DNA of 64,000 nucleotides from assembly GCA_029260215.1 (NCBI GenBank), contig JAJDDQ010000021.1, positions 62,001 to 126,000 of the forward strand, read 5' to 3'. Below the pieces are notes generated by a model, which was not told the DNA's origin, did no database searches, and saw only the letters and a program-made list of their open reading frames with translations. Below, in pieces: positions 1 to 64,000 of the stretch. The stretch is from Phycisphaerae bacterium (GTDB taxonomy: Bacteria > Planctomycetota > Phycisphaerae > UBA1845). Each line of letters begins with the position of its first letter. Position 1 is the first letter of the stretch. Position numbers and translations under genes: made by a program.

Positions 1-506
1 AGCTGTTTACGATCCAATCCTCGTCGTCGCCCATTTTCCCACCTCGATATATTGGAAAACGAGGGGAAAACGTGCCTATCCTGCACAACAATCAAATCGA
101 CGCGTTGGGCAGGAAACGATCCCTTCATGCCAGCCTTCAAAGAAGGCAATGCCCAAGCCGACAGGACCGACGGTCGCAAGTCTATCATTATTCGCGTTGC
201 GAGCAACGGTCAGGTCGCCTGCCAAAGGATCCACCTCAAGCCGATCCATCACCGGCACGCCTGTCGTCGTGCCCGAGCGACCGTGTCCCGCAATGAGCGA
301 TCCGACAGCGCCCTGTACTCCGACACACCTTAATTGATGAGTCGGGTGGCATAGCTGGGCGCAGCGTAGCCATGATTACACCACTGGTGCAACATATCCG
401 CCATCGAGGCGTTGCATGCCACTCATCGCTTGCAGATCTGTTGTGACGCGACAGGAGAAAGATCGCGTAGCGTTAAGACTGAAGCTGAGTTCTTGTTGTA
501 TGCTTG
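1..506. other. left edge, no recognised gene
   Basis: No gene could be supported here. The longest open stretch with a protein-like composition runs on the minus strand from about 375 to 76 (about 100 codons between stops, with a possible GTG start at 258), rich in Gly, Val and Leu, but it matches no family I know and has no clear ribosome binding site. An imperfect inverted repeat sits at about 33-79 (TTTTCCC-A-CCTCG against CGAGGGGAAAA) with no flanking T run. The segment may hold a gene remnant, or only the 3' flank of the lipoprotein gene that ends at 507. Confidence 0.3.
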
Positions 507-3500
507 TCAGAGCGATCCCCCCGAGGGTGCTTCGTATGCCCCGATGTCAACGATGGGAGGTGTGCCTTGGCCTGTGTCGGTGGTGTTGACGTCGTCCGTG
601 AATCGTGGACCGCCACCCAGATCGGTGGTCAGACCGAGAAGCAACGGTGGGGCGTTGTTACCCGCGTCGATGCACGGCGCCCCGACACCGAGGCGGAAAT
701 CGTTGGTGTTCTCGTCGATGAAGAGCGGGTCAAGATCAATGTTCATCAAGCCGGGGAACACGGATTGGTCGCCGGGGATGTCGTCCTGAATGCAACTGAA
801 CGTGACGCTCGTCCCGTCGGAACCACCACTTATTTGCTGCGAAAGTACGGCACCGGATGAGGCGGTGTTACCCCAGAGAATCGTATTGGTGACGGTTGAG
901 CTGGTCTGGCCGAAATCGTAAAACCGGATTCCGCCGTTGAAAAAGGCCGTGTTCTGAGAGACGGTGCTGTTGATCAGATCGACGCCAGCCTCGTCCGAGC
1001 AGAAGACAGCGCCGCCAGTGTCGTCGGCAGTATTGTCGTGAAAGAGACTGTTAGCGATTTCGGATGAGCTGAAGTCGCCATTGTAAATCGCGCCGCCGTG
1101 GCCGCTGCACTCGCCGCCTCGTGCAGTGTTGCCGGAGAACACGGACGATGTGATGGCTGTGTTGCTCGTGCCCGTGCAGGCCATTGCTCCGCCTTTTTCC
1201 GCACTGTTGTCCGTAAAGGTGGAGTCGAAGAACATTGGCCCGCTGTCTGCGTTGAAGACCGCACCGCCGTCGGAGCAGATTTGAACGGTCATGTTCGAGT
1301 CAAACGTGCAGTTCGTGTAAACGCCGCTGCTCGCCTGATTTGCAACAGCGCCGCCGTCCAACGTCGTTGACATGTTGCCGCTGATTGTTGTGTCCATCAC
1401 CGAAGCGGTCGAGGCTGAATTGTAGACGGCACCTCCGGTCTTGGCTGTATTTCCGGTGAACGTGCAGCCTGTGGCTGTGTAGTTCGCGGAGTCGTGGGCC
1501 ATGGCACCGCCCGGTCCAATGGTCGCTCTGTTGTTTGTGAAAGTGCAACGAGTGAAGGTTGGGTTTCCACTCTTGTTTCCTACACCTCCGCCGGAACCGC
1601 CATTGAACGCGGTGTTGCTGGTGAACTCGCAATCAGACAGTGTCGGGTTGGCGCTTGTCATAAAGAGGCCGCCGCCTCCGACCTGGGCGGTGTTGCTCCG
1701 AAACGTGCAGTTGTCGATGTTCGGATTGATGGAGTCGACGTACAAGCCTCCGCCGGAGCCGTTGCTGGAATCGGCGGAAGCGGCTGTGTTGCCATCGAAC
1801 AGGCATCGCGTGAGTGGGACATTGTCGGTGCTGCCGATGGCCAGGTACATGCCGCCGCCGTCGATACTCCGATTCGTGGTGAATGCGCAGTCGGTGTAAG
1901 CGCTGTCGTCGCCGGATTGGTCGAAGACCGCACCGCCGGCACCGATGGTGGAGGTTGTGATGTTGTTGGTGAAAGCGCAGTTCGACGCAAAGACCGTGCC
2001 GCCGCCGTTGTAGATGGCCCCGCCGGCGTCTTCGGACACATTTCCGAAGAAGGCGCATCCGTTGAACGTGAGAACGCTGCCCAAACCCGCGTTGGAAATC
2101 CCGCCGCCCAAGCCGTTTTGTCCAGGCTGCGGTGACGCGAAAGCTCCGCCGGCTGTATTGTTGCCGAATGCCGTCGCCATAAACGTCGGGCTGCCACCGT
2201 CATTGTGTACGCCGCCACCTTGAAAAACCGCGGTGCTGCCGAAGAACAGACAGTTGCGGACTGTGGGACTGGCGTTCACGATGGTCATGCCCGCGCCACG
2301 GTCGTTGGTGCAGCAGCCCTGATCCGCATTCCCGCTAATGACGAAGAAGCCGTCGAGTATGGCGCTCGAGTCGACGCCCATCGCCGTGACGACATGGTAA
2401 GCGTTGTCTCCGATCCCGCCTTTGGGGGTGTTGTCGTTGAGGAATAAATCCCCGGAGAGGATCGAGGGGTTGCCGCCGAAGTCACGCGTACTCAGTTCAA
2501 ACGTTTCGGGATCTTCGTCGCCGACAAAGCTGCCGTACAGCGTGACTCCGGAGATCAATGTGAACGTGGCTTCACGATTTTGCGAAGCCGGTACAGCTGG
2601 CAAGTAGAATCCAGCCGCCACCCAGATTTCGGTGATTTCGCCGCCCGATTCGGCAGCGCCCGCGAGCGCCGTCTGCACGCTGTTCAGGGCTGTTTCCCAG
2701 GAGAGGCCGTCGCCGCCCGGGGCTGCGTCGTCGTCCACGAAGAGTCGCGAAGTCGTTTCGCACGCATCCAGAACTCCATTGCCGTTGGCATCGCCAGGTT
2801 CGTTCTCGCACGCAGGTCCATCGAGGGTCATGTTGAAGAACCCGCTGTCTTCGAACCCTGTCACGCGAACCCAATAGCTTTGACCGGCATCAGCCATAAA
2901 CGTCGTGAACGATTGGGCGCTTTCCCCTTCTGGGCAGCTGTCATCGTCGCAGGCGACCTCATTCCTTGAGTCGCCGGGACACGCGGTGTGGACCGAGACT
3001 ATCGTGTCGAAGTTGGAGCCGCACAGACTTACTGACACTTCCCCGCTCGTGCCGGGCGTATAACGATACCACACGTCGGCTGAAGGCGCCGCGTCGCAGG
3101 AGGCGGACCCGTCAATTGTAAAGTTGTCGGTGTTGCCCGTGTAAACCTGACCCGGACATGCCGGCTGAGCGAACACACAAGCGTCGGCCGGCGCGGCGAC
3201 GAAATTCTCGATGTCGCACGAATCGAGCACACCGTTGCTGTCGCAGTCGTTCCCTTCCAATTCGCATTCGTCCAAGATTCCGTTTTCGTTGCAGTCGTTG
3301 GTGCCGGCGAAGACCAAGCCGTCGATATCGCTCGCGCCGTCGAATGCGGCGATCAGAGTACCGAGTCCGGTCGTGGTGTCGATCTCGATGAGCTCGTCCT
3401 GTGTCGAGCCAATAAGTCGTCCGTCCGGAGCGAAGGCCAACCCCGGGACACGGCCAAAGCCCGTACCGTCGCCGATTTGGGTTAACGCGCAAGTGTTCGG

Positions 3501-5069
3501 ATCGACGAGGAACAGCGTGCCCGAGGGGGCACCACCGCCGGTTGTCCCATAGACCGAGCCTAGGGCATTGATGGCCAACCCGCTCAGCTTGATCGGCCCG
3601 GTCGAGCATCGTGTGGTGACAATCGCTGTGGCGGGGTCGATCGTTATTAGTTCGCGATCCCGCGGGTCGGAACCGATCAACGTGCCGTCCGGCAGGAACA
3701 CGATGTCACCAATTGTTCGGAGAGTATCGCCGACAACCGTGGGAACTCCGCTGTCGAGATCGATCGTTATCAAGAGCGCGTCGCCCACTTCGCCGCCTGG
3801 ACTCACGAATAGTGTCTGACCGTCCGGCGAGATAGCCAACCCAGCGCCAGGAGGAACCGGTTCATCGGACAACTGTGCTTCGAGGTCGGCGAACAAAGTC
3901 GCCAGGCCAGTATTCGAGTCAATCATGTAGACGAAACTGTCCGTGTCGCCGGTCGAACCGAACAGGATCGTCGCTCCCGAGGTGCCTGATATCTCATCCG
4001 CGTCGTCGATGCCGTTGTTGTTGCAATCCTCAAAATCGTCTTCGACGGGCGGAATGATGATCGGCGGTGCCGCTTCGCACGCGTCGCCTGTTCCATCGTT
4101 GTCCGCGTCGGCCTGATCGCTGTTGGCTGCGATTGGGCAGTTGTCGCAGACGTCTCCGATGCCATCGCCGTCGCCGTCAGTTTGATTGCTGTTGACAATC
4201 GCATCGCAATTGTCGCAGGCGTCACCGAAATCGTCGCCGTCCGCATTGTCCTGAGTCGAGTTGGCGACGCTCACACAGTTGTCGCAGGCATCACCAATGT
4301 TGTCGTTGTCGCCGTCGTTCTGGTCGGCGTTCGCGAGTTGCTGACAGTTGTCGCACGCATCCCCCACGCCGTCGCCGTCACTGTCGATGCCATCGTTATT
4401 GGATATCGTCAGACAGTTGTCGCAGGCGTCACCGAAATCGTCACCGTCGGTGTTGAGTTGGTTCCCGTTGGCGAGCGCGATGCAGTTGTCACAGGCGTCG
4501 CCGATATTGTCGCCATCGCCGTCGGCTTGGTCCGCATTGGGCAGGGCGGGGCAGTTGTCCGACGTGTCCGCCAAGCCATCGCCGTCCGAGTCGATGTTCG
4601 AGATCACCGCCAAGTCGTTGATGATGTATTCAAAGAGTGCTTCTTCTGAAAAGTCCGTTCCGAAATCGAAGGTCTGCGCTTCCGTCGGCGAGCCGTCCGC
4701 GCGTGCCCCCGTCATCATGACGCGATCTGCGAACTCCGGCCCGATAAGAACAGAGGACTGACCGGCTGGCACTCTGATTCGCGTCGCGCGCACGCTTTCG
4801 CCCTCCAGCGTCATGAGGACGCTGACCTGTGTGGATTGGCTTCCGTCGTTGATGACGCGTACCGAGACCATCTCGCCCTGGGGTCGCGTGGGCGCATCCC
4901 CTTCGCCAAGTTGGTTCTCGATGTTTAGCGGCGGAGCGTCCGGTGCCGGGCGCAGGAATTCGGACGGCAGCTCTACCAGGAAATCAGCGAATTCGCCATC
5001 CGTGCAGGCGAACGGACAGCAGGTGATCAACAGCGATGAAAGTACCAAGGGGAGATAGTGTCTTGTCAT
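507..5069 (-). CDS. large surface lipoprotein: Ca-binding TSP3-like repeats plus beta-helix
   Basis: About 1520 residues. The ATG at 5069 has GGAG ten bases upstream; a second ATG at 5078 lies too close to that site. The N terminus is hydrophobic and Cys-containing (SSLLITCC), as in a lipoprotein or secreted protein. Around residues 165-330 lie seven 23-residue thrombospondin type 3-like units (DNC...DGDGDxxGDAC) that should bind calcium. A propeller-like region with NxNG linkers (CNNNGIDDADE, CNENGILDEC) and a PPC-like beta-sandwich follow. The last 700 residues repeat GG(A/G)xxN...F.NNxA, the pattern of Chlamydia polymorphic outer-membrane / right-handed beta-helix proteins, and end in DIGAYE. 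Such proteins are exported and displayed on the cell surface; a role in adhesion or surface layering is inference. It is divergent from the gene at 5539. Confidence 0.85.
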   Translation of the reverse strand: MTRHYLPLVLSSLLITCCPFACTDGEFADFLVELPSEFLRPAPDAPPLNIENQLGEGDAPTRPQGEMVSVRVINDGSQSTQVSVLMTLEGESVRATRIRVPAGQSSVLIGPEFADRVMMTGARADGSPTEAQTFDFGTDFSEEALFEYIINDLAVISNIDSDGDGLADTSDNCPALPNADQADGDGDNIGDACDNCIALANGNQLNTDGDDFGDACDNCLTISNNDGIDSDGDGVGDACDNCQQLANADQNDGDNDNIGDACDNCVSVANSTQDNADGDDFGDACDNCDAIVNSNQTDGDGDGIGDVCDNCPIAANSDQADADNDGTGDACEAAPPIIIPPVEDDFEDCNNNGIDDADEISGTSGATILFGSTGDTDSFVYMIDSNTGLATLFADLEAQLSDEPVPPGAGLAISPDGQTLFVSPGGEVGDALLITIDLDSGVPTVVGDTLRTIGDIVFLPDGTLIGSDPRDRELITIDPATAIVTTRCSTGPIKLSGLAINALGSVYGTTGGGAPSGTLFLVDPNTCALTQIGDGTGFGRVPGLAFAPDGRLIGSTQDELIEIDTTTGLGTLIAAFDGASDIDGLVFAGTNDCNENGILDECELEGNDCDSNGVLDSCDIENFVAAPADACVFAQPACPGQVYTGNTDNFTIDGSASCDAAPSADVWYRYTPGTSGEVSVSLCGSNFDTIVSVHTACPGDSRNEVACDDDSCPEGESAQSFTTFMADAGQSYWVRVTGFEDSGFFNMTLDGPACENEPGDANGNGVLDACETTSRLFVDDDAAPGGDGLSWETALNSVQTALAGAAESGGEITEIWVAAGFYLPAVPASQNREATFTLISGVTLYGSFVGDEDPETFELSTRDFGGNPSILSGDLFLNDNTPKGGIGDNAYHVVTAMGVDSSAILDGFFVISGNADQGCCTNDRGAGMTIVNASPTVRNCLFFGSTAVFQGGGVHNDGGSPTFMATAFGNNTAGGAFASPQPGQNGLGGGISNAGLGSVLTFNGCAFFGNVSEDAGGAIYNGGGTVFASNCAFTNNITTSTIGAGGAVFDQSGDDSAYTDCAFTTNRSIDGGGMYLAIGSTDNVPLTRCLFDGNTAASADSSNGSGGGLYVDSINPNIDNCTFRSNTAQVGGGGLFMTSANPTLSDCEFTSNTAFNGGSGGGVGNKSGNPTFTRCTFTNNRATIGPGGAMAHDSANYTATGCTFTGNTAKTGGAVYNSASTASVMDTTISGNMSTTLDGGAVANQASSGVYTNCTFDSNMTVQICSDGGAVFNADSGPMFFDSTFTDNSAEKGGAMACTGTSNTAITSSVFSGNTARGGECSGHGGAIYNGDFSSSEIANSLFHDNTADDTGGAVFCSDEAGVDLINSTVSQNTAFFNGGIRFYDFGQTSSTVTNTILWGNTASSGAVLSQQISGGSDGTSVTFSCIQDDIPGDQSVFPGLMNIDLDPLFIDENTNDFRLGVGAPCIDAGNNAPPLLLGLTTDLGGGPRFTDDVNTTDTGQGTPPIVDIGAYEAPSGGSL
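4077..4559 (-). repeat. seven 69-bp tandem units encoding TSP3-like repeats
   Basis: The 483-bp stretch is exactly seven units of 69 bp in frame, each encoding DNC-x(8)-(Q/G)-x(2)-DxDxDxxGDxC. The aspartate spacing is that of thrombospondin type 3 / OmpA-type calcium loops. Units alternate between a DGDGD and a NADGDDF form, which suggests duplication of paired units. In-frame copy-number change would keep the protein intact. Confidence 0.85.
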
Positions 5070-5407
5070 GAAATTCATGCTCCAAACCCTGTGCGATGAC
5101 ACCGCACGGTTTCCGAATCGTTGGCCGGCTGCGACAGGTTTCGACAAAAAGAAGCTCTGCGTCCGCATTTCGCTAGAACGAGACTGGCCCGAATCATTAA
5201 CGGTTACTGAAGGCTATCCATGGCCGGGGCAGTAGTCAATCGGTATTGCTGTAACTCACGTGCTGCCGAAGAGTTATCGTACATTTCGAAACGTCCGTTA
5301 CGACTTGCGGTTACCGGCACGATCGGATTATGTGCGGTGACAATGGAATTTGTGTGCGGTGGCAGGGCGACGGCACAACGGGCGGGCGATCGGGTCGAAG
5401 TTTCCTT

Positions 5408-5437
5408 TTGAATCGTGCGCGTCCTTCGTGATATAAT
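5408..5437 (+). promoter_or_regulatory. sigma-70-type promoter for the LVIVD-repeat protein
   Basis: TTGAAT (5408-5413) and TATAAT (5432-5437) are separated by 18 bp, a close match to the sigma-70 consensus. It would start transcription near 5444, about 95 bases before the ATG at 5539. The rest of the 5070-5538 divergent gap shows no gene. The call rests on consensus match only. Confidence 0.5.
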
Positions 5438-5538
5438 TCTAGCGTGGTCGGTTTCTCCCGCCGTGGGGTTCCGATAAACGCTGGCATCGCAACGACGCCG
5501 GCGGCAACCAAAAGATAATTCGAGAACGGAGTCGCTTG

Positions 5539-8151
5539 ATGATCGCGCGCGCATTGCTTTCCCGTCCCAGAATCAATTTGGCAGCAGTAGCCTTGGCCTT
5601 TGCGTCGTCGATGGCATGGGGTCAGTCCTGTCCGCTCAACGTGCAGGAGGTTGGAAGCTGGAACCAGGATTCCGGCGACTACAGCGAGATTTGGGCGGAG
5701 GGAGATGTCGCGTTCATGGGGCAGTTCGGATTCTTCGGCGCGAACGGCGTGTTTTTCTTCGACATTTCCGACCCGACCAATCCCATCATGTTTCGCGAGT
5801 GGAATGTCGGATCCCCCAACCAATTTGCATCGGCCCAGGATGTAAAGTCGGGTGACGGCATGCTGTTCATTTCGCTGGAGAGCGACAACAACGACGGCGT
5901 CGAGATTGTCGATATTCGTGATCCGTTCAACCCTGTGCACCTTTCCTGGATACGCACGCCGAGCATGGAGGCTGTTCATGACACGTTTTACAACAGTGGA
6001 TTCCTGTACATCTGCAACAGCGGCACGCCGGAAGTGTCCATCGTGGATTTACGCAACTTTGATTTTGACAACCCGCCTGTGCGCATCACGCAGGATACGT
6101 GGCACTTGAATAACGTCGGTGTTGATTTCGTTCACGACATCAACGTTTCGGATGGCATTTTGTACGCGTGTGCATGGGACAGTGGACTTTACCTCTATGA
6201 TGTTTCAAACATAGCCACGCAAGCACCCGCCTTTCTTGGCTCGGGAACCGGCGACAACACGCATGCGGTTTGGCCTAGTGATAATGGGCGATGGGCGGTA
6301 GTCGGCGAAGAACGCTCCAACGGCCCACTCAAGCTCTACGAGATCATTCCCAACGGCGGCGGCATGGATGTGATCGAACGCGACAGCATCTCACGCGGCG
6401 ATGCCACGAGTATGCACAATCCGGTCGTCGTCGGTACGCGGGTCTACGCGGCTTGGTATCAGGCTGGCTTGCGGATTCTCGACATTGATGAGGACAATGC
6501 AAGACTTGTTGACTTGGGCGGCTACGATACGTTCGGCGGCGGCGGTGGGGGATTCAACGGTGCGTGGGGCGTCTATCCGTTTCTTGGGGAGGACAGATTG
6601 CTGGTTAGCGACCTGTCCAACGGGCTGTTCGTGATCGACGCTCAACTGGAGCCGTTGACCATCGATTACCCCAACGGGCGCGTGATGGATGTCGATCCTG
6701 TCGAGGGTGCGATTTTGACGGTGTTCGTCGATTCCGCGTGCGGCCAACCGGACCCGGAGACGGGCAGGGTGCATATCGAGATCAACGGCGCGGTGGATGC
6801 GGTTGAGGCTGCATTCACGCTGGTGGGGGACGATCTGTACGAGGCGCAGTTGCCGGGCGCGCCGTGCGGGGCTGACTACTCGTACTATGTTTCGTTCGAT
6901 ACGCTGGGCGGCGATACCATTCTCGACCCGCCGGGCGCGCCAGCCAACACCTACACTGCGGCGATATTCTCCTCGATCGATGTTCGGTTTGCGGATGACT
7001 TCGAGGTCGAAAATGCATGGACGGCGGAATCTTTCGCGTGCGACGGTGTGGACAGCCCCACCGGGAATTGGGAGCGGGTCGATCCGATTGGGACCGGTGC
7101 AGCCCCCGAGGATGATTTCTCCGCCAACGGCGAATTCTGCTTTGTAACACAACAGGGCGAACCGGGCGGCTTCAGCGGCGAGGCCGATGTCGATGGGGGT
7201 CCGTTTCGTCTAATTTCGCCGGCTATCGAATTGGGCGGTTCTGACGCGCTTGTTCGCTACGCTCGCTGGTTCACAACGAGCGGCGATGATGAAATGACTG
7301 TCGAACTGACGGGCAATGAAGGCGCGTCGTGGTTTACCGTTGAATTTGTCGAGGATGCCGGGACGCAGTGGGTGCTGCACGAGTTCATGGTGTCGGATAT
7401 CGTCGCAGGCGCCGACAGTGTTCGACTCCGCTTTACGGTCGAGGATTGCCCGAACAATTCGCTGACCGAAGCCGCCATCGATGACGTGTCTTTCACCGTA
7501 TTGGAATGTGTCGACGACAGCGTACCGCCCGCAGTCGTTCATGACTCCGGCGTGTCCACGAGTCCCTACAGCGGCTACATCGATCCGCGCCGCGAGAGCG
7601 ATGACGGCGTGTCGGTCAATCAGGGCATTACGACGGTATCAATCACGTTCACCGAGCCGGTTCGCAACATCGGCGGCGGCCCGCTGGACGCGACCGCGTT
7701 TGAGTTGACCACGACCGGGGCGGCGATCATCGGCGTGGCATCCATCGAAGCTGTGGACAGCCCCACGATCGTCATCACGCTGGACGCGCCGCTGGCCCCC
7801 GGAAGCTGGTACACGCTGACCGCCTCCGTCGAGGACATGGTTGGCAACGCCATTGAAAATCAGGGGAATCTCGGGCCTGCGACGGATGAACCCGATCGCG
7901 TCGACATTGCGTTCCTGCCCGCCGACATCGATCAGGACGGAACAGTCGGGCCGTTTGATGTTCTGCGTTTTCGCCAATACGTGACCGAAACGGCTGAGCC
8001 GGAGCAGGGCGTGGTCGCGGATTTCGCGGACATCAACCGCGGCGGCACAGTCGATCCGTTTGATCTGCTGACCCTTCGCCAATTGGTGAACGGCGTGACC
8101 CCGGCGACGCAATCCTGGTCCGGTGTGACGCTGGACAGCCCGCGCCCGTAG
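5539..8151 (+). CDS. secreted LVIVD-repeat protein with dockerin-like C terminus
   Basis: 870 residues. ATG at 5539 is chosen over the TTG at 5536 because GGAG at 5528-5531 is 7 bases from it. A signal peptide ends near SSMAWGQ. Residues 25-380 contain LVIVD-type beta-propeller repeats (VEIVDIRDPFNPVHLSW, VSIVDLRN, LYLYDVSN, LRILDID, LFVIDAQ). A sandwich domain follows, then an Ig-like stretch (VSITFTEPVRNIGGG). The C terminus has two calcium-loop segments (ADIDQDGTVGPFDVLRFRQ and ADINRGGTVDPFDLLTLRQ), the planctomycete dockerin type I-like arrangement. The protein is probably exported and held in a surface or extracellular assembly; its ligand is unknown. It has its own promoter and no obvious operon partner. 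Confidence 0.85.
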   Translation: MIARALLSRPRINLAAVALAFASSMAWGQSCPLNVQEVGSWNQDSGDYSEIWAEGDVAFMGQFGFFGANGVFFFDISDPTNPIMFREWNVGSPNQFASAQDVKSGDGMLFISLESDNNDGVEIVDIRDPFNPVHLSWIRTPSMEAVHDTFYNSGFLYICNSGTPEVSIVDLRNFDFDNPPVRITQDTWHLNNVGVDFVHDINVSDGILYACAWDSGLYLYDVSNIATQAPAFLGSGTGDNTHAVWPSDNGRWAVVGEERSNGPLKLYEIIPNGGGMDVIERDSISRGDATSMHNPVVVGTRVYAAWYQAGLRILDIDEDNARLVDLGGYDTFGGGGGGFNGAWGVYPFLGEDRLLVSDLSNGLFVIDAQLEPLTIDYPNGRVMDVDPVEGAILTVFVDSACGQPDPETGRVHIEINGAVDAVEAAFTLVGDDLYEAQLPGAPCGADYSYYVSFDTLGGDTILDPPGAPANTYTAAIFSSIDVRFADDFEVENAWTAESFACDGVDSPTGNWERVDPIGTGAAPEDDFSANGEFCFVTQQGEPGGFSGEADVDGGPFRLISPAIELGGSDALVRYARWFTTSGDDEMTVELTGNEGASWFTVEFVEDAGTQWVLHEFMVSDIVAGADSVRLRFTVEDCPNNSLTEAAIDDVSFTVLECVDDSVPPAVVHDSGVSTSPYSGYIDPRRESDDGVSVNQGITTVSITFTEPVRNIGGGPLDATAFELTTTGAAIIGVASIEAVDSPTIVITLDAPLAPGSWYTLTASVEDMVGNAIENQGNLGPATDEPDRVDIAFLPADIDQDGTVGPFDVLRFRQYVTETAEPEQGVVADFADINRGGTVDPFDLLTLRQLVNGVTPATQSWSGVTLDSPRP

Positions 8152-8174
8152 CGGAAGATGCGACAAGTCGTGGT

Positions 8175-9116
8175 CTACGCTTTCACGAGTGAGACGTAGT
8201 AATCGATCGCACGCTGCAGCCCTTCGTCGAAGAGGACTTGCGGCTCGTAGCCAATGACTTCCCTGGCACGCGTGATGTCAGCCAGCGAGTGAAGCACGTC
8301 GCCTTTGCGTGGTGGTACGTATTCCGGCTGAACGTCTTTGCCGAGCAATTCGTTGATCTTCGCGATGACTTGGTTGACGGTCACGCGCTCACCGCAGGCG
8401 ATGTTGATGGCTTGCCCGCTCGTTTTGCGCGCGTCAGCCGCCAGCACATTGGCGTGCAGCACGTTGTCGATGTAGGTGAAGTCTCGGGATTGCTCACCGT
8501 CGCCGTAGACAACGGGCGATTCGTTTTCAAGGATGCGCGTCACGAACGCAGGGATGGCCGCCGCGTATTGGCTGGCTGGATCCTGCCACGGTCCGAATAC
8601 GTTAAAATAACGCATGGAAATCGTTTCCAGCCCGAAGCACTCGTAAAACGACCGCGCGTAATGCTCGCCAGCCAGCTTTTGCACGGCGTATGGGCTGAGC
8701 GGCTCGGGGGTGATGGTTTCGTGCTTTGGCGAGGCCGCGGTGTTGCCGTAGGCGGAACTGCTGGCAGCGTACACGACGCGCCGGCAGCCGCACTGCTGTG
8801 CTGCGGAAAACACGTTGAACGTACCATTGACGTTGGCTTCGTGGCTCGCGCGCGGGTTGTCGAGCGACTTGGGCACGGACGGAATTGCAGCCTGATGAAA
8901 AACGATGTCGATGTCCTTGCAGGCGGCGATGCATTGTTCCGCGTCACGCATATCACCTTGGACGAAATCGATTTGGTCGGCTACGTTCGCAAGGTTTTCA
9001 GCTTTGCCTGTGCTGAGGTCGTCGAGCACGCGCACCGCATGCCCGTCGCGTACCATGCGAATCGTCAGATGAGATCCGATAAACCCCGCGCCGCCCGTGA
9101 TTAGATAATTACCCAT
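8175..9116 (-). CDS. NAD-dependent nucleotide-sugar epimerase (GalE/WbpP-like)
   Basis: 313 residues, the usual length of extended short-chain dehydrogenases that epimerise UDP-hexoses. The Rossmann motif GGAGFIGSHL is at residues 8-17, the catalytic YxxxK appears as YAVQK, and the SRDFTYIDNV segment is typical of UDP-glucose or UDP-GlcNAc 4-epimerases. The substrate cannot be settled from the sequence. It probably supplies a sugar nucleotide for surface polysaccharide, as does the GDP-fucose operon 9 kb away. The gene is convergent with the preceding gene, leaving 23 bp between stops. Confidence 0.85.
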   Translation of the reverse strand: MGNYLITGGAGFIGSHLTIRMVRDGHAVRVLDDLSTGKAENLANVADQIDFVQGDMRDAEQCIAACKDIDIVFHQAAIPSVPKSLDNPRASHEANVNGTFNVFSAAQQCGCRRVVYAASSSAYGNTAASPKHETITPEPLSPYAVQKLAGEHYARSFYECFGLETISMRYFNVFGPWQDPASQYAAAIPAFVTRILENESPVVYGDGEQSRDFTYIDNVLHANVLAADARKTSGQAINIACGERVTVNQVIAKINELLGKDVQPEYVPPRKGDVLHSLADITRAREVIGYEPQVLFDEGLQRAIDYYVSLVKA

Positions 9117-9240
9117 TACGCTCCGTTGTCTCCATCAAGATTCCCCATCCTTCGCAGGCCTTCACGCTCTTGGCCGAAACTGAATCCACCAAGATTCATC
9201 GTCGGCGAGGCCCTTTCAGTCTATCGGCATGGCGCGACGG

Positions 9241-10443
9241 TCATCGCGTCCGAAAAACCTCATACAAACGTCCCTCGCCCGGTGGGAGGTCGATTGTCAG
9301 CCTGACGCGACCCTGCCGAACCGGCTCGACCTCGCCGACAAACGTCCGATCATCCGCCGGGACTGCCACCAGACGCGACGCCCGCCGCCCGGCGTCCGGC
9401 AGACGGATCGTAGTCGTTGTGCGCAGAAAAGCGTCGGTGGAATCGTTCCATAGAAAAACGTATTTTCGCCGGACCCCATCGAACATCACGACGCGTAACG
9501 GAGTGTCCTCAGCTTCCGTCGCGATTGGTTGCGTTTTCGACCCCAATAATCGCGGTGCCCATCGCCGCGCCCGTTGAGTTATACGCTTGACGGCGGCTGC
9601 ATGTTTGGGAGAAATTTTCCCCGATTCGCCGACAAAATTGGCAGTACCCCCGTGATTGTGTTGATACCGGTTGGCCAGCAGGCCGCCCGCGCGCCCGGTT
9701 GCGAGTTCACGATGGTACGCAACAAGCCACCGCGTTCCCACATCCGCCTCGTCCGCCGGGGCGGTTGTCAGGTCCAGCCAGGCTACGTTGGCGGACTCCT
9801 TCGCGGAAGCGTTGGCTTGGTAGACGCTGGCGGGGGGTGCGACGTAAGTCGCCGCGAGCGAGGAAGGTACAACGGTATCGTGGTTTTCCCAACCGGCGAA
9901 ACTGCGTGGAGCGCGTTTGGCTTGATGATGCCAATAGGCGACTTCGCCGATGCGACGAGTCGTTTCCGCGTCGCGTGCATTGCCCAGCCACACCAATCGC
10001 GAACGCGCGCGTTGCGTGTGGTTGGCCAGCCCGAGCGGTGCCCAGTATGCCGGGGGCATCAATCCTGTCTTAACGAAGGCGGCTGCCCCTTCATCCGGGG
10101 CGACGATATCCACGTCGGTTTCTTCCGCCAGATTGCTCAGCGAGCGAATGTCGCCGGGGCGGGGCGACTCGACAAGCATAGCGTTGAAGCCCAGCTTTTC
10201 AATCACGAGGATGTCATCCGCCGCCCGAGCTTCGACGATTGCGCCGCCTCCGTCGCGCGGCGGTTCGTACCAGATTCCGATCAGGGCGTAGTCCCGTCCG
10301 ACCTTCGTACTGTGGCACCCCGCGACAAGCATGATCGCGAACAAGGACGCCGCAAAGGTCAGGGCGATCGCCGGTGAAGTGTTTGACAGGCGTTGCCGCC
10401 GCAGCGTAAACTCCGCGCCGTTGCAGGAGCGAGTGCAGGACAT
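9241..10443 (-). CDS. predicted lipoprotein of unknown function
   Basis: 400 residues when read from the ATG at 10443; the frame stays open to 10539. The N terminus has basic residues (TLRRQR), a hydrophobic stretch and a lipobox-like LVAGC, so it should be lipid-anchored. The mature part begins YALIGIWYEPPRDGG and has stretches suggesting an alpha/beta domain (DILVIEKLGFNAMLVESPR; DVDIVAPDEGAAAFV), reminiscent of glycosidase-like barrels, but I recognise no catalytic motif. The C-terminal 80 residues look like a beta-sandwich. Its chosen start codon overlaps that of the divergent gene at 10442 within one CATG. Confidence 0.7.
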   Translation of the reverse strand: MSCTRSCNGAEFTLRRQRLSNTSPAIALTFAASLFAIMLVAGCHSTKVGRDYALIGIWYEPPRDGGGAIVEARAADDILVIEKLGFNAMLVESPRPGDIRSLSNLAEETDVDIVAPDEGAAAFVKTGLMPPAYWAPLGLANHTQRARSRLVWLGNARDAETTRRIGEVAYWHHQAKRAPRSFAGWENHDTVVPSSLAATYVAPPASVYQANASAKESANVAWLDLTTAPADEADVGTRWLVAYHRELATGRAGGLLANRYQHNHGGTANFVGESGKISPKHAAAVKRITQRARRWAPRLLGSKTQPIATEAEDTPLRVVMFDGVRRKYVFLWNDSTDAFLRTTTTIRLPDAGRRASRLVAVPADDRTFVGEVEPVRQGRVRLTIDLPPGEGRLYEVFRTR

Positions 10444-11005
10444 GCCCAGCCGATCCGTATTTTTGCTGTCGAATTTCGTCATGGTGGCCTTGGTCATGGT
10501 GACCCTGATTGTATCGGGTTGCGAGCACGGCTCGCGCAAGCCCCTGGACGTCAGTTCGGAAACCGCACTGATCCCTTTAATGCCTCAATCCGTGCGAATC
10601 GTCAAACCTTTCACGGTTTGGACAGATTTCGACGGTGAACCGGGCATGGACGGTGTGAACGTTTACCTGCAACCGTTGAACGCCGCCGGCGACCCTGTGC
10701 AGGCCGCCGGCTCGATTTATGTCGAGATGTACACTTTTCAAGCGACATCGATGGAGCCGAAGGGCGATCGACTGGGAATCTGGGATTTCCCACTGCGCAC
10801 GCAGAGCGATCAGGACGCCCGGTGGCGGCGGTCCGTTCAAATGTATGAATTGCCCGTTTCCTGGCCCGAAGCCGATCGCCCCGAGGATTTGGCTGCCAAG
10901 TACGTTCTTACCGTGACGCACAACTCGCCGCTCGGCGATCGTCACTTCGACGAAATGATCATCGAGACACCGCCTGTGCCCGGCCGTTTTTCCCGGAATG
11001 AGTAG
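10442..11005 (+). CDS. small predicted lipoprotein
   Basis: 187 residues from the ATG at 10442, with AGGAG at 10425-10429. The signal peptide is clear: PSRSVFLLSNF, then a valine/leucine-rich core, then the lipobox IVSGC. The mature protein holds one all-beta domain (FTVWTDFDGEPGMDGVNVYLQPLNAAGDPVQ) that resembles a carboxypeptidase-regulatory-like or transthyretin-like fold; this is a visual impression only. Downstream by 37 bp is another small lipoprotein gene, so the two may be cotranscribed. The specific function is unknown. Confidence 0.7.
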   Translation: MPSRSVFLLSNFVMVALVMVTLIVSGCEHGSRKPLDVSSETALIPLMPQSVRIVKPFTVWTDFDGEPGMDGVNVYLQPLNAAGDPVQAAGSIYVEMYTFQATSMEPKGDRLGIWDFPLRTQSDQDARWRRSVQMYELPVSWPEADRPEDLAAKYVLTVTHNSPLGDRHFDEMIIETPPVPGRFSRNE

Positions 11006-11042
11006 CGGCTGGCACGCCGGGATTTTCCACGGAGTTTTGACC

Positions 11043-11387
11043 ATGCAACGTACCGCGAAGTGTTTTTTCGCCCTTGTGAGTTTGATGCTGATTACGACGC
11101 AGTTCGGATGCGATCCGCTGACTCGGAATCGCTACGACCTGTTGCAGATTGACGCATCCGACAAAACCGACGTTGAGCTGTCGTTCGGCAAGCCCACCGT
11201 CCGTCACCCGAATCAGTGGATATATCAGCGGTCGGGTAAACACCTCAACGTCATCGTCGATTTCGATTCTTCCGGGCGAACAACCCGAAAACAGTGGATC
11301 GATGCGACCGCCAACGAGTGGAACGACAGCGAGCCGGCCGGCGACTTGAGCACGCGCGAGTCGATCCGCATTCGGACGGTGCGCTGA
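11043..11387 (+). CDS. small lipoprotein with BamE/SmpA-like fold
   Basis: 114 residues. The ATG at 11043 has GGAG about 8 bases upstream. A signal peptide with lipobox TQFGC is followed by a compact domain with the order DLLQIDASDKTDVELSFGKP, HPNQWIY, then LNVIVDFDSSGRTTRKQW. This resembles the SmpA/OmlA (BamE) superfamily: a short helical segment, a G-x-P turn, W-x-Y, and a strand with D...G. Members bind outer-membrane assembly machinery or act as inhibitors. A BamE role is not claimed; the domain is shared by many small lipoproteins. Confidence 0.65.
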   Translation: MQRTAKCFFALVSLMLITTQFGCDPLTRNRYDLLQIDASDKTDVELSFGKPTVRHPNQWIYQRSGKHLNVIVDFDSSGRTTRKQWIDATANEWNDSEPAGDLSTRESIRIRTVR

Positions 11388-11467
11388 GCGACTGAAATCT
11401 TGAAATCCGCCGCCATTCCGGGGGTGGACAGTTGTAGGCGAAATTGCTACCGTACCGCCGCATCGTC

Positions 11468-11540
11468 GGCCCCATCGTCTAGAGGCCTAGGACACCGGCT
11501 TTTCATGCCGGCAACGCGGGTTCGAGTCCCGCTGGGGTCA
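11468..11540 (+). tRNA. tRNA-Glu (UUC)
   Basis: A 73-nt cloverleaf. The acceptor arms GGCCCCA and TGGGGTC pair with one G-U. The D arm is GTCT/GGAC, the anticodon arm is CCGGC-TTTTCAT-GCCGG with anticodon TTC, and the T arm is GCGGG-TTCGAGT-CCCGC. The discriminator is A and no CCA is encoded. It closely resembles bacterial tRNA-Glu, including the TCGTCTAGAGG segment. Confidence 0.95.
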
Positions 11541-11652
11541 ATCTGCACGGCGCTCGGAATTCGCACGCCGAGCAGTCTGCCGCTTCGTTCGGGATGACGC
11601 GGGCACGCAGCAGGCTGCGTCAGGGAGCCGGACCACTGCAGGCCGGTCAACT

Positions 11653-13383
11653 GTGTCAAAAAACACCGAAATATCCGCCGCATTCGACCGCATCGCCGAC
11701 CTGATGGAAATCCAGGGGGAATCCGGGTTTCGTGTCAATTCCTATCGCCGCGTGGCTCGGTTCTTGAAATCATTCGTCGAAGATATCGGCGTAGTCGCAG
11801 CCGATGGGCGCCTGACCAAGCTGCCGGGCGTAGGCAAAGGGGCGGCTGAGAAGATCACGCAATACCTCGATCAGGGTTCGATTCCGCTGTTGAGCGAGTT
11901 GGAGCGCAAGTTGCCCGCCGGGTTGCCGGATTTGCTGGCTGTTCAGGGGCTTGGGCCTAAGAAGCTCGCCCTGATGCACGAGAAGCTCGGAGTGGGGGGG
12001 CTGGACGATTTGAAACGCGTCGTCGAATCGGGCGCGTTGGCGGAACTGCCCGGTTTCGGGGCGCAGAGCGTGGCGCGCTTGGCTGAGGGGATCGCGTTTC
12101 TTGAGAAATCTTCCGAGCGCACCGCGTTGGGAAAGGCTATGCCGATAGCGGAGGCGTTCGCCGATACCGTTCGCAAAATGGAAGGCGTGCAGCGTGTTGA
12201 GATTGCGGGTTCTGTGCGGCGAGGGTGCGAGACAATCGGCGATGTCGATATTCTGAGTGTGTGTGATGATGGCGAACGGATCGTGCAGGCGTTTGTGACG
12301 TTGCCGGAGGTGGTGCGCGTGCTCGCATCGGGTGCGACCAAAGGGTCGGTGACGGTTTCCATAGGGCGCAATCGTGAGCTTCAGATCGACCTGCGCGTGG
12401 TGCCGGCGGAATCGTTTGGAGCTGCGCTGCAGTACTTCACCGGTTCCAAGGAGCACAACGTTCGATTACGCGAAATGGCTGTTCGAAAAAAACTGCGTCT
12501 CAACGAGTATGGTTTGTACTCCGGCGAGGAGCGTGTGGCCGGTGATACGGAAGAGTCGATATACAGGCACCTGGGATTTGCATTCGTGCCGCCCGAGCTG
12601 CGCGAGGACCGCGGCGAATTCGACTTCGAAGAACCGACAAGTTTGGTAACCGTCAAGGACATTCGCGGCGACCTGCACATGCACACCGTCGCCAGCGACG
12701 GTCGATGCACGATCATGGAGATGGCCAAAGCAGCCAAAGCTCGAGGCTACGCCTACATCGCCATCACGGATCACTCCAAAAGCTCGACCATCGCGAACGG
12801 TTTGAGCGAAGCCCGGTTGATTGAACATCTGGAAGCTGTGCGTGAAATCGACCGTGAGATCAAGGGCATCAAGGTTTTCACGGGCTGCGAGTGTGACATT
12901 CTGCCCGACGGTTCGCTGGACTACCCGGACGACTTGTTGTCGATGTGCGACATCGTTATCGCAAGCATTCACGCGCGAGCCGAGTCGACCGGAATGCCGC
13001 CGACGGAGCGATTGATCCGCGCAATCGAAAATCCGTTCGTGACCGCGATAGGCCACGCGACTGGACGGCTTATCGGCAAGCGCCCACCGCTTGAAATCGA
13101 AATGAACGAAGTTCTTGCCGCTGCGGCTGCGCACGACACTGCGATGGAGATCAACGCTTCGTGGCAGCGCTTGGACTTGAAGGACATGCACGTCCGACAG
13201 GCGATCGACGCGGGCGTCATGCTCATTATTAACACCGACGCCCACCACGTTGACGGTTTGAAATCGATGGGTATGGGCGTGACCACTGCCCGTCGTGGTG
13301 GAGCGTCGCCTGGGCATGTGTTGAATACGCGCTCGCTCGGTAGTTTCGAAGACTGGATCGCGAAGAAGCGGCTTGCCCGATAG
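11653..13383 (+). CDS. polX: family X DNA polymerase with PHP domain
   Basis: 576 residues, the standard length of bacterial PolX, from a GTG at 11653. The order is an N-terminal Pol-beta-like 8-kDa domain with helix-hairpin-helix motifs (LPGVGKGAAEKI, VQGLGPKKL, LPGFGAQSVARL), then the nucleotidyltransferase palm with GSVRRGCETIGDVDIL. The first two catalytic aspartates are D197 and D199 and the third is D246 (LQIDLR). The C-terminal PHP phosphoesterase domain carries DLHMHT (H342, H344), ITDHS, GCECDI and NTDAHH, so the 3'-5' exonuclease metal site looks complete. PolX enzymes fill short gaps in base-excision repair. It lies alone between tRNA-Glu and the convergent flagellin gene. Confidence 0.96.
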   Translation: MSKNTEISAAFDRIADLMEIQGESGFRVNSYRRVARFLKSFVEDIGVVAADGRLTKLPGVGKGAAEKITQYLDQGSIPLLSELERKLPAGLPDLLAVQGLGPKKLALMHEKLGVGGLDDLKRVVESGALAELPGFGAQSVARLAEGIAFLEKSSERTALGKAMPIAEAFADTVRKMEGVQRVEIAGSVRRGCETIGDVDILSVCDDGERIVQAFVTLPEVVRVLASGATKGSVTVSIGRNRELQIDLRVVPAESFGAALQYFTGSKEHNVRLREMAVRKKLRLNEYGLYSGEERVAGDTEESIYRHLGFAFVPPELREDRGEFDFEEPTSLVTVKDIRGDLHMHTVASDGRCTIMEMAKAAKARGYAYIAITDHSKSSTIANGLSEARLIEHLEAVREIDREIKGIKVFTGCECDILPDGSLDYPDDLLSMCDIVIASIHARAESTGMPPTERLIRAIENPFVTAIGHATGRLIGKRPPLEIEMNEVLAAAAAHDTAMEINASWQRLDLKDMHVRQAIDAGVMLIINTDAHHVDGLKSMGMGVTTARRGGASPGHVLNTRSLGSFEDWIAKKRLAR

Positions 13384-13388
13384 GTCAC

Positions 13389-13429
13389 AAAAAAAAACGG
13401 CGAGTCTGGGTTTGATCCCAGGCCCGCCG
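13389..13429 (-). terminator. Rho-independent terminator of flagellin
   Basis: The arms CGGCGAGTCTGGG (13398-13410) and CCCAGGCCCGCCG (13417-13429) form a GC-rich hairpin with a 6-nt loop. On the minus strand the hairpin is followed by nine T residues (13397-13389), which makes it a terminator for the flagellin gene. It may also stop polX readthrough on the plus strand, but there it lacks a T run. Confidence 0.85.
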
Positions 13430-13472
13430 CGTCAGGAAAAGGCTCCCCTCTAACTTTTCCCTCCGTGAATTA

Positions 13473-14948
13473 TTATCCGAGCAGCGAGAGGATTTGTGAT
13501 GTCTGCTGGTTGGCGAGTCCCAGCAGCGAAATGCCCGAATTGAGCAGCACGTTTTGGCGATTCAACTCCGCTGTGGCGACCGCGTAGTCCGTGTCCCCAA
13601 TAACACTCCGAGCGGCCGACAGGTTGGTCTTGGTCGCCTCAAGGGAGTTGATCGACGACTGCACCTGGAACTTCTGAAACGCACCGATTCGGCCTCGTTC
13701 CGTAGCCACATCGGTAATTGCTTTCTTGATCGTCTTGAACGCGGTGGCGACATCGGTATTGAGGTCCGCCGCACCGCCGCCTCGGACGTCACTGAGAAAA
13801 GCGCCCGAATCGCCGCCACCCAGTTGGAAGCTGAACAGCGAGTTGACGCCGATCGTCTCGCGTGTGGATGAGTCGCTTCCGAGTTGGAATGTTGCCCCAC
13901 CTGTAGTTTCGACGTTGAATGTTTCGGTGTTCGAGCGATTGGCGACACGACCGTACCCGTAGTCTTCTTCCAGGCTGTACTGAAAACTCAGCCCGTTGGC
14001 TGTGAAGTTCACATCCAGTCCATCGACATTGGCCACCTGGCCGTTGACCGTTACAGCCGCATCGACGCCGTACGTGGCGGATGTTTCCGAAATCGTGGCC
14101 GTCGTCGCGTTGATGTTGTCCCTGAGTACCCCCCCGGAAAGCACGTCGATACTGATAACTTCATCGGTGCCGAATCCGGTTGTATTCAGCTCGATCTGAT
14201 TGCTGATCGAAACAGCGCTTACGCCTGTCTGGGCTGTGGCGGTGTTGATGGCCGAAATGATCCCGGCTCGCGTCAACCCGCTGCCCAGCGTAATCGTGGC
14301 AGTCCCGAGCGTGCCGCGTATGAACAGATCGGTCGAACCGCTCGTGTTGATATTCGTGCCGGCTGCACTGAAGTTGAGACTGCTCGGAGTAAACGCGGCC
14401 GACGCCGTCTGCGCTGACGCAGTGATTGTGGCTGTAACGGTTTGCGCAGACGTAGCTTGGGATCGGCTGAACACGCGAAGATTGGTCACCTTCGTCGCGT
14501 CAACACCGGTCGTGTTGATGGCCAACGATCCGCTCAGCAACTGTTTGCCGTTGAAGCTGGTCGTGCGCATGATTCGGTCAATCGAACCGATCGCCAGGTC
14601 GATTTGCGACTGGTTGGCGGATATTTCCGCCGCGGAGAGCGCGCCTTCGTTTGTCGAAGCCGCGACCAGTGCCTCGACCTCCGACAGCAACGAAGACACT
14701 TCTTCCAACGCGGCATCCGCGGTGGACAGCAGTGAATCCGTCCTTTGGTTGCTGTTCAAGGCCGCGTTGACCGCGGTCAATTCAGAATTGAAGCCTTGCA
14801 ACGCGATCAGACCAGCAGGATCGTCCCTGCCCCGGTTGATGCGCGAGCCGGTGGCCAGTTGCGAAAGGACGTTGCTTTGTGAAGCCTGCGTCTTGTTCAC
14901 AATGTTGAGCAACTGGAGCGTGTTTACGTTGGTTACTGTCAGTCCCAT
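13473..14948 (-). CDS. fliC: flagellin
   Basis: 491 residues. The N-terminal D0/D1 helices are typical (NTLQLLNIVNKTQ, LATGSRINRGRDDPAGL, STADAALEEVSSLL), as is the C-terminal D0 (INSLEATKTNLSAARSVIGDTDYAVATAELNRQ...LSLLG). The middle third is a variable surface domain with flagellin hook-IN-like strands. The protein has no signal peptide, as expected for export by the flagellar type III apparatus. It is a single-gene unit with a terminator downstream. No other flagellar structural gene lies in the window, but the chemotaxis locus at 24.7-36.1 kb fits a motile cell. Confidence 0.96.
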   Translation of the reverse strand: MGLTVTNVNTLQLLNIVNKTQASQSNVLSQLATGSRINRGRDDPAGLIALQGFNSELTAVNAALNSNQRTDSLLSTADAALEEVSSLLSEVEALVAASTNEGALSAAEISANQSQIDLAIGSIDRIMRTTSFNGKQLLSGSLAINTTGVDATKVTNLRVFSRSQATSAQTVTATITASAQTASAAFTPSSLNFSAAGTNINTSGSTDLFIRGTLGTATITLGSGLTRAGIISAINTATAQTGVSAVSISNQIELNTTGFGTDEVISIDVLSGGVLRDNINATTATISETSATYGVDAAVTVNGQVANVDGLDVNFTANGLSFQYSLEEDYGYGRVANRSNTETFNVETTGGATFQLGSDSSTRETIGVNSLFSFQLGGGDSGAFLSDVRGGGAADLNTDVATAFKTIKKAITDVATERGRIGAFQKFQVQSSINSLEATKTNLSAARSVIGDTDYAVATAELNRQNVLLNSGISLLGLANQQTSQILSLLG

Positions 14949-15040
14949 CTTTGTGTCCCCGAAAGCTGTGAGGAGGAGGAGAAACCCCTTAGTTCCGTCA
15001 GGCTCAAGTTAGAATACGCCTGCGCCGCGTCAACGTGAAA

Positions 15041-15056
15041 TTCAAATAAAATGCCA
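15041..15056 (-). promoter_or_regulatory. possible sigma-54-like promoter of flagellin
   Basis: On the minus strand the sequence reads TGGCAT-N5-TTGAA. It matches the -24 element of sigma-54 promoters and most of the -12 element, but the invariant GC at -12 is GA here. It lies about 93 bases before the flagellin start. A weak sigma-70 alternative (TTGACG at 15033-15028, TAACTT at 15011-15006, 16-bp spacer) is nearby. Confidence 0.3.
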
Positions 15057-15160
15057 GAGCATGACACTCGTTGAACAAGCACGGCTATTCATGGACCGTC
15101 CGTGTATGACACGCGCGATAAGAGCATCGCAACGTCCGCGTGATACGCTTCGCTCGTCGA

Positions 15161-15910
15161 TCAGGTGTGAAAAATATACCGGTGGGCTTGCGCCGCGAGA
15201 TGCGTCCGCGCTACCGGCTCGCGACCCATCGCGTACGCAATATGATAATCGAGAACGTCGAAAGCGGCCGCTGAGTGGCAGCCCTCGGTCAACGCCCAAC
15301 TCGCGAATACATTCAACGGGCTGCGCAACAGCCGTTTCTCGGTCCGTCCCGCCTCACAGTCGCGACACAGCACGCCACCCTCCAGCGAGGAGAAGTAAAC
15401 ATCGCAACTCGTATCCGGACTTCGCCCGCAAGATGCGCACGCGTCAAACCGGGGCCAAAGCCCGGCGGACTCAAGAATCGACTTCTGGTATTCCGCTACG
15501 ATCCGCAAAACCGATTCACCCGCCGCAAGCCGGACCAGAGCACCGTCCAGCGCATCAAACAACTCCGTGTGAGGTTCCCAATCCTCGGTCAGGCGACTGG
15601 TTACGTCCGCGATGTACTGTGCGGACTCGATACGCGGCAGCGTCTCACGCAGGCCCAGGTGGGAACGGCTTGGCTTCCATTCCGATAAGGTCGCCAACGC
15701 TTCCTGACCCGCATGACGAACGAACAGGGAAATGTGGCCGCACTCTAGGAGGTCAATCCCTGGGCTGAATCGGGTTCGCGTAGCCTTACGCGACCCTTTG
15801 GCGATTATGCGGACCTTGCCATGCTGCCTCGTGAAAACCGCGAGGATTTGCGATGATTCCGAGTAGTCCAGTCGCCTGAGGACGATTGCGTTGTCTTGAA
15901 TATGGGGCAT
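15161..15910 (-). CDS. recO: DNA repair protein RecO
   Basis: 249 residues from the ATG at 15910; an in-frame TTG at 15931 is less likely. The N-terminal OB fold is recognisable (AIVLRRLDYSESSQILAVFTRQHGKVRIIAKGSR split over two strands), followed by the helical domain and a CxxC-x(n)-CxxC zinc knuckle (CASC...CRDC). RecO loads RecA onto SSB-coated DNA with RecR in gap repair. It lies 32 bp downstream of nadD on the same strand and is probably cotranscribed with it. Confidence 0.92.
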   Translation of the reverse strand: MPHIQDNAIVLRRLDYSESSQILAVFTRQHGKVRIIAKGSRKATRTRFSPGIDLLECGHISLFVRHAGQEALATLSEWKPSRSHLGLRETLPRIESAQYIADVTSRLTEDWEPHTELFDALDGALVRLAAGESVLRIVAEYQKSILESAGLWPRFDACASCGRSPDTSCDVYFSSLEGGVLCRDCEAGRTEKRLLRSPLNVFASWALTEGCHSAAAFDVLDYHIAYAMGREPVARTHLAAQAHRYIFHT

Positions 15911-15942
15911 CGTAACGCAGCCTGAAAGCAAGCTCGACGGAA

Positions 15943-16590
15943 TTAATCAGCCGAATCGCGCTGATACAAACGATGCTTCCTTATGTAATCGTCCACGCAG
16001 TCCGGCACCAAATAGCGAATGGACAACCCAGCCATCGCGCGGCGGCGAATGTCAGTGGCCGATATCTCGATCAGCGGTGTGTCCAGGACGTTACGACGGA
16101 GTCGGTCGATCTGTTCGGGGGAAAATGTTTCTTCCGGCAGGGCGGGCATGTTCTCGGCCCATCCCGGTCTCGCAGCCGTCACGATAATGCAACGGTCGAC
16201 CAGATCCGCCGCGCGATGCCACGTGTGCAGTTCCGCAAGCGAATCTCCACCGATAATCCAGTACAGCGTTGCGTGATCCCCAAATTGCCCCTTGAACGAG
16301 TCGATCGTGTCAATCGTATACGTTGGACCGGCTTGATTAAGATCGCGATCGTTCATCTCGAAGCGCGGTTCGTCCGCAATGGCCAACTCCACCATACACG
16401 ACCGGTGGTCGGCGTCCGTCAGAACTTGAGACTGCTTGTGCGGCGGGTTGGCCGACGGAAGGAACAGGAGCTGATCGAGATTCAGCCGCTCCGCGATATT
16501 CCTGGCCACGATTAAGTGACCATGATGAATCGGATCGAAACTGCCACCGTACAGGCCTATTCGGTGTTGCGAATTCGAGTCTTGCGGCAT
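15943..16590 (-). CDS. nadD: nicotinate-nucleotide adenylyltransferase
   Basis: 215 residues, the normal length. The nucleotidyltransferase signature GGSFDPIHHGHL is at residues 15-26, the substrate region is LPSANPPHK, IIGGDSL follows in the middle, and the ISATDIRRR motif near the C terminus completes the T/HxGH fold. The enzyme converts nicotinate mononucleotide and ATP to deamido-NAD in NAD biosynthesis. It is the first gene of a nadD-recO pair. Confidence 0.95.
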   Translation of the reverse strand: MPQDSNSQHRIGLYGGSFDPIHHGHLIVARNIAERLNLDQLLFLPSANPPHKQSQVLTDADHRSCMVELAIADEPRFEMNDRDLNQAGPTYTIDTIDSFKGQFGDHATLYWIIGGDSLAELHTWHRAADLVDRCIIVTAARPGWAENMPALPEETFSPEQIDRLRRNVLDTPLIEISATDIRRRAMAGLSIRYLVPDCVDDYIRKHRLYQRDSAD

Positions 16591-16710
16591 GGGGTGGGGA
16601 TGCTAGCGACGAATTCGCGCATGGTCAAACGGGTCAGCCTCCGCGATTCGTTCAAGATGAGCATCCGAATCGGTCGAAGCAAACTCGACCCCCGCAGGAG
16701 CGTGAGAATC

Positions 16711-17958
16711 GTGCCGCCGCTGATTTCGTTCATCATAGCAACGCACAACCGGCGCGAAGCGCTGCTCGATACCCTTGGGCAATTGGCTGACCCTGCTGTA
16801 TCGACCCATCGCCGCCAGGTCATCGTGGTCAACAACGCCTCGCGCGACGGCACGGCGATGGCGGTCGCCTCGCGCTTTCCTGAGGTAATCCTGCTCGATC
16901 GAACCGACAACCTCGGAAGCTGTGCGAAAGCGGTCGGCGAGGAGCACGCGCTGGGCGAATACACCGTTTTCCTCGACGACGATTCCCATCCACGCGCCGG
17001 CTGCGTCGAGCGCACGATCGCACATTTCGAACGGAACCCCCGTCTCGGAGCGGCTTCGTGCGTCGCCCACTTGCCGGACGGCTCACGCGAATGCAGTGCA
17101 TTCCCAAACGTATTCATCGGGTGCGGAGTCGGATTTCGGTCGTCAGCCTTGCGCGAGGTCGGCGGATTGGACGAACAGCTTTTCATGCAGGCCGAGGAAT
17201 ACGACCTCAGTTTTCGCCTGATAAACGCGGGATGGCAGGTCGAAACATTCTCTGATTTGCACGTCGAGCACCAGAAGACGCGGACTGCACGCGTTAGCGA
17301 GCGTACCGCTTTCCACGATGCTCGGAACAACCTGCTGATCGTTGAGCGATACCTCCCCGATCCCCTGCGCGCCGCCTATCGGAGCGATTGGCTGCGACGA
17401 TACCAATGGCTCGCCGAACGCGAAGGCCACAAGGACGCGTACACCGCAGCGCTGGCTGAATACCGCCGCCGCCGTCGATCGGAGCGAAGTCAGTTTCGCT
17501 TTCGCCGCCTGTCAGCCTCCGCAGTGGAGACGCTTTTTCGCCTGTCGGAAATAGAATCTCGAATGCGTGATCTCAAGCGATCGGGCGTTTCGCGGATTGT
17601 CCTGGCAGACTGGGGCAAGAATGTCTACGCTTTTCTCACCGCAGCACGCGCAGCCGACATGCACGTCTCAGCCGTCGCGGACGATCGATTCGCCGTACCC
17701 CGGCGACGCTATCGCGGCATTCGGATCATCCCCACCGCCTGTATCAACACTGAAAACCCCGATGCCGTCGTGATTTCCAACACATCGCCCGTTCACGCGG
17801 AGTTGACCGAGCGGCGATTGGCTTCCCTTGTGGACGCCCCCGTTTTTCGTTGGTTCGGGTTGGGTTCAAGCCATCACCGTCAAACGGACGTTGAACCGGG
17901 TGAGGCGCATGGGCTATCAGTTGGAAATCGGCTTGAACTGCGAAAGGAAACCGCGTGA
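16711..17958 (+). CDS. GT2 glycosyltransferase with extra C-terminal domain
   Basis: 415 residues from the GTG at 16711, chosen because AGGAG (16696-16700) is 10 bases upstream and the GT-A core ([16 protein letters not shown]) begins at once; the frame is open back to 16516, across the divergent nadD start. The family 2 features are THNR near residue 10, the DxD-like FLDDDSHP, and the acceptor-loop [11 protein letters not shown]. After the core comes an Arg-rich stretch, then about 110 residues ([20 protein letters not shown]...[13 protein letters not shown]) resembling a small Rossmann-like module. The stop overlaps the gmd start by 4 bp, so it is coupled to GDP-fucose synthesis and may transfer a sugar made from that pathway. 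Confidence 0.85.
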
Positions 17959-18995
17959 GCAAAGTCGCACTCGTTACGGGCATCACAGGTCAGGACGGTT
18001 CGTATCTGGCGGAATTGCTGCTTGCCAAGGGCTACCAGGTGCATGGCGTGATGCGCCGCAGCAGCACGTTCACCACCGATCGGATCGAACATCTCTACCA
18101 CGATGTCCACGAGCCGGGGCCAAAACTCGAACTCCACTACGGCGACGTGCTCGATCCGCTGGGGCTGCGTCAGATCATCAGCGACATTAAACCGGACGAA
18201 GTCTACAACCTCGCAGCCCAGTCGCATGTGCGTACCAGCTTCGATACGCCGGTCTACACAGCCGAAGTCGTCGCGATCGGTGCGTTGAACTTGCTGGAGG
18301 CTGTCCGCGATTTTCGTGACGCGACCGGACGCGAGGTGCGCGTGTACCAAGCTGGCAGTAGCGAAATGTTCGGCAACGCCCTGGAATTGCCGCAAAACGA
18401 AAAAACCCCGTTTCGCCCGAGAAGCCCCTACGCATGTGCGAAAGTGCATGCATTCTGGCAGGCGGTCAACCATCGCGAAGCCTACGATCTGCACGTGTGC
18501 AATGGTATCTTGTTTAATCATGAATCTCCGCGTCGCGGAGAGACTTTCGTCACACGGAAGATCACGCGAGCTGCGGCGCGGATCAGTCTCGGGCTGCAAT
18601 CGAGACTGTTCCTCGGCAACCTCGAAGCCAAACGCGATTGGGGTTTCGCAGGAGACTATGTGGAGGCTATGTGGCTCATGTTGCAGCGTGGCGTCGCAGA
18701 CGATTACGTTGTCGCCACGGGCGAATCGCACAGCGTTGAGGAGTTTCTCGATGAGGCGTTCGCGTGCGTGGAACTGAACTGGCGAGACTTCGTCAAGACC
18801 GATGCCAAGTACCTGCGCCCAACGGAAGTCCACGAATTACGCGGAGACGCCGGCAAAGCTCGAGCCGAGTTGCCCTGGCGTCCGGAGGTCGGGTTCAAGA
18901 AGCTGGTCCGCATGATGGTCGAATCGGACTTGCTGGCTGCCAAAAAAGAGGCAGCCGGAGTCGAAGTTGACAAACTCGAAGCCATCGCCGGATGA
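17955..18995 (+). CDS. gmd: GDP-mannose 4,6-dehydratase
   Basis: 346 residues from a GTG that overlaps the preceding stop (GTGA). Gmd signatures are complete: [11 protein letters not shown] at the NAD(P) site, [26 protein letters not shown], the catalytic triad region GSSEMFG with YACAK (YxxxK), and the [13 protein letters not shown] loop. It makes GDP-4-keto-6-deoxymannose, the substrate of the next gene. The stop overlaps the following ATG by 4 bp. Confidence 0.96.
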
Positions 18996-19999
18996 GGTTG
19001 GAAAACGTGTCCACAGATATTCCACCCCATGATCGGTCGTTCTGGCGACAAAGTCGTGTGTGCGTGACCGGAGGTGCCGGCTTCGTCGGGCGCGTCCTAT
19101 GTCGGAAGCTCCGCGACGCCGGCTGCGAAGACATCTTCATTCCACGCCGACGCGACTACGACCTGACCGAGCCGGGCAACGTCAGGCGCCTCTACGACGA
19201 TGCTCAGCCGGATATCGTTTTTCACCTGGCCGCTCTGGTAGGCGGAATCGGTGCGAACCGCGCGAATCCCGGCCGGTTTTTTCACGCCAACCTCGCGATG
19301 GGGATGAATCTCATCGAGCAGGCTCGCCGCACCGGCCTGAAAAAGTTCGTGCAGGTGGGCACGGTCTGCTCGTACCCCAAACATTGCCCGGTTCCGTTTC
19401 GCGAACGCGATCTCTGGAACGGCTATCCCGAGGAAACGAACGCGCCGTACGGCATCGCCAAGAAGGCGCTGCTGGTCATGTTGCAGGCCTATCGCGCGGA
19501 GTATGGCCTGAACGGCATTTTCGTCATGCCCGTAAATCTCTATGGGCCTGGCGACAACTTCGATCCGCACGCTTCACACGTCATCCCCGCGTTAATCCGT
19601 AAATTCGTCGAAGCCAGGGAATCGCACCAACGAACGGTTCAATGTTGGGGAACGGGGCGACCCAGTCGCGAGTTTCTCTACGTTGACGACGCAGCCGACG
19701 CGCTGTTGGCAGCTGGCGAACGCTACGAAAGTCCCCATCCCGTCAATCTCGGCACGGGGCGTGAGATTTCAATTCGCGAGTTGGCCAACCTCATCGCCGA
19801 GACGGTCGGCTTCGAAGGCGGCCTCGTCTGGGACGAATCTCAGCCCGACGGTCAGCCGCGACGCCAGCTCGACGTTTCGCTGGCCGCAAGAAGTTTCGGC
19901 TGGCGCGCGAAAACGGAACTACGCGAAGGCCTGCGCCGAACCGTGGATTGGTGGATCAAAGAAGGATTGACGCACGCTCGCCAAACGGTCTCGGCCTGA
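18992..19999 (+). CDS. fcl: GDP-L-fucose synthase
   Basis: 335 residues from the ATG at 18992 (ATGA overlap with gmd). It has the Rossmann motif [11 protein letters not shown], the family segment [16 protein letters not shown], the catalytic YGIAKK (YxxxK), the STOP-like VGTVCSYPK and the [23 protein letters not shown] signature split by a short loop. It carries out epimerisation at C3 and C5 and NADPH reduction to give GDP-L-fucose. Together with gmd it forms the standard two-step route from GDP-mannose. Palindromic repeats follow directly after its stop. Confidence 0.96.
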
Positions 20000-20010
20000 C
20001 CGCCGCACGC

Positions 20011-20110
20011 GGGTGCCCCACGGCGTCAGCCGTGGGAAAGTCGAATCTATCAAATCGAGCCTAACGTCGGGTGCCCCATGGCTTCAGCCGTGGGGAAGTC
20101 GAATCCATCA
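20011..20110 (+). repeat. REP-like palindromes, direct pair
   Basis: Two copies of the sequence GGGTGCCCCACGGCGTCAGC(CGTGGG)AAGTCGAAT occur head-to-tail with a 58-bp period (20011-20068 and 20069-20110). Each contains a short hairpin of CCCACGG/CCGTGGG type with a loop of about 6 nt. The same element recurs as an inverted pair at 39636-39717. No T run follows, so it is not a standard terminator. Confidence 0.8.
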
Positions 20111-20129
20111 TTTCAAGCTTGGCGCAGCA

Positions 20130-21545
20130 TCAGGGCGCGTTGGTCGAAAACATCAGCATAAATGCCCCGACATCAGCCCAATCGACATCGGTGTCGCCGT
20201 CGATATCGAACACGTCACATGCTTCGGTGGCCGCATTAACGCCCGGCCCCTGCGCGCAATCCACCAACGCAGCGAAGTCAGCCAGATTGATCGAACCATT
20301 GTCGTCGCTGTCTCCAAACAATTTCGGCCCAAGAGCTTGAAACAGAACTTCCGGCGGCGTACCCGGTTTGAACAATCCGAGTCGCACGTTGTCCGGCCTC
20401 GGCGGCGTGGGCGCCTCGAAGCGGAAATTGTACATCGTGCCCCAGCGCAAAGCGTTGGCCAACTCGTTTTCTTCAAACGGCGTCGTGGACCATGTTAGAA
20501 ACCCACCGTCGCGAGACGATTCCCAGTCAGCCACCTCGTAAATCTCACCACTGTGCGAATCGATGTCGTGAAAGCCGACGTTCGTAATCGGCAAACCCGC
20601 CGGAACGGGAATCGAAAATGCACCAGCCGACCGATCAGAGTCGAGATTGTGAACGGCATATTCGTAGTGCCAAGTTCCGTCACCGTTAGACGTGACGCGG
20701 TATCCAACATGAAATCGCCCTTCATTCGGTACGTCAACAGTCTTGACGACAACATCAGGATCATTCGATTGCCAAGCACAAATCGCTGGTAGTCTGCGCA
20801 CGGTCCCACCGCTTGGCGTCACGTTGAAATTCGTCGCAGTACTCACGTTGAGCCGACGATAGGACGCATTGTTCCACCCGCCGGTGAAGCCCATGCTTGA
20901 CGCGTCGTGTGCGGAAATAACATGCGCTTCGGCGTAGTAAACCGCTCCGGCGTTCGTTGCAGGATCCAAATCTTCGTGTCTGACAAGCAATCGGCCTCGA
21001 AGCGCGGTGGGCCCTTGTGAAAAGGCGTAGTTGCCTTGATTCACACCGGTGTAGGCGTGGATCTCCGAGCGCGGGCCGAGAACACTGAAAGAGCCTGATC
21101 TGATCGAGGATCCCGAGTTGGAGCACCCCGCACCAAGTTGACTGCAGCAGCCGCCGCAAACAGGTTCGCATTGGTCCGTGTCATCAAGGCAAACGCCGCC
21201 CTGCAATACGCAAAACCCATGCATCACCCAACCTTGGCCAACCTGTTCAAACCGTCCGCCCTTGAAGCGGTACATATTCGGAGCGAAAATCGGATGACCC
21301 GGGTTGGGGGCCACAAACCAATTGAGCGGTTCTGATCCGACGTTGCATTGGGTTCGTGCCAGAGAATACGCGCGAAATCCTTCAATAGGCCCCGTGCCGG
21401 CGGTCCACTGGAATATGCTCGGGATGTCGCCAACGATCAGATCCGGGCCATCACTTTCGCCGATCACCGGCGACGACATCGCAAGCGCCGATGCGGTTGC
21501 GATCAGGACTGTTCGTACGTGTTGGGTAACGTCATGTGCTCGCAT
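20130..21545 (-). CDS. secreted dockerin-tagged protein, tandem copy 1
   Basis: 471 residues; ATG at 21545 with GGAG 8 bases upstream. Signal peptide near the N terminus (TVLIATASALAMSSPVIG). The mature part starts DLIVGDIPSIFQW and contains a cysteine cluster (CEPVCGGCCSQLGAGC), a GPRSEIHAY segment, and a long well-conserved beta-rich core (VGYRVTSNGDGTWHYEYAVHNL shortened). The last 65 residues are dockerin-like: GDSDDNGSINLADFAALVDC and DIDGDTDVDWADVGAF, two Asp/Asn calcium loops. It should be exported and docked to a matching receptor module; the receptor is not in the window. The C-terminal half is nearly identical in the other two copies. Confidence 0.8.
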   Translation of the reverse strand: MRAHDVTQHVRTVLIATASALAMSSPVIGESDGPDLIVGDIPSIFQWTAGTGPIEGFRAYSLARTQCNVGSEPLNWFVAPNPGHPIFAPNMYRFKGGRFEQVGQGWVMHGFCVLQGGVCLDDTDQCEPVCGGCCSQLGAGCSNSGSSIRSGSFSVLGPRSEIHAYTGVNQGNYAFSQGPTALRGRLLVRHEDLDPATNAGAVYYAEAHVISAHDASSMGFTGGWNNASYRRLNVSTATNFNVTPSGGTVRRLPAICAWQSNDPDVVVKTVDVPNEGRFHVGYRVTSNGDGTWHYEYAVHNLDSDRSAGAFSIPVPAGLPITNVGFHDIDSHSGEIYEVADWESSRDGGFLTWSTTPFEENELANALRWGTMYNFRFEAPTPPRPDNVRLGLFKPGTPPEVLFQALGPKLFGDSDDNGSINLADFAALVDCAQGPGVNAATEACDVFDIDGDTDVDWADVGAFMLMFSTNAP

Positions 21546-21571
21546 TCGTTCAACTCCAATCGGATCGATCT

Positions 21572-22984
21572 TTACGGTGTAGCGGTCGAGAACATCAGCA
21601 TAAACGCTCCAACGTCAGCCCAATCGACATCGGTGTCCCCGTCGATATCGAACACGTCGCACGATTCGGTGACGGCGTTGATCCCCGGCCCCTGAGCACA
21701 ATCCACCAACGCGGCGAAGTCCGTCAGATCAATTGCCCCATTGTCGTCGCTGTCGCCAAACAATTTCGGCCCCAAAGCTTGGATTAGAACTTTCGGCGGC
21801 GCACCCGGTTTGAACAATCCGAGTCGCACGTTGACCGCCCGTGGCGGCGTCGGCGCGTCGAAACGGAAGTTGTACAGCGTGCCCCAGCGCAAAGCGTTGG
21901 CCAACTCGTTCTTTTCAAACGGCGTCGTGGACCATGTAAGAAACCCACCGTCGTACGACGATTCCCAGTCGGCCACGTCGTAAATCTCACCGCTGTGCGA
22001 ATCAATGTCATGAAAACCGACGTTCGTAATCGGCAGGCTCGCCGGGACGGGTATCGAAAAGACACCAGCCGACCGATCGGAATTGAGGTTGTGTACGGCG
22101 TATTCGTAATGCCACGTTCCGTCACCGTTGGATGTAACACGGTAACCAACGTGAAACCGCCCCTCGTCCGGCACATCGACGGCCTCGATGACAATATCCG
22201 GATCATTCGCTTGCCAAGCATAAATCGCTGGCAGACGACGTACGGTCCCGCCGCTGGGTGTCATGTTGAAACTCGTCGGGTTGAGATTCAGTCGGCGGTG
22301 CGTCGCATTGTTCCAGCCACCTGTGTGGTCCATGCTCAAAGCGTCGTCGGCGGCGATGGTATGCACCTCGCCAAAATAAATCGCATCGACGTTCAACGAC
22401 GGCTCCAGATCGGCCTGTTTGACGTTCACGCGGCCGCGAAGCGTGGGGTTGCCCTCAGAAAAAACGTGGATTCCCAGATTCGAGCCTGCGTAAGCATTGA
22501 TTTCCGACCGTGGGCCAAGATTGCCAAATTGCCCCGCCCTCGTAATTGAATTCGATGTCGAGCATCCAACGCCCAATTGATTGCAACATCCGCCGCAAAC
22601 CGGCTGGCACGTGCCAAGTTCATTCAAACAAAGGCCTTGCTGCAATGCGCAGGAATGGTGCATGGTCCAACCTCGTCCGATTTGCTCGAACCCCCCATTC
22701 TTGAGGCGATACAAGTTGCCGGTCGACACAGGATGATTCGGACTCGGGCCTACGAACCAATTCACTCTGCCCGTGCCGATGTTGCAATGGGACCGTGCGA
22801 TCGAATAAGCCCGAATCCCATCAATAGGCCCTGAGTTGGTGGTCCATTGGAAAATGCCAAAAATGTCGCCAACTATCAGGTCAGGTCCGTCACCTTCGCC
22901 CCTTGCGGCGGATGGATGCCAAGCTGCAAAAGCGGTTGCGGAGATGATAGCGATGAGGAAGGAAACTTTCCTAAGTGCTTGCAT
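21572..22984 (-). CDS. secreted dockerin-tagged protein, tandem copy 2
   Basis: 470 residues from the ATG at 22984 (GGAG 9 bases upstream); the in-frame start at 23008 is less likely. Same architecture as its neighbours: signal peptide (VSFLIAIISATAFAA), GDIFGIFQWTTNSGP, the cysteine cluster (CQPVCGGCCNQLGVGC), the GPRSEINAY segment, the shared core and the C-terminal loops GDSDDNGAIDLTDFAALVDC and DIDGDTDVDWADVGAF. It is closer to copy 3 than to copy 1 around the cysteine cluster. The separation from copy 1 is 26 bp and from copy 3 is 25 bp, so the three are likely read as one transcript. Confidence 0.8.
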   Translation of the reverse strand: MQALRKVSFLIAIISATAFAAWHPSAARGEGDGPDLIVGDIFGIFQWTTNSGPIDGIRAYSIARSHCNIGTGRVNWFVGPSPNHPVSTGNLYRLKNGGFEQIGRGWTMHHSCALQQGLCLNELGTCQPVCGGCCNQLGVGCSTSNSITRAGQFGNLGPRSEINAYAGSNLGIHVFSEGNPTLRGRVNVKQADLEPSLNVDAIYFGEVHTIAADDALSMDHTGGWNNATHRRLNLNPTSFNMTPSGGTVRRLPAIYAWQANDPDIVIEAVDVPDEGRFHVGYRVTSNGDGTWHYEYAVHNLNSDRSAGVFSIPVPASLPITNVGFHDIDSHSGEIYDVADWESSYDGGFLTWSTTPFEKNELANALRWGTLYNFRFDAPTPPRAVNVRLGLFKPGAPPKVLIQALGPKLFGDSDDNGAIDLTDFAALVDCAQGPGINAVTESCDVFDIDGDTDVDWADVGAFMLMFSTATP

Positions 22985-23009
22985 GGCTTCTACTCCGCGC
23001 ACGATCATT

Positions 23010-24425
23010 TTACGCTGGGTCGATGATCGAAAACTTCAGCATAAACGCCCCAACGTCAGCCCAATCGACATCTGTATCGCCGTCGATATCGAACACGTCA
23101 CACGATTCGGTGACGGCGTTGATCTCCGGCCCCTGAGCGCAATCCACCAACGCGGCAAAGTCGGCCAGATCAATCGAATCGTTGCCGTCGCTGTCGCCAA
23201 ACAATTTCGGTCCGAGCGCCTGAATCAGAACTTTCGGTGGCGCACCCGGTTTGAACAATCCCAATCGCACGTTGACCGGCTTCGGTGGCGTTGGCGCGTC
23301 GAAACGGAAGTTGTACATCGTGCCCCAGCGCAGCGCGTTAGCCAACTCATTCTCTTCAAACGGCGTCGTGGACCATGTAAGAAACCCGCCATCGTACGAC
23401 GATTCCCAGTCAGCCACCTCGTAAATCTCACCGCTGTGCGAATCAATGTCATGAAAGCCAACGTTCGTAATTGGCAGGCCTGCCGGAACGGGAATCGAAA
23501 ACGCACCGGCTGACCGATCGGAATTGAGATTGTGAACGGCGTATTCGTAGTGCCAAGTCCCGTCACCGTTGGACGTAACACGGTAACCAACGTGAAACCG
23601 CCCCTCGTCCGGCACATCGACAACTTTAGTGTCAACATCGGGATCATTCGCTTGCCAAGCATAAATCGCGGGCAGGCGACGTACGGTCCCGCCGCTGGGT
23701 GTCATGTTGAAATTCGCAAAATTCACATTGAGCCGGCGATAGGATGCGTTGTTCCTGCCGCCGGTGTGGTCCATACTCAACGCGTCGTCGGCTGCGACCG
23801 TTTGGCGTTCGCCGTAGTAGACCGCGCCGGGGTTCAACGAAGGCTCGAGATCGGACTGTTTCACAAGCGCTCTGCCGCGAAGCGTTGTGTCGCCTTGCGA
23901 AAATGCATGATTTCCCAGATTCGTGCCCGCGTACGCATTGATTTCCGACCGCGGGCCTAGGTTGCCGAACTGTCCCGATCTCGTCTGTGAATTTGGGCTT
24001 GAGCATCCGACGCCCAGCCCATTGCAGCAGCCACCGCACACCGGGTCGCACCCGTCGGCTTCATTCAGGCAGATGCCCGCCTGCAACGCGCAAAAATGGT
24101 GCATCGCCCAACCCTGACCGATTTGCTCAAACCGCCCGCCCTTAAAACGATACAGATTGGGGATCGACGTCGGATGATTGGGATCCGGCCCGACGAACCA
24201 GTTAGCCACCGCTGTACCCATGTTGCAATGGGTCGTTGCGATGGAGTAGGCGCGAAACCCCTCAACAGGCCCGGAGCCTGCTGTCCATTGGAAGACGCTC
24301 GGCATGTCGCCGATGATCAGGTCAGCTCCACTCCCTTCGCCGATTGCGGACGATGAGACGGCCAGCGTCGACACGGCGGTGATGATGAAGACTCGAACGT
24401 GTTGGGTGATATCACACGATTGCAT
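23010..24425 (-). CDS. secreted dockerin-tagged protein, tandem copy 3
   Basis: 471 residues from the ATG at 24425 (GGAG 8 bases upstream); the frame extends to 24518 without a better site. First gene of the minus-strand triplet. Signal peptide FIITAVSTLAVSSSAIG, then ADLIIGDMPSVFQW, the cysteine cluster (CDPVCGGCCNGLGVGC), the same core and the dockerin-like ending (GDSDGNDSIDLADFAALVDC). The first loop reads DGNDS where the siblings have DDNGS or DDNGA. Function unknown; multiplicity suggests dosage or diversification of an exported component. Confidence 0.8.
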   Translation of the reverse strand: MQSCDITQHVRVFIITAVSTLAVSSSAIGEGSGADLIIGDMPSVFQWTAGSGPVEGFRAYSIATTHCNMGTAVANWFVGPDPNHPTSIPNLYRFKGGRFEQIGQGWAMHHFCALQAGICLNEADGCDPVCGGCCNGLGVGCSSPNSQTRSGQFGNLGPRSEINAYAGTNLGNHAFSQGDTTLRGRALVKQSDLEPSLNPGAVYYGERQTVAADDALSMDHTGGRNNASYRRLNVNFANFNMTPSGGTVRRLPAIYAWQANDPDVDTKVVDVPDEGRFHVGYRVTSNGDGTWHYEYAVHNLNSDRSAGAFSIPVPAGLPITNVGFHDIDSHSGEIYEVADWESSYDGGFLTWSTTPFEENELANALRWGTMYNFRFDAPTPPKPVNVRLGLFKPGAPPKVLIQALGPKLFGDSDGNDSIDLADFAALVDCAQGPEINAVTESCDVFDIDGDTDVDWADVGAFMLKFSIIDPA

Positions 24426-24679
24426 AGGTCTTGCTCCGAGAGCGGCTGTGTGCCTAAAATCCGCCTGCCGAGCAGCCCGCTCGGTTCCGAGGGCGGATGC
24501 AATACTCGAAGAACTCAAAGTACATACATATGCAAACGCACCTGCAAAGTCAATACTCTACGAGAGATTATTCGTGAGATTCACGCTTTGGCGTGTGTGA
24601 CGCGCGGCTGCCATTGGGTGGGCAACCGGCCAGCCCGGAAGGGGGCGCGTAGGAATGCCCCAGGGCTGGTCGCGTTTCC

Positions 24680-25606
24680 TTACGCGATAGAACCAAGGTG
24701 TTCGGACACGGTCTTGGCGATGATGCGATAGACGCTGCTTGGGATGACGTCGATGCGCAGCAAGTCCGCGAATTCGGCGATGTCCCCTTCGATGTTGCCC
24801 AGCACGTTTTCGAGCACACCGACGTTCAGGCGGACCATCGCCATCGCTTCGGCGCACGTGCTGGCGATGACTTCCTCCTCCGGAGCCTCACAAAGAAGTT
24901 TGGAAATACTTGATGCGCCGTGGACGACGCGGGCGAGTTCTTCGATATTTTTATCGAGATCCCCTGTAAAGGCAGCGTCGTGATGATGACGAACGCCTTC
25001 GATCATCGTTTCGGGCAGTCCCCATCGTTCCAAGGCCAGCGCGCTCACGTAGGGGTGCGTCGTACCGACGCCTTTTTCCTCAAGCGCGACAAAATCATCG
25101 GTGCCGTGAGGTGCGTAAGTCTTTGCGATTTCGGCGTATTTTTCGGGCAGCGCTCGCGCCAGCACAACGATGCCGACATCGCCGAGCAATCCGCTCATGA
25201 AGGCTTCGTCGCGGAAATTCGGAAGCGCATGTTCCGCGAAACGGGCAGCCAGAACGCCGCATGTGAGCGATCGCCGCCAGTAGTAGCTGAGATCAAGCGA
25301 AGGCGCAGGAGCCTGATTGACTTTGTCAACCATACACCGCCCCATGACCAGCGTGCGAATTCGCTTGATGCCCAGCAGGTTGGTCGCGTGCGTCAGGGAG
25401 CTGACCTTGCCCGACACGCCAAACAACGGCGAGTTGGCCAACTTCAAAATGTCGCCGGCCACACCCACGTCGGTGGACAACAGGTTGATGACATCTGCGA
25501 TCTTGTAGTCCGTGTCGCGCGTAATCTCGAGCAAGCGTGTGACGATCTGCGGCATCGAGGGAATGGCGTCGGTCGAATCGATGAATTCCAGGATCGTCGC
25601 GTTCAT
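24680..25606 (-). CDS. HDOD-domain signalling protein
   Basis: 308 residues; ATG at 25606 with AAGGA 7 bases upstream. The HDOD domain spans about residues 10-210: SMPQIVTRLLEITRDTDYKI, DVGVAGDILKLANSPLFG, LLGIKRIRTLVMG and the GLLGDVGIVVLA helix. HDOD proteins resemble HD hydrolases without the full metal site and act in signalling, often beside chemotaxis or c-di-GMP genes. It is divergent from cheW, so shared control is plausible. A GC-rich imperfect inverted repeat (about 24628-24670) follows the gene. Confidence 0.9.
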   Translation of the reverse strand: MNATILEFIDSTDAIPSMPQIVTRLLEITRDTDYKIADVINLLSTDVGVAGDILKLANSPLFGVSGKVSSLTHATNLLGIKRIRTLVMGRCMVDKVNQAPAPSLDLSYYWRRSLTCGVLAARFAEHALPNFRDEAFMSGLLGDVGIVVLARALPEKYAEIAKTYAPHGTDDFVALEEKGVGTTHPYVSALALERWGLPETMIEGVRHHHDAAFTGDLDKNIEELARVVHGASSISKLLCEAPEEEVIASTCAEAMAMVRLNVGVLENVLGNIEGDIAEFADLLRIDVIPSSVYRIIAKTVSEHLGSIA

Positions 25607-25960
25607 GGGATTTCCTTTACAAGGGCGACTTTGTCACTCCAAGGCTGTTGAGTTCTTATCGACCCATTCGGGCCGCCGCTCGAATTGCGCCATTCGCTCA
25701 AAATTTCCCAAAACTGGGACTTCACCCAACCCGGAAGGCCGAAAAACGGGGGTGGCCGTGGGGCTTTTTCACTACTCAGGCCGTATGCGTTACGTATTTT
25801 AGGAAATTCCCCATAAAGGTGCGTCGGCTACGACACGATCAAGAGCAAGGTGACTTTCGACGCGCGCAACTGCTCGCTCCCGGATTGTTGTGGAGTGTTC
25901 CCGGAAACGGAAAATGCCGAAAACGCTAGTGTCGAAAGGTACTGTTGAGGAGCAGTTCGT
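25607..25960. other. divergent regulatory gap between HDOD and cheW
   Basis: No gene is seen in these 354 bp. They contain one copy of a GC-rich repeat (25733-25757). On the plus strand a sigma-28-like pair lies at TAAAGGTG (25814-25821) and CACGATCA (25834-25841), with a 12-bp spacer where 11 is usual and 5 of 8 matches in the -10, so it is weak. cheW has a GAGGAG-type ribosome binding site 9 bases before its ATG. Confidence 0.4.
25733..25757 (+). repeat. GC-rich intergenic repeat, copy A
   Basis: GGAAGGCCGAAAAACGGGGG followed by TGGCC. It shares AACGGGGGTGGCC and most of the flank with the reverse complement of 56738-56779. It lies in a non-coding gap and has a T-rich right side, so it could act as a weak terminator-like hairpin with the following GGCCGTGGGGC. 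Confidence 0.5.
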
Positions 25961-26506
25961 ATGAGTACAGCCGTCGCGCAACCGAGTGGATCGCTGGAAA
26001 TGCAAGTCGGCGGTGTGCAATCCGACCCGTCAGGGGTCGATGCCGCTGTTTCACAGATCGTGGGCTTCCGCCTCGCCAATGAGGAATACGGCGTCGACAT
26101 CATGCGCGTGCAGGAAATCATCCTCATGGGGCAGATCACACGCATGCCGGGCGTACCCGAGTACATTTGCGGTTTGATCAATCTGCGCGGGCATGTAATT
26201 CCCATCGTGGACCTGCGCAAGCGATTTGATCTGGCCGTGTCGGCCATTGATGAAAACACGAGAATCATTGTCGTAAACGTCGGTAGTCGAACCATCGGCA
26301 TGGTGGTCGACGCGGTCAACGAAGTGCTGCGCATCAACGCCGAGCAAATCGAACCACCGCCTCCCAGCATCACGGGGATCGACCACGTCTATTTGCGCGG
26401 ATTGGTCAAGTTCAAGGACAAGCTGCTCATTCTCCTCAACATTGAGGACGTCCTGTCTGAAAAGGAGCAAGCCATGCTCGGTTCAGCCACGGACGCGGTT
26501 GCGTAA
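25961..26506 (+). CDS. cheW: chemotaxis adaptor CheW
   Basis: 181 residues. After a short non-conserved N terminus (about 20 residues) the CheW fold is complete: VGFRLANEEYGVDIMRVQEI, MPGVPEYICGLINLRGHVIPIVDLR split by its usual turn, and VVDAVNEVLRI. CheW links receptor and CheA. It starts the chemotaxis operon and is 98 bp ahead of the receptor gene. No transmembrane segment. Confidence 0.95.
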   Translation: MSTAVAQPSGSLEMQVGGVQSDPSGVDAAVSQIVGFRLANEEYGVDIMRVQEIILMGQITRMPGVPEYICGLINLRGHVIPIVDLRKRFDLAVSAIDENTRIIVVNVGSRTIGMVVDAVNEVLRINAEQIEPPPPSITGIDHVYLRGLVKFKDKLLILLNIEDVLSEKEQAMLGSATDAVA

Positions 26507-26604
26507 CGAGCGATGATTGACGTCGGCGGAGGCATTTCGACCGATAAAAATCGTCTCTCGCAAAGGAACAATTCACGGGTCAATATCAATACGGGATCAA
26601 GCAA

Positions 26605-29109
26605 ATGGCTACGCCTTCCAAGAAACAAGGATCAAACATGAACGACCGATTCAATCTTCTTTTCGGTGAGGACGCAGCCGAAGGCACACAGGTCAACCGA
26701 CTCAAATCGATGATCGACGCTCTCGGGGCGAATGTTCTTATCTCCAACAGCGAACTCGAACTCGTCTATATGAATCCGAGCTCCGAACAGACGCTGCAAG
26801 CTATCGAAGACGTTGTGGAGAAGGAGCTGGGACTATCCGTCGACGAACTCGTGGGCGGCTCGCTCGACCGCTTCCACGGATCCCGCAAGAGCGAGATTCG
26901 CAAGACGCTGAGCAACCCCAAGAATTTGCCCATCAAGACGGACATTCGTCTTGGCAAGATGACGCTCGCGCTGGAAGTGTCTGCGCTGCACGACGATGCG
27001 GGTGAATACGTCGGGCAAATCGTAAACTGGGCCGACACAACGGCCAGAGTCGAAGCCGAATTCGAGGCTACCAAGAAGCAGTCGATGATCAACGATTCTC
27101 CGTCGAACATCATCCTGGCGGACGCGGAGTTGAACATTACGTACGTCAATCCCGCGACGGTCAAAGCGCTGACGCCTCTGACGCACCTTCTGGCTGTTCC
27201 GCTGGACAAGGTCGTTGGCAGCAATGTGGATGTTTTTCACAAGGATCCGAGTTACCAGCGCAAAATTCTTTCGAATCCCAAGAATCTCCCACACCAGGCT
27301 TTCATCAAGCTCGGCGATGAGACGCTGGACCTGTTGGTCAGTGCCATTTACGACGATGGCGGCGATTACCTCGGTCCGATGGTTACTTGGGAACTCGTAA
27401 CCGAAAAGAAAAAATTGGAAGAACGCAATACGGATTTTGCCGGTCAGATTTCTGCGATCAGCAAGTCCCAGGCGGTGATCGAGCTCAACATGGACGGGAC
27501 GATTGTTACCGCCAACGAGAACTTCCTGACAACGCTCGGGTACACGCTCGGGGAAATCCAAGGCAAGCATCACAGCATGTTTGTCGATCCGACCTTCGCC
27601 GCCAGCACAGAGTACAAAGAATTCTGGGCTAAGCTGAATCGGGGCGAGGGCGACGCTAAGGAGTACCTGCGCCTCGGCAAGGGCGGCAAGGAGATTTGGA
27701 TCCAGGCTTCCTACAACCCCATCATGGATGCGAGCGGCAAGCCATACAAAGTGGTCAAGTACGCTTCGGATATCACAGCGGTGGTTAAACAGCGTCTTGA
27801 GGCCGCCAAGATGACGGCGATGATCAAGGACGCTCCGTCAAACATCATTCTGGCCGATTCGGATCTGAACATTACTTTCGTCAATCCCGCGACGGTCAAC
27901 GCATTGACACCAATTGCACACCTCCTGGCTGTCCCGTTGGACAAGGTTGTGGGCAGCAATGTGGATGTGTTCCACAAGAATCCCGCGCACCAGCGACAGA
28001 TACTCTCCAATCCCAAGAATTTCCCGCACCGCGCGACCATCGACCTTGGCGATCAGAAGCTGGATCTCCTCGTCAGTGGGATCTACGACAACGAGGGTGA
28101 GTACATCGGCCCGATGGTCATATGGGATAACATCACGGAAAAGCTGGCCAGCGAAGAGCGGCAAAAGCAGATGCAGCAAGAGTCGCATGAACGTGCCAAG
28201 GATCTTCAGGACAAGGTTGATGGACTTCTTGTCAACGTTTCGGCGGCGGCCGCCGGAGATCTGACGTCGCTTGTCACGGTCAGCGGCGAAGATGCGATGG
28301 GCAAACTCGGTGACGGCGTGAAGCAAATGATCGAGGGCCTTCGCGAGGTGGTCATTCAGATTACCGAGTCGGCCGACCAGTTCGTGGAGGGTTCGCGCGT
28401 TGTAGCGGAAGGTTCGACGTCGCTGTCCGATGGCGCCCAAAGCCAGTCTGCGACGGTTGAGGAAATGTCTGCATCCATCCAATCGCTAAGCCAGATGATT
28501 GCCGCTGTGGCGGACAACGCAAAGAAGGCCGACGACACGGCCCGCGAGACCAGTACGCGTGCGGAGCAGGGCGGCAATGCCGTCGACAAGAACATCGAAG
28601 CCATGAAGCTGATCGATAAGTCGTCCGAGCAGATCAGCGAGATCATCAGCGTCATCAGCGAGATTGCATCGCAGACAAACCTTCTCGCCCTCAACGCCGC
28701 CATCGAAGCGGCTCGCGCGGGCGAGCACGGACTTGGTTTTGCGGTTGTTGCCGACGAAGTACGCAAGCTCGCGGAGCGGTCCAGCGAAGCCGCCAAGGAA
28801 ATCGCGTCGCTCATCAAGGAATCGACCGAGCGCGTAAAGGAAGGTGCCCAGTTGAGCGAACAAACAGGCGAAGCCCTCCGTTCGATCATCGAGGGCGTCG
28901 ACGAGACAGCCAAGGGCATCTCGATGATCGCCTCCGCGACCGAGGAACAGGCCCAGACCGCGGGCGAAGTCAACACTGCAATTCAGAATGTGGCTTCGAT
29001 CACGGAGAACAACGCGTCCGCCGCCGAGGAAATGGCTGGATCGTCCGAAGAATTGTCCGGCCAGGCTTCCCAGTTGAAGGACTTGGTCAATCGCTTCAAG
29101 GTCTCCTGA
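26605..29109 (+). CDS. soluble methyl-accepting receptor with four PAS domains
   Basis: 834 residues (an ATG at 26638 with AGGA 7 bases upstream is an alternative start). No transmembrane segment, so it is cytoplasmic. Four PAS domains occupy roughly residues 35-150, 160-270, 280-400 and 400-515. PAS2 and PAS4 are near duplicates ([35 protein letters not shown]). A HAMP-like linker ([17 protein letters not shown]) and a long coiled signalling domain follow, with the canonical hairpin tip [19 protein letters not shown] and [13 protein letters not shown]. It senses an internal cue, perhaps redox or energy state through PAS ligands, which is inference. It lies between cheW and cheR. Confidence 0.93.
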
Positions 29110-29220
29110 CCCGGTAAGCGAGTGCGATGGATTGTGGTCGAACGGGGCACGGCCGAAATGAGGTCCGTGTGACGCTCGACGGTGAATAGCGATTGGGCAT
29201 GGACGTAGCAGGAGTGACCG

Positions 29221-30099
29221 GTGGAACTCACAAAACTGACGAACGATGAATTCCAACGAATTACGAAGATCATTTACGATCATTCGGGAATTCACCTGCC
29301 GGAGCAGAAGCTCTCGTTGTTGAGCAATCGCCTGCGCAAGAGGCTGAGATCGCTGAAGCTGGATAGCTTCGCGGATTATGAAAAGCTCATTTCCAGCCCA
29401 AAAGGCCTGGAAGAGGAGATGCCTCACTTTCTCTCAGCCGTGACTACGAATGAGACCTATTTCTTCAGGAACGAGCAGCTCTGGAAGCTGTTCCATGATG
29501 AGTTGGTTCCGTACGTGGTCGCGCTCAAAGAGGGCAAGAGAAAGGTGTTGAATATCCGCAGCGCAGCCAGCAGTAGCGGCGAAGAAGCCTACACTGCAGC
29601 CATCGCCCTGCGGGAAACTCTGTCCGATTTTGCGTCATGGACCGTCAAGCTGGTGGGCACGGACATCAGTGCGAACATCCTGGCGAAGGCAAAGGCCGGC
29701 AGGTACGGTGAGTACGCTGTGCACAAAATGCAGCCCGCCCAAATCAGACGGTGGTTCAAGAAGGATGGCGAGGAATATGTGTTATGTGACGAGATTCGTC
29801 GCATGGTGCGATTCGAGTTCCACAACCTGCGCGATCCGTTTCCGGCCACACAGTTCGATTTGACCTTCCTGCGCAACGTGCTGATGTATTTCGATAATCC
29901 TATGAAAATACAGGTTCTGGAGGCTGTCTCGGCAGGAATCACGCCGGGCGGATTGCTCATTGTCGGGGACGTGGATCCGATTCGGACGACGGCTGAGCTG
30001 AGCGCAGCCATGCCCTGCGAATTCCAGCGATCCGGTGTCTATCGCAAGCCGGGCGGACCTGCAATCGACCTCAAGAGAGTGCAGGCGGCAGGCGCATGA
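29221..30099 (+). CDS. cheR: chemotaxis protein methyltransferase CheR
   Basis: 292 residues from a GTG at 29221 with AGGAG about 7 bases before it. The N-terminal CheR helical domain (FQRITKIIYDHSGIHLPEQK) precedes the SAM-binding domain with SAASSSGEEAYT and VGTDISANIL, and FLRNVLMYFD near the end. It methylates glutamates of the receptor using S-adenosylmethionine. The stop overlaps the cheA start by 4 bp. Confidence 0.95.
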   Translation: MELTKLTNDEFQRITKIIYDHSGIHLPEQKLSLLSNRLRKRLRSLKLDSFADYEKLISSPKGLEEEMPHFLSAVTTNETYFFRNEQLWKLFHDELVPYVVALKEGKRKVLNIRSAASSSGEEAYTAAIALRETLSDFASWTVKLVGTDISANILAKAKAGRYGEYAVHKMQPAQIRRWFKKDGEEYVLCDEIRRMVRFEFHNLRDPFPATQFDLTFLRNVLMYFDNPMKIQVLEAVSAGITPGGLLIVGDVDPIRTTAELSAAMPCEFQRSGVYRKPGGPAIDLKRVQAAGA

Positions 30100-32993
30100 G
30101 CGACTCCATCGATGTGACAGCCGAACTGCTTTCCGGCTTTCTGGACGAAGCACCGGAATACCTCACGATGCTTGACGAGGGTTTGCTCGCCTTCGAGACA
30201 AAGCTCGTGGACGGTTCGTTCAGCATCGACGACCCCGACGACTACGAGCAGATGAATGCCATCTTCCGTGCCGCTCATTCGCTCAAGGGTCTGGGTGCGG
30301 CTATGGGTTTCGACAAGATTCGCGACCTCACGCATCTCATGGAGACCCTTTTCGACGACATCCGCATGGGCAAGCGAGGCCTCAATGCGCCGGCTTTTGA
30401 GACACTCTTCGGTGTTTTTGACAAGTTGCGCGCGCTCGTGGATGAACTGTCAGTGCCGCCGGATGAGCCGGTCTCCATCGATGATGCGCTGAAATCGCTC
30501 CAGCAAATCCTGGATACACCCTGCGCGGAGGCGAAGGCTTCAGCCGATACCGATGCGCCGGAGGTGCCGGCTGGTGACGGTGCTCCGGAAGTCTCGAAGC
30601 CCGTAAGTCAATCGGAGCCGAAAGAGACCGTGGGCGAAGAATCGAAGGCGATGTTCGATGACCCTGCCCTCGCCCAACTCTTCATCGAAACAAGCACGGA
30701 AACGCTGGACGAACTGAATCAGGGACTGCTGAAGCTCGAGAACCTTCCGGATGACGTTGACCTTCTTAACGAGATATTCCGCCACGCACACAATATCAAA
30801 GGCGCGTCGGGAGCAGCGGGGCTGGATTGCTCGTACCGTCTGACACACGATATGGAGACCGTGCTCGACCGCGTGCGGAACAAGCAGCTTGGTGTCGAGG
30901 GAAATCTCGTCAACGCGCTGTTTTCCGCAGTCGATCGTTTGCGCGAAGACATGGATTTGGTCAAAGAAGGCTGCCTCAATGAGTTGATGGGCAAGTCAGC
31001 GCCAGACATGTTCTCCGAGTGGCTTGGGCAAAGCCGTGAGGCAAGTGGCGACGCTGATGCGCAACCAGAATCATCAGCTCAAATCGCAGAGAGCTTCGGT
31101 GCCGAAACCCTGACAGTGACGATTAGTTTTCCCAAGGGATTTGCCGAAGCCGAAATACAAGCCTATCTCATCCACAACAAGCTTGCAGATATTGGTACTG
31201 TCATTTCGTCCGATCCGGACATTGATGCTCTTGATGGGACAGCCGATGTCGAACGCATGTCGTTCGCGGTCGAAACGAATTGTGACCCGGGAGAGATTAA
31301 GAAACTCATCGGTGCCTTCTCGGTTGAGTCCATCGACGTGTCGAGTAGCGAAGAGGGCGCGGCATCACCTCCCGATGCTCAGGAACTGGAGCAGGCCTCA
31401 CCCGCCGTGCCGACGGCACCCATTGCAGAGGCTCCGAAGCCCGTAGAGTCCCAGCCGAAAAAAACCGCGAGCAGCGAACCCGCGAAGAAATCCAGCGCTG
31501 CCGCCAAGCCTGCCGCGAAGCAACCCGTTGCCAAGGCGAGCGAGACCATTCGCGTCGATCTCGAACGGCTCGATCAACTTCTGAATCTCGGCGGCGAACT
31601 CGTGATCAACAAGGCACGCTTCGGGCAGATTCGGTCGCAGCTCGAACCGGTTTTTTCCAAATCAAATTTACGCTATCTGGTTGACGAGATGGCCGATCGT
31701 CTAGGCCGATTGGACGAGCAGATATCGTCATTCGAGGGGCTTGATGGTGGGGCGCGGTCCATCGCGGAATTGAAGGATACCGTCTCGCACGTGACCAGCG
31801 GGTTTGCGACCGTTCGCGATGTCTTGAGCGAAGTCTACCAGGCTCGTACCGTGATGAGCAGTTTCGCGGAGGCACTTCACGGTTTGGATCGAGTGTCCGA
31901 GGGACTGCAACGCGGAATTATGGAAACGCGCATGGTGGCGGTCGGGCCGTTGTTCCAGCGGTTTAGAAGATCCGTACGCGACATGGCCAAGGCGACCGGT
32001 AAAGAAGTCGAATTGGTATTGCACGGTGAAGCGACCGAACTCGACAAACGCATGATTGACGAACTGGCCGACCCATTGACGCACATGGTGCGCAACAGCG
32101 TCGACCACGGACTGGAGACGCCCGAAGAGCGACTGGAGTGCGGGAAAGACCGAACGGGGCGAGTCGAGTTGAATGCCTATCATCGCGGCAGGCACATATG
32201 CATCGAAGTGCGAGATGATGGGCATGGCGTCAACATTGATGCAGTCCGCGAAAAGATCATCGAACGGGAACTTGCGACATCCGCCCAGGTCGAGCAGCTC
32301 TCCGACAAGGAGGTCATCCAATATGTCTTCAAGCCGGGGTTCTCCACCGCGAAACAGGTAACCGACCTGAGCGGACGCGGTATGGGCATGGACATAGTCG
32401 TCAATAAGATCGAAATGCTCAACGGGACGATTGAGATTGACAGCACGCCCGGACAGGGTGCCAGTGTCGTCATCAAGCTGCCATTGACACTGGCCATAAT
32501 CACCGCCCTGATCGCACGAATCGGCGAGGGTGTCTACGCTGTACCGCTCGATACCGTGTCGGAGATTATTACCGTCAAGCCAGATTCATTGCAATCCATA
32601 CAAGGACGCTGCGCAATACAGGTACGCGATCGCGTCATACCGGTCGCGAGATTCGAGGAGGTCTTCGATCTAGCCGATACAGGGGGCGCTGCGGCCATAT
32701 CCAGCGGCAAGGAATTAACTCTTGTCATTCTTTGTATCCAGAACGACTTCATCGGCCTCGTTGTCGACGAAATGATCGGACAACAGGAAGTTGTCATCAA
32801 GAGTATCGCAGAAAACTACCGCAATGTGACGGGCATCGCCGGAGCATCGATCATGGGCGACGGAAGGGTTTCGCTCATTCTCGACGTCGCAGCCATGATG
32901 ACTATGTTCACCGAAAGGGAATCCAGTGCGAGGCCACCGGCCTCAGCAAGTCAGGCGACGCAGCAGCTTTGCGCCTCGTCGACGGCGTCCTAG
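30096..32993 (+). CDS. cheA: chemotaxis histidine kinase CheA with two HPt domains
   Basis: 965 residues, longer than typical CheA. HPt1 has H61 (AAHSLKGLGAAMGF) and a second HPt has H232 (HAHNIKGASGAAGL). A short P2-like domain (TLTVTISFPKGFAEAEIQ) and a Pro/Ala/Lys-rich linker follow, then dimerisation, ATPase (MVRNSVDHGLETPEER; VRDDGHGVN; GRGMGMDIV) and the CheW-like domain. It phosphorylates CheY and CheB. The two HPt modules differ in sequence, so this is not a simple tandem copy. Start is the ATG in ATGA overlapping cheR. Confidence 0.96.
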   Translation: MSDSIDVTAELLSGFLDEAPEYLTMLDEGLLAFETKLVDGSFSIDDPDDYEQMNAIFRAAHSLKGLGAAMGFDKIRDLTHLMETLFDDIRMGKRGLNAPAFETLFGVFDKLRALVDELSVPPDEPVSIDDALKSLQQILDTPCAEAKASADTDAPEVPAGDGAPEVSKPVSQSEPKETVGEESKAMFDDPALAQLFIETSTETLDELNQGLLKLENLPDDVDLLNEIFRHAHNIKGASGAAGLDCSYRLTHDMETVLDRVRNKQLGVEGNLVNALFSAVDRLREDMDLVKEGCLNELMGKSAPDMFSEWLGQSREASGDADAQPESSAQIAESFGAETLTVTISFPKGFAEAEIQAYLIHNKLADIGTVISSDPDIDALDGTADVERMSFAVETNCDPGEIKKLIGAFSVESIDVSSSEEGAASPPDAQELEQASPAVPTAPIAEAPKPVESQPKKTASSEPAKKSSAAAKPAAKQPVAKASETIRVDLERLDQLLNLGGELVINKARFGQIRSQLEPVFSKSNLRYLVDEMADRLGRLDEQISSFEGLDGGARSIAELKDTVSHVTSGFATVRDVLSEVYQARTVMSSFAEALHGLDRVSEGLQRGIMETRMVAVGPLFQRFRRSVRDMAKATGKEVELVLHGEATELDKRMIDELADPLTHMVRNSVDHGLETPEERLECGKDRTGRVELNAYHRGRHICIEVRDDGHGVNIDAVREKIIERELATSAQVEQLSDKEVIQYVFKPGFSTAKQVTDLSGRGMGMDIVVNKIEMLNGTIEIDSTPGQGASVVIKLPLTLAIITALIARIGEGVYAVPLDTVSEIITVKPDSLQSIQGRCAIQVRDRVIPVARFEEVFDLADTGGAAAISSGKELTLVILCIQNDFIGLVVDEMIGQQEVVIKSIAENYRNVTGIAGASIMGDGRVSLILDVAAMMTMFTERESSARPPASASQATQQLCASSTAS

Positions 32994-33005
32994 AGGGGGG
33001 AATTC

Positions 33006-34205
33006 ATGACCATGCCACAAACGGAACCGCCGCCGACAGATATTGCGGAAGCGCTCCGAACGGTCGCGATCAACGGTGCCTACAACGCCTCTCGCGCACT
33101 CTCGAAGTGGTTCAAACGCGGCGTGCGACTGACCTCCGACGGTTTTCGCAACGTCCCCTTGACCGAACTGTCGTCCGCAGCCGGAGAGCCTGACGAAGTC
33201 GTCGCAGCCATACATCTACAGATGCTGGGCGAGATCGAGGGTGATATTCTGCTCGCCTTCCCCGAACGCGCCGCGCTGCGTTTGGTCGACGCCTTAATCG
33301 AAGCCGAACCTGGCACGAGCAAGGAATTCAACGAACTCGAACAATCCTGCCTCCAGGAAACCGGAAACATCGTCGGCAGTGCGTTTGCGAACAGCCTCGC
33401 GGGTTGGCTGCAACTTCAGACAACACCACAGAGCCCGACGTTCGTGCATGATCTGGCTGCCGCTGTTATTCAACCTCTGATTATTGAACAAGCTGCCCTG
33501 GGCGACAACGCGCTGGTCAGCAGGACCGAATTCGACTTCGGCGGCGACCAGCTTGATTGGCGACTGATCCTGATACCATCTGCCGGTTCGCTGTCAATCA
33601 TGCAGAAAAAGTGCGAAGGCGACGATCACCGCCAACACGCTCTTCAGACTATCGCCATCAATGGCGCATTCGATGCGTCACGTGCTATGTCCAAATGGCT
33701 TCGTCGCGGTGTACGACTCCATACTGAGGGGTTCTCACGCATCCCGTTGCGAGAAGCAAGCCCGCCCGCTGAGTCGGACGATCCCGTCGTGGCGCTGCAC
33801 ACGGCGCTGGAACACCAGCTCCACGGCCACACACTCGTGGTCATGGATGTCCCAGTCGCAATGCAGCTCGTTGATGTTATCTGTCAACTGGAACCCGGTA
33901 CCACCACCGAGCTGGACGAAATGAGTCGGTCGTGCCTGATGGAAACGTGCAACATCGTCAGTAGCTCGTTTATCAACAGTTGGGCGAAATGGCTTGAAAT
34001 TCACACAGTGCCCGGGCCACCGGAGCTAATCGTTGACATGCCGGAAGCCGTGCTCCAATCCGTATTGGTCGAGCAGGCGATGGCGAGTGATGAGGTGTTC
34101 CTTGCCAAGACAGAATTCAGTATAGACGGCAACTGGCTCGAATGGCAATTCTACCTGTTGCCGTCTGCGGCGTCGTTGAGATTAATCGAGTCTTCGTGTT
34201 CCTGA
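33006..34205 (+). CDS. double CheC-type CheY phosphatase fusion
   Basis: 399 residues, about twice normal CheC. Two similar halves (1-200 and 215-399) each contain a CheC-like repeat pair: NGAYNASRALSKWF and NGAFDASRAMSKWL align to the first CheC site but lack its glutamate, while QETGNIVGSAFANSL and METCNIVSSSFINSW keep the E..N pair of the second site. CheC removes phosphate from CheY-P and is activated by CheD, which is encoded next. With one intact active site per half, the fusion would bear two sites per chain. The start at 33006 follows AGGGGGG. Confidence 0.85.
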   Translation: MTMPQTEPPPTDIAEALRTVAINGAYNASRALSKWFKRGVRLTSDGFRNVPLTELSSAAGEPDEVVAAIHLQMLGEIEGDILLAFPERAALRLVDALIEAEPGTSKEFNELEQSCLQETGNIVGSAFANSLAGWLQLQTTPQSPTFVHDLAAAVIQPLIIEQAALGDNALVSRTEFDFGGDQLDWRLILIPSAGSLSIMQKKCEGDDHRQHALQTIAINGAFDASRAMSKWLRRGVRLHTEGFSRIPLREASPPAESDDPVVALHTALEHQLHGHTLVVMDVPVAMQLVDVICQLEPGTTTELDEMSRSCLMETCNIVSSSFINSWAKWLEIHTVPGPPELIVDMPEAVLQSVLVEQAMASDEVFLAKTEFSIDGNWLEWQFYLLPSAASLRLIESSCS

Positions 34206-34214
34206 GATTCACGA

Positions 34215-34682
34215 ATGAGCCAAATGCATTCAATAGGCATCGCCGGACTGAAAGTAGTCGCGCAACCTGACACGTTGCGGACAACGCTCGGTTCGTGTGT
34301 CGGCGTCGCAATCTATGACCGCGTCGCCAAAATCGGTGGGATGGTACATGTCATGCTTCCTTCGTCCGAATCGGGACAGGGAGACCCCGGCAAGTTCGCC
34401 GATACTGCGGTCGACACGCTTCTTGATGAAGTTGTCAGTGCAGGCTGCAAAAAAGAACGGCTCTCAGCCAAACTCGCCGGCGGAGCCTCCATGTTCGGGC
34501 CTGCGAAGGCCAACGGACTGGGCGACCGAAACGTGCAGGCCGTCCAGGAGAGGCTGGCCAAACACGGCGTGAAGATCGTCGCGAAAGAGGTTGGCGGTCA
34601 AAAAGGTCGCAAGATGATGCTTACGCCCGCAACCGGCGAAGTCGAAGTACAGATCATCGGGGCGGAGCCTACCGTCATTTAA
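34215..34682 (+). CDS. cheD: chemotaxis receptor glutamine deamidase CheD
   Basis: 155 residues. The catalytic cysteine (TLGSCVGV, C28) and histidine (GGMVHVMLP, H45) are in place, and the KLAGGASMF loop is typical. CheD deamidates receptor glutamines and binds CheC. It sits 9 bp after the double CheC gene and 10 bp before cheY, as expected for a CheC/CheD module. Confidence 0.95.
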   Translation: MSQMHSIGIAGLKVVAQPDTLRTTLGSCVGVAIYDRVAKIGGMVHVMLPSSESGQGDPGKFADTAVDTLLDEVVSAGCKKERLSAKLAGGASMFGPAKANGLGDRNVQAVQERLAKHGVKIVAKEVGGQKGRKMMLTPATGEVEVQIIGAEPTVI

Positions 34683-34692
34683 GGAGACAAAT

Positions 34693-35058
34693 GTGTCCAG
34701 TCGCGTACTTGTTGTGGATGATGCCATTTTCATGAGACACATGATCAAGGGCATCCTCACCGAACTGGGTCACGAAATCGTGGGCGAAGCCAGCGATGGT
34801 GACGAAGCGTGTGATCGCTACACAGAACTGAAACCCGATTTGGTCACGATGGACCTCGTCATGCCCAAAATGGGTGGGCTTGATGCGCTGAAGAAAATTC
34901 GGGAAGGGGACGGGAACGCCAAGGTCATCGTGATCAGCGCGCTCGATCAGAGGCAGCCGCTCATGGATGCGCTCAAGCACGGTGCTGCCGACTATGTCGT
35001 AAAACCCTTTGAAAAGCAGAGAGTGGAAGAAGCCATCAACCGAGTGCTGGCTGGCTGA
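34693..35058 (+). CDS. cheY: response regulator CheY
   Basis: 121 residues from a GTG (AAGGAG upstream). Single receiver domain with the acidic pair DD at 9-10, phospho-acceptor D54 (VTMDLVMPKMGG), Ser/Thr position ISA and Lys in VVKPF. No output domain. It would carry the signal to the flagellar motor and be dephosphorylated by the double CheC or CheX. Its last 23 bp overlap the opposing cheB. Confidence 0.95.
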   Translation: MSSRVLVVDDAIFMRHMIKGILTELGHEIVGEASDGDEACDRYTELKPDLVTMDLVMPKMGGLDALKKIREGDGNAKVIVISALDQRQPLMDALKHGAADYVVKPFEKQRVEEAINRVLAG

Positions 35059-36115
35059 CTTTTATCTTCTTGAGTGATCGTTCGAGGCATCTCAGAATAT
35101 CGTTCAGCGGAACGATGTGATCCACGAATCCCGTTTCAGCCGCCGCCTTGGGCATGCCGTACACGATACTGGTCTCTTGATCCTGCGCGATCGTTATGCC
35201 ACCCTGCTCCTTGAGCATGCGCACACCCACCGCACCGTCAAAACCCATCCCCGTCATCACAACGCCGATCGCCGACGATCCCACCGTCGATGCCAGTGAC
35301 TCAAAGAGCACATCGACCGACGGGCGAAAGCCTGAAACCTTCGGGCCAGTGTCGATGTGTGCGATCAATGAGCCGGCCCGCCGACGAACCTGAACATGCT
35401 TGTCACCCGGAGCGATCAGCACGCGACCCGGTATCAACTTGTCTCCCTCGGACGCCTCTTTGACTTCGACTTTGGATTCCGCATTCAGGCGCTTCGCGAA
35501 AGGCCCGGTGAATTCAGCCAACATGTGTTGCGTCACAACCATCGCGGGAAAATTCTTCGGAATACAGGGGATGAGCTTGTGCAGTGTCGCCGGCCCGCCC
35601 GTGCTGATCCCGATCCCGATCACGATGTTCGGATCCACACAGGAATCCGTTTCGGGCTTCAGAATGTTTCCCAGAGCGCTGCCGTTCTTGCCCAGCGTCG
35701 CCCGGTTGGAAGCGGCTGCGGCGCGAACCGTATCCACAATTTTCGTCCGGAACGATTCAAGCGATGTGGACTTGTCGCCCAGCGGCTTGGCCACGTAGTC
35801 CACCGCCCCCAATCGCATCGCATCGAGCGTCGCTTTCGCGCCCGCCTGCGTCTTGGTCGAGACCATGACGATTGGCATCGGTTTTTTCTGCATAATCGTT
35901 TCGAGCACTTCCAGGCCCGTGATACCCGGCATCTCGATGTCCAGCGTGACAACGTCGGGCGAATGCTGCTCGATCTTCTTCAGCCCTTCCTGACCGTTCT
36001 GGGCTGTCGCAACGACTTCGATGTCATCCTGAGACGACAAAGCACTGCGCAGCATGCTCCGCATAAAGACCGAATCATCGACCACCAGAACCCGAATCAC
36101 TTTTTCACCAGGCAT
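35036..36115 (-). CDS. cheB: chemotaxis methylesterase CheB
   Basis: 359 residues. The receiver domain has phospho-acceptor D59 (VVTLDIEMPGITG) and the C-terminal methylesterase carries GISTGGPATL (catalytic Ser), TQHM (His) and MTGMGFDGAVG (Asp region). It hydrolyses receptor methyl-esters. Unusually it is transcribed against the rest of the locus, and its 3' end overlaps cheY by 23 bp. Confidence 0.95.
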   Translation of the reverse strand: MPGEKVIRVLVVDDSVFMRSMLRSALSSQDDIEVVATAQNGQEGLKKIEQHSPDVVTLDIEMPGITGLEVLETIMQKKPMPIVMVSTKTQAGAKATLDAMRLGAVDYVAKPLGDKSTSLESFRTKIVDTVRAAAASNRATLGKNGSALGNILKPETDSCVDPNIVIGIGISTGGPATLHKLIPCIPKNFPAMVVTQHMLAEFTGPFAKRLNAESKVEVKEASEGDKLIPGRVLIAPGDKHVQVRRRAGSLIAHIDTGPKVSGFRPSVDVLFESLASTVGSSAIGVVMTGMGFDGAVGVRMLKEQGGITIAQDQETSIVYGMPKAAAETGFVDHIVPLNDILRCLERSLKKIKVSQPALG

Positions 36116-36406
36116 CAGATTTCATCCGTCTTTGTTCGCGCACGAGCAAAAAAAAACGCGATCAATCCCGAGTTTCAACGAGCGGCAGTCACACGTGGAA
36201 TTACTTCGCAATCCCCGTCACGTGTAATATCGGACTCGTCACAGCCTTTCGTGAGTTGTGCTTGGCGATGATGTTGCAAATAGGTGTAAACACCCCCGGA
36301 GCCTGATACGCCAAACCGGTTGGCGGTCTGGCCGTTTGATGCGGATCGCCCGACCGCGATGCCGATAAATACCCGTTGCCCAAACCCGTCACCACGAGAG
36401 AAACCG

Positions 36407-37441
36407 ATGCGCGCGTTTGTCACCGGTGCAACCGGATTCCTGGGCCGCCGGCTGGTCGATCGCCTTCTAGCCGACGGCCACAACGTTACTGCCCTCGTTC
36501 GCAGCCACGAACACGGGCTGCCAAGCGCCGTGACAACCATTCCAGGCCAACTGCCCGACGACGCTGACGCACTCGATACCGGGCTAGCGCGCATTGACGT
36601 CATTTTTCATCTGGCCGCGTTCGTTTCGTTCGATCCCCACCAATCGGATCGCCTCCTGCACGTCAACGCAGAAGGCACGCGGGTTATTCTGAGTGCTGCC
36701 CGTGATGCCGGCGTCGCGAAAACCGTTGTTGTAAGCAGTGCCTGTACGATCGGTCTTGCGCGGCGGTCGAATAGCCTTCTTGATGAATCCACACCGACCA
36801 ACCCCACACTCCTACAGCGAAACCCCTACATGTGCAGTAAATGCGCAGCCGAGGCGTACGCGATCGAAGCCGCCGCAAAAGGGCTGAACGTAATCATCGT
36901 CAACCCCACAACGGTCTTCGGGCCGGGTGATCGATCCTTGAATTCCGGCACGCTCGTGAAACAGGTGGCTGAATCCGCCGTCGTGCCCGTGCCCGCGGGC
37001 GGGTCGAACGTCGTTAATATCGACGACGTGATCGAGGGCATACTGGCTGCCGCGTGCAAGGGTCAACCCGGCGCACGCTACATTCTCGGCGGTGAGAATC
37101 TGTATTTCAGCGAGATCTATCGTCAGATCGCCAACGTGGTCGGTCGCGCGCCGTTGTTTGTGTCCGTGCCTCGCTTCGCGAAACCCGCGATGACAGCACT
37201 GGCATGGGCGATTCAGCGAATCACCGGCAGCCGCCTAATCACGCCGCAAATCGTTGCCGATACATTCGCATTCAAGTTTTTTTCCAGCGCACGAGCCGAA
37301 CGCGAACTCGGATGGAAGGCTCGGCGCACATTCTCCGACACGCTGGCAGCGGCATGGGACTATTACCAACGCGAAGGACTGATCAAGACGCCGACCCGGA
37401 CGACCGCATGGTCTCCGGCGCCCCCACGGCGATCGACGTAA
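36407..37441 (+). CDS. NAD-dependent epimerase/reductase (HpnA/DFR-like)
   Basis: 344 residues from the ATG at 36407 (GAGAG 8 bases before it). Extended SDR with VTGATGFLGRRL, HLAAFVSF, SACTIGL, the catalytic YMCSK (YxxxK) and NPTTVFGPGD. Its layout resembles dihydroflavonol-reductase-like and hopanoid-associated sugar epimerase proteins. A methyltransferase gene overlaps its last 34 bp and a B12/radical SAM gene follows, so a lipid or sugar modification pathway is plausible. Substrate unknown. Confidence 0.8.
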   Translation: MRAFVTGATGFLGRRLVDRLLADGHNVTALVRSHEHGLPSAVTTIPGQLPDDADALDTGLARIDVIFHLAAFVSFDPHQSDRLLHVNAEGTRVILSAARDAGVAKTVVVSSACTIGLARRSNSLLDESTPTNPTLLQRNPYMCSKCAAEAYAIEAAAKGLNVIIVNPTTVFGPGDRSLNSGTLVKQVAESAVVPVPAGGSNVVNIDDVIEGILAAACKGQPGARYILGGENLYFSEIYRQIANVVGRAPLFVSVPRFAKPAMTALAWAIQRITGSRLITPQIVADTFAFKFFSSARAERELGWKARRTFSDTLAAAWDYYQREGLIKTPTRTTAWSPAPPRRST

Positions 37442-38193
37442 AACGCGCCAACCGCAAACTTTACGATGCTGTGGCTTCGGACTATGAAGCCATCGACGGG
37501 CGACGCGATCAATCGCTGTCCGCCTGGATTCGCCGACAGCTCCGCCAATTGGCCACCAAACACGGTGCCGGTCGTATTCTCGATCTTGGGGCCGGCTCCG
37601 GTTTGATTACGCGTCAGGCGCGGGGCATCTTCCGGGAAACCGTGGCGCTCGATCTTTCCCCGAGCATTCTCGCAGCGGCGAAGGATATCGCCCATCGCCG
37701 CATCGCCGCCGACACCGACGCGCTCCCGTTCGCCGATCAATCCTTCAACGTCGTGACCTGTTTCGCCGTTCTGCACCATCTTTACGACACGGCGGCGCTG
37801 GCTGACGAAGTGGCGCGCGTGCTCAAGCCGGGTGGGGCGTTCTGGTCGGATCACGACATGGACGCAGCCTTCCACAATCGTTTCCGCTGGCCTTTGACCG
37901 TCTACCGGCGCATGCGTGCAGCCGAGGCAAAGTACACAGCCGTCGACGGCATCGACGAAAAAACCTACGAATTGGCGGAATTTCGAGAAAACGGCGTCGA
38001 TTCCGACCGATTCGCGCGGCAGCTCCGCAACGCCCACCTGTCGCCGCAAGTAAATTTTCATTGGTTCGGTCTGACCGGATTGACCGATCGGTTGTTCCGC
38101 GATCGCCGTCACCGTCGGGGATGGGCACCGCTGCTGTCTGTTGTAGCCGTCAAACCCAGGACGGAACGTCGCATGTTTGGAAAGAAAGGTTGA
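37408..38193 (+). CDS. class I SAM-dependent methyltransferase
   Basis: 261 residues from the ATG at 37408. SAM site LDLGAGSGLITRQA, the acidic loop VALDLSPSIL, DALPFADQSFNVVTCFAVLHHL and EVARVLKPGG follow the UbiE/Coq5-like plan. The C-terminal 100 residues are Arg-rich and family-variable. It overlaps the epimerase gene by 34 bp and is 4 bp before the radical SAM gene, so the three are translationally coupled. Confidence 0.85.
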   Translation: MVSGAPTAIDVKRANRKLYDAVASDYEAIDGRRDQSLSAWIRRQLRQLATKHGAGRILDLGAGSGLITRQARGIFRETVALDLSPSILAAAKDIAHRRIAADTDALPFADQSFNVVTCFAVLHHLYDTAALADEVARVLKPGGAFWSDHDMDAAFHNRFRWPLTVYRRMRAAEAKYTAVDGIDEKTYELAEFRENGVDSDRFARQLRNAHLSPQVNFHWFGLTGLTDRLFRDRRHRRGWAPLLSVVAVKPRTERRMFGKKG

Positions 38194-38197
38194 ATTT

Positions 38198-39607
38198 ATG
38201 GCCAAAGTAGCCCTCATCTACCCGAGGCCGAACCGCATCACATTTGACACTGCGCATACCATCAACCTCGGTCTCGCATACTTGGCCGCCGTGCTTGAGA
38301 AACGGGGCCACACCGTCGTCATTCATGACTGCAATCTTCAGTCCGATAATCTCTTGCCTGACAAGCTCCGCGAGGTCGAGCTTGTTGGCTTCTACGCGAT
38401 CACCGCGGCGGTCAAGGCAGCCACCGCTCTTGCGGAACGTATCAAGAACGACATCAACCCCGATTGCAAGACCATTCTGGGCGGTCCGCACCCGACTTCG
38501 CGCCCTGAGGAGACCCTCGAATCACCCTACGTGGATTACGTCGCCATCGGCGAGGGCGAAAACCTGATCTGCGACCTGGCTGAGAACCTGAATAAACCCG
38601 AAGTGCGCGATCGTATCGCCGGCCTCGCGTTTCGCCGGTCCGACGGAACCGTCGTCACCAACGGTAAAGCCATCCCGCCGGGCGAGTTGGATGATCTCCC
38701 CTTTCCCGCGTACCACCTTTTCCCTGTTCAGCAGATAGGCCCGACACGCCCGACGTGGATCAACGCGAAGAATCTGGTTTGCGGGTCGATGATGACCACG
38801 CGGGGCTGTCCGTTCAAATGCACATTTTGCACCTCCGCCGCCGATCAACCGTTCGGCAAGGTATTTCGTGCGATGTCGCCCGAGCGCGTCATCGAGGAAA
38901 TCGAATGGTTGCAGAAAGTCTGGAACGTCAACTTCATTGAGTTTCAGGACGACGTTTTCAACCTGATTACTTCGCGAGCCGAGGACATCTGCCGCCTGAT
39001 TATCCGCAAGAAGCTCAATATTCGCTGGTCGATCCCCAACGGGATTTCCCGCGTGGAAAACATCGACGAGGATTTCCTGCGCTTGGCCCGCGATTCCGGT
39101 TGTGTCGATGCGTGGTTCGCAGCTGAATCCGGTTCCGAGCGTATTCGCAATGAGGTCATCAACAAGCAAAACACCATCGAGCAGGTGCGCCGCGCGATCG
39201 AAGCCTCCAGCCGCCTTGGCATCCAAACCGGTGCGTTTTTCATCTTCGGCAGCGCTGACGAGACCCTCGAAGAAATGCAGCAAACCATCGACTTCGCCAA
39301 GTCGCTCCCCCTCGATCGCGCCCAATTCACCATCGCCACACCGTTTCCGGGAACAGCCTTGTGGAATCGCGTCGATCGCGAAGGGCGTTGGCTGGAGAAG
39401 GATTACGACATGTTCGGCCCCTACGAGAACATTGTCTATTACGAGGTCGGTCGGCTGAAGGCTGAGAACGTGATGAAGATGTACAAGAAAGCGTTCCGCA
39501 GCTTCTTCCTTCGACCCTCGCACCTGTTGCGGAAGGTGGCGTTCCGCAAGGAAACGTACACCAACCTGCCACTGCTCATGCGCCAGGCTGTGCAGTTTAT
39601 GACCTAG
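38198..39607 (+). CDS. B12-binding radical SAM enzyme
   Basis: 469 residues from the ATG at 38198 (AAAGG 9 bases upstream). The N-terminal 150 residues form a cobalamin-binding-like Rossmann domain (GLAYLAAVLEKRGH, ILGGPHPTSRPEE, YVAIGEGE). The radical SAM core follows with the cluster motif C204-x3-C208-x2-C211 (GCPFKCTFC) and the later TIM-barrel strand EFQDDVFN. The DxHxxG cobalamin motif is not seen, so the B12 domain may bind no cobalamin. Similar enzymes (BchE, hopanoid and tetrapyrrole methylases or cyclases) add or rearrange carbons. It is the last gene of a three-gene unit. Confidence 0.85.
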   Translation: MAKVALIYPRPNRITFDTAHTINLGLAYLAAVLEKRGHTVVIHDCNLQSDNLLPDKLREVELVGFYAITAAVKAATALAERIKNDINPDCKTILGGPHPTSRPEETLESPYVDYVAIGEGENLICDLAENLNKPEVRDRIAGLAFRRSDGTVVTNGKAIPPGELDDLPFPAYHLFPVQQIGPTRPTWINAKNLVCGSMMTTRGCPFKCTFCTSAADQPFGKVFRAMSPERVIEEIEWLQKVWNVNFIEFQDDVFNLITSRAEDICRLIIRKKLNIRWSIPNGISRVENIDEDFLRLARDSGCVDAWFAAESGSERIRNEVINKQNTIEQVRRAIEASSRLGIQTGAFFIFGSADETLEEMQQTIDFAKSLPLDRAQFTIATPFPGTALWNRVDREGRWLEKDYDMFGPYENIVYYEVGRLKAENVMKMYKKAFRSFFLRPSHLLRKVAFRKETYTNLPLLMRQAVQFMT

Positions 39608-39635
39608 CGTATCCCCACGCCTCAACTGACGAATT

Positions 39636-39717
39636 GGGTGCCCCACGGCTTTAGCCGTGGGGGGAGTCGAATTCGGAGACTATTCGACTTCCCCACCTCT
39701 GAAGAGGTGGGGCACCC
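39636..39717 (+). repeat. REP-like palindromes, inverted pair (REPIN-like)
   Basis: The left arm GGGTGCCCCACGGCTTTAGC(CGTGGGG)GGAGTCGAAT (39636-39671) and the right arm ATTCGACTTCCCCACCTCTG(AAGAGGTGGGGCACCC) (39682-39716) are inverted relatives of one element. Between them lie about 10 bp. It belongs to the same family as the pair at 20011-20110, but here the copies face each other. It lies just after the radical SAM gene. Confidence 0.8.
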
Positions 39718-39865
39718 TCCCGTCGTTTCAAGTCACAAGACCGCGTTTGCGATCGCCTTGGCCTGGGCGGCGGTACGATCGGCCCTGATGTCCATCAGAT
39801 CGCATCGGAATCCGGCAAATCGACCTTGTAATCTGATCGCCGCGATCCACGATCGCCGATCTGCA

Positions 39866-41581
39866 TTATCTTGAATACCGTTCGTCGCGGTGGTCCTCAC
39901 CGTGACACGTCAATGTACAACTGCCTGCGAATTGGCCCAGGTCGCGGAACTCGAGAAGCCCGGAATCCGGCTCAGGGCGTACCACGGACGTATCGAAGTT
40001 AATCAGATGCGTGTGATCCGAGCCTGACCCGACGGTGGCACTGATGCCGTGCGGCGCGTGGCAGGCGGAGCAGGGCGAATTCTCGTCCACAATATGCATT
40101 TTGTGTTCTTTGAAACTGTCGTCACTGAGAATGCTGCTGCGTTGGTGACATTTGTAACACATAGCATATCGTGCGGCAGACTCTGAAGCGGAGGCGGCTA
40201 TCACATAGTTGCGTTCGAGCAGGTAGGGATGGATCGATCCGTGCGGCCCGTCGGGGCCTGCACCGTTATTGCGCGGACCTGAGTCGTTGTTGTGGCAGTC
40301 CGTGCAACGAATGAGTGAACCGGGCGTCAATCCGAGTATGAGGCTTACAGTGTCGGAGCTTGTAACACTGGTCACGACCGGATGGAAACTGAAACTGTTC
40401 GGGCTGAACTTCAGCCTCAAATTGGAAGTCTGAGCAAGCCGTTGAACCGGATTTGAGATATGGACGGCTGTATCACCGTGACAGCGGAAACATATCTGGT
40501 ATTCGAACTGTGAATTATCAATGGACGTGCCTCCCGAAGTGACGCCGGGCGAACCCAGCAACGTCGGCCCGATGGGGACGTAGCCGGTGGTCTGCGTGAC
40601 GGGTTGGGCGGCGTGCGGATTGTGACAGTCGGTACACTCGACGTGCTCCTGCGACGGCGTGGGCGACTCGGCGGGGTCGTGAATGTCGAGGAATTCAGCC
40701 GGATCGTGCGCACGCAACTTCGCGATCTCCGATGAAATATCGGTTTGTGCGACAGTGCCATCGTGACATCGCAGGCAATTGTCCTCTTCCTGTCTGACAA
40801 TGAGCAGGCGTTCGGCACCGCCTGCGGCGTGAGGTCGGTGGCAGCTTCGGCAGGCGTTTTGTGCGACAGAATCGAATGGCCACTCGCCCGTGCCGGCGCC
40901 GGCGGTGGAAGCCGATGATGATTCGTGGCTGCTGCCGTCCCAGCCGTTCATTTGGTGACAGGCTGTGCAGAGTTGTCCGAACTCCTCTCCAAGAACGAGA
41001 AAGTCGCCGTTTGAATTGTCGTGTGGCGCGTGGCAGGATGTACACTGCATTTCACCGGTTGCATCGAGTCGGACCGCAGTCGGCAGCGTGCCGGGGTCAG
41101 TCAGTTGAAGATCGGAGGCGGCCAACGATGACGTGTAGGAGAAGCTGACGGGGTGATCGTTGGACAAGTCGGTGCCGAGGTTTGTCAGGCCGGCGGGAAT
41201 GAAATCACTTCCGATCATCGCGATTCGATCAGTCCTGCTAAGGACAAAGCCCAGTGCGATCGTGCCGTCATGACAGCTCAGACAGAGCTTGCTCGATCCG
41301 CTGGGTTGACCCGGCTGAGCGTCGAGTGTTGACGATGTGTAAATTGTATAACTGCCGACCGGGAGGTTTCGGTTCCAGAGTGGCTTTGATCCGGAAGTAT
41401 TGTGTGGCGCGTGGCAGAAGATGCAGACCTGTTGTTCGGTTTGAGCGCGGATTGCGCCGGGGCCTGTCGCGGACAGATTGTGTACAGTATCGGAAACGCG
41501 TTGTTGGGCGATGGTGGCGTCTACCAGACTGAACGGCAGCGATGCGGAAAAAAGGACGATGGTACCGGTGAGTCGGTTCAT
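39866..41581 (-). CDS. twelve-heme c-type cytochrome
   Basis: 571 residues with a signal peptide (TIVLFSASLPFSLVDATIAQ). Eleven CxxCH sites (CIFCH, CLSCH, CTSCH, CTACH, CRSCH, CLRCH, CTDCH, CFRCH, CTDCH, CYKCH, CSACH) and one CTLTCH (C-x3-CH) near the end give twelve possible covalent hemes. Sites come in close pairs with ...CHxPH, the doubled-CxxCH pattern. The first four resemble the tetraheme protein at 47618. It likely sits in the periplasm or on the cell surface and passes electrons along the chain. The ATG overlaps the NHL gene stop by 4 bp. Confidence 0.92.
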   Translation of the reverse strand: MNRLTGTIVLFSASLPFSLVDATIAQQRVSDTVHNLSATGPGAIRAQTEQQVCIFCHAPHNTSGSKPLWNRNLPVGSYTIYTSSTLDAQPGQPSGSSKLCLSCHDGTIALGFVLSRTDRIAMIGSDFIPAGLTNLGTDLSNDHPVSFSYTSSLAASDLQLTDPGTLPTAVRLDATGEMQCTSCHAPHDNSNGDFLVLGEEFGQLCTACHQMNGWDGSSHESSSASTAGAGTGEWPFDSVAQNACRSCHRPHAAGGAERLLIVRQEEDNCLRCHDGTVAQTDISSEIAKLRAHDPAEFLDIHDPAESPTPSQEHVECTDCHNPHAAQPVTQTTGYVPIGPTLLGSPGVTSGGTSIDNSQFEYQICFRCHGDTAVHISNPVQRLAQTSNLRLKFSPNSFSFHPVVTSVTSSDTVSLILGLTPGSLIRCTDCHNNDSGPRNNGAGPDGPHGSIHPYLLERNYVIAASASESAARYAMCYKCHQRSSILSDDSFKEHKMHIVDENSPCSACHAPHGISATVGSGSDHTHLINFDTSVVRPEPDSGLLEFRDLGQFAGSCTLTCHGEDHRDERYSR

Positions 41582-42753
41582 GGCGTCTGCTCTCGCGTTG
41601 GTTCCTGATTCGGGAATTTCGGATTGGATGATGATTCGCGAATTCGGGGTTTCGGTTTGATATAGTCGAAGACTTGAATGCGATTATTGTACGCATCGCA
41701 AACCCAGATTCGGTCGTTGGCGTCGATGTGAATACCGCCCGGCAACCAGAATTCACCCGGGCCGTTCCCCTCTTCACCCCAGAACAGAAGCAGGCGACCC
41801 GTGCGATCGAAGACCTGAACATTTTCGAAACGGGCATCGACGACATAAATGTGGCCGTCGCTGTCAATGGCGATGGCTTTGGGAAGCGCAAGATCGCCGG
41901 GCGCGTCACCGGCTTTTCCGATGACGATCGGTGCTTTGCCCTTCAGTGACACGCCCTGAACACGTCGATTTCCACTATCGACGATCCAGAGACGGTCGCG
42001 ATCGAGCAACAGGTCGGAGGGATAATTGAACGTGCCCGGTGCATCTCCGCGCCGGCCTATCACGCGAAGCGTTCTACCCTTTTCGTTGAGCACCTTGACG
42101 TTGTGAGCGCCAATGTCGAGCACGAACAATTCGGCAGTTTGCGGGTTCCAATCGAGTGCGACGGCGCGCAGAAGGTCCGATTCGGTTTGAACGGTTTCTA
42201 TGAGAGAACCGTCGTGCTCGTTTATCTTATAGATAGAATTGGCTTCCACGTCACAGAGATACAGTGTGCCCGGCGGGCCAACGGTGATGTCAATCGGGGC
42301 GAGCAGTTGTGCTTGTCCGATGCGGGTGATTTTTGTGGATCGCCTTTCGTTCAGGTCAAAAATATAGACACAGCGCCCGCCGGGATCGCATATCCACACA
42401 CGTTGACCGCCGCGGGTGCACACGATCGACCGAGGCCCGAAGAGTGCATCGGGTTTCTCAGGGCCTGCCACCAGATCACGAAACACGTCCCAGGCATTAC
42501 GACCGGGCTTGAGGTCGGCGGCGGTTCTTAGTTGGCCGACATATCGGATGCGCGGTTGCGCCGGGGCGGTCGGCCAAACGGGCGCGTTTGCGACGGTTTC
42601 AAACACCGGCTTGAGCGGCGTGCGGCAGCCGACCATACCGGGCCCGATCACGCAGGACAGGAATGTGAGCATGACGAACCGGAATAGCAGGATACGCCGT
42701 ATCGAAAGTCGATCGGTTGATTCTGTTCGCAACGTTGTCCCTCCACGTCTCAT
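41578..42753 (-). CDS. NHL-repeat lipoprotein of the cytochrome locus (A)
   Basis: 391 residues; ATG at 42753, though a TTG at 42732 has a better GGAGG 7 bases upstream. Lipobox-like GMVGC after a hydrophobic stretch. The mature part is a six-bladed NHL beta-propeller; blades read WICDPGGRCVYIF, YLCDVEANSIYKI, FVLDIGAHNVKVL, WIVDSGNRRVQGV, YVVDARFENVQVF, WVCDAYNNRIQVF. NHL propellers are binding platforms. It lies between the barrel gene and the 12-heme gene, overlapping the latter by 4 bp, so a structural role in the cytochrome complex is inferred. Confidence 0.88.
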   Translation of the reverse strand: MRRGGTTLRTESTDRLSIRRILLFRFVMLTFLSCVIGPGMVGCRTPLKPVFETVANAPVWPTAPAQPRIRYVGQLRTAADLKPGRNAWDVFRDLVAGPEKPDALFGPRSIVCTRGGQRVWICDPGGRCVYIFDLNERRSTKITRIGQAQLLAPIDITVGPPGTLYLCDVEANSIYKINEHDGSLIETVQTESDLLRAVALDWNPQTAELFVLDIGAHNVKVLNEKGRTLRVIGRRGDAPGTFNYPSDLLLDRDRLWIVDSGNRRVQGVSLKGKAPIVIGKAGDAPGDLALPKAIAIDSDGHIYVVDARFENVQVFDRTGRLLLFWGEEGNGPGEFWLPGGIHIDANDRIWVCDAYNNRIQVFDYIKPKPRIRESSSNPKFPNQEPTREQTP

Positions 42754-42811
42754 GCACAGGATTCCATGTTCAGTATCGTTCTGTCTTTAATTCGGTCTGC
42801 ATTTTGTCACG

Positions 42812-44884
42812 TCAGAATCGTCGCACGAGCTCTACAAGAATCGCCTGTGACTGGTCGTTTGCAAAAACGTTTTCGAACAAACTGTATTCGTAGGTGAGCT
42901 TAATCTTGGTTGTGCGAAAGGACCAATCAGCCGACAGATCGAAGTCGATGCCCTCATTGTCACCGCCGACGGTATCCTGTTCATTTCGGTATGCGACACC
43001 GGCTTCGATGTTGAATCTGCGTGTGATGGGATGGCGGTAGCGTCCGTCGATGGTCCAGAGTGTGACGTCGCGGGCTGCACGGTCACGAAATTGGATGTCG
43101 GACCACAGCGCGCTGATGCTGGCGGTGGCGGGGCCGATCTGTCGTGTGTATTCACCGCCGAAGCGAAGCGATTCGAACGGGCTGATCGTGGATTCGTGAT
43201 CCTCGATTTCGGCGAACAGGTGGAGTGTGCCTTTGCGGTACTCGCCGCCCAGAGTCTGAGCTGTGATGTTCTCGACGGTCACGCCGCTTGCGAGCAGGGG
43301 GCTTATCGTCTGGTTCTGGCGGTAGAACCGATAGTACAGATTGAGACCGAAATCGAATTCCTGCCGGATCCCGAAGCGCTGCTGGACCGTATCCAGATCA
43401 AAGTTCCCTGCGAGCGTAACCTGGTAGCTGACGAGGACGGTTTCGTCGTCGCGGATTCGGCCTGTGGGGACGCGTTCGATTTCGATGCGATTCCCGAAAT
43501 CCATAACCCGGTAGTCGCGTCCTCGGGCGTAGGTCTCGGTTCGGTCTTCGCGGATGATGGTTACGGTGCGCTGGTTGATGTTCGAATCGCTGATGATGAT
43601 CGGTTCCGGGTCGCGAAGGGTGTGTGACTCGTCGATGACCGCAATGACCTGGTCGCCGCCGGTGCGCTGCTGCCGCTCGAGTCGGACGCTGAAATCGCTG
43701 CGCAGCACGCCCCAGGGGTTCTTCTTTTGATAGTCGAAAAAGGCTCCGACCGTTTGTCGCTCGATCTCAAGCCCCGAGCCGAATTCCTGTCGCTGGGCTC
43801 GTCCGGAAGAGCGTGAGACGAGGCTGTCGTAAAGACGGTGTTCGAGGTCGCTGGAAATCAAGTAGGAGCGTTCCTGAACCGGCTTGGCACCGAACAAATC
43901 GCCTTGCGTGCGGTCGATGAATTCGAACACAAATGACGATCGCAGCCGGTCGGTGTGCTTCATACGCAGCGTTTCGCGCCAGTCGATCCGCTCGATGTCG
44001 AACGTGCCTCGCTGCCTGTAGCCACGCAGTGTGCTTTCGAAGCGGTGCTGCTTGTCGACGCCGAAATCGATTCGGTGACTGAGATTGGCTCTGTCGGTGT
44101 CGTATTGAATTGTGATGGGCGTTTCTTCGAGTTGTTCGCGGCTGACCCTCAAAGACAGAATGTTGTGTTCGCTGAAGTGATAGCCGGTCTCGAATCGTGC
44201 GACCGAGTTCCGACGGCTGCCGGGGCGTTCGCCGGCTCTGAGAAACGGGTTGAAATCGACGTTGGTGCGGCTGAGCTGAAATAGCGTCGGGGTTTTGGGA
44301 TCGACGTACTGCCAAGTGAAATCGAAGCTGCTGGTTTGGGTTTCCAGGCTGCCGCGAAACGGGCGCGGATCAAACGTACGCGAACGGACTCCGTGCAGCG
44401 TGATGGGGAAATCCTTGTTCTTGAACAGCGATGCCCGCACATCAAACTCCTCCAGCGTATCGTTCTGGGCGCTGTTCTGAATCATACCTCCGCGGTCCTG
44501 GTGAAATTCACTCTGCTGAAGTCCAGCCACCATCGCCAGCGAAAAATCGAGCAGATTCGGATGGTAGACGTAACCGTCCGCCTTGAGGCGAAGTCGCTGT
44601 TGAAAGATGGACTCGTCGTATTCTTCGTCACCGGTGGCCAGTTTGGAGTCGCGTTGGTTGCTTCGCTGCCGCGCCGTGATTTCGAGCTCGGTTCGGATGT
44701 TGTGCAGGGCGATCGGTTTAATCGCGTTCGTTTGAGCGGGCGGCGTGCGGCAACCCGTCGGGCTTATGATCAATGTTGCGATCGTCATCACAATGGCGAC
44801 AGAGCGCGTGACGGAGCGCGACGGCGAGGCGGGGCCGGTCGAATTCTGAGTGCAGCCGCAGTTCGTCGAAGGGTCAGGGTTCAC
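42812..44884 (-). CDS. predicted outer-membrane beta-barrel of the cytochrome locus
   Basis: 690 residues from a GTG overlapping the preceding stop. N-terminal hydrophobic segment with Cys (LIISPTGC). The rest has the amphipathic alternating pattern of a large beta-barrel: many short strands such as YRFYRQNQTI, LHLFAEIEDHEST, AGVAYRNEQ, and the final strand ends LVELVRRF with a terminal Phe, the usual outer-membrane assembly signal. There is no TonB box or plug. Size and context fit porin-type barrels that sheathe multiheme cytochromes in Pcc/MtrB-like conduits, although sequence similarity to MtrB is not claimed. No N-terminal CxxC of the MtrB type was seen. Confidence 0.72.
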   Translation of the reverse strand: MNPDPSTNCGCTQNSTGPASPSRSVTRSVAIVMTIATLIISPTGCRTPPAQTNAIKPIALHNIRTELEITARQRSNQRDSKLATGDEEYDESIFQQRLRLKADGYVYHPNLLDFSLAMVAGLQQSEFHQDRGGMIQNSAQNDTLEEFDVRASLFKNKDFPITLHGVRSRTFDPRPFRGSLETQTSSFDFTWQYVDPKTPTLFQLSRTNVDFNPFLRAGERPGSRRNSVARFETGYHFSEHNILSLRVSREQLEETPITIQYDTDRANLSHRIDFGVDKQHRFESTLRGYRQRGTFDIERIDWRETLRMKHTDRLRSSFVFEFIDRTQGDLFGAKPVQERSYLISSDLEHRLYDSLVSRSSGRAQRQEFGSGLEIERQTVGAFFDYQKKNPWGVLRSDFSVRLERQQRTGGDQVIAVIDESHTLRDPEPIIISDSNINQRTVTIIREDRTETYARGRDYRVMDFGNRIEIERVPTGRIRDDETVLVSYQVTLAGNFDLDTVQQRFGIRQEFDFGLNLYYRFYRQNQTISPLLASGVTVENITAQTLGGEYRKGTLHLFAEIEDHESTISPFESLRFGGEYTRQIGPATASISALWSDIQFRDRAARDVTLWTIDGRYRHPITRRFNIEAGVAYRNEQDTVGGDNEGIDFDLSADWSFRTTKIKLTYEYSLFENVFANDQSQAILVELVRRF

Positions 44885-45480
44885 CGGTCCATTCGTTTCA
44901 AGAAATACCGGTCAGTACCGGCATGGGGATCATGACACTGAATGCAGCGTCGTTCATCGAGTTCGGCGTGGCGCGGGCCTGCGGTCAGATCCGTTTGATC
45001 GTGGCAGCGCAGGCAGGTCTCGTCCGGCGGGTAAAGCAACAGGCCGGGAATCTTGCTCTCGTGGTAGTGGTGACAAAACAGGCAATCGCGTGCAGCCACA
45101 GGCCCGTGAACGAACGGAGCGTCGCCGGGGATGTTGACGTGACAGCGGGCGCATAACCCTTCCTGAGTCGTGGCCACGAGTTCCACACCGGCGGGTTGAT
45201 GGCAACGGCGACATTGAAATTCCTTGTAGGGCGGGTGGCTGATGAGTTTTTCAGCTACGACGATCGGGTGGAGTGAATCCGGAACGTCCAAATCGGCTTC
45301 GGTTTTCGCCTGTACAATTTCCTGGTCGTCTTTGGAATCGGGAGCAGCCTCCCCCGGTTTCGGCACGCCGTCGAAGAAGAACCCGAGTACGCGAAAACGC
45401 GCGGTTTCGTTACAGGCTACGGTCAGACCGGCTATCGTGACGGCGGTAACACTGAACACAAACAGGTGTCTTGCCGCCAA
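44881..45480 (-). CDS. pentaheme c-type cytochrome lipoprotein
   Basis: 199 residues from a TTG at 45480; AAGGA lies 7 bases before it and no ATG/GTG in the right place gives a signal peptide. The N terminus is a signal peptide ending in LTVAC. Five heme sites follow: CRRCH, CARCH, CLFCH, CLRCH, CIQCH, in about 120 residues, dense like nanowire-type cytochromes. The N-terminal Cys suggests lipid anchoring. The stop overlaps the barrel start by 4 bp, so barrel and cytochrome are translationally coupled. Confidence 0.85.
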   Translation of the reverse strand: MAARHLFVFSVTAVTIAGLTVACNETARFRVLGFFFDGVPKPGEAAPDSKDDQEIVQAKTEADLDVPDSLHPIVVAEKLISHPPYKEFQCRRCHQPAGVELVATTQEGLCARCHVNIPGDAPFVHGPVAARDCLFCHHYHESKIPGLLLYPPDETCLRCHDQTDLTAGPRHAELDERRCIQCHDPHAGTDRYFLKRMDR

Positions 45481-45535
45481 GGTTTGTTCCTTTTCTTTTG
45501 CCGCCGCTTCCTTGTCTCCCCGGTTGCCAACATTG

Positions 45536-46813
45536 TTACATGCCGTCGGGCGAGGCTGCCGGCGTCTTACCAGCCGGTTGCTTGTCGTCTGTCCGCCGCG
45601 GTTCGGGTGGCGACGGCTCCTCCGCCGGTCCGATGCCAGCACCCTCCGGCACGTCGGGAATCGCGGCGATCTCGTTTTCCGCCACGGTGAACCCTTCGGG
45701 GAACTGGCCGAACGCATACACGTTGACCAAGTGCGGGCCATACTGGTTCACGACCAAAATCAAATAATCGATATCGAACGAACGATGAGCCAAGTCCTTA
45801 AAATACGGGATCAGCGATCGATCCACGGCCAGTGACGAGGGAAGATCGAGCGCGCCCGGTGTTCTGCCAGGCCCACCGAAGTGCATGAGCGGATCGCCGT
45901 TGGAATCGTACATTTGAACGATCTCGGTAGCTCCGTCGACGACATACACAATGCCGTCCAACCCCACACGAATACCCCGCGGGCGACCGAATTGCCCCAC
46001 CTGATAACCGGGCTGACCCGCCGTCCAGACAGGCTCCCCCTCGCGCGTGAGTTTTTGTACCCGCCAATTCATGGTATCGCTGACGTAAAGGAAGCCCTCG
46101 GGACCGATGCACAAACTGCTGGGCAGCCGAAACTGCCCCGGCTCCGAACCGGGTGATCCGAACGAACGCAACACCTCTCCGGTGCGGCGGTCGAGCACGA
46201 CGATCTGGCAGGTCTTATCGTTGTCCAGGACGTAAAGCTCGTTCTCAAAGACAGCCACATCGACAGGCCGAGCCGGCTCGGGAAGATCGAAGGCGGTGGC
46301 GTACTGATCGTCCGGGCTGAATACGACAATTTGTTTTCGAATCGTGTCGGCCACAAACTTGTACCCGAGCGGATCGATCGCGATGTTCACCGGTTTGCGC
46401 AGTCGACCCGGGCCACGGATGCCGAAAAGCGAATAGGTTTTGTTCTTGAAATCCATCCGTGCGATAGACAGGCCTTTTGAATCGCAAACAAACGCAGCGC
46501 CGTCGTGGACCGCCAATCCGTAAGGCTTGTTCAGAACGCGCAGGCCACGCTCCTCATCGCCGAGCACGAAACGCTCGAGCGCGCCAGCTCCCTCTTCCAC
46601 CTCGGCCGCTCCGTTGGCCCAGGTCAAGAACTGAACGCGAGGTTTTTCCGGAGGCGGTGGAAACAGCAGCAATGCCCGTTTTTCAGCCGCCGGAGTCTGG
46701 CATCCCGAGAGCGTCGTTAGCGCAGCGAGCGCGAGCAGTCCACAAACGGCGTGTGGCAAGCAGTGCATGCGACTGATGACTTTGGCGGCTGTCTTGATCG
46801 GACGGGTTTGCAC
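45536..46813 (-). CDS. NHL-repeat lipoprotein of the cytochrome locus (B)
   Basis: 425 residues from a GTG at 46813 with AAGGAG 8 bases upstream; the longer frame to 46954 lacks one. Lipobox TLSGC. NHL propeller blades read FVCDSKGLSIARM, FVADTIRKQIVVF, YVLDNDKTCQIVVL, YVSDTMNWRVQKL, YVVDGATEIVQMY. The C-terminal 50 residues are Pro/Ala/Glu-rich and lack structure. It is a paralogue in plan of NHL lipoprotein A, but not a close copy. It lies between the tetraheme and pentaheme genes. Confidence 0.88.
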   Translation of the reverse strand: MQTRPIKTAAKVISRMHCLPHAVCGLLALAALTTLSGCQTPAAEKRALLLFPPPPEKPRVQFLTWANGAAEVEEGAGALERFVLGDEERGLRVLNKPYGLAVHDGAAFVCDSKGLSIARMDFKNKTYSLFGIRGPGRLRKPVNIAIDPLGYKFVADTIRKQIVVFSPDDQYATAFDLPEPARPVDVAVFENELYVLDNDKTCQIVVLDRRTGEVLRSFGSPGSEPGQFRLPSSLCIGPEGFLYVSDTMNWRVQKLTREGEPVWTAGQPGYQVGQFGRPRGIRVGLDGIVYVVDGATEIVQMYDSNGDPLMHFGGPGRTPGALDLPSSLAVDRSLIPYFKDLAHRSFDIDYLILVVNQYGPHLVNVYAFGQFPEGFTVAENEIAAIPDVPEGAGIGPAEEPSPPEPRRTDDKQPAGKTPAASPDGM

Positions 46814-46980
46814 GTTGCGTTCTCCTTGGGTGGCACAAACACTAACCCGCTTCGGTGCGGTACCGCAACGGTCGGCTGGAAGGATTTTCGGAATGACCTC
46901 CTGTCTGATTGTCCCGTCTCTCCGGGTCCGGACAAAAGGCAAAGTGGGATTCACCCCAAGGTCGCTCCGGATTGCGCGAC

Positions 46981-47018
46981 AGCGTGCCCCGTTTCGCGGA
47001 TGCGACGCGGGGCACGCT
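46981..47018 (-). other. strong hairpin between cytochrome operon genes
   Basis: AGCGTGCCCCG (46981-46991) pairs perfectly with CGGGGCACGCT (47008-47018); pairing extends inward with one mismatch to a GGAT loop. It starts 13 bases after the tetraheme stop on the minus strand. No T run follows on either strand, so it is more likely an mRNA stabilising or partial-termination element than a strict terminator. Confidence 0.7.
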
Positions 47019-47030
47019 TTCAGGCTGCGA

Positions 47031-47618
47031 TCACTTCTGGTGACACGTCAAGCACAGCGCGCTTGCGCTGTTCGAGATTCGCAGAAACTCGCCGTTGGTG
47101 TTGTTGTGCGGATTATGGCAAGAGCCGCACTCAACCCGATCGGTTTCGGCGCCCACATCGAACAGGAACAGGCCCGCAGCCTCGACGCTGGCCGCGGAGT
47201 TGTAGTCTCCGCTCGTGGGATAGGGCAATCCGATCGGGTGGTCGTCTCTCAGATCGGTCCCAAGGACTGCGTCGCCCGACATCGTGGTCGAACCGGTTTG
47301 CCCGCCGTAACTGTCCAGCGCGGTCACGCCGTCGTGGCAACTCAGGCACAGCTTGCTAGGCCCGTCAGGATCGCCGGTGCGCCCGGTCAGCGTCGTATAC
47401 ATCGTAAACGTCTGCGTGGTCAGCGCATGGTTCCAAAGCGGAGCGCTGTCCACCGAGGTGTCGGCCTTATGCGGCGTGTGGCAGGGCAGGCAAATGTTGT
47501 TCAGCCCCGGCACCTCGTTTCTCAGGTCATGGTCCGTGTTCGTGATTCCTGTCTGCGCCCATGCGCCGGTCGCCGCCAAACACAGCGCCATGGGTGCTAT
47601 CCATCGTTTCGAAAACAT
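47031..47618 (-). CDS. tetraheme c-type cytochrome
   Basis: 195 residues from the ATG at 47618 with AAGGAG 8 bases upstream. Signal peptide FSKRWIAPMALCLAATGAWAQ (one residue short of the whole). Four heme sites: CLPCH, CLSCH, CGSCH, CLTCH. Order and spacing match the first four sites of the 12-heme protein (…PLWN…SKLCLSCHDG…LGTDL..DHP…CHNPH.N.NG). It is the first gene of the operon that ends at 39866 and has a sigma-54 promoter 116 bp upstream. Confidence 0.9.
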   Translation of the reverse strand: MFSKRWIAPMALCLAATGAWAQTGITNTDHDLRNEVPGLNNICLPCHTPHKADTSVDSAPLWNHALTTQTFTMYTTLTGRTGDPDGPSKLCLSCHDGVTALDSYGGQTGSTTMSGDAVLGTDLRDDHPIGLPYPTSGDYNSAASVEAAGLFLFDVGAETDRVECGSCHNPHNNTNGEFLRISNSASALCLTCHQK

Positions 47619-47733
47619 CGTGGGTCTCCTTGTCCTTGTCGCAAAGCCAAACGCGAAATCGTCCAGCTGCCACGCGGGGATGAGGTGAAACCGAGTCGCA
47701 CGCCACAACCCCGCAACATCACGACGTGCAGTA

Positions 47734-47749
47734 AGCAATTACCATGCCA
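47734..47749 (-). promoter_or_regulatory. near-consensus sigma-54 promoter
   Basis: On the minus strand the sequence reads TGGCATG-N4-TTGCT, the -24/-12 consensus (TGGCACG-N4-TTGCW) with one base different and the correct GG-N10-GC spacing. It lies 116 bp before the tetraheme start. An inverted repeat lies about 87 bp upstream, and an NtrC-family activator is encoded 2 kb away. Confidence 0.8.
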
Positions 47750-47835
47750 CACTGAACCGGTGTTACGGAAGACGCGTTCAGACCGACCCCAAAGGGGCGT
47801 AATCGCGACCGATCGCACGGTAACAGGCCATAGCG

Positions 47836-47855
47836 GCAGGTCGCAGGGCACCTGC
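47836..47855. promoter_or_regulatory. possible activator binding site (inverted repeat)
   Basis: GCAGGT (47836-47841) and ACCTGC (47850-47855) form an inverted repeat with an 8-bp spacer, about 87-106 bp upstream of the sigma-54 promoter. Position and form suit an enhancer for an NtrC-family regulator. The rest of the 47619-47968 gap shows no gene. The call is inference. Confidence 0.45.
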
Positions 47856-47968
47856 GTGGCAACGAACTCTCCTGCCTGCGAATCGGTCAGAAAGCCAATC
47901 GCGACGTATTGCTTCCCACTGGTAGGAACACCTTTCTCGGAGCCGGAAAACGATGGAACCCAACGTGG

Positions 47969-49330
47969 CTAGGGTTCGACAATGGCGTTGGGCGTTTTGC
48001 GCTTGGGATTGACCGGCGTCAGACGGTCGTACCGTCGCGATTGATGGCAACCGGGCCCACAGGATCCGCCCGTTTGCGTAGCCTCGAAGTTCAGCGGAAT
48101 GCGCCACTGACCAAAAGCCACTGAATCGGTCACCTGATGCGTGTTGCTGTTGGCGTGCGGGTCGTGACAGAATCGGCACGTCCGCCCCTTGGCCCCGGAG
48201 TTCACATGCAGGAAGTGAAGATTCCGCTGTCCGTCGCGAAAGCCGGTCGCGTCGGTCGTCTCGGCGTCCTCAAAGGCCTCGACATCGTGGCATTCAAAGC
48301 AAAGCGCATAGATATCGTCATTGAAAGCGGCGTATCGCTTCGCCGGGTAGGCGGCGGTCAGGAGCGACACGTACGCGCCGCCGTGCGGCTGGTGGCATGT
48401 AACGCAGTCGTTGTCAGCCACCGGTCCATGTCGCATGGGATGCGCGGCGAGTCGCCCTGCAATGTCGGCGATGATCCCGCGTTTTGAATTGATCGTCCGG
48501 TTGTGACACGATAGACACAACTGAGCACCGTCACCGAGAAGCAGAGTATCTCGGTCGGACGCATGGGGACTGTGGCAGGCCAGGCAGGCACGCCCCACGG
48601 TGACCAATGCGTGCGGTACGGCTGCATCATCGATAGCGTCAGCCACATCATCGTGGCAGTCGAGGCACAGGTCGGGCAAGGTGGCCGTCAGGAGCATCTT
48701 GTCGTCACCGCCGTGCGGCTGATGACACCCGAGACAGTCTTCGCGCGCAGGCTGGTGGACGGTTTTCAGGCTTTCAAGGTTCTCGAAGATTTCGTCGTGG
48801 CATTGGGCGCACAGCTTCGGCCCCGTCTCGACGAGCAGCTTGGAGAGATCGCTGGCGTGTGGATTGTGGCAACTCGTGCAAGCGCCAGCCGCCACGGGAC
48901 CGTGGTGGAACTCGAAATCTTCGGCTACTTCCTCATGACACTGGGAGCAATTTTCACCTGTCGTAGCTTCCCGAAGCAATTTTGGATAGGGCGATCCGTG
49001 TGGGTTGTGGCAAATCGTACACCCGTTTTGTTCGATGGCTGCGTGTAGAAATTCGCCTTCGACGGACTCCTCGTGGCAGTCCATGCAAAGTTCTTTCGGA
49101 TCGGCGGTGAGGTCGAATCGGTGGACTTTAGCGTCCGGCTGCACATGGCAGACATCGCATTGATTTTCCCCGGCTGGGGCATGCACAAATTTCGTCTGGA
49201 CAAGTTTCCCGTGACACCCCGAACTTGTGCAGTCGTCGCCGAAGTCTCTGACTTGCTGGGCGACGCTCACTGGAGAGAGCACCATCGCGCCCAACAATAA
49301 TGCAATCATTCGTGTCAATTCAAGATCCAT
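47969..49330 (-). CDS. fifteen-heme c-type cytochrome
   Basis: 453 residues with signal peptide (MIALLLGAMVLSPVSVAQ). Thirteen CxxCH sites (CDVCH, CMDCH, CTICH, CSQCH, CTSCH, CAQCH, CLGCH, CLDCH, CLACH, CLSCH, CVTCH, CFECH, CRFCH), one CGPGCH (C-x3-CH) and one CTSSGCH (C-x4-CH) give up to fifteen hemes. CxxCHxPH(G/A) pairs repeat about every 45 residues, a doubled-CxxCH array with histidines between for axial ligation. It ends in a basic tail. A start at 49309 is also possible. The activator gene is upstream across a 265-bp repeat-rich gap. Confidence 0.92.
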   Translation of the reverse strand: MDLELTRMIALLLGAMVLSPVSVAQQVRDFGDDCTSSGCHGKLVQTKFVHAPAGENQCDVCHVQPDAKVHRFDLTADPKELCMDCHEESVEGEFLHAAIEQNGCTICHNPHGSPYPKLLREATTGENCSQCHEEVAEDFEFHHGPVAAGACTSCHNPHASDLSKLLVETGPKLCAQCHDEIFENLESLKTVHQPAREDCLGCHQPHGGDDKMLLTATLPDLCLDCHDDVADAIDDAAVPHALVTVGRACLACHSPHASDRDTLLLGDGAQLCLSCHNRTINSKRGIIADIAGRLAAHPMRHGPVADNDCVTCHQPHGGAYVSLLTAAYPAKRYAAFNDDIYALCFECHDVEAFEDAETTDATGFRDGQRNLHFLHVNSGAKGRTCRFCHDPHANSNTHQVTDSVAFGQWRIPLNFEATQTGGSCGPGCHQSRRYDRLTPVNPKRKTPNAIVEP

Positions 49331-49420
49331 CGGATCAATTGGGGCAATCCTTTTCGTAACTCTTTAGCCATGTGCAATGCCAAGACACGACCTGCCCTCG
49401 CTTGCGACGGGAAACGATCT

Positions 49421-49553
49421 TTTCCCCCCTTGCAAAGGGGGGATACAGGGGGGGCTGGATCGGAGTAGCGCTTCGGTTCGCAAGAAGAACCTCCCCCGGC
49501 CCCTCCTTCTGAAGGAGGGGAGAAAGAGGGCGATCTTCGCGTCCATCCAGCCC
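49421..49553. repeat. composite GC-rich palindromic element
   Basis: CCCCCCTT/AAGGGGGG (49424-49442, loop GCA) and CCCCTCCTT/AAGGAGGGG-type arms (49500-49520) are two hairpins. GGGCTGGAT (49452-49460) pairs with ATCCAGCCC (49545-49553), and CGATCTT occurs twice (49415, 49531). It resembles dispersed CCCCCTTGCAAAGGGGG-type intergenic repeats of many bacteria. It lies between the activator gene and the 15-heme gene, so it may affect readthrough. Confidence 0.6.
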
Positions 49554-49595
49554 AACAGTGTTTGCTGCTATTGGGGATCGCATATGACTGAAGAA

Positions 49596-50951
49596 TTACT
49601 CCTTTTCAATAGCCAACTCTTCCATCTTCCGGTAAAGACTCGACAGGCCGATGCCCAGCATCTGGGCGGCATCGGCTTTGTTGCCGTTGCACTGTTCCAG
49701 CGTGCTGAGAATGTGCCGCCGCTCGAACCCGCGCATCGACGCACGAAGGTCGGTTCCCGGGGCGTCCATCGAGGCTGAACCCGCCACAGCAAACAACACC
49801 TGATCGAGATCAACAGGAACGCCGTCAGCGAAAATCAATGCCCGTTCGACTACGTTTTCCAATTCGCGCACGTTGCCCCGCCAGTTTTGCCTCGCCAGAA
49901 CTGCCACCGCTTCGGGCGAGAATCCCGGGCAATCGTGGTTAAGCGTCCGGTTGTATTTTTCAACAAAATGCTCAATCAAAACCGGTACATCCTCGGGGCG
50001 ATCACGCAACGGTGGCATCAGGATATTGATGACGTTAAGCCTGAAAAAAAGATCCTCGCGAAATTCACCCGCTTTGATCGACGCGTTGAGATCACGATTT
50101 GTGGCTGCGATGACCCGAATGTCCACCGGCTTGGGGCGATGGTCGCCGACCGGTGTGATGGTCCGGCCTTCGATCGATCGCAACACGGTGGCCTGAGCAC
50201 GAAGCGGCATGTTGCCGATCTCGTCCAGAAACAGGGTGCCCCCATCAGCCGCTTCAAAATAGCCCACCCGATCCTTGTGCGCGCCGGTGAACGCACCTCG
50301 TCGATAGCCGAACAACTCGCTCTCAACCAGCGATCCAGACAATCCACCGCAATTCACCGGAATAAACGGTTTTTCACTTCCCAATCCCCGATCGTGAATC
50401 GCCCGGGCGATGACTTCTTTGCCGGTACCGCTCTCACCGCAGATCAACACGTTGGCGTTGGTCCGCGCTACTTTGTCTATCGTCAGCATCACCTCGTTCA
50501 TTGCTGGTGACGGGCCGACGATCATCGTATTCGGTTGTCTTTCGCGAATCTGTTCGCGTAGTTGCTTGTTCTCCTTGACCAGCTCGTCCTGCACGAACAG
50601 CCTATTCAGCCGAAGGATCACCTCATCGAAAATAATCGGCTTGCACATGTAGTCCTTCGCCCCGCGTTTCATGGCTTCGACGGCGGTTTCCACCTCACCA
50701 AATGCGGTTATGACGATGATGCCCGCCTCCGGTGCCAGGTCCGCGGCACGGGCGATCAGGTCCATTCCGGTCAATCCGGGCATGCGCAAATCGGTAATGA
50801 TGGCACCCACGGAGTGCGATTTCATCGCTCGAAGCGCTTCGTTGCCGTCACGACATGCAAGAACCTCGAAGCCCTCTTCTTTGAGAACAAGGGCCAGGTT
50901 CTCGCGAAGCGTGTCCTCGTCGTCAGCCAGTAGGACGGTATGTGGGCTCAT
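49596..50951 (-). CDS. NtrC-family sigma-54 activator response regulator
   Basis: 451 residues. Receiver domain with phospho-acceptor D54 (IITDLRMPG). AAA+ domain with Walker A GESGTGKE (172-179), the sigma-54-contacting GAFTGA loop (219-224), Walker B GGTLFLDEI and sensor RVIAATN. Fis-type HTH at the end (NKADAAQMLGIGLSSLYRK). It should activate sigma-54 promoters when phosphorylated, probably by the kinase at 52684. Cytochrome genes on both sides and a sigma-54 promoter at 47734 suggest its targets. AGAGG precedes the ATG. Confidence 0.95.
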   Translation of the reverse strand: MSPHTVLLADDEDTLRENLALVLKEEGFEVLACRDGNEALRAMKSHSVGAIITDLRMPGLTGMDLIARAADLAPEAGIIVITAFGEVETAVEAMKRGAKDYMCKPIIFDEVILRLNRLFVQDELVKENKQLREQIRERQPNTMIVGPSPAMNEVMLTIDKVARTNANVLICGESGTGKEVIARAIHDRGLGSEKPFIPVNCGGLSGSLVESELFGYRRGAFTGAHKDRVGYFEAADGGTLFLDEIGNMPLRAQATVLRSIEGRTITPVGDHRPKPVDIRVIAATNRDLNASIKAGEFREDLFFRLNVINILMPPLRDRPEDVPVLIEHFVEKYNRTLNHDCPGFSPEAVAVLARQNWRGNVRELENVVERALIFADGVPVDLDQVLFAVAGSASMDAPGTDLRASMRGFERRHILSTLEQCNGNKADAAQMLGIGLSSLYRKMEELAIEKE

Positions 50952-51052
50952 TGGGTGACCTCTGGAGCATACTCAGTCCGATCAAGAGACGCGCCAAGAC
51001 GTTGCAATACTCCTAGCGTCAGTGTCGCCTATCGACCCGACGGCAGTCCCTT

Positions 51053-51187
51053 CGTTCTTGGAACGCCGGCATTAAGCAAACCCAGCCTGCCGGGGTTTCT
51101 CCGGCAAATCGCATGCCGTCGAAATGCGATTTTACTCGAAAATGACCTGCCCGCTCCTCGGAAGCTGATCCAGGCGTTCCAAGAACG
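51053..51187. promoter_or_regulatory. structured element with 15-bp inverted repeat before activator
   Basis: CGTTCTTGGAACGCC (51053-51067) and GGCGTTCCAAGAACG (51173-51187) are perfect 15-bp inverted repeats. Inside lie TGCCGG/CCGGCA (51089-51106) and AAATCGCAT/ATGCGATTT (51106-51114, 51124-51132). The rest of the 50952-51262 gap has no gene. It may be a mobile-repeat remnant or a control region with operator sites; a sigma-54-like promoter lies within it. Confidence 0.6.
51103..51118 (-). promoter_or_regulatory. sigma-54-like promoter before the activator gene
   Basis: The minus strand reads CGGCATG-N4-TTGCC: GG-N10-GC spacing and TTGC are right, with C in place of T at the first base and C at the last. 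It lies about 152 bp upstream of the activator ATG. If active, the activator could control its own gene. Confidence 0.5.
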
Positions 51188-51262
51188 TTACGTCACCGAA
51201 GATGTGACCGGCGATTCGATGTTTTCGTCGACCGATTCCTGCGCACCCTCATCGCCGTTTTT

Positions 51263-52684
51263 CTATGGCAGGGAGACCATAACTGTAGCGCCTCGACCCA
51301 CCCGGCTGGCGATGCGAATTTCGCCGCCATGTTGCTTGACGACCTGATGCGAAATCCACAATCCAAGACCCGTGCCCTTGCCAGGCTCCTTGCTGGTGAC
51401 AAACGGTTCGAACGCGCTGGCTCGTTGCTGCTCGGTCATGCCCGGCCCGTCGTCGGCAAACAGGATGACAGCGTTCCCATGCTCGGTTTGCGTGGAGATG
51501 CGTAGAGTCCCCTTGCCTCCGTTTTCCCCAATGGCGTCGACGGCGTTGATGACCACGTTGAGAAACACGAGCAAAATCCGGTCGGGATCGCCCCACACCG
51601 GTCCCGCGCCGGTCACGGATTCGCAGGAAATCTCGACATCCCGCGTGCGACGATCGTAGCCCACCAGCGTGAGCGTACGCTGGATTACCGCGTCGATATC
51701 GACCGCCTCGCGGATACGCTGATCGCTCGGACGAGAGAAGGTCAGCAGGTCACGAATAATCTTCGATATGCGTCGGGTCTCAGCCAAAATCAGGTTGAGC
51801 TGTTCGTTCCGTGTCTCGTCCTGGCACCCGCGCTGCATGACCTGGGCGACCGCAGAAATGCTGGCGAGCGGATTGCCGACCTCGTGGGCGACACCGGCCG
51901 CGAGTGTGCCGATGGCCGCCATCTTCTCGGCTTGGATCATATTATTGCGGGTGTCTTTCAACTCACCGTAGGCACGATCGAACGCGTCAGCCAACTGGCG
52001 AAACTCCTCGTCCGCATCCGGCGACAGACGCGTCCCGCCGGATTCACCGGACCGCGCTCGGGAAATGCCCGCAAGCAGGGACTCGACTGGCTTGGTAATC
52101 CTGTTCTTCAAGTGAAAAGCCACAATCCCCCCGCAGATCAAAGCCGAAATCATGGTCGCACAAAGAACCCGCCAAGCCCGCGACACGTCGGCGGTCATGT
52201 CCTCGCTGCGCAAAGCCAAATGACGTAGTGCTCGGTCAGACAGCCCAAGAGAGCGGGAATTGAGCTCCTCAACAACTGAGAGCGCGATTTGTTCAAGTTC
52301 GGGCTTTCGATCGGTGGCCGCGATGTCGAGCGCCTGAAGCGAATCACGATACCGATCAAACGTCTGACGCTGCTCGTCGAGAAAGGCCTGAACGCGCGGT
52401 TCGTGATGGCAACTGCCGCACGCGGTCAACGAGTCGTTGAAACGCTCCACATGATCGTAAACCGTCTTGCTCGACACGGGACGGTCCGCCAATCGGGCAA
52501 TCAAATCCGCCCGAAGCCTCACGCCGTCGGAGACGAGGGAGGTTCGAAGCGTCTGGATACGGTGAAATTCAACCAGATTGCGAAGCTGCGTCACGCTTCG
52601 GAAAAGAGAAAACACGGCGATCGCGTCGCCCACCACGCAGAGCATCAGCAGGATGGCCAAACAAATGACGATTCGTTTTTTCAT
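51263..52684 (-). CDS. membrane histidine kinase with c-heme sensor motif
   Basis: 473 residues from the ATG at 52684 (AGGTGGG upstream; the ATG at 52705 is less likely). TM1 at about 5-28 and TM2 at about 172-192 frame a periplasmic domain of about 145 residues. This contains CGSCHH (C89-x2-C92-H93), a c-type heme attachment motif, in a helical bundle-like setting. A HAMP region, HisKA (phospho-acceptor H267 in VAHEVGNPL), and HATPase_c (NVVINAVDAIGENG; FADDGPGM; GTGLGL) follow. It likely senses redox state or a small ligand through heme and phosphorylates the adjacent NtrC-type regulator. The heme must be attached by ResB/CcsA encoded divergently. Confidence 0.9.
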   Translation of the reverse strand: MKKRIVICLAILLMLCVVGDAIAVFSLFRSVTQLRNLVEFHRIQTLRTSLVSDGVRLRADLIARLADRPVSSKTVYDHVERFNDSLTACGSCHHEPRVQAFLDEQRQTFDRYRDSLQALDIAATDRKPELEQIALSVVEELNSRSLGLSDRALRHLALRSEDMTADVSRAWRVLCATMISALICGGIVAFHLKNRITKPVESLLAGISRARSGESGGTRLSPDADEEFRQLADAFDRAYGELKDTRNNMIQAEKMAAIGTLAAGVAHEVGNPLASISAVAQVMQRGCQDETRNEQLNLILAETRRISKIIRDLLTFSRPSDQRIREAVDIDAVIQRTLTLVGYDRRTRDVEISCESVTGAGPVWGDPDRILLVFLNVVINAVDAIGENGGKGTLRISTQTEHGNAVILFADDGPGMTEQQRASAFEPFVTSKEPGKGTGLGLWISHQVVKQHGGEIRIASRVGRGATVMVSLP

Positions 52685-52708
52685 TTCCCACCTGCGGGAA
52701 CCCAATCC

Positions 52709-52756
52709 CCCGAATTCGGGAGAATCAACGGCATTGAGAGGACGTCAGCCGTCCTC
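52709..52756. promoter_or_regulatory. palindromes between kinase and heme-attachment genes
   Basis: CCCGAATTCGGG (52709-52720) is a perfect 12-bp palindrome, and GAGGAC/GTCCTC (52738-52756) is an inverted repeat with a 7-bp spacer. Both lie in the 167-bp gap between divergent kinase and resB-like genes. They are possible operator sites for either gene. Confidence 0.4.
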
Positions 52757-52851
52757 AATATTCAGGAAACTGCTAACACGGCGCGTGCCTGTAAAAATTG
52801 CGAACGGAGGGTGTCACGGTGAATCGTCCAGTCGATCAAGGAGCCACGCCC

Positions 52852-54759
52852 ATGAATGCAAAACGCCCCGGCTTTTTTCAAGCATCACTTCATTTGCTCG
52901 GTTCGCTCCGGCTGGGAACCGCAATCCTGGCTGCGGTAATTCTCGCGCTAGGTGTCGCAACCGTGGTTGAATCCTCGCGGGGAAGCGAACAATCGCTTGT
53001 CCGCGTGTATCAATCGTCATGGTTCGCAATGCTGCTGGCTATGCTGGGCGTGAATATGCTGGCTGCGGTGGCGGTCCGCTGGCCTCTTCAGCGCAAGCAT
53101 TTCGGATTTGTCCTCACGCACGCTTCCATCGCGGTCATTCTTATCGGAGCCTGGACAACCCATCTGTTTGGCTTGGAAGGCCAATTGAGCATCGCCGAGG
53201 GGCAAATTCGCGACTCCTTCATGGCGACGCAGGAGATGCTGGCTGTTGCGTACGGCGACCAGAGCGTGACCGCCGACCTGGAACCACCGATCGGCGGTTT
53301 GGATCAGGTCGACCATCCGCAGACGCCCGAGCTGGTGTTTGAACCTCTCGACGTGCGGGCCACAATCGAACGCTATGTACCCGATTCGATCGTGGAAAAG
53401 CGTATGACCGACGATGGAACCATCGCTCAAGAGGCGGTCCAAATCGCCTTTTCGCGAGCCGGATCAGAGGAATCAGCCTGGTTTTTCGAAGGGCAGTCAG
53501 CGCATCTGGGGCCGGCGTCGGTAACTTACCGACTGGCGAACGGCGTGCAGATGATCGGTTTTCTAGCTGGCGAACATCGAAACGACTGGATCGCAGCCGG
53601 GGTAGTTTCGGTCGAATTTAACGGCGTGCGTACGGATATCCCTCTGGCGGATTGTTTGCGACAGCCCGTGCCAATTGGTGGAAGCGGATACCGGATCAAG
53701 GGGATCAACGTCTGGACCCACGCCTCCGTCGGTTCGGACGGCCAACTCGGCAACGTTTCATCGCTGCCCACGAATCCTGCTGTCGAATTGGAAATCACCG
53801 AGAGAGACGGTGCGGAAAACGAAATCGTCGATCGGCGCCTGGTGTTCTCGGAATATCCGGAATTCGATTCGAATCCGGGTGCCCGCCACCTCGATGATCT
53901 GAAGGCCACGTTTTCCTGTCCGGTCGTGCCGAAATCGGAGACGGACGTGGAAATTATCCGCGGTCCCGGCGGTGGGATTTTCGCCCGATTTGCGTGGGAA
54001 GGAACGCCCGAAGAGGTGGTTCGCCTTGACGCAGGTCAACCGGTGGAAACCCCCTGGCCAGGTAGATCGCTCACCGTATTGCGTCATTTCACCCACGCCA
54101 AGCTGAACACGGAGATCGTTCCACAGGAAGCGATTCGGCCTGACCGTGTGGCGGCCATGTTGGTACGCGTCCGGAAAGGAGAGATCGACGAACAGGTTTG
54201 GGTCCGTCGTGGTGTATCCACACCAGTACAGTTGGGGGACGAGACGGCCTATCTGGTCTACGCGGGGAAGCAACACCCGCTTGGCTTCTCCGTGAGGCTG
54301 GATCAGTTTCGCATCGACTATTATCCGGGGAAGCGGCAACCTCGTTCCTTTGAGAGCCGTTTGACGTTCACCGATCAGGCGACGGGACTGAGCGAGCGGC
54401 GTCTGGTCAGTATGAATCATCCCACCACGAACGGCGGCCTGACGTTTTTCCAATCGAGTTATGAGATGGATCGCGGGCCGACGCGAAGTGTCCTGAGCGT
54501 TTCGCGCGACCCCGGAATGATGATCGTGTTCCTGGGATACGTGGGGACGTTTCTTGGCATGCTGATCGTGCTCGTCAGTCGTATGAGGGACCGCCGCCAC
54601 GGTTTGAGCACCGCTTCAGAGGCGGCTTTGGCGAAGGGTACAGAGGAGACCACTTGTGAGATCGGGAACACGCTGTCCCGATTCCCCAAGAGTGGGACCA
54701 AGACCACTGTTCGGCGACGGCGCAAGGTTGTTGAGGCGGCGATGGAGGCGAAGAAATGA
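52852..54759 (+). CDS. resB: ResB-family cytochrome c maturation protein
   Basis: 635 residues from the ATG at 52852, which has AAGGAG 8 bases upstream; a GTG at 52819 with GGAGG is the alternative. Transmembrane segments near residues 20-40, 60-80 and 95-115, a large periplasmic domain, and a last one near 560 (MIVFLGYVGTFLGMLIVLV). The N-terminal SLRLGTAILAAVILALGVAT is the ResB signature. With CcsA it forms System II, which exports heme and attaches it to CxxCH apoproteins. It overlaps the ccsA start by 4 bp. Confidence 0.88.
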   Translation: MNAKRPGFFQASLHLLGSLRLGTAILAAVILALGVATVVESSRGSEQSLVRVYQSSWFAMLLAMLGVNMLAAVAVRWPLQRKHFGFVLTHASIAVILIGAWTTHLFGLEGQLSIAEGQIRDSFMATQEMLAVAYGDQSVTADLEPPIGGLDQVDHPQTPELVFEPLDVRATIERYVPDSIVEKRMTDDGTIAQEAVQIAFSRAGSEESAWFFEGQSAHLGPASVTYRLANGVQMIGFLAGEHRNDWIAAGVVSVEFNGVRTDIPLADCLRQPVPIGGSGYRIKGINVWTHASVGSDGQLGNVSSLPTNPAVELEITERDGAENEIVDRRLVFSEYPEFDSNPGARHLDDLKATFSCPVVPKSETDVEIIRGPGGGIFARFAWEGTPEEVVRLDAGQPVETPWPGRSLTVLRHFTHAKLNTEIVPQEAIRPDRVAAMLVRVRKGEIDEQVWVRRGVSTPVQLGDETAYLVYAGKQHPLGFSVRLDQFRIDYYPGKRQPRSFESRLTFTDQATGLSERRLVSMNHPTTNGGLTFFQSSYEMDRGPTRSVLSVSRDPGMMIVFLGYVGTFLGMLIVLVSRMRDRRHGLSTASEAALAKGTEETTCEIGNTLSRFPKSGTKTTVRRRRKVVEAAMEAKK

Positions 54760-56618
54760 CCCCGCGAAAATCTCCGAAAACATGGTTATTCATCACGGTA
54801 CTGATGGGTCTTCCGGCGGCTGTGCGTGCGACGCCGGTCATGCCCAAATCCACTAACGTCGATGCGATTCGGGCGCTGACCGTTCAGCATGACGGGCGCT
54901 ACATGCCGGTGGACACGCTGGCCCGCGATCTGGTTCAGTCGGTCACCGGAACGCAGCGATTCGAAAACCTGGATCCGGTGCTCGTGCTTCTTTCGTGGAC
55001 GTTCGACGCGGACGCCTGGCTGGATGATCCGATAATCAGGATCAACAGCGCCGAGCTTCGCCGCGAAATTCGTCTTCCGGAAAGCGTTGAAGTTTTTACC
55101 TATCGGCAACTGACCGCCCATCGATACCTGCACGCACTTGTGGACGAAGCCGGCCGGGTGCAAGAAGGCCAAAAGCCCGACCCGTTGCAGAAGAAGGTCA
55201 GCGAAATCCACCGCAAGCTGTTGTTGCTGCACGGTTGTTTTCAGGGGCGAAAAATCCCGCTCATTCCAGACGCGAACGATCCGCTCGAAGCGTGGCAACC
55301 GATCAGTGTGAATCGACCAACGAACTCCGAATCCATCGAACGGGTTCAACTGGCTTGGCAGGCGTTGGGGGCAGCCTTTCGTGCGGACGACGGCGTCGCA
55401 TTCTCCGAGCAGAGCGAAGCGTTGGCGACCGCGCTCGACAAGCTGCCTGCCGCGTTTCGGCCTGATGCGACGCTGATCGCGACCGAGTTGAGATACAACA
55501 GTCTGCGTCCCTTTCATTCCGCATGGAAGGTATTGCTGGGCGGAACGGTTTTGTCGCTGTTGAGTCTTTATCTCCGTCGCCGATCCGTTGATCTGGTCTC
55601 GGGCATCGTCCTGTTGAGCGGGTTCGTTTTGCTCACCTACGGGTTGATTTTGCGGTGGACGATCGCCGGGAGAATTCCCGCATCAAACATGTTCGAATCG
55701 CTGCTGTTTCTGAGTTGGGGGGCTGGTGCGTTTGCGATCGTTACCATGTTTCTGCTTCGCCACCGGATCGTGCCAGCCACTGCGGCGGCGCTCTCGTGCA
55801 TTGCGCTGTTGCTGGCTGACTGCCTGCCGATGAATCAATTCATAAGCCCGATTCCGCCGGTTCTTGCGGACACCGTGTGGATGTCCATCCATGTGCCGAT
55901 CATCATGATATCCTATTCGGTCCTGGCTTTGGCGGTGCTGTTCGCGCATTTGCAACTGGCCTGTTTGGCCATCGCCCCGCACAAATTCAAAATGCACGCC
56001 ACCATCGAATCGTTGCATTATTGGTACATCCACGTTGGAACGATTCTGCTGTTTGCGGGAATCGTCACGGGCAGTATCTGGGCGGCGTCTTCGTGGGGCA
56101 GGTACTGGGGCTGGGATCCGAAAGAGGTTTGGTCATTGGTGGCCCTTCTCGGTTACTTGACGATTCTGCACAGCCGAACCGGCATGCATCATGGTGTTCG
56201 CTGGAGCACGGTCGCATCGATTGTGGTCGGCGTTTGCGTTGTTGCGTTGGTTCTGGACAGCCTGGGCCAAGTGTCCGCTTACAAGATGCTGGGCGTCGCT
56301 GCCGCGTGTATTACGCTCGCGTTCATGGTGTTGGCCCACGGAATACTGGCCACTGCGCTCAAGAGCATTCTGGCGTTCTGGTCGATCATCATGACCTACG
56401 TCGGCGTCAACTACGTGCTTGGTACGGGGCTGCACAGCTACGGATTCGGGAGTGGGGCGGTGGTTCGGCATGTACTGGAATCCGCCGCCTGCGACCTGGC
56501 TTTTGTATTCCTGTGTTGTGGAATCTACTGGGCAAGAAAGCGAAACATGACGGGCCACAAACGCCCGCCCGATACGGGTTATTGGGCCGTCGGCGATGGC
56601 CTGTCCGTGGCTGGATAG
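54756..56618 (+). CDS. ccsA: CcsA-family heme handling protein
   Basis: 620 residues. N-terminal signal-like segment, then about 230 periplasmic residues (LTVQHDGRYMPVDTLARDLV), and eight or so membrane spans from residue 260. The WWD heme motif is GRYWGWDPKEVW (W451 region). Conserved histidines lie in WMSIHVP, HYWYIHVG and GMHHG. The periplasmic N-terminal part is the type seen in ResB-CcsA systems with a split protein. It works with ResB to attach heme to the cytochromes and the sensor kinase. It is downstream in the same operon. Confidence 0.92.
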   Translation: MTPRKSPKTWLFITVLMGLPAAVRATPVMPKSTNVDAIRALTVQHDGRYMPVDTLARDLVQSVTGTQRFENLDPVLVLLSWTFDADAWLDDPIIRINSAELRREIRLPESVEVFTYRQLTAHRYLHALVDEAGRVQEGQKPDPLQKKVSEIHRKLLLLHGCFQGRKIPLIPDANDPLEAWQPISVNRPTNSESIERVQLAWQALGAAFRADDGVAFSEQSEALATALDKLPAAFRPDATLIATELRYNSLRPFHSAWKVLLGGTVLSLLSLYLRRRSVDLVSGIVLLSGFVLLTYGLILRWTIAGRIPASNMFESLLFLSWGAGAFAIVTMFLLRHRIVPATAAALSCIALLLADCLPMNQFISPIPPVLADTVWMSIHVPIIMISYSVLALAVLFAHLQLACLAIAPHKFKMHATIESLHYWYIHVGTILLFAGIVTGSIWAASSWGRYWGWDPKEVWSLVALLGYLTILHSRTGMHHGVRWSTVASIVVGVCVVALVLDSLGQVSAYKMLGVAAACITLAFMVLAHGILATALKSILAFWSIIMTYVGVNYVLGTGLHSYGFGSGAVVRHVLESAACDLAFVFLCCGIYWARKRNMTGHKRPPDTGYWAVGDGLSVAG

Positions 56619-56928
56619 GCGAGGCTCATGGTGGGCCGTTCTGGGAAATAGTGATTCACGGGGATACGCCCTCTGACATCGCAACGTCCGCTAAACGGCA
56701 AGCCACGGTCGCGCTCACTGCCCCTTTCGGGATGGAGCGGGCCACGTCACACGAAGTGGCCACCCCCGTTTTCCGGTCGTAGGTGTGCCAAGTCTTGCGT
56801 CGTCTATCCGCTAGGGGTATCGTGACGGGCATAAGCAACGGACGTGATGTCGATCGCGTGCTGAGCGTGCGATCTTTCGGAGCTTTCCAGTTGCTGTAAC
56901 TCGCTATTCCACAATGGTTTAGCGGCGA
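56619..56928. other. gap before tRNA-Gln
   Basis: No gene is seen. The middle holds a GC-rich repeat (56738-56779), the second copy of the family at 25733. The rest shows no clear promoter or hairpin with a T run. Confidence 0.4.
56738..56779 (-). repeat. GC-rich intergenic repeat, copy B
   Basis: The sequence GGCCAC-N9-GTGGCC followed by ACCCCCGTTTTCCGG; its reverse complement contains AACGGGGGTGGCC as in the copy at 25733-25757. The inverted GGCCAC/GTGGCC arms form a small hairpin not present in the other copy. Confidence 0.5.
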
Positions 56929-57001
56929 TGGGCTGTAGTTCAATTGGCAGAACGCCTGACTCTGGATCAGGAGGTTCCAGGTTCGATTCCTGGCAGCCCA
57001 G
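56929..57001 (+). tRNA. tRNA-Gln (CUG)
   Basis: A 73-nt cloverleaf. Acceptor TGGGCTG pairs with CAGCCCA, the D arm is GTTC/GAAC, the anticodon arm CCTGA-CTCTGGA-TCAGG has anticodon CTG, and the T arm CCAGG-TTCGATT-CCTGG is intact. Discriminator G; no CCA encoded. The T-GGG start is typical of tRNA-Gln. Confidence 0.95.
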
Positions 57002-57192
57002 TCATTTCCGGTCGCCGTTGCCCACGCGGTGTGATGCCTCTCTTGTACGATAATCGCTGACGTTGAGATGTGATCTATTTTAATCCTGGTGAGGCAATCG
57101 TGGCCTCCGCAAGAACTGTTCGCGCTTTGGGGGGCCACAGACTTATGTCACCAGCCTGAACCGTTTGCTTGTGTTTCCTAATTCTGCCCATG

Positions 57193-57221
57193 AAAAAACC
57201 CCGCTTCGATTGAAGCGGGGT
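57193..57221 (-). terminator. Rho-independent terminator of the PEP-CTERM gene
   Basis: ACCCCGCTTC (57198-57207) pairs with GAAGCGGGGT (57212-57221). On the minus strand the stem is followed by six T residues (57198-57193). It ends the transcript from 58035. Confidence 0.85.
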
Positions 57222-57279
57222 TTCGTTCGTAATGTCTCTGGATTCGATCGCCCGATGGTGGACAATCGAAGTGAGCAGC

Positions 57280-58035
57280 CTAGCGACGACGACGAATCAA
57301 AGCCATCGCGCCCAGACCGAGCAGTGCGATACTGGCCGGCTCGGGAATCGAGAGGTTGAAGGCGACATCGCTGGGCGCGCCGAACTCACCGTTGACGCCG
57401 GACCCGAATACGCGGGCGGTCTGTCCCGGCTGGCCGAGGTTACCGTCTGAGTAACCCAAGTAGCTGTCGACAACGCCGGTGCCCGGGAAGTTGATGAAGA
57501 GGGCGAACGTGCCCGGTCCGAGGTCCGTGGCCGGTCCCGAAGCGTCGAAGTAAATCAGGTCGCGGGTGAAGAAGTCCTGGCCTGAGTCCACCTGCGTGAG
57601 GTTGCCGTCGCCGATTGAGTACGTTGAGTCGAAAACCGGCACGCTAATGTCGAAATCCAGCTCATCCAAGCCGGTGCTGATTTCGTAGATGCGGGCACGA
57701 AAACTCTGAATCGTGCTCGTTCCAGTGCCCAGCGGCGTCGTGCCGTCGATCATTTCGACGCGGATGCCGCTAAAGGCGGTTCCACCCCCGTCCGGAAGAA
57801 CGAAATCGTCGATAATTCCATTCGCATCCCAGCCGGCGGTCGGTGTGATGGCGTTCACGCCGTTGGCCACCCCGTTATCCCATACGATACTGCCATCATT
57901 AGCGCCACCGAGCACGGCGTTCTGGGCGAAATTGCTCGCCCCCAACGCGGTCGATGCGGACGACGATAGGTTGGACGCCTGCGCGCTCACCGAGGCCAGC
58001 CCAACAACCGTCGCAATCACTGCAAACTTATGCAT
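57280..58035 (-). CDS. PEP-CTERM sorted secreted protein
   Basis: 251 residues; ATG at 58035 with AGGAGGAG about 7 bases upstream. Signal peptide HKFAVIATVVGLASVSAQA. The mature body is a beta-sandwich of about 190 residues with no Cys. The C terminus is SIPEPASIALLGLGAMALIRRRR less its first residues: a PEP motif, a hydrophobic helix and an arginine cluster, the PEP-CTERM tag processed by exosortase. The exosortase is not in the window. Function otherwise unknown. Confidence 0.88.
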   Translation of the reverse strand: MHKFAVIATVVGLASVSAQASNLSSSASTALGASNFAQNAVLGGANDGSIVWDNGVANGVNAITPTAGWDANGIIDDFVLPDGGGTAFSGIRVEMIDGTTPLGTGTSTIQSFRARIYEISTGLDELDFDISVPVFDSTYSIGDGNLTQVDSGQDFFTRDLIYFDASGPATDLGPGTFALFINFPGTGVVDSYLGYSDGNLGQPGQTARVFGSGVNGEFGAPSDVAFNLSIPEPASIALLGLGAMALIRRRR

Positions 58036-58151
58036 CACGAATCTCCTCCTGATTTTAGTTTTCGCGGCGAGTCACGGTCACAACTCGATTCTCACCACGC
58101 TCATCGTTTCACAAATCAATGCCGACAACGCAACTGGCCGCCGACGTGCTC

Positions 58152-58218
58152 AAAAAAAATAGAGAGTCCGCCTGCAAGCATCAAAAAAGATGCCCACAGG
58201 CCGACTCTCTCTCTTTTT
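58152..58218. terminator. bidirectional terminator with long stem
   Basis: AGAGAGTCCGCCTG (58161-58174) pairs with CAGGCCGACTCTCT (58197-58210) with one mismatch; an inner GCATC/GATGC stem closes an AAAAAA loop. T-rich tracts lie on both sides: TTTTT at 58214-58218 on plus and eight T (58159-58152) on minus. It would stop the minus-strand transcript from 59326 and any plus-strand transcript. Its distance from the 58496 stop (about 280 bp) is long. The rest of the gap (58036-58495) shows no gene. Confidence 0.75.
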
Positions 58219-58495
58219 CCTTCAAGCCCACACCGCCCAAGGCACAGACCCTATGTCAGCCCGGTCGCCCCGAGCTAACCCCTCGGATGGCAAGTGTAGC
58301 GGTTTCGGCCCCAGCGAGTCAACACTATTTTTATCGAATCCCCCGACGTGGCCAACTCATTCAGGCACGGCTGACGGCAGCCGGAGATAAACTTAATCAT
58401 AAGTCATTAATAGAACAAGCTTTACAGACGTGTCTAGTGGGAGATCACAAGAGCGGACAGAATAAGAACAGGCATGGCTGCGACCCGGTTCTCCC

Positions 58496-59326
58496 TCAGA
58501 ATTCCACCCTCAAGACTGGTTTCAGCAGAAACGCAAAAACGAAGGACAGCCCGATCAGCCAAACGAGCCACCAGTTCGCTCCGTGAATCATCGACTCTCG
58601 CTCCGCGTAATCCACGCGAATCGAACGGAACAACGACTCCTGCGGCAACGCCGCCTCAGCCGGGTACAGCACCGCCGACCAGAAATCGCCGCGCGAGCGA
58701 ATCGCGTTCGCACCCATGAACGTCGTCCCCACTTTGACGGTTTTGACCATTGTCTCATCGCCTACTCGGACATTCACGCGATAATCGCCTTCCTTCATCG
58801 CTCTCAACCGCCAAACAATCCTGCTTTCCCTTGGAATGCGGACTGGCGGGGCGTCGATTACCAGTCCTTCGGGAACCTCGAGCGTGATCTCGGCGGCTGT
58901 TACATCGACGCTGTCAGCCATCTGCGCGGTCAAAACGGTGCGCTCCGCCGTCGCCAAAGGTCGCCATTGATACCGAATCCCGAGCTGGGCCATCACCAAC
59001 ACGAACGGAACGAACATAATCAACATAGGCCACAGTGCGTAGCGGAGCATCTTCGTTGCCCCCCACATCACGCGTCCGAGTGACGTTGCGATGACGCCCA
59101 GATCGTCTTTGAAGAGCTTGATCGCCAGAATAGCGGCTTTGATTTGAGCCTTGGTTCGCTTGATTTCGTTCTGATTCGACGTGTACTTGTAGACCAGCAG
59201 GCCAGCCGCTCCGGTCAGCGCGGCGAAGACGGTCAGCGACAGCCACCCCGGCGCGCGTTCGAATGGTGCGAACACGACGTCGAAGACCGCGGTCATTATT
59301 CGATTCAAAATAGTCATCGCCCGCAT
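58496..59326 (-). CDS. membrane protein with Oxa1/EMC3 (DUF106)-like N terminus
   Basis: 276 residues. A short N-terminal segment is followed by a TM at about 28-46, then a charged helical hairpin (KRTKAQIKAAILAIKLF), a second hydrophobic region at about 93-113 with LRYALWPMLIMFVPFVLV, a soluble beta-rich domain (115-225) and a final TM (WWLVWLIGLSFVFAFLL). The plan of TM, long basic coiled segment with K and Q, and P-containing TM resembles DUF106/EMC3/TMCO1 of the Oxa1 superfamily, which insert membrane proteins. Sequence similarity is moderate by eye only. It stands alone and is divergent from cheX. Confidence 0.6.
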   Translation of the reverse strand: MRAMTILNRIMTAVFDVVFAPFERAPGWLSLTVFAALTGAAGLLVYKYTSNQNEIKRTKAQIKAAILAIKLFKDDLGVIATSLGRVMWGATKMLRYALWPMLIMFVPFVLVMAQLGIRYQWRPLATAERTVLTAQMADSVDVTAAEITLEVPEGLVIDAPPVRIPRESRIVWRLRAMKEGDYRVNVRVGDETMVKTVKVGTTFMGANAIRSRGDFWSAVLYPAEAALPQESLFRSIRVDYAERESMIHGANWWLVWLIGLSFVFAFLLKPVLRVEF

Positions 59327-59584
59327 CGCCGCACACTCGGGAAGTCAGCCACGTCGATCGTTAAGTGCGACCGAACCATCAATCGCCAATGTTTCAAATT
59401 GGCTGTGTCGGGGCGAATTATAGCGGGGCGTGCGTCAAAGCGAACCCGGTGAAGTTGATCTCTCCTCCAAATCGCCGTGGGTGCCGCCGATTTTCGGACG
59501 CAGTTCAGAGCTGGTTAGGCCGCATGGGGTATTCACCGATACAACCACACGGACCTGTGTCACAAAACGAGAGGAAAAGGCAGA

Positions 59585-60115
59585 GTGGACGTCCGCCTAA
59601 TCAACCCATTCATCGCGGCGACGGAGAAGGTCTTCGATGTCATGCTCGGCATGAAGTTGAAGGTCGGAAAACCGTCTGTCGGTCGACAACCGCCCGAACT
59701 TCACGGCTGCGTTAGCGCCGCGATTCACATGGTCGGCGGCGCAACGGGGACAATCCTGCTGTTGTTTCCAAGAGATATTGTGTTGTCCGTAGCAAGGATG
59801 CTCGACGATTCCACCGCTTCATTCGATGATGGCTTGGACGCGATTGGCGAGTTGGCCAACATGATTGCAGGTTCCGGTAAGCGGACCATTGGCGACCGGC
59901 TTATCGAAATCTCCATCCCGCAGGTAATCGTCGGGCAATGCAGCCTTCCGTTTCTGCGTACGCCTAATCAGTGGCTCTCTATTCCGTTCAAGTCGCCGCT
60001 TGTGTCCTTCAAATTGGCGGCTAGTTTCAGCGCGAACAGCCAACGGCTCAACGCGAAGGAACAGGATTTTCAATTGCTCGCCGACCGGACGGTGGCAGCG
60101 GCGAAATCGCAATAA
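59585..60115 (+). CDS. cheX: CheX-type CheY phosphatase
   Basis: 176 residues from a GTG. CheX fold: NPFIAATEKVFDVMLGMKLK at the N terminus, a GxTGxxxLxFP strand (GGATGTILLLFP), and the active-site helix AIGELANMIAGSGK, which has the CheX/CheC E..N pair. It would dephosphorylate CheY-P. The C-terminal 20 residues are an extension. It is about 24 kb from the main chemotaxis locus, with no chemotaxis partner nearby. Confidence 0.85.
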   Translation: MDVRLINPFIAATEKVFDVMLGMKLKVGKPSVGRQPPELHGCVSAAIHMVGGATGTILLLFPRDIVLSVARMLDDSTASFDDGLDAIGELANMIAGSGKRTIGDRLIEISIPQVIVGQCSLPFLRTPNQWLSIPFKSPLVSFKLAASFSANSQRLNAKEQDFQLLADRTVAAAKSQ

Positions 60116-60173
60116 CGTCGCATGGGCCAGCATCGTGATTATCGTTATCCGGACGCGCGCACCGGCCATTGAA

Positions 60174-61133
60174 TCAGGTGCGGAGTTGCCCGATCAGGTC
60201 GGTCAGGCGAGGGATTCCCTTGTCGGCTAGGAATTGCCGCAGGCCTGTGCAGATTGTGTTCGGTGTCGTTGGATCGACGAACAGATTCGTTCCAACAGCC
60301 ACGGCTGACGCGCCGGCGAGGTGGAATTCGACCACGTCGCGCCAATTCTGAATTCCGCCCATGCCGATGATCGGCACGCCCGCGTCGCGCGCGACTTCCG
60401 AATAAACCTTGTGAACCATCCGAATGGCCACGGGCTTGATCGCGGGGCCGCTCAAACCGCCGGTGACGTTGGCGAGCAACGGGCGAAATGTGTCGACGTT
60501 GATGGCCATCCCGCTCAAGGTGTTGATCATCGACAGTGCCTCCGCTCCGCCGCGAACAGCCGCTCGGGCCATCTCGGCGATGTCGGTCACGTTCGGCGAA
60601 AGTTTGACAATGAGTGCTGCTCGGCGGACGCGAGGACGGACCGTCGTGACGAGCGCTTCGAGCTGTGTCGCGTTTGTGCTGTAATCCAGGCCGCCCGACA
60701 CGTTGGGGCATGAGACGTTGAGTTCCACACCCGAGATGCACGGGATTTCGTCCAGCCGGGCGCTGACCATCGCGAATTCGTCCGGATCGTGACCTGCAAC
60801 ATTGGCGATGACCGGAATGCCCAGCGTGGCGAGAAAGGGGATCTTCTCCGTGACGAATCGCTCCAGGCCGACGTTGGCCAACCCGATCGCGTTGAGCATT
60901 CCAGCAGCTGTTTCGACCGTTCTTGGTTGGGGGTTGCCTTTGCGTTCCTGGGCGGTGACAGCTTTGGTCACGAACGCACCGAGCGAAGAAACGTCGATGA
61001 ACGGCGCGTACTCAGGCCCGTAACCGCTCGTGCCCGAAGCGGTCATGACGGGGTTGGCCAATCGCATGCCGGCCAATTGAACGGACAGATCCACGCCCTC
61101 CGGCGAAAGAGATGACGACATCACGTCCACCAT
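60174..61133 (-). CDS. pyrD: dihydroorotate dehydrogenase (class 1B-like)
   Basis: 319 residues from the ATG at 61133; starts at 61121 and 61196 are alternatives. FMN-binding barrel with the family motifs NPVMTASGTSGYG, TKAVTAQERKGNPQPR, the active-site VELNVSCPNVSGG (catalytic Cys), KLSPNVTDI and GMGGIQNW. Cys rather than Ser as base marks class 1; the lysine and layout point to class 1B, which uses NAD with PyrK. No pyrK is adjacent. It oxidises dihydroorotate to orotate in pyrimidine synthesis and is divergent from coaD. Confidence 0.93.
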   Translation of the reverse strand: MVDVMSSSLSPEGVDLSVQLAGMRLANPVMTASGTSGYGPEYAPFIDVSSLGAFVTKAVTAQERKGNPQPRTVETAAGMLNAIGLANVGLERFVTEKIPFLATLGIPVIANVAGHDPDEFAMVSARLDEIPCISGVELNVSCPNVSGGLDYSTNATQLEALVTTVRPRVRRAALIVKLSPNVTDIAEMARAAVRGGAEALSMINTLSGMAINVDTFRPLLANVTGGLSGPAIKPVAIRMVHKVYSEVARDAGVPIIGMGGIQNWRDVVEFHLAGASAVAVGTNLFVDPTTPNTICTGLRQFLADKGIPRLTDLIGQLRT

Positions 61134-61164
61134 CCGGCCCCGCCCGATTCGTGTCAAGTGCCCG

Positions 61165-61193
61165 TTCACATCCGCCCGCTCAGGGGATACAAT
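61165..61193 (+). promoter_or_regulatory. sigma-70-type promoter of coaD
   Basis: TTCACA (61165-61170) and TACAAT (61188-61193) with a 17-bp spacer, about 38 bp before the coaD start. Consensus match only; the -35 element is 4 of 6. Confidence 0.45.
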
Positions 61194-61230
61194 CACGCTG
61201 TGTCGGGCAGCCTGTCGATGAGGATGCGCA

Positions 61231-61746
61231 TTGAATACTCAAGAAACAATCGCCGTTTTTCCGGGTACGTTTGATCCGGTCACGCTGGGCCATCTGGACC
61301 TCATCCAGCGGGCGGCTCGGGTGTTCAACCGGGTGATCGTCGGCGTGGGTCATAACCCCGAAAAGGCGGAGATGTTCAGCCCGGCTGACCGCGTCGAGAT
61401 GATTCGCGAACTGGTCGAGGAACTCGATCTCGATCACGTTACAGTGGAGGCCTACGACGGGTTGACCATGCGTTTTGTGCGTAGCGTTGGGGGGAACATC
61501 ATCCTGCGTGGAATTCGCGACGGCTCTGATTTACGCGACGAGCTTCAGTTTGCGAACACGAATCTGATCGTCGGCGATGTCGAAACCGTGTTCTTTATGA
61601 CCAGCGAACGACACGCTTTGACGTCCAGTACGCTGATCAAGCAAATTCTTGAGATTGGCGGAATCGACACGAGCCGATTGGCCAATCTGATCCCCTCGCC
61701 CGTCCTGAGACGCCTGCAAGCCCGCATGGGCAAGGATGAGCAATAG
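61231..61746 (+). CDS. coaD: phosphopantetheine adenylyltransferase
   Basis: 171 residues from a TTG (GAGGA about 6 bases before it). Nucleotidyltransferase motif PGTFDPVTLGHLD, the RGIRDGSDLRDE segment, and SSTLIKQI near the end. It makes dephospho-CoA from ATP and 4'-phosphopantetheine. A good sigma-70 promoter for tatA starts 17 bp after its stop. Confidence 0.95.
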   Translation: MNTQETIAVFPGTFDPVTLGHLDLIQRAARVFNRVIVGVGHNPEKAEMFSPADRVEMIRELVEELDLDHVTVEAYDGLTMRFVRSVGGNIILRGIRDGSDLRDELQFANTNLIVGDVETVFFMTSERHALTSSTLIKQILEIGGIDTSRLANLIPSPVLRRLQARMGKDEQ

Positions 61747-61762
61747 GATTTCGAAGATATTT

Positions 61763-61791
61763 TTGACTGGGTTTTGTTGAAGTGCTACGAT
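61763..61791 (+). promoter_or_regulatory. sigma-70-type promoter of tatA
   Basis: TTGACT (61763-61768) and TACGAT (61786-61791) with an exact 17-bp spacer. It lies about 70 bp before the tatA ATG and gives tatA its own transcript. Confidence 0.6.
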
Positions 61792-61858
61792 TCAACAGGA
61801 CGACATTTGATTCGGCGGCTGCCGTCGAGCGCCGAGGATCATCGTTTTGGAGACGACC

Positions 61859-62098
61859 ATGACCACACAACTTTTGGGTATGTTCGGCCTGCCGGGCGGT
61901 CTGGAGTGGGGCGTCATCCTCGTGGTCGGTCTGCTTCTGTTCGGTCGCCGCCTGCCGGACATCGCGCGCTCGATGGGCAAGAGCATCGTCGAGTTCAAGA
62001 AGGGCTTGAAGGACGTTCGCAGCGAAATCGAGTCGGAAAGCGACAAAACGCCCCGCATCAGCCCCCACGAAGACCCCGCCAAAATCGTCAAGGAATAA
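61859..62098 (+). CDS. tatA: Sec-independent translocase subunit TatA
   Basis: 79 residues; ATG at 61859 with GGAG 6 bases upstream. One N-terminal TM (WGVILVVGLLLFG), then GRRLPDIARSMGKSIVEFKKGLKD, the amphipathic helix of TatA/E, and a short charged tail. It forms the pore of the Tat system that exports folded proteins. No tatB or tatC is adjacent. Confidence 0.9.
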   Translation: MTTQLLGMFGLPGGLEWGVILVVGLLLFGRRLPDIARSMGKSIVEFKKGLKDVRSEIESESDKTPRISPHEDPAKIVKE

Positions 62099-62233
62099 CG
62101 CACGCAATCTCCCAATCGTGCCTGAGTGAGCGGGGCTGGGGCGATCGTAGCCTCGGATCGACCGATTCTTTTTTCAAATCCAAAGCGCCGAAATTCCATT
62201 CTTGAACTCGGCGAAGCGGTTTCTATCGACGGT

Positions 62234-63754
62234 CTATTTACCGCTGCCGGAGAAGTGCTCGCGGATTGTCTCCATCGCGTCAAACGGGGCTTCCTCTTGC
62301 AGCCATGATGGTACATTTCCCGTTAATGACAGAACCCTGGTCGCGGCGTTCCGGCAGTTACCGCACGGCGAATGCTCGTACACAAACAGCATCAGGGCGT
62401 GTGCTTCTGGAGTCGGGTGACGTTCAAAAATATCCGCAAGGTCGAACACCAGAGTGTGCAAATCTTCGGTGCTCTCTGGAATGAACATCGCTCGTTCGAT
62501 GGCATCATGGTCGCCGGGCTTGTAGCTTTCAATAAGCATTCGCAGGGAACCTTCGAGCATCGGTCTGGGACTCAGACGCGCGAGTGCAAGTTCGCGCACA
62601 CGTGGGTCGTCAATGTGTGATAGCACGCCAAATGCAACCCACCGTATTTTCTTGTAACGGTGGTCTGCGAATGCCAACAACAGCTCGTCGAAATCCGGAA
62701 CCTTTCGCCTCTTGAATACGCAAAGGTATCGAAGAATGCGACTGGGATTTGTTTCTGCAAACAATCGTTCGACGATGGCGAGTAATTCGGTCTCCGAGGT
62801 TCGGAAACCCCACGATAAGAGTTGAACACCCACGGGCCATTCCGCATCGATATCGTCGGGCGTCGTCTCCACCCACTCGATCACGTCTGCGGCAGTTCGC
62901 TCCAGGAGCCGCTTCCTCTCCAGATTCACGGTGTTCGGATTAAGCCGTAAATTCGAGACGTTCATGTGGCCGTCCGTGGCCTCTTCGCCCTGCTTGGCGG
63001 CGACATACCCGACATACGCTTTGACATATGCGTTCGTCGGGCAAGCCGATTCGAGCACGCGTGAAGCTGAGCCCTTTCCGTGAAATTCGTCGTAAAAGGT
63101 GATCGGGGCATCGTCGATCGTGAATTCGGGATCGACGGCTAGCCAGTGGCCCAGCTTTTCGCACACAAAAATCAGGCCATCAGCGCCGTCCAACTCGATA
63201 ATTTCCTCACACGCCAAGAGGTCGAGAGAATCGTCGTTTTTTCGGAACATCTGGTACAATTTTTCTCTTGCCTTGGTGTACCCTTTGCGCGCAAGCGATT
63301 TCAAGATGCTGCATCGTTGGGTGTCGTGCCAAATCGAGTCACATGACTGTGAATTGTCGGCTGCTTCGATAAATCGATTCGCAACAACGCTTTCGGCCTT
63401 CGCTTCGTCAATCAGGTTGAGCATCCACGATCCTCGGTCTCCTTCGCACTGCGTATCGTATGCAAGGCTATTCAGGCAGGCGTGAAGTACATCTTCGATC
63501 CTGTCGTCTATGCCATGCCGCCTGGCATGGAGAACGGCTCGTCCGTGCCCTTGGCGCAGCGCGCGTCGAAACGCTTCGCGATTGAGCGGAAGCGTGTACG
63601 GCGAGTGACTCGTTGAAGGGAAATGTTGAAAGGTCACGCCCGAGAGCTCCTGTCCACCTAGTTCGACTTGCCGAATGCCTGGTTCATACCGTAGCTGATG
63701 CACCACCGTTTGGGCATAGCTTGGCCGCGTCCCTCGATCATGTAAGCCACTCAA
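62234..63754 (-). CDS. large protein of unknown function, HEAT-like helical
   Basis: 506 residues from a TTG at 63754; no good ribosome binding site was seen, so the true start may be further in. No signal peptide or TM. Mostly alpha-helical, with HEAT-like units near the C-terminal half (KKIRWVAFGVLSHIDDPRVRELALARL; HTLVFDLADIFERH...LMLFVYEH). A CxxC (CGNC) sits near residue 470. The start of the chain has no recognised domain. I do not recognise a family function; HEAT proteins usually serve as binding scaffolds. Confidence 0.6.
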   Translation of the reverse strand: MSGLHDRGTRPSYAQTVVHQLRYEPGIRQVELGGQELSGVTFQHFPSTSHSPYTLPLNREAFRRALRQGHGRAVLHARRHGIDDRIEDVLHACLNSLAYDTQCEGDRGSWMLNLIDEAKAESVVANRFIEAADNSQSCDSIWHDTQRCSILKSLARKGYTKAREKLYQMFRKNDDSLDLLACEEIIELDGADGLIFVCEKLGHWLAVDPEFTIDDAPITFYDEFHGKGSASRVLESACPTNAYVKAYVGYVAAKQGEEATDGHMNVSNLRLNPNTVNLERKRLLERTAADVIEWVETTPDDIDAEWPVGVQLLSWGFRTSETELLAIVERLFAETNPSRILRYLCVFKRRKVPDFDELLLAFADHRYKKIRWVAFGVLSHIDDPRVRELALARLSPRPMLEGSLRMLIESYKPGDHDAIERAMFIPESTEDLHTLVFDLADIFERHPTPEAHALMLFVYEHSPCGNCRNAATRVLSLTGNVPSWLQEEAPFDAMETIREHFSGSGK

Positions 63755-64000
63755 AATTACGGCCTGTTTTTTGTCGAAGCGTGGCCAATTGTTTCGGCGT
63801 GCAGGAGCCGAGCAAGCAATCTGCGATGGCCCACTGGAGGCGGCTACTGATTATCGCGGTGCGATGGTGGGGTGCAACCTCGGTTGACGAACAGCCCGGC
63901 AGTCGGGTGCATGACAGCTTGGGCGGAATCCCAAGTCTCGTATCGGAACAGGAGATTGGTGCTTGGCGCTGTTTATTATCCGGCCGCTCCATAACTGTCG
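63755..64000. other. right edge, no supported gene
   Basis: A short open frame of 84 codons (63738-63992, minus) overlaps the preceding gene by 17 bp, has no ribosome binding site and no recognisable features. I see no hairpin or promoter worth noting. Confidence 0.3.

Follow-up and report, generated by a model that had tools for sequence, protein, structure and literature searches.

The six-gene operon at 39866-47618 probably encodes a trans-outer-membrane electron conduit that is joined to a cytochrome nanowire. It lies in a 64-kb window, the whole stretch of DNA that was analysed. The features of the locus are:

39866 to 41581, minus strand: putative surface cytochrome with 11 CXXCH and one CX3CH (UetJ-like), an OmcE-like domain followed by a 7(+1)-haem domain
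41578 to 42753, minus strand: NHL beta-propeller lipoprotein 2, with the lipobox ...GMVGC
42812 to 44884, minus strand: large outer-membrane beta-barrel, predicted with AlphaFold2 and Foldseek, with a C-terminal Phe
44881 to 45480, minus strand: pentahaem lipoprotein with five CXXCH in MtrA-like spacing
45536 to 46768, minus strand: NHL beta-propeller lipoprotein 1; the longest ORF reaches 46954, and the ATG at 46768 precedes the lipoprotein signal ...LSGC
47031 to 47618, minus strand: tetrahaem OmcE-type cytochrome (UetA-like), with a signal peptide, four CXXCH and matches to OmcE
47735 to 47749, minus strand: sigma-54-type (-24/-12) promoter-like site TGGCATGGTAATTGC, about 115 bp upstream of the tetrahaem ATG
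47969 to 49330, minus strand: periplasmic-wire-like cytochrome (DmsE/MtrA-like) in a unit of its own, with 13 CXXCH, one CX4CH and one CX3CH
49596 to 50951, minus strand: NtrC-type sigma-54-dependent response regulator (Pfam)
51263 to 52705, minus strand: membrane histidine kinase (Pfam) with one CXXCH (CGSCH, residue 96) in the predicted periplasmic sensor

An ORF check of the sequence found all seven cytochrome, NHL and barrel genes on the minus strand where the original prediction had placed them, as a set of six genes preceded by the separate 15-haem gene at 47969-49330. The real starts likely differ from those of the longest ORFs and lie at ATG 47618 for the tetrahaem gene, ATG 46768 for NHL1 and TTG 45480 for the pentahaem gene. 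Four junctions overlap or are shorter than 60 bp, as had been claimed: NHL2 overlaps the 11/12-haem gene and the pentahaem gene overlaps the barrel gene by 4 bp each, the barrel and NHL2 are separated by 58 bp, and NHL1 and the pentahaem gene by 55 bp if the latter starts at TTG 45480. The gap between the tetrahaem gene and NHL1 is wider (76-262 bp, depending on the start codon chosen). The predicted haem numbers are reached only when non-canonical motifs are included. The 12-haem protein has 11 CXXCH and one CX3CH, the 15-haem protein 13 CXXCH, and the motif count of 36 for the seven genes is made up of 33 CXXCH and 3 CX3-4CH. The occurrence of 11 CXXCH in one protein and the recurrence of the same gene order across phyla argue that the locus is not a product of chance.

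The tetrahaem protein was compared with known structures and matched the OmcE nanowire (7tfs, E=8e-23) and 9yuq (E=9e-24). The alignment with OmcE extends over the full length and takes in the four haem motifs as well as the histidines outside them. The C-terminus lies 2 residues past the fourth CXXCH, and 56 of 57 homologues stop at exactly this distance from haem 4. With full-length homology, four haems, the histidine positions and a C-terminus adjoining haem 4, the protein has the features of the OmcE family and is, by homology, an OmcE-type nanowire subunit that would polymerise; OmcE homology alone is no proof of polymerisation.

The same domain was found in the last gene of the operon. 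The 11/12-haem protein consists of an OmcE-like tetrahaem domain (about residues 20-212) and a fused 7(+1)-haem C-terminal domain. In the PDB sequence search, 7tfs matched residues 19-210 (E=3.5e-32), and in the profile search the OmcE-like domain covered residues 11-212 (E=3.8e-45). The AlphaFold model, which was computed without haems and is of moderate quality (pLDDT 71), matched 7tfs in Foldseek with E=1.8e-7 and a TM of 0.66 on OmcE. A Paired_CXXCH domain was matched in Pfam. Across 46 homologues from many phyla all 12 haem motifs, including the CX3CH (C555-TLT-CH), and the N-terminal His34 are invariant. The identity among the tetrahaem protein, OmcE and the N-terminal domain is 38-39%. 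That a Uet-like operon encodes both an OmcE-type subunit and a surface cytochrome with an OmcE domain suggests that the 11/12-haem protein is a candidate nanowire base, and no earlier report of this pairing in such operons was found in the searchable literature. A more specific proposal, which we hold tentatively and somewhat short of probable, is that the protein is a dedicated base for OmcE-type nanowires. Its OmcE-like domain would take the place of the first subunit, with His34 as a possible ligand to a haem in the tetrahaem subunit that is added first, and its C-terminal domain would insert into the barrel conduit. On this view, the five-gene core is an ancient machine of general use, spread over at least 12 bacterial phyla, by which nanowires are anchored and electrically connected.

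For the barrel, the AlphaFold2 model showed a large, empty pore without a plug (mean pLDDT 89.8), with about 28 strands as read off the DSSP string and an Ig-like insert at about 412-491. The top Foldseek match was MtrB (6r2q_B, E=8e-9), which covered the whole chain with a TM of 0.43-0.46. The VIA comparison gave Z=16.0 over 449 residues, level with TonB-dependent receptors. At the sequence level no useful match was obtained in Pfam, NCBIfam or the PDB sequences, and none to MtrB. The C-terminus (...VRRF) ends in Phe as predicted, and most homologues have an aromatic residue there. An identity as a phage tail tube was rejected since the match scores under its own cut-off. The idea that every member of the complex is a lipoprotein was also dropped, as an N-terminal lipobox was recognised by a strict heuristic in just 9 of 72 barrels.

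Two cytochromes are candidates for the haem wire. The pentahaem lipoprotein has an MtrA-like haem spacing of 20-23 residues and matched MtrA (6r2q_A) with E=3e-5; a conserved C-x(n)-FFFDGVP motif follows its lipid cysteine. Its homologues carry 5-10 haems, and up to 18-19 in Verrucomicrobia, and retain the lipoprotein N-terminus. A fusion of the 15-haem protein with the pentahaem protein had been considered as the origin of the verrucomicrobial 18-19-haem proteins, which are instead pentahaem-type lipoproteins enlarged by repeats. The 15-haem protein matched MtrA in 6r2q_A with E=9e-14 and scored 154 bits against TIGR03508 (DmsE/MtrA family), below the cut-off of 192, with the other cytochromes at 34-48 bits. 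The function as a conduit, originally offered as an inference, is thus well supported by the predicted pore, the MtrB top match, the MtrA matches of both wires and the co-conservation of the set.

Both NHL lipoproteins were recognised by Pfam NHL (NHL1 E=1e-12, NHL2 E=1e-17) and by propellers in the PDB, NHL/TRIM propellers for the co-conserved NHL1 and NHL propellers with E down to 8e-50 for NHL2. Across loci, the NHL2 gene directly precedes the 11/12-haem gene, most commonly with a 4-bp overlap. The NHL pair is indeed outside the standard Mtr/Pcc sets, but a conduit with paired NHL proteins (UetHI) is already published and not novel. The system in question, Uet (for undecaheme electron transfer), is known from Ca. 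Tenderia electrophaga and Gallionella (Eddie 2022, as cited in PMC10734462). The original prediction is supported in part, and best in its reading as a conduit. Two findings that would have counted against it, the absence of a barrel and a lack of co-conservation, were looked for and not seen. It overlooked what we regard as the most telling feature of the locus, the OmcE-type tetrahaem protein and the same domain in the last gene.

The conservation of the locus was followed with the 11/12-haem gene, which has at least 559 genomic relatives. The best 80 of these span at least 12 phyla, with an identity of the terminal cytochrome of about 45-50% across phyla. The recurring order is tetrahaem-NHL-(pentahaem)-barrel-NHL-11/12-haem, and this gene order is, judged from the sequences compared, ancient. 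All four core partners were present in 45 of the 50 loci that have at least 7 kb of upstream flank. Among about 150 relatives, 92 had both the barrel and the 11/12-haem gene, three the barrel alone and one the 11/12-haem gene alone. In 294 planctomycete genomes, no OmcE-type match (E<=1e-10) was found in any genome that lacked an 11/12-haem match. The 15-haem gene was present in 36 of the best 80 loci, and an MtrA-like wire gene lies directly 5' of the barrel in most loci outside the Pseudomonadota. Most Pseudomonadota loci have neither the pentahaem nor the 15-haem gene, which means that these loci use a different wire or that their barrel possibly has another role; in those without the pentahaem gene the five-gene core tetrahaem-NHL1-barrel-NHL2-11/12-haem is intact.

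The site TGGCATGGTAATTGC is the only exact match of the sigma-54-type promoter in the window. With at most one mismatch allowed, 13 of 53 homologous loci have a similar site upstream of their tetrahaem gene (0.05 expected from shuffling); upstream of the barrel the count was 0 of 63, and upstream of the 11/12-haem gene 1 of 78. The NtrC-type regulator likely activates the operon. A similar regulator is encoded in 21 of the 80 loci, together with the kinase in 16, and the homologous kinases of 7 loci likewise bear a CXXCH.

The locus could alternatively encode a plain Uet-type porin-cytochrome conduit, where the tetrahaem and 11/12-haem proteins are reductases or oxidases that work as monomers at the cell surface, no filament is formed and the OmcE-like domain is merely a common haem module. 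Uet is described in this way in PMC10734462, with UetA as an "extracellular tetraheme" and UetJ as an undecaheme cytochrome, and the 38-39% identity could stem from gene duplication. However, the tetrahaem homologues retain the OmcE histidines and a fixed C-terminus, a strictness that a plain surface reductase does not need, and we consider this explanation unlikely. Less likely still is a platform for secretion or assembly, in which the barrel, together with the NHL lipoproteins, serves to export the cytochrome filament or to build it, and the electrons come in by a different route. A role of porin-cytochrome complexes in cytochrome secretion was raised as speculation (PMC12307469), and the five-gene core stays together in Pseudomonadota loci without the pentahaem gene, but the wire next to the barrel in most other loci and MtrB as the best fold match speak against it.

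Electron uptake from Fe(II) or another extracellular donor by the same complex in reverse concerns only the direction and is compatible with a conduit joined to a nanowire. It is a possibility that we rate below the nanowire-base proposal. Uet was described from cathode-oxidising Tenderiales (PMC10734462), and with three COX1 homologues in the genome oxygen could be the final acceptor. A RuBisCO large subunit was not found in the 97%-complete genome, so Calvin-cycle electroautotrophy is unsupported and other uses of uptake are possible.

For the conduit joined to a nanowire, we propose that the periplasmic 15-haem wire gives electrons to, or receives them from, the pentahaem lipoprotein, which would be the wire within or beneath the barrel, with the barrel sealing it. 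The 11/12-haem protein would dock outside via the 7(+1)-haem domain at its C-terminus and offer its OmcE-like domain as the first unit for the polymerising tetrahaem subunits, and both NHL lipoproteins may hold or assemble the surface parts. The sensor kinase with its c-haem motif and the sigma-54 regulator probably turn the operon on. What cytochrome filaments do physiologically is a matter of dispute (see PMC11077965). A 2025 review lists the membrane anchoring of nanowires and their electron entry point as unknown and sees no direct biochemical evidence that ties porin-cytochrome complexes to nanowire formation (PMC12307469). Here, a conserved block resembling a transcription unit unites the conduit barrel, the haem wires, the OmcE-type subunit and the surface cytochrome with an OmcE-like domain in at least 12 phyla. 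It supplies a named candidate for the anchor and makes the anchoring question testable in cultured carriers.

Among the known systems Uet, summarised in PMC10734462 as a tetrahaem cytochrome, a barrel, two NHL proteins and an undecahaem cytochrome, was likened by parts and haem counts only; common to both are the tetrahaem, the beta-barrel (UetC), the paired NHL proteins (UetHI) and the 11-12-haem cytochrome. Uet has in addition a peptidyl-prolyl isomerase (UetB), whereas none of the proteins of the cluster showed an isomerase domain in Pfam or NCBIfam, and three trihaem cytochromes (UetDEG), whereas only 4-, 5-, 11/12- and 13/15-haem proteins are encoded here, with the pentahaem lipoprotein and the 15-haem wire present instead. 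MtrCAB and MtoAB likewise combine a large barrel, MtrA-like wires and a surface multihaem cytochrome; the barrel here lacks detectable sequence similarity to theirs, the wires have 5 and 15 haems and not 10, the NHL lipoproteins are extra, and the 11/12-haem protein had no TIGR03507 match as an MtrC/OmcA-type surface cytochrome. In Desulfovibrio ferrophilus (DFE_0448-0451, 0461-0465) multihaem cytochromes adjoin NHL genes, but no apparent porin-cytochrome conduit is seen there (PMC9769857). The Geoalkalibacter ferrihydriticus locus 02426-02431 encodes an OmcE homologue, multihaem cytochromes and two NHL proteins, with an MtoA-like cytochrome and without mtoB and mtoD (PMC12016550). By their description, the porin-multiheme clusters of Verrucomicrobia, proposed for extracellular electron transfer, also join porin and multihaem genes in the PVC group, but with an octahaem periplasmic cytochrome (PMC5615132). 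OmcE of Geobacter sulfurreducens (PDB 7tfs) and the tetrahaem protein are homologous from end to end and agree in the positions of haems and histidines and in where the C-terminus lies; the tetrahaem protein is 38% identical to OmcE and is encoded beside a barrel and a surface cytochrome with an OmcE-like domain.

The gene set of the original prediction, a barrel, multihaem cytochromes and two NHL lipoproteins, was confirmed on the minus strand. The genes are listed in transcription order, followed by the adjoining assembly genes:

47969-49330, minus strand, 13+2-haem cytochrome, first in transcription order
47031-47618, minus strand, tetrahaem cytochrome, after a gap of at least 230 bp
45536-46768 or longer, minus strand, NHL lipoprotein 1 (NHL1)
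44881-45480, minus strand, pentahaem lipoprotein, between NHL1 and the barrel
42812-44884, minus strand, barrel of 690 residues
41578-42753, minus strand, NHL lipoprotein 2 (NHL2)
39866-41581, minus strand, 11(+1)-haem cytochrome (11/12-haem protein), last gene
52798-56618, plus strand, ResB- and CcsA-type cytochrome c assembly genes, directly adjoining the locus beyond the kinase

The predicted 36 haem sites were reached only when three non-canonical motifs were counted. The cluster is preceded by genes for an NtrC-type regulator and for a histidine kinase. Beside the operon, at 36320-39607, NAD-epimerase, methyltransferase and B12-binding radical SAM genes overlap in series.

The barrel was not recognised by any sequence library (Pfam, NCBIfam, PDB sequences). 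Its structure was predicted by AlphaFold2 from a 54-sequence alignment. The model was confident (mean pLDDT 89.8): long antiparallel strands, about 28 in all, run from residue 56 to Phe690 at the C-terminus, with an Ig-like insert at about 412-491. In line with the large barrel of the original prediction, the modelled chain forms a large pore; a plug domain is absent from it, and the best Foldseek match, over the whole chain, was the Mtr-complex barrel MtrB (6r2q_B, E=7.7e-9; VIA Z 16.0 over 449 residues). TonB-dependent receptors, which normally have a plug, gave a similar Z, but were aligned mostly from residue 195 onward. A pore as wide and empty as the modelled one would need an occupant.

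The haem motifs of the pentahaem protein are spaced by 20, 23, 23 and 23 residues, as in MtrA-like wires, and it matched MtrA weakly (E=2.6e-5). An FFFDGVP motif past the lipid-modified cysteine is conserved; a strict pattern finds it in 32 of 49 homologues. Depending on the lineage, the homologues carry 5, 7, 8, 9 or 10 haems, and 18-19 in Verrucomicrobia, behind a constant N-terminus, as expected of an anchored wire with tuned length. The verrucomicrobial pentahaem-type lipoproteins at loci L127 (5073-6752) and L150 (5233-6789) have 19 and 18 haems, and their expansion arose from near-identical repeats of a two-haem unit. The 13+2-haem protein matched MtrA more strongly (E=9e-14) and is, from its sequence, best read as a periplasmic wire. 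Its gene was found in 36 of 80 homologous loci (the best 80 of at least 559 relatives). In the library used, 6r2q chain A, the match in question, is listed as 'Cystathionine beta-synthase', whereas 6r2q is an entry for the Mtr complex; the chain is apparently misnamed.

Over its full mature length the tetrahaem protein matched two PDB entries, the Geobacter OmcE nanowire (7tfs, E=8e-23) and another OmcE-like cytochrome that is present there in 16 copies (9yuq, E=9e-24). When 60 sequences were aligned together with OmcE and the N-domain of the 11/12-haem protein, every one of the four CXXCH motifs was invariant, as were the N-terminal, HP and third-haem histidines, and the remaining distal histidine was 92% conserved. 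The chain ends exactly two residues past the fourth haem motif in 56 of 57 tetrahaem homologues, and likewise in OmcE. The same domain type opens the 11/12-haem protein (residues 19-210 against 7tfs, E=3.5e-32; N-domain against the family profile, E=3.8e-45), and OmcE was the sole significant PDB match of its AlphaFold model (E=1.8e-7, TM 0.66 on OmcE). The C-terminal domain adds seven CXXCH motifs and a single CX3CH motif. None of the protein's twelve motifs varies across 46 homologues, in which at least 13 non-motif histidines are also invariant or nearly so. In OmcE and OmcS a histidine from the neighbouring subunit ligates an interfacial haem (PMC12954529; PMC9473688). In the 11/12-haem protein the covalent C-terminal domain would stand in for the next filament subunit, and the invariant His34 would remain available for the first tetrahaem unit; for these reasons we infer that the protein is a candidate filament base.

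The sole exact match in the 64-kb window to the sigma-54-type site TGGCAYRN4TTGC lies at 47735-47749, directly 5' of the tetrahaem gene. Of 53 homologous loci, 13 have a similar site ahead of this gene, with 0.05 expected from mononucleotide shuffles; 0 of 63 were found upstream of barrels and 1 of 78 upstream of 11/12-haem genes. A sigma-54-dependent regulator and a kinase occur together in 16 of 80 loci. The window kinase (51263-52705) has a single CXXCH (CGSCH), which lies within its predicted periplasmic sensor region. Since CXXCH recurs in the homologous kinases of seven other loci, its sequence suggests a c-haem redox sensor. These data support, and do not prove, a transcription unit that starts at the tetrahaem gene and is switched by a possibly haem-bearing sensor.

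The gene order was searched beyond this genome by a GTDB scan with the 11/12-haem alignment, which gave at least 559 relatives; locus and phylum statistics were taken from the best 80. These belong to Planctomycetota, Pseudomonadota, Bacteroidota, Verrucomicrobiota, Nitrospirota, Thermodesulfobacteriota, Myxococcota, Calditrichota, Ignavibacteriota, Nitrospinota, Zixibacteria and groups without a phylum label, e.g. KSB1 and Hydrogenedentes. Fifty loci had 7 kb or more of upstream sequence, and in 45 of them the NHL2, barrel, NHL1 and tetrahaem genes were all present. The co-conservation asked about in the original prediction thus holds for a five-gene core; the pentahaem and 15-haem genes are frequent extras, mostly absent in Pseudomonadota. 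The commonest NHL2/11/12-haem junction is a 4-bp overlap. Among about 150 relatives of the source genome, whose lineages are non-independent, 92 had barrel and 11/12-haem protein, 3 the barrel alone and 1 the 11/12-haem protein alone. None of 294 planctomycete genomes had an OmcE-type match (E<=1e-10) without an 11/12-haem match. The 11/12-haem tree mostly tracks phyla (15 changes of label, compared with 38 after shuffling), and the system therefore looks old and mostly inherited. One contig titled Leptolyngbya sp. PLA1, a cyanobacterium (L154), carries a cluster that nests among Planctomycetota; the record probably bears a wrong label or was binned wrongly.

The source genome has a second, diverged copy (L061, G000:C27:7047-14852) with pentahaem, barrel, NHL2, 11/12-haem (45% identical), tetrahaem and NHL1 genes in a different order and without the 15-haem gene. 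The two 11/12-haem copies sit in different planctomycete clades. In four proteobacterial or gammaproteobacterial loci (L112, L120, L143, L149) an extra module behind the core combines one or two giant cytochromes of 16-24 haems with a further NHL protein and a trihaem gene; in three of these loci the module is preceded by 8- and 7-haem genes. It is possibly a second conduit.

Taken alone, a conduit across the outer membrane is a reading we hold with good confidence. That it also passes electrons to, or takes them from, an OmcE-type filament via the 11/12-haem protein is a joint claim we favour more cautiously. The NHL lipoproteins are probably holders or assembly factors. Three COX1 homologues and a single match to the NapC/NirT family were found in the source genome, and a search of it for the RuBisCO large subunit found none; export of electrons when oxygen is limiting is therefore no less likely than their uptake.

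As originally phrased, the finding is not new: Uet has been published, and undecahaem conduits in Dechloromonas occultata and porin-cytochrome conduits in Planctomycetota and KSB1 are also on record (the latter two as cited in PMC13264449). The literature searched contained no earlier recognition that such operons combine an OmcE-type subunit and a surface cytochrome with an OmcE domain, an absence that does not prove novelty. The nearest published system is Uet, for which PMC10734462 gives a tetrahaem (UetA), an isomerase (UetB), a barrel (UetC), trihaems (UetDEG), NHL proteins (UetHI) and an undecahaem cytochrome (UetJ). The tetrahaem, the barrel, the two NHL proteins and the 11/12-haem (undecahaem) cytochrome are common to both, whereas the isomerase and the trihaems are missing from the window operon. 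Because these four features are shared and two are not, and the comparison is one of parts and haem counts, we file the operon as a Uet-like variant and not as Uet.
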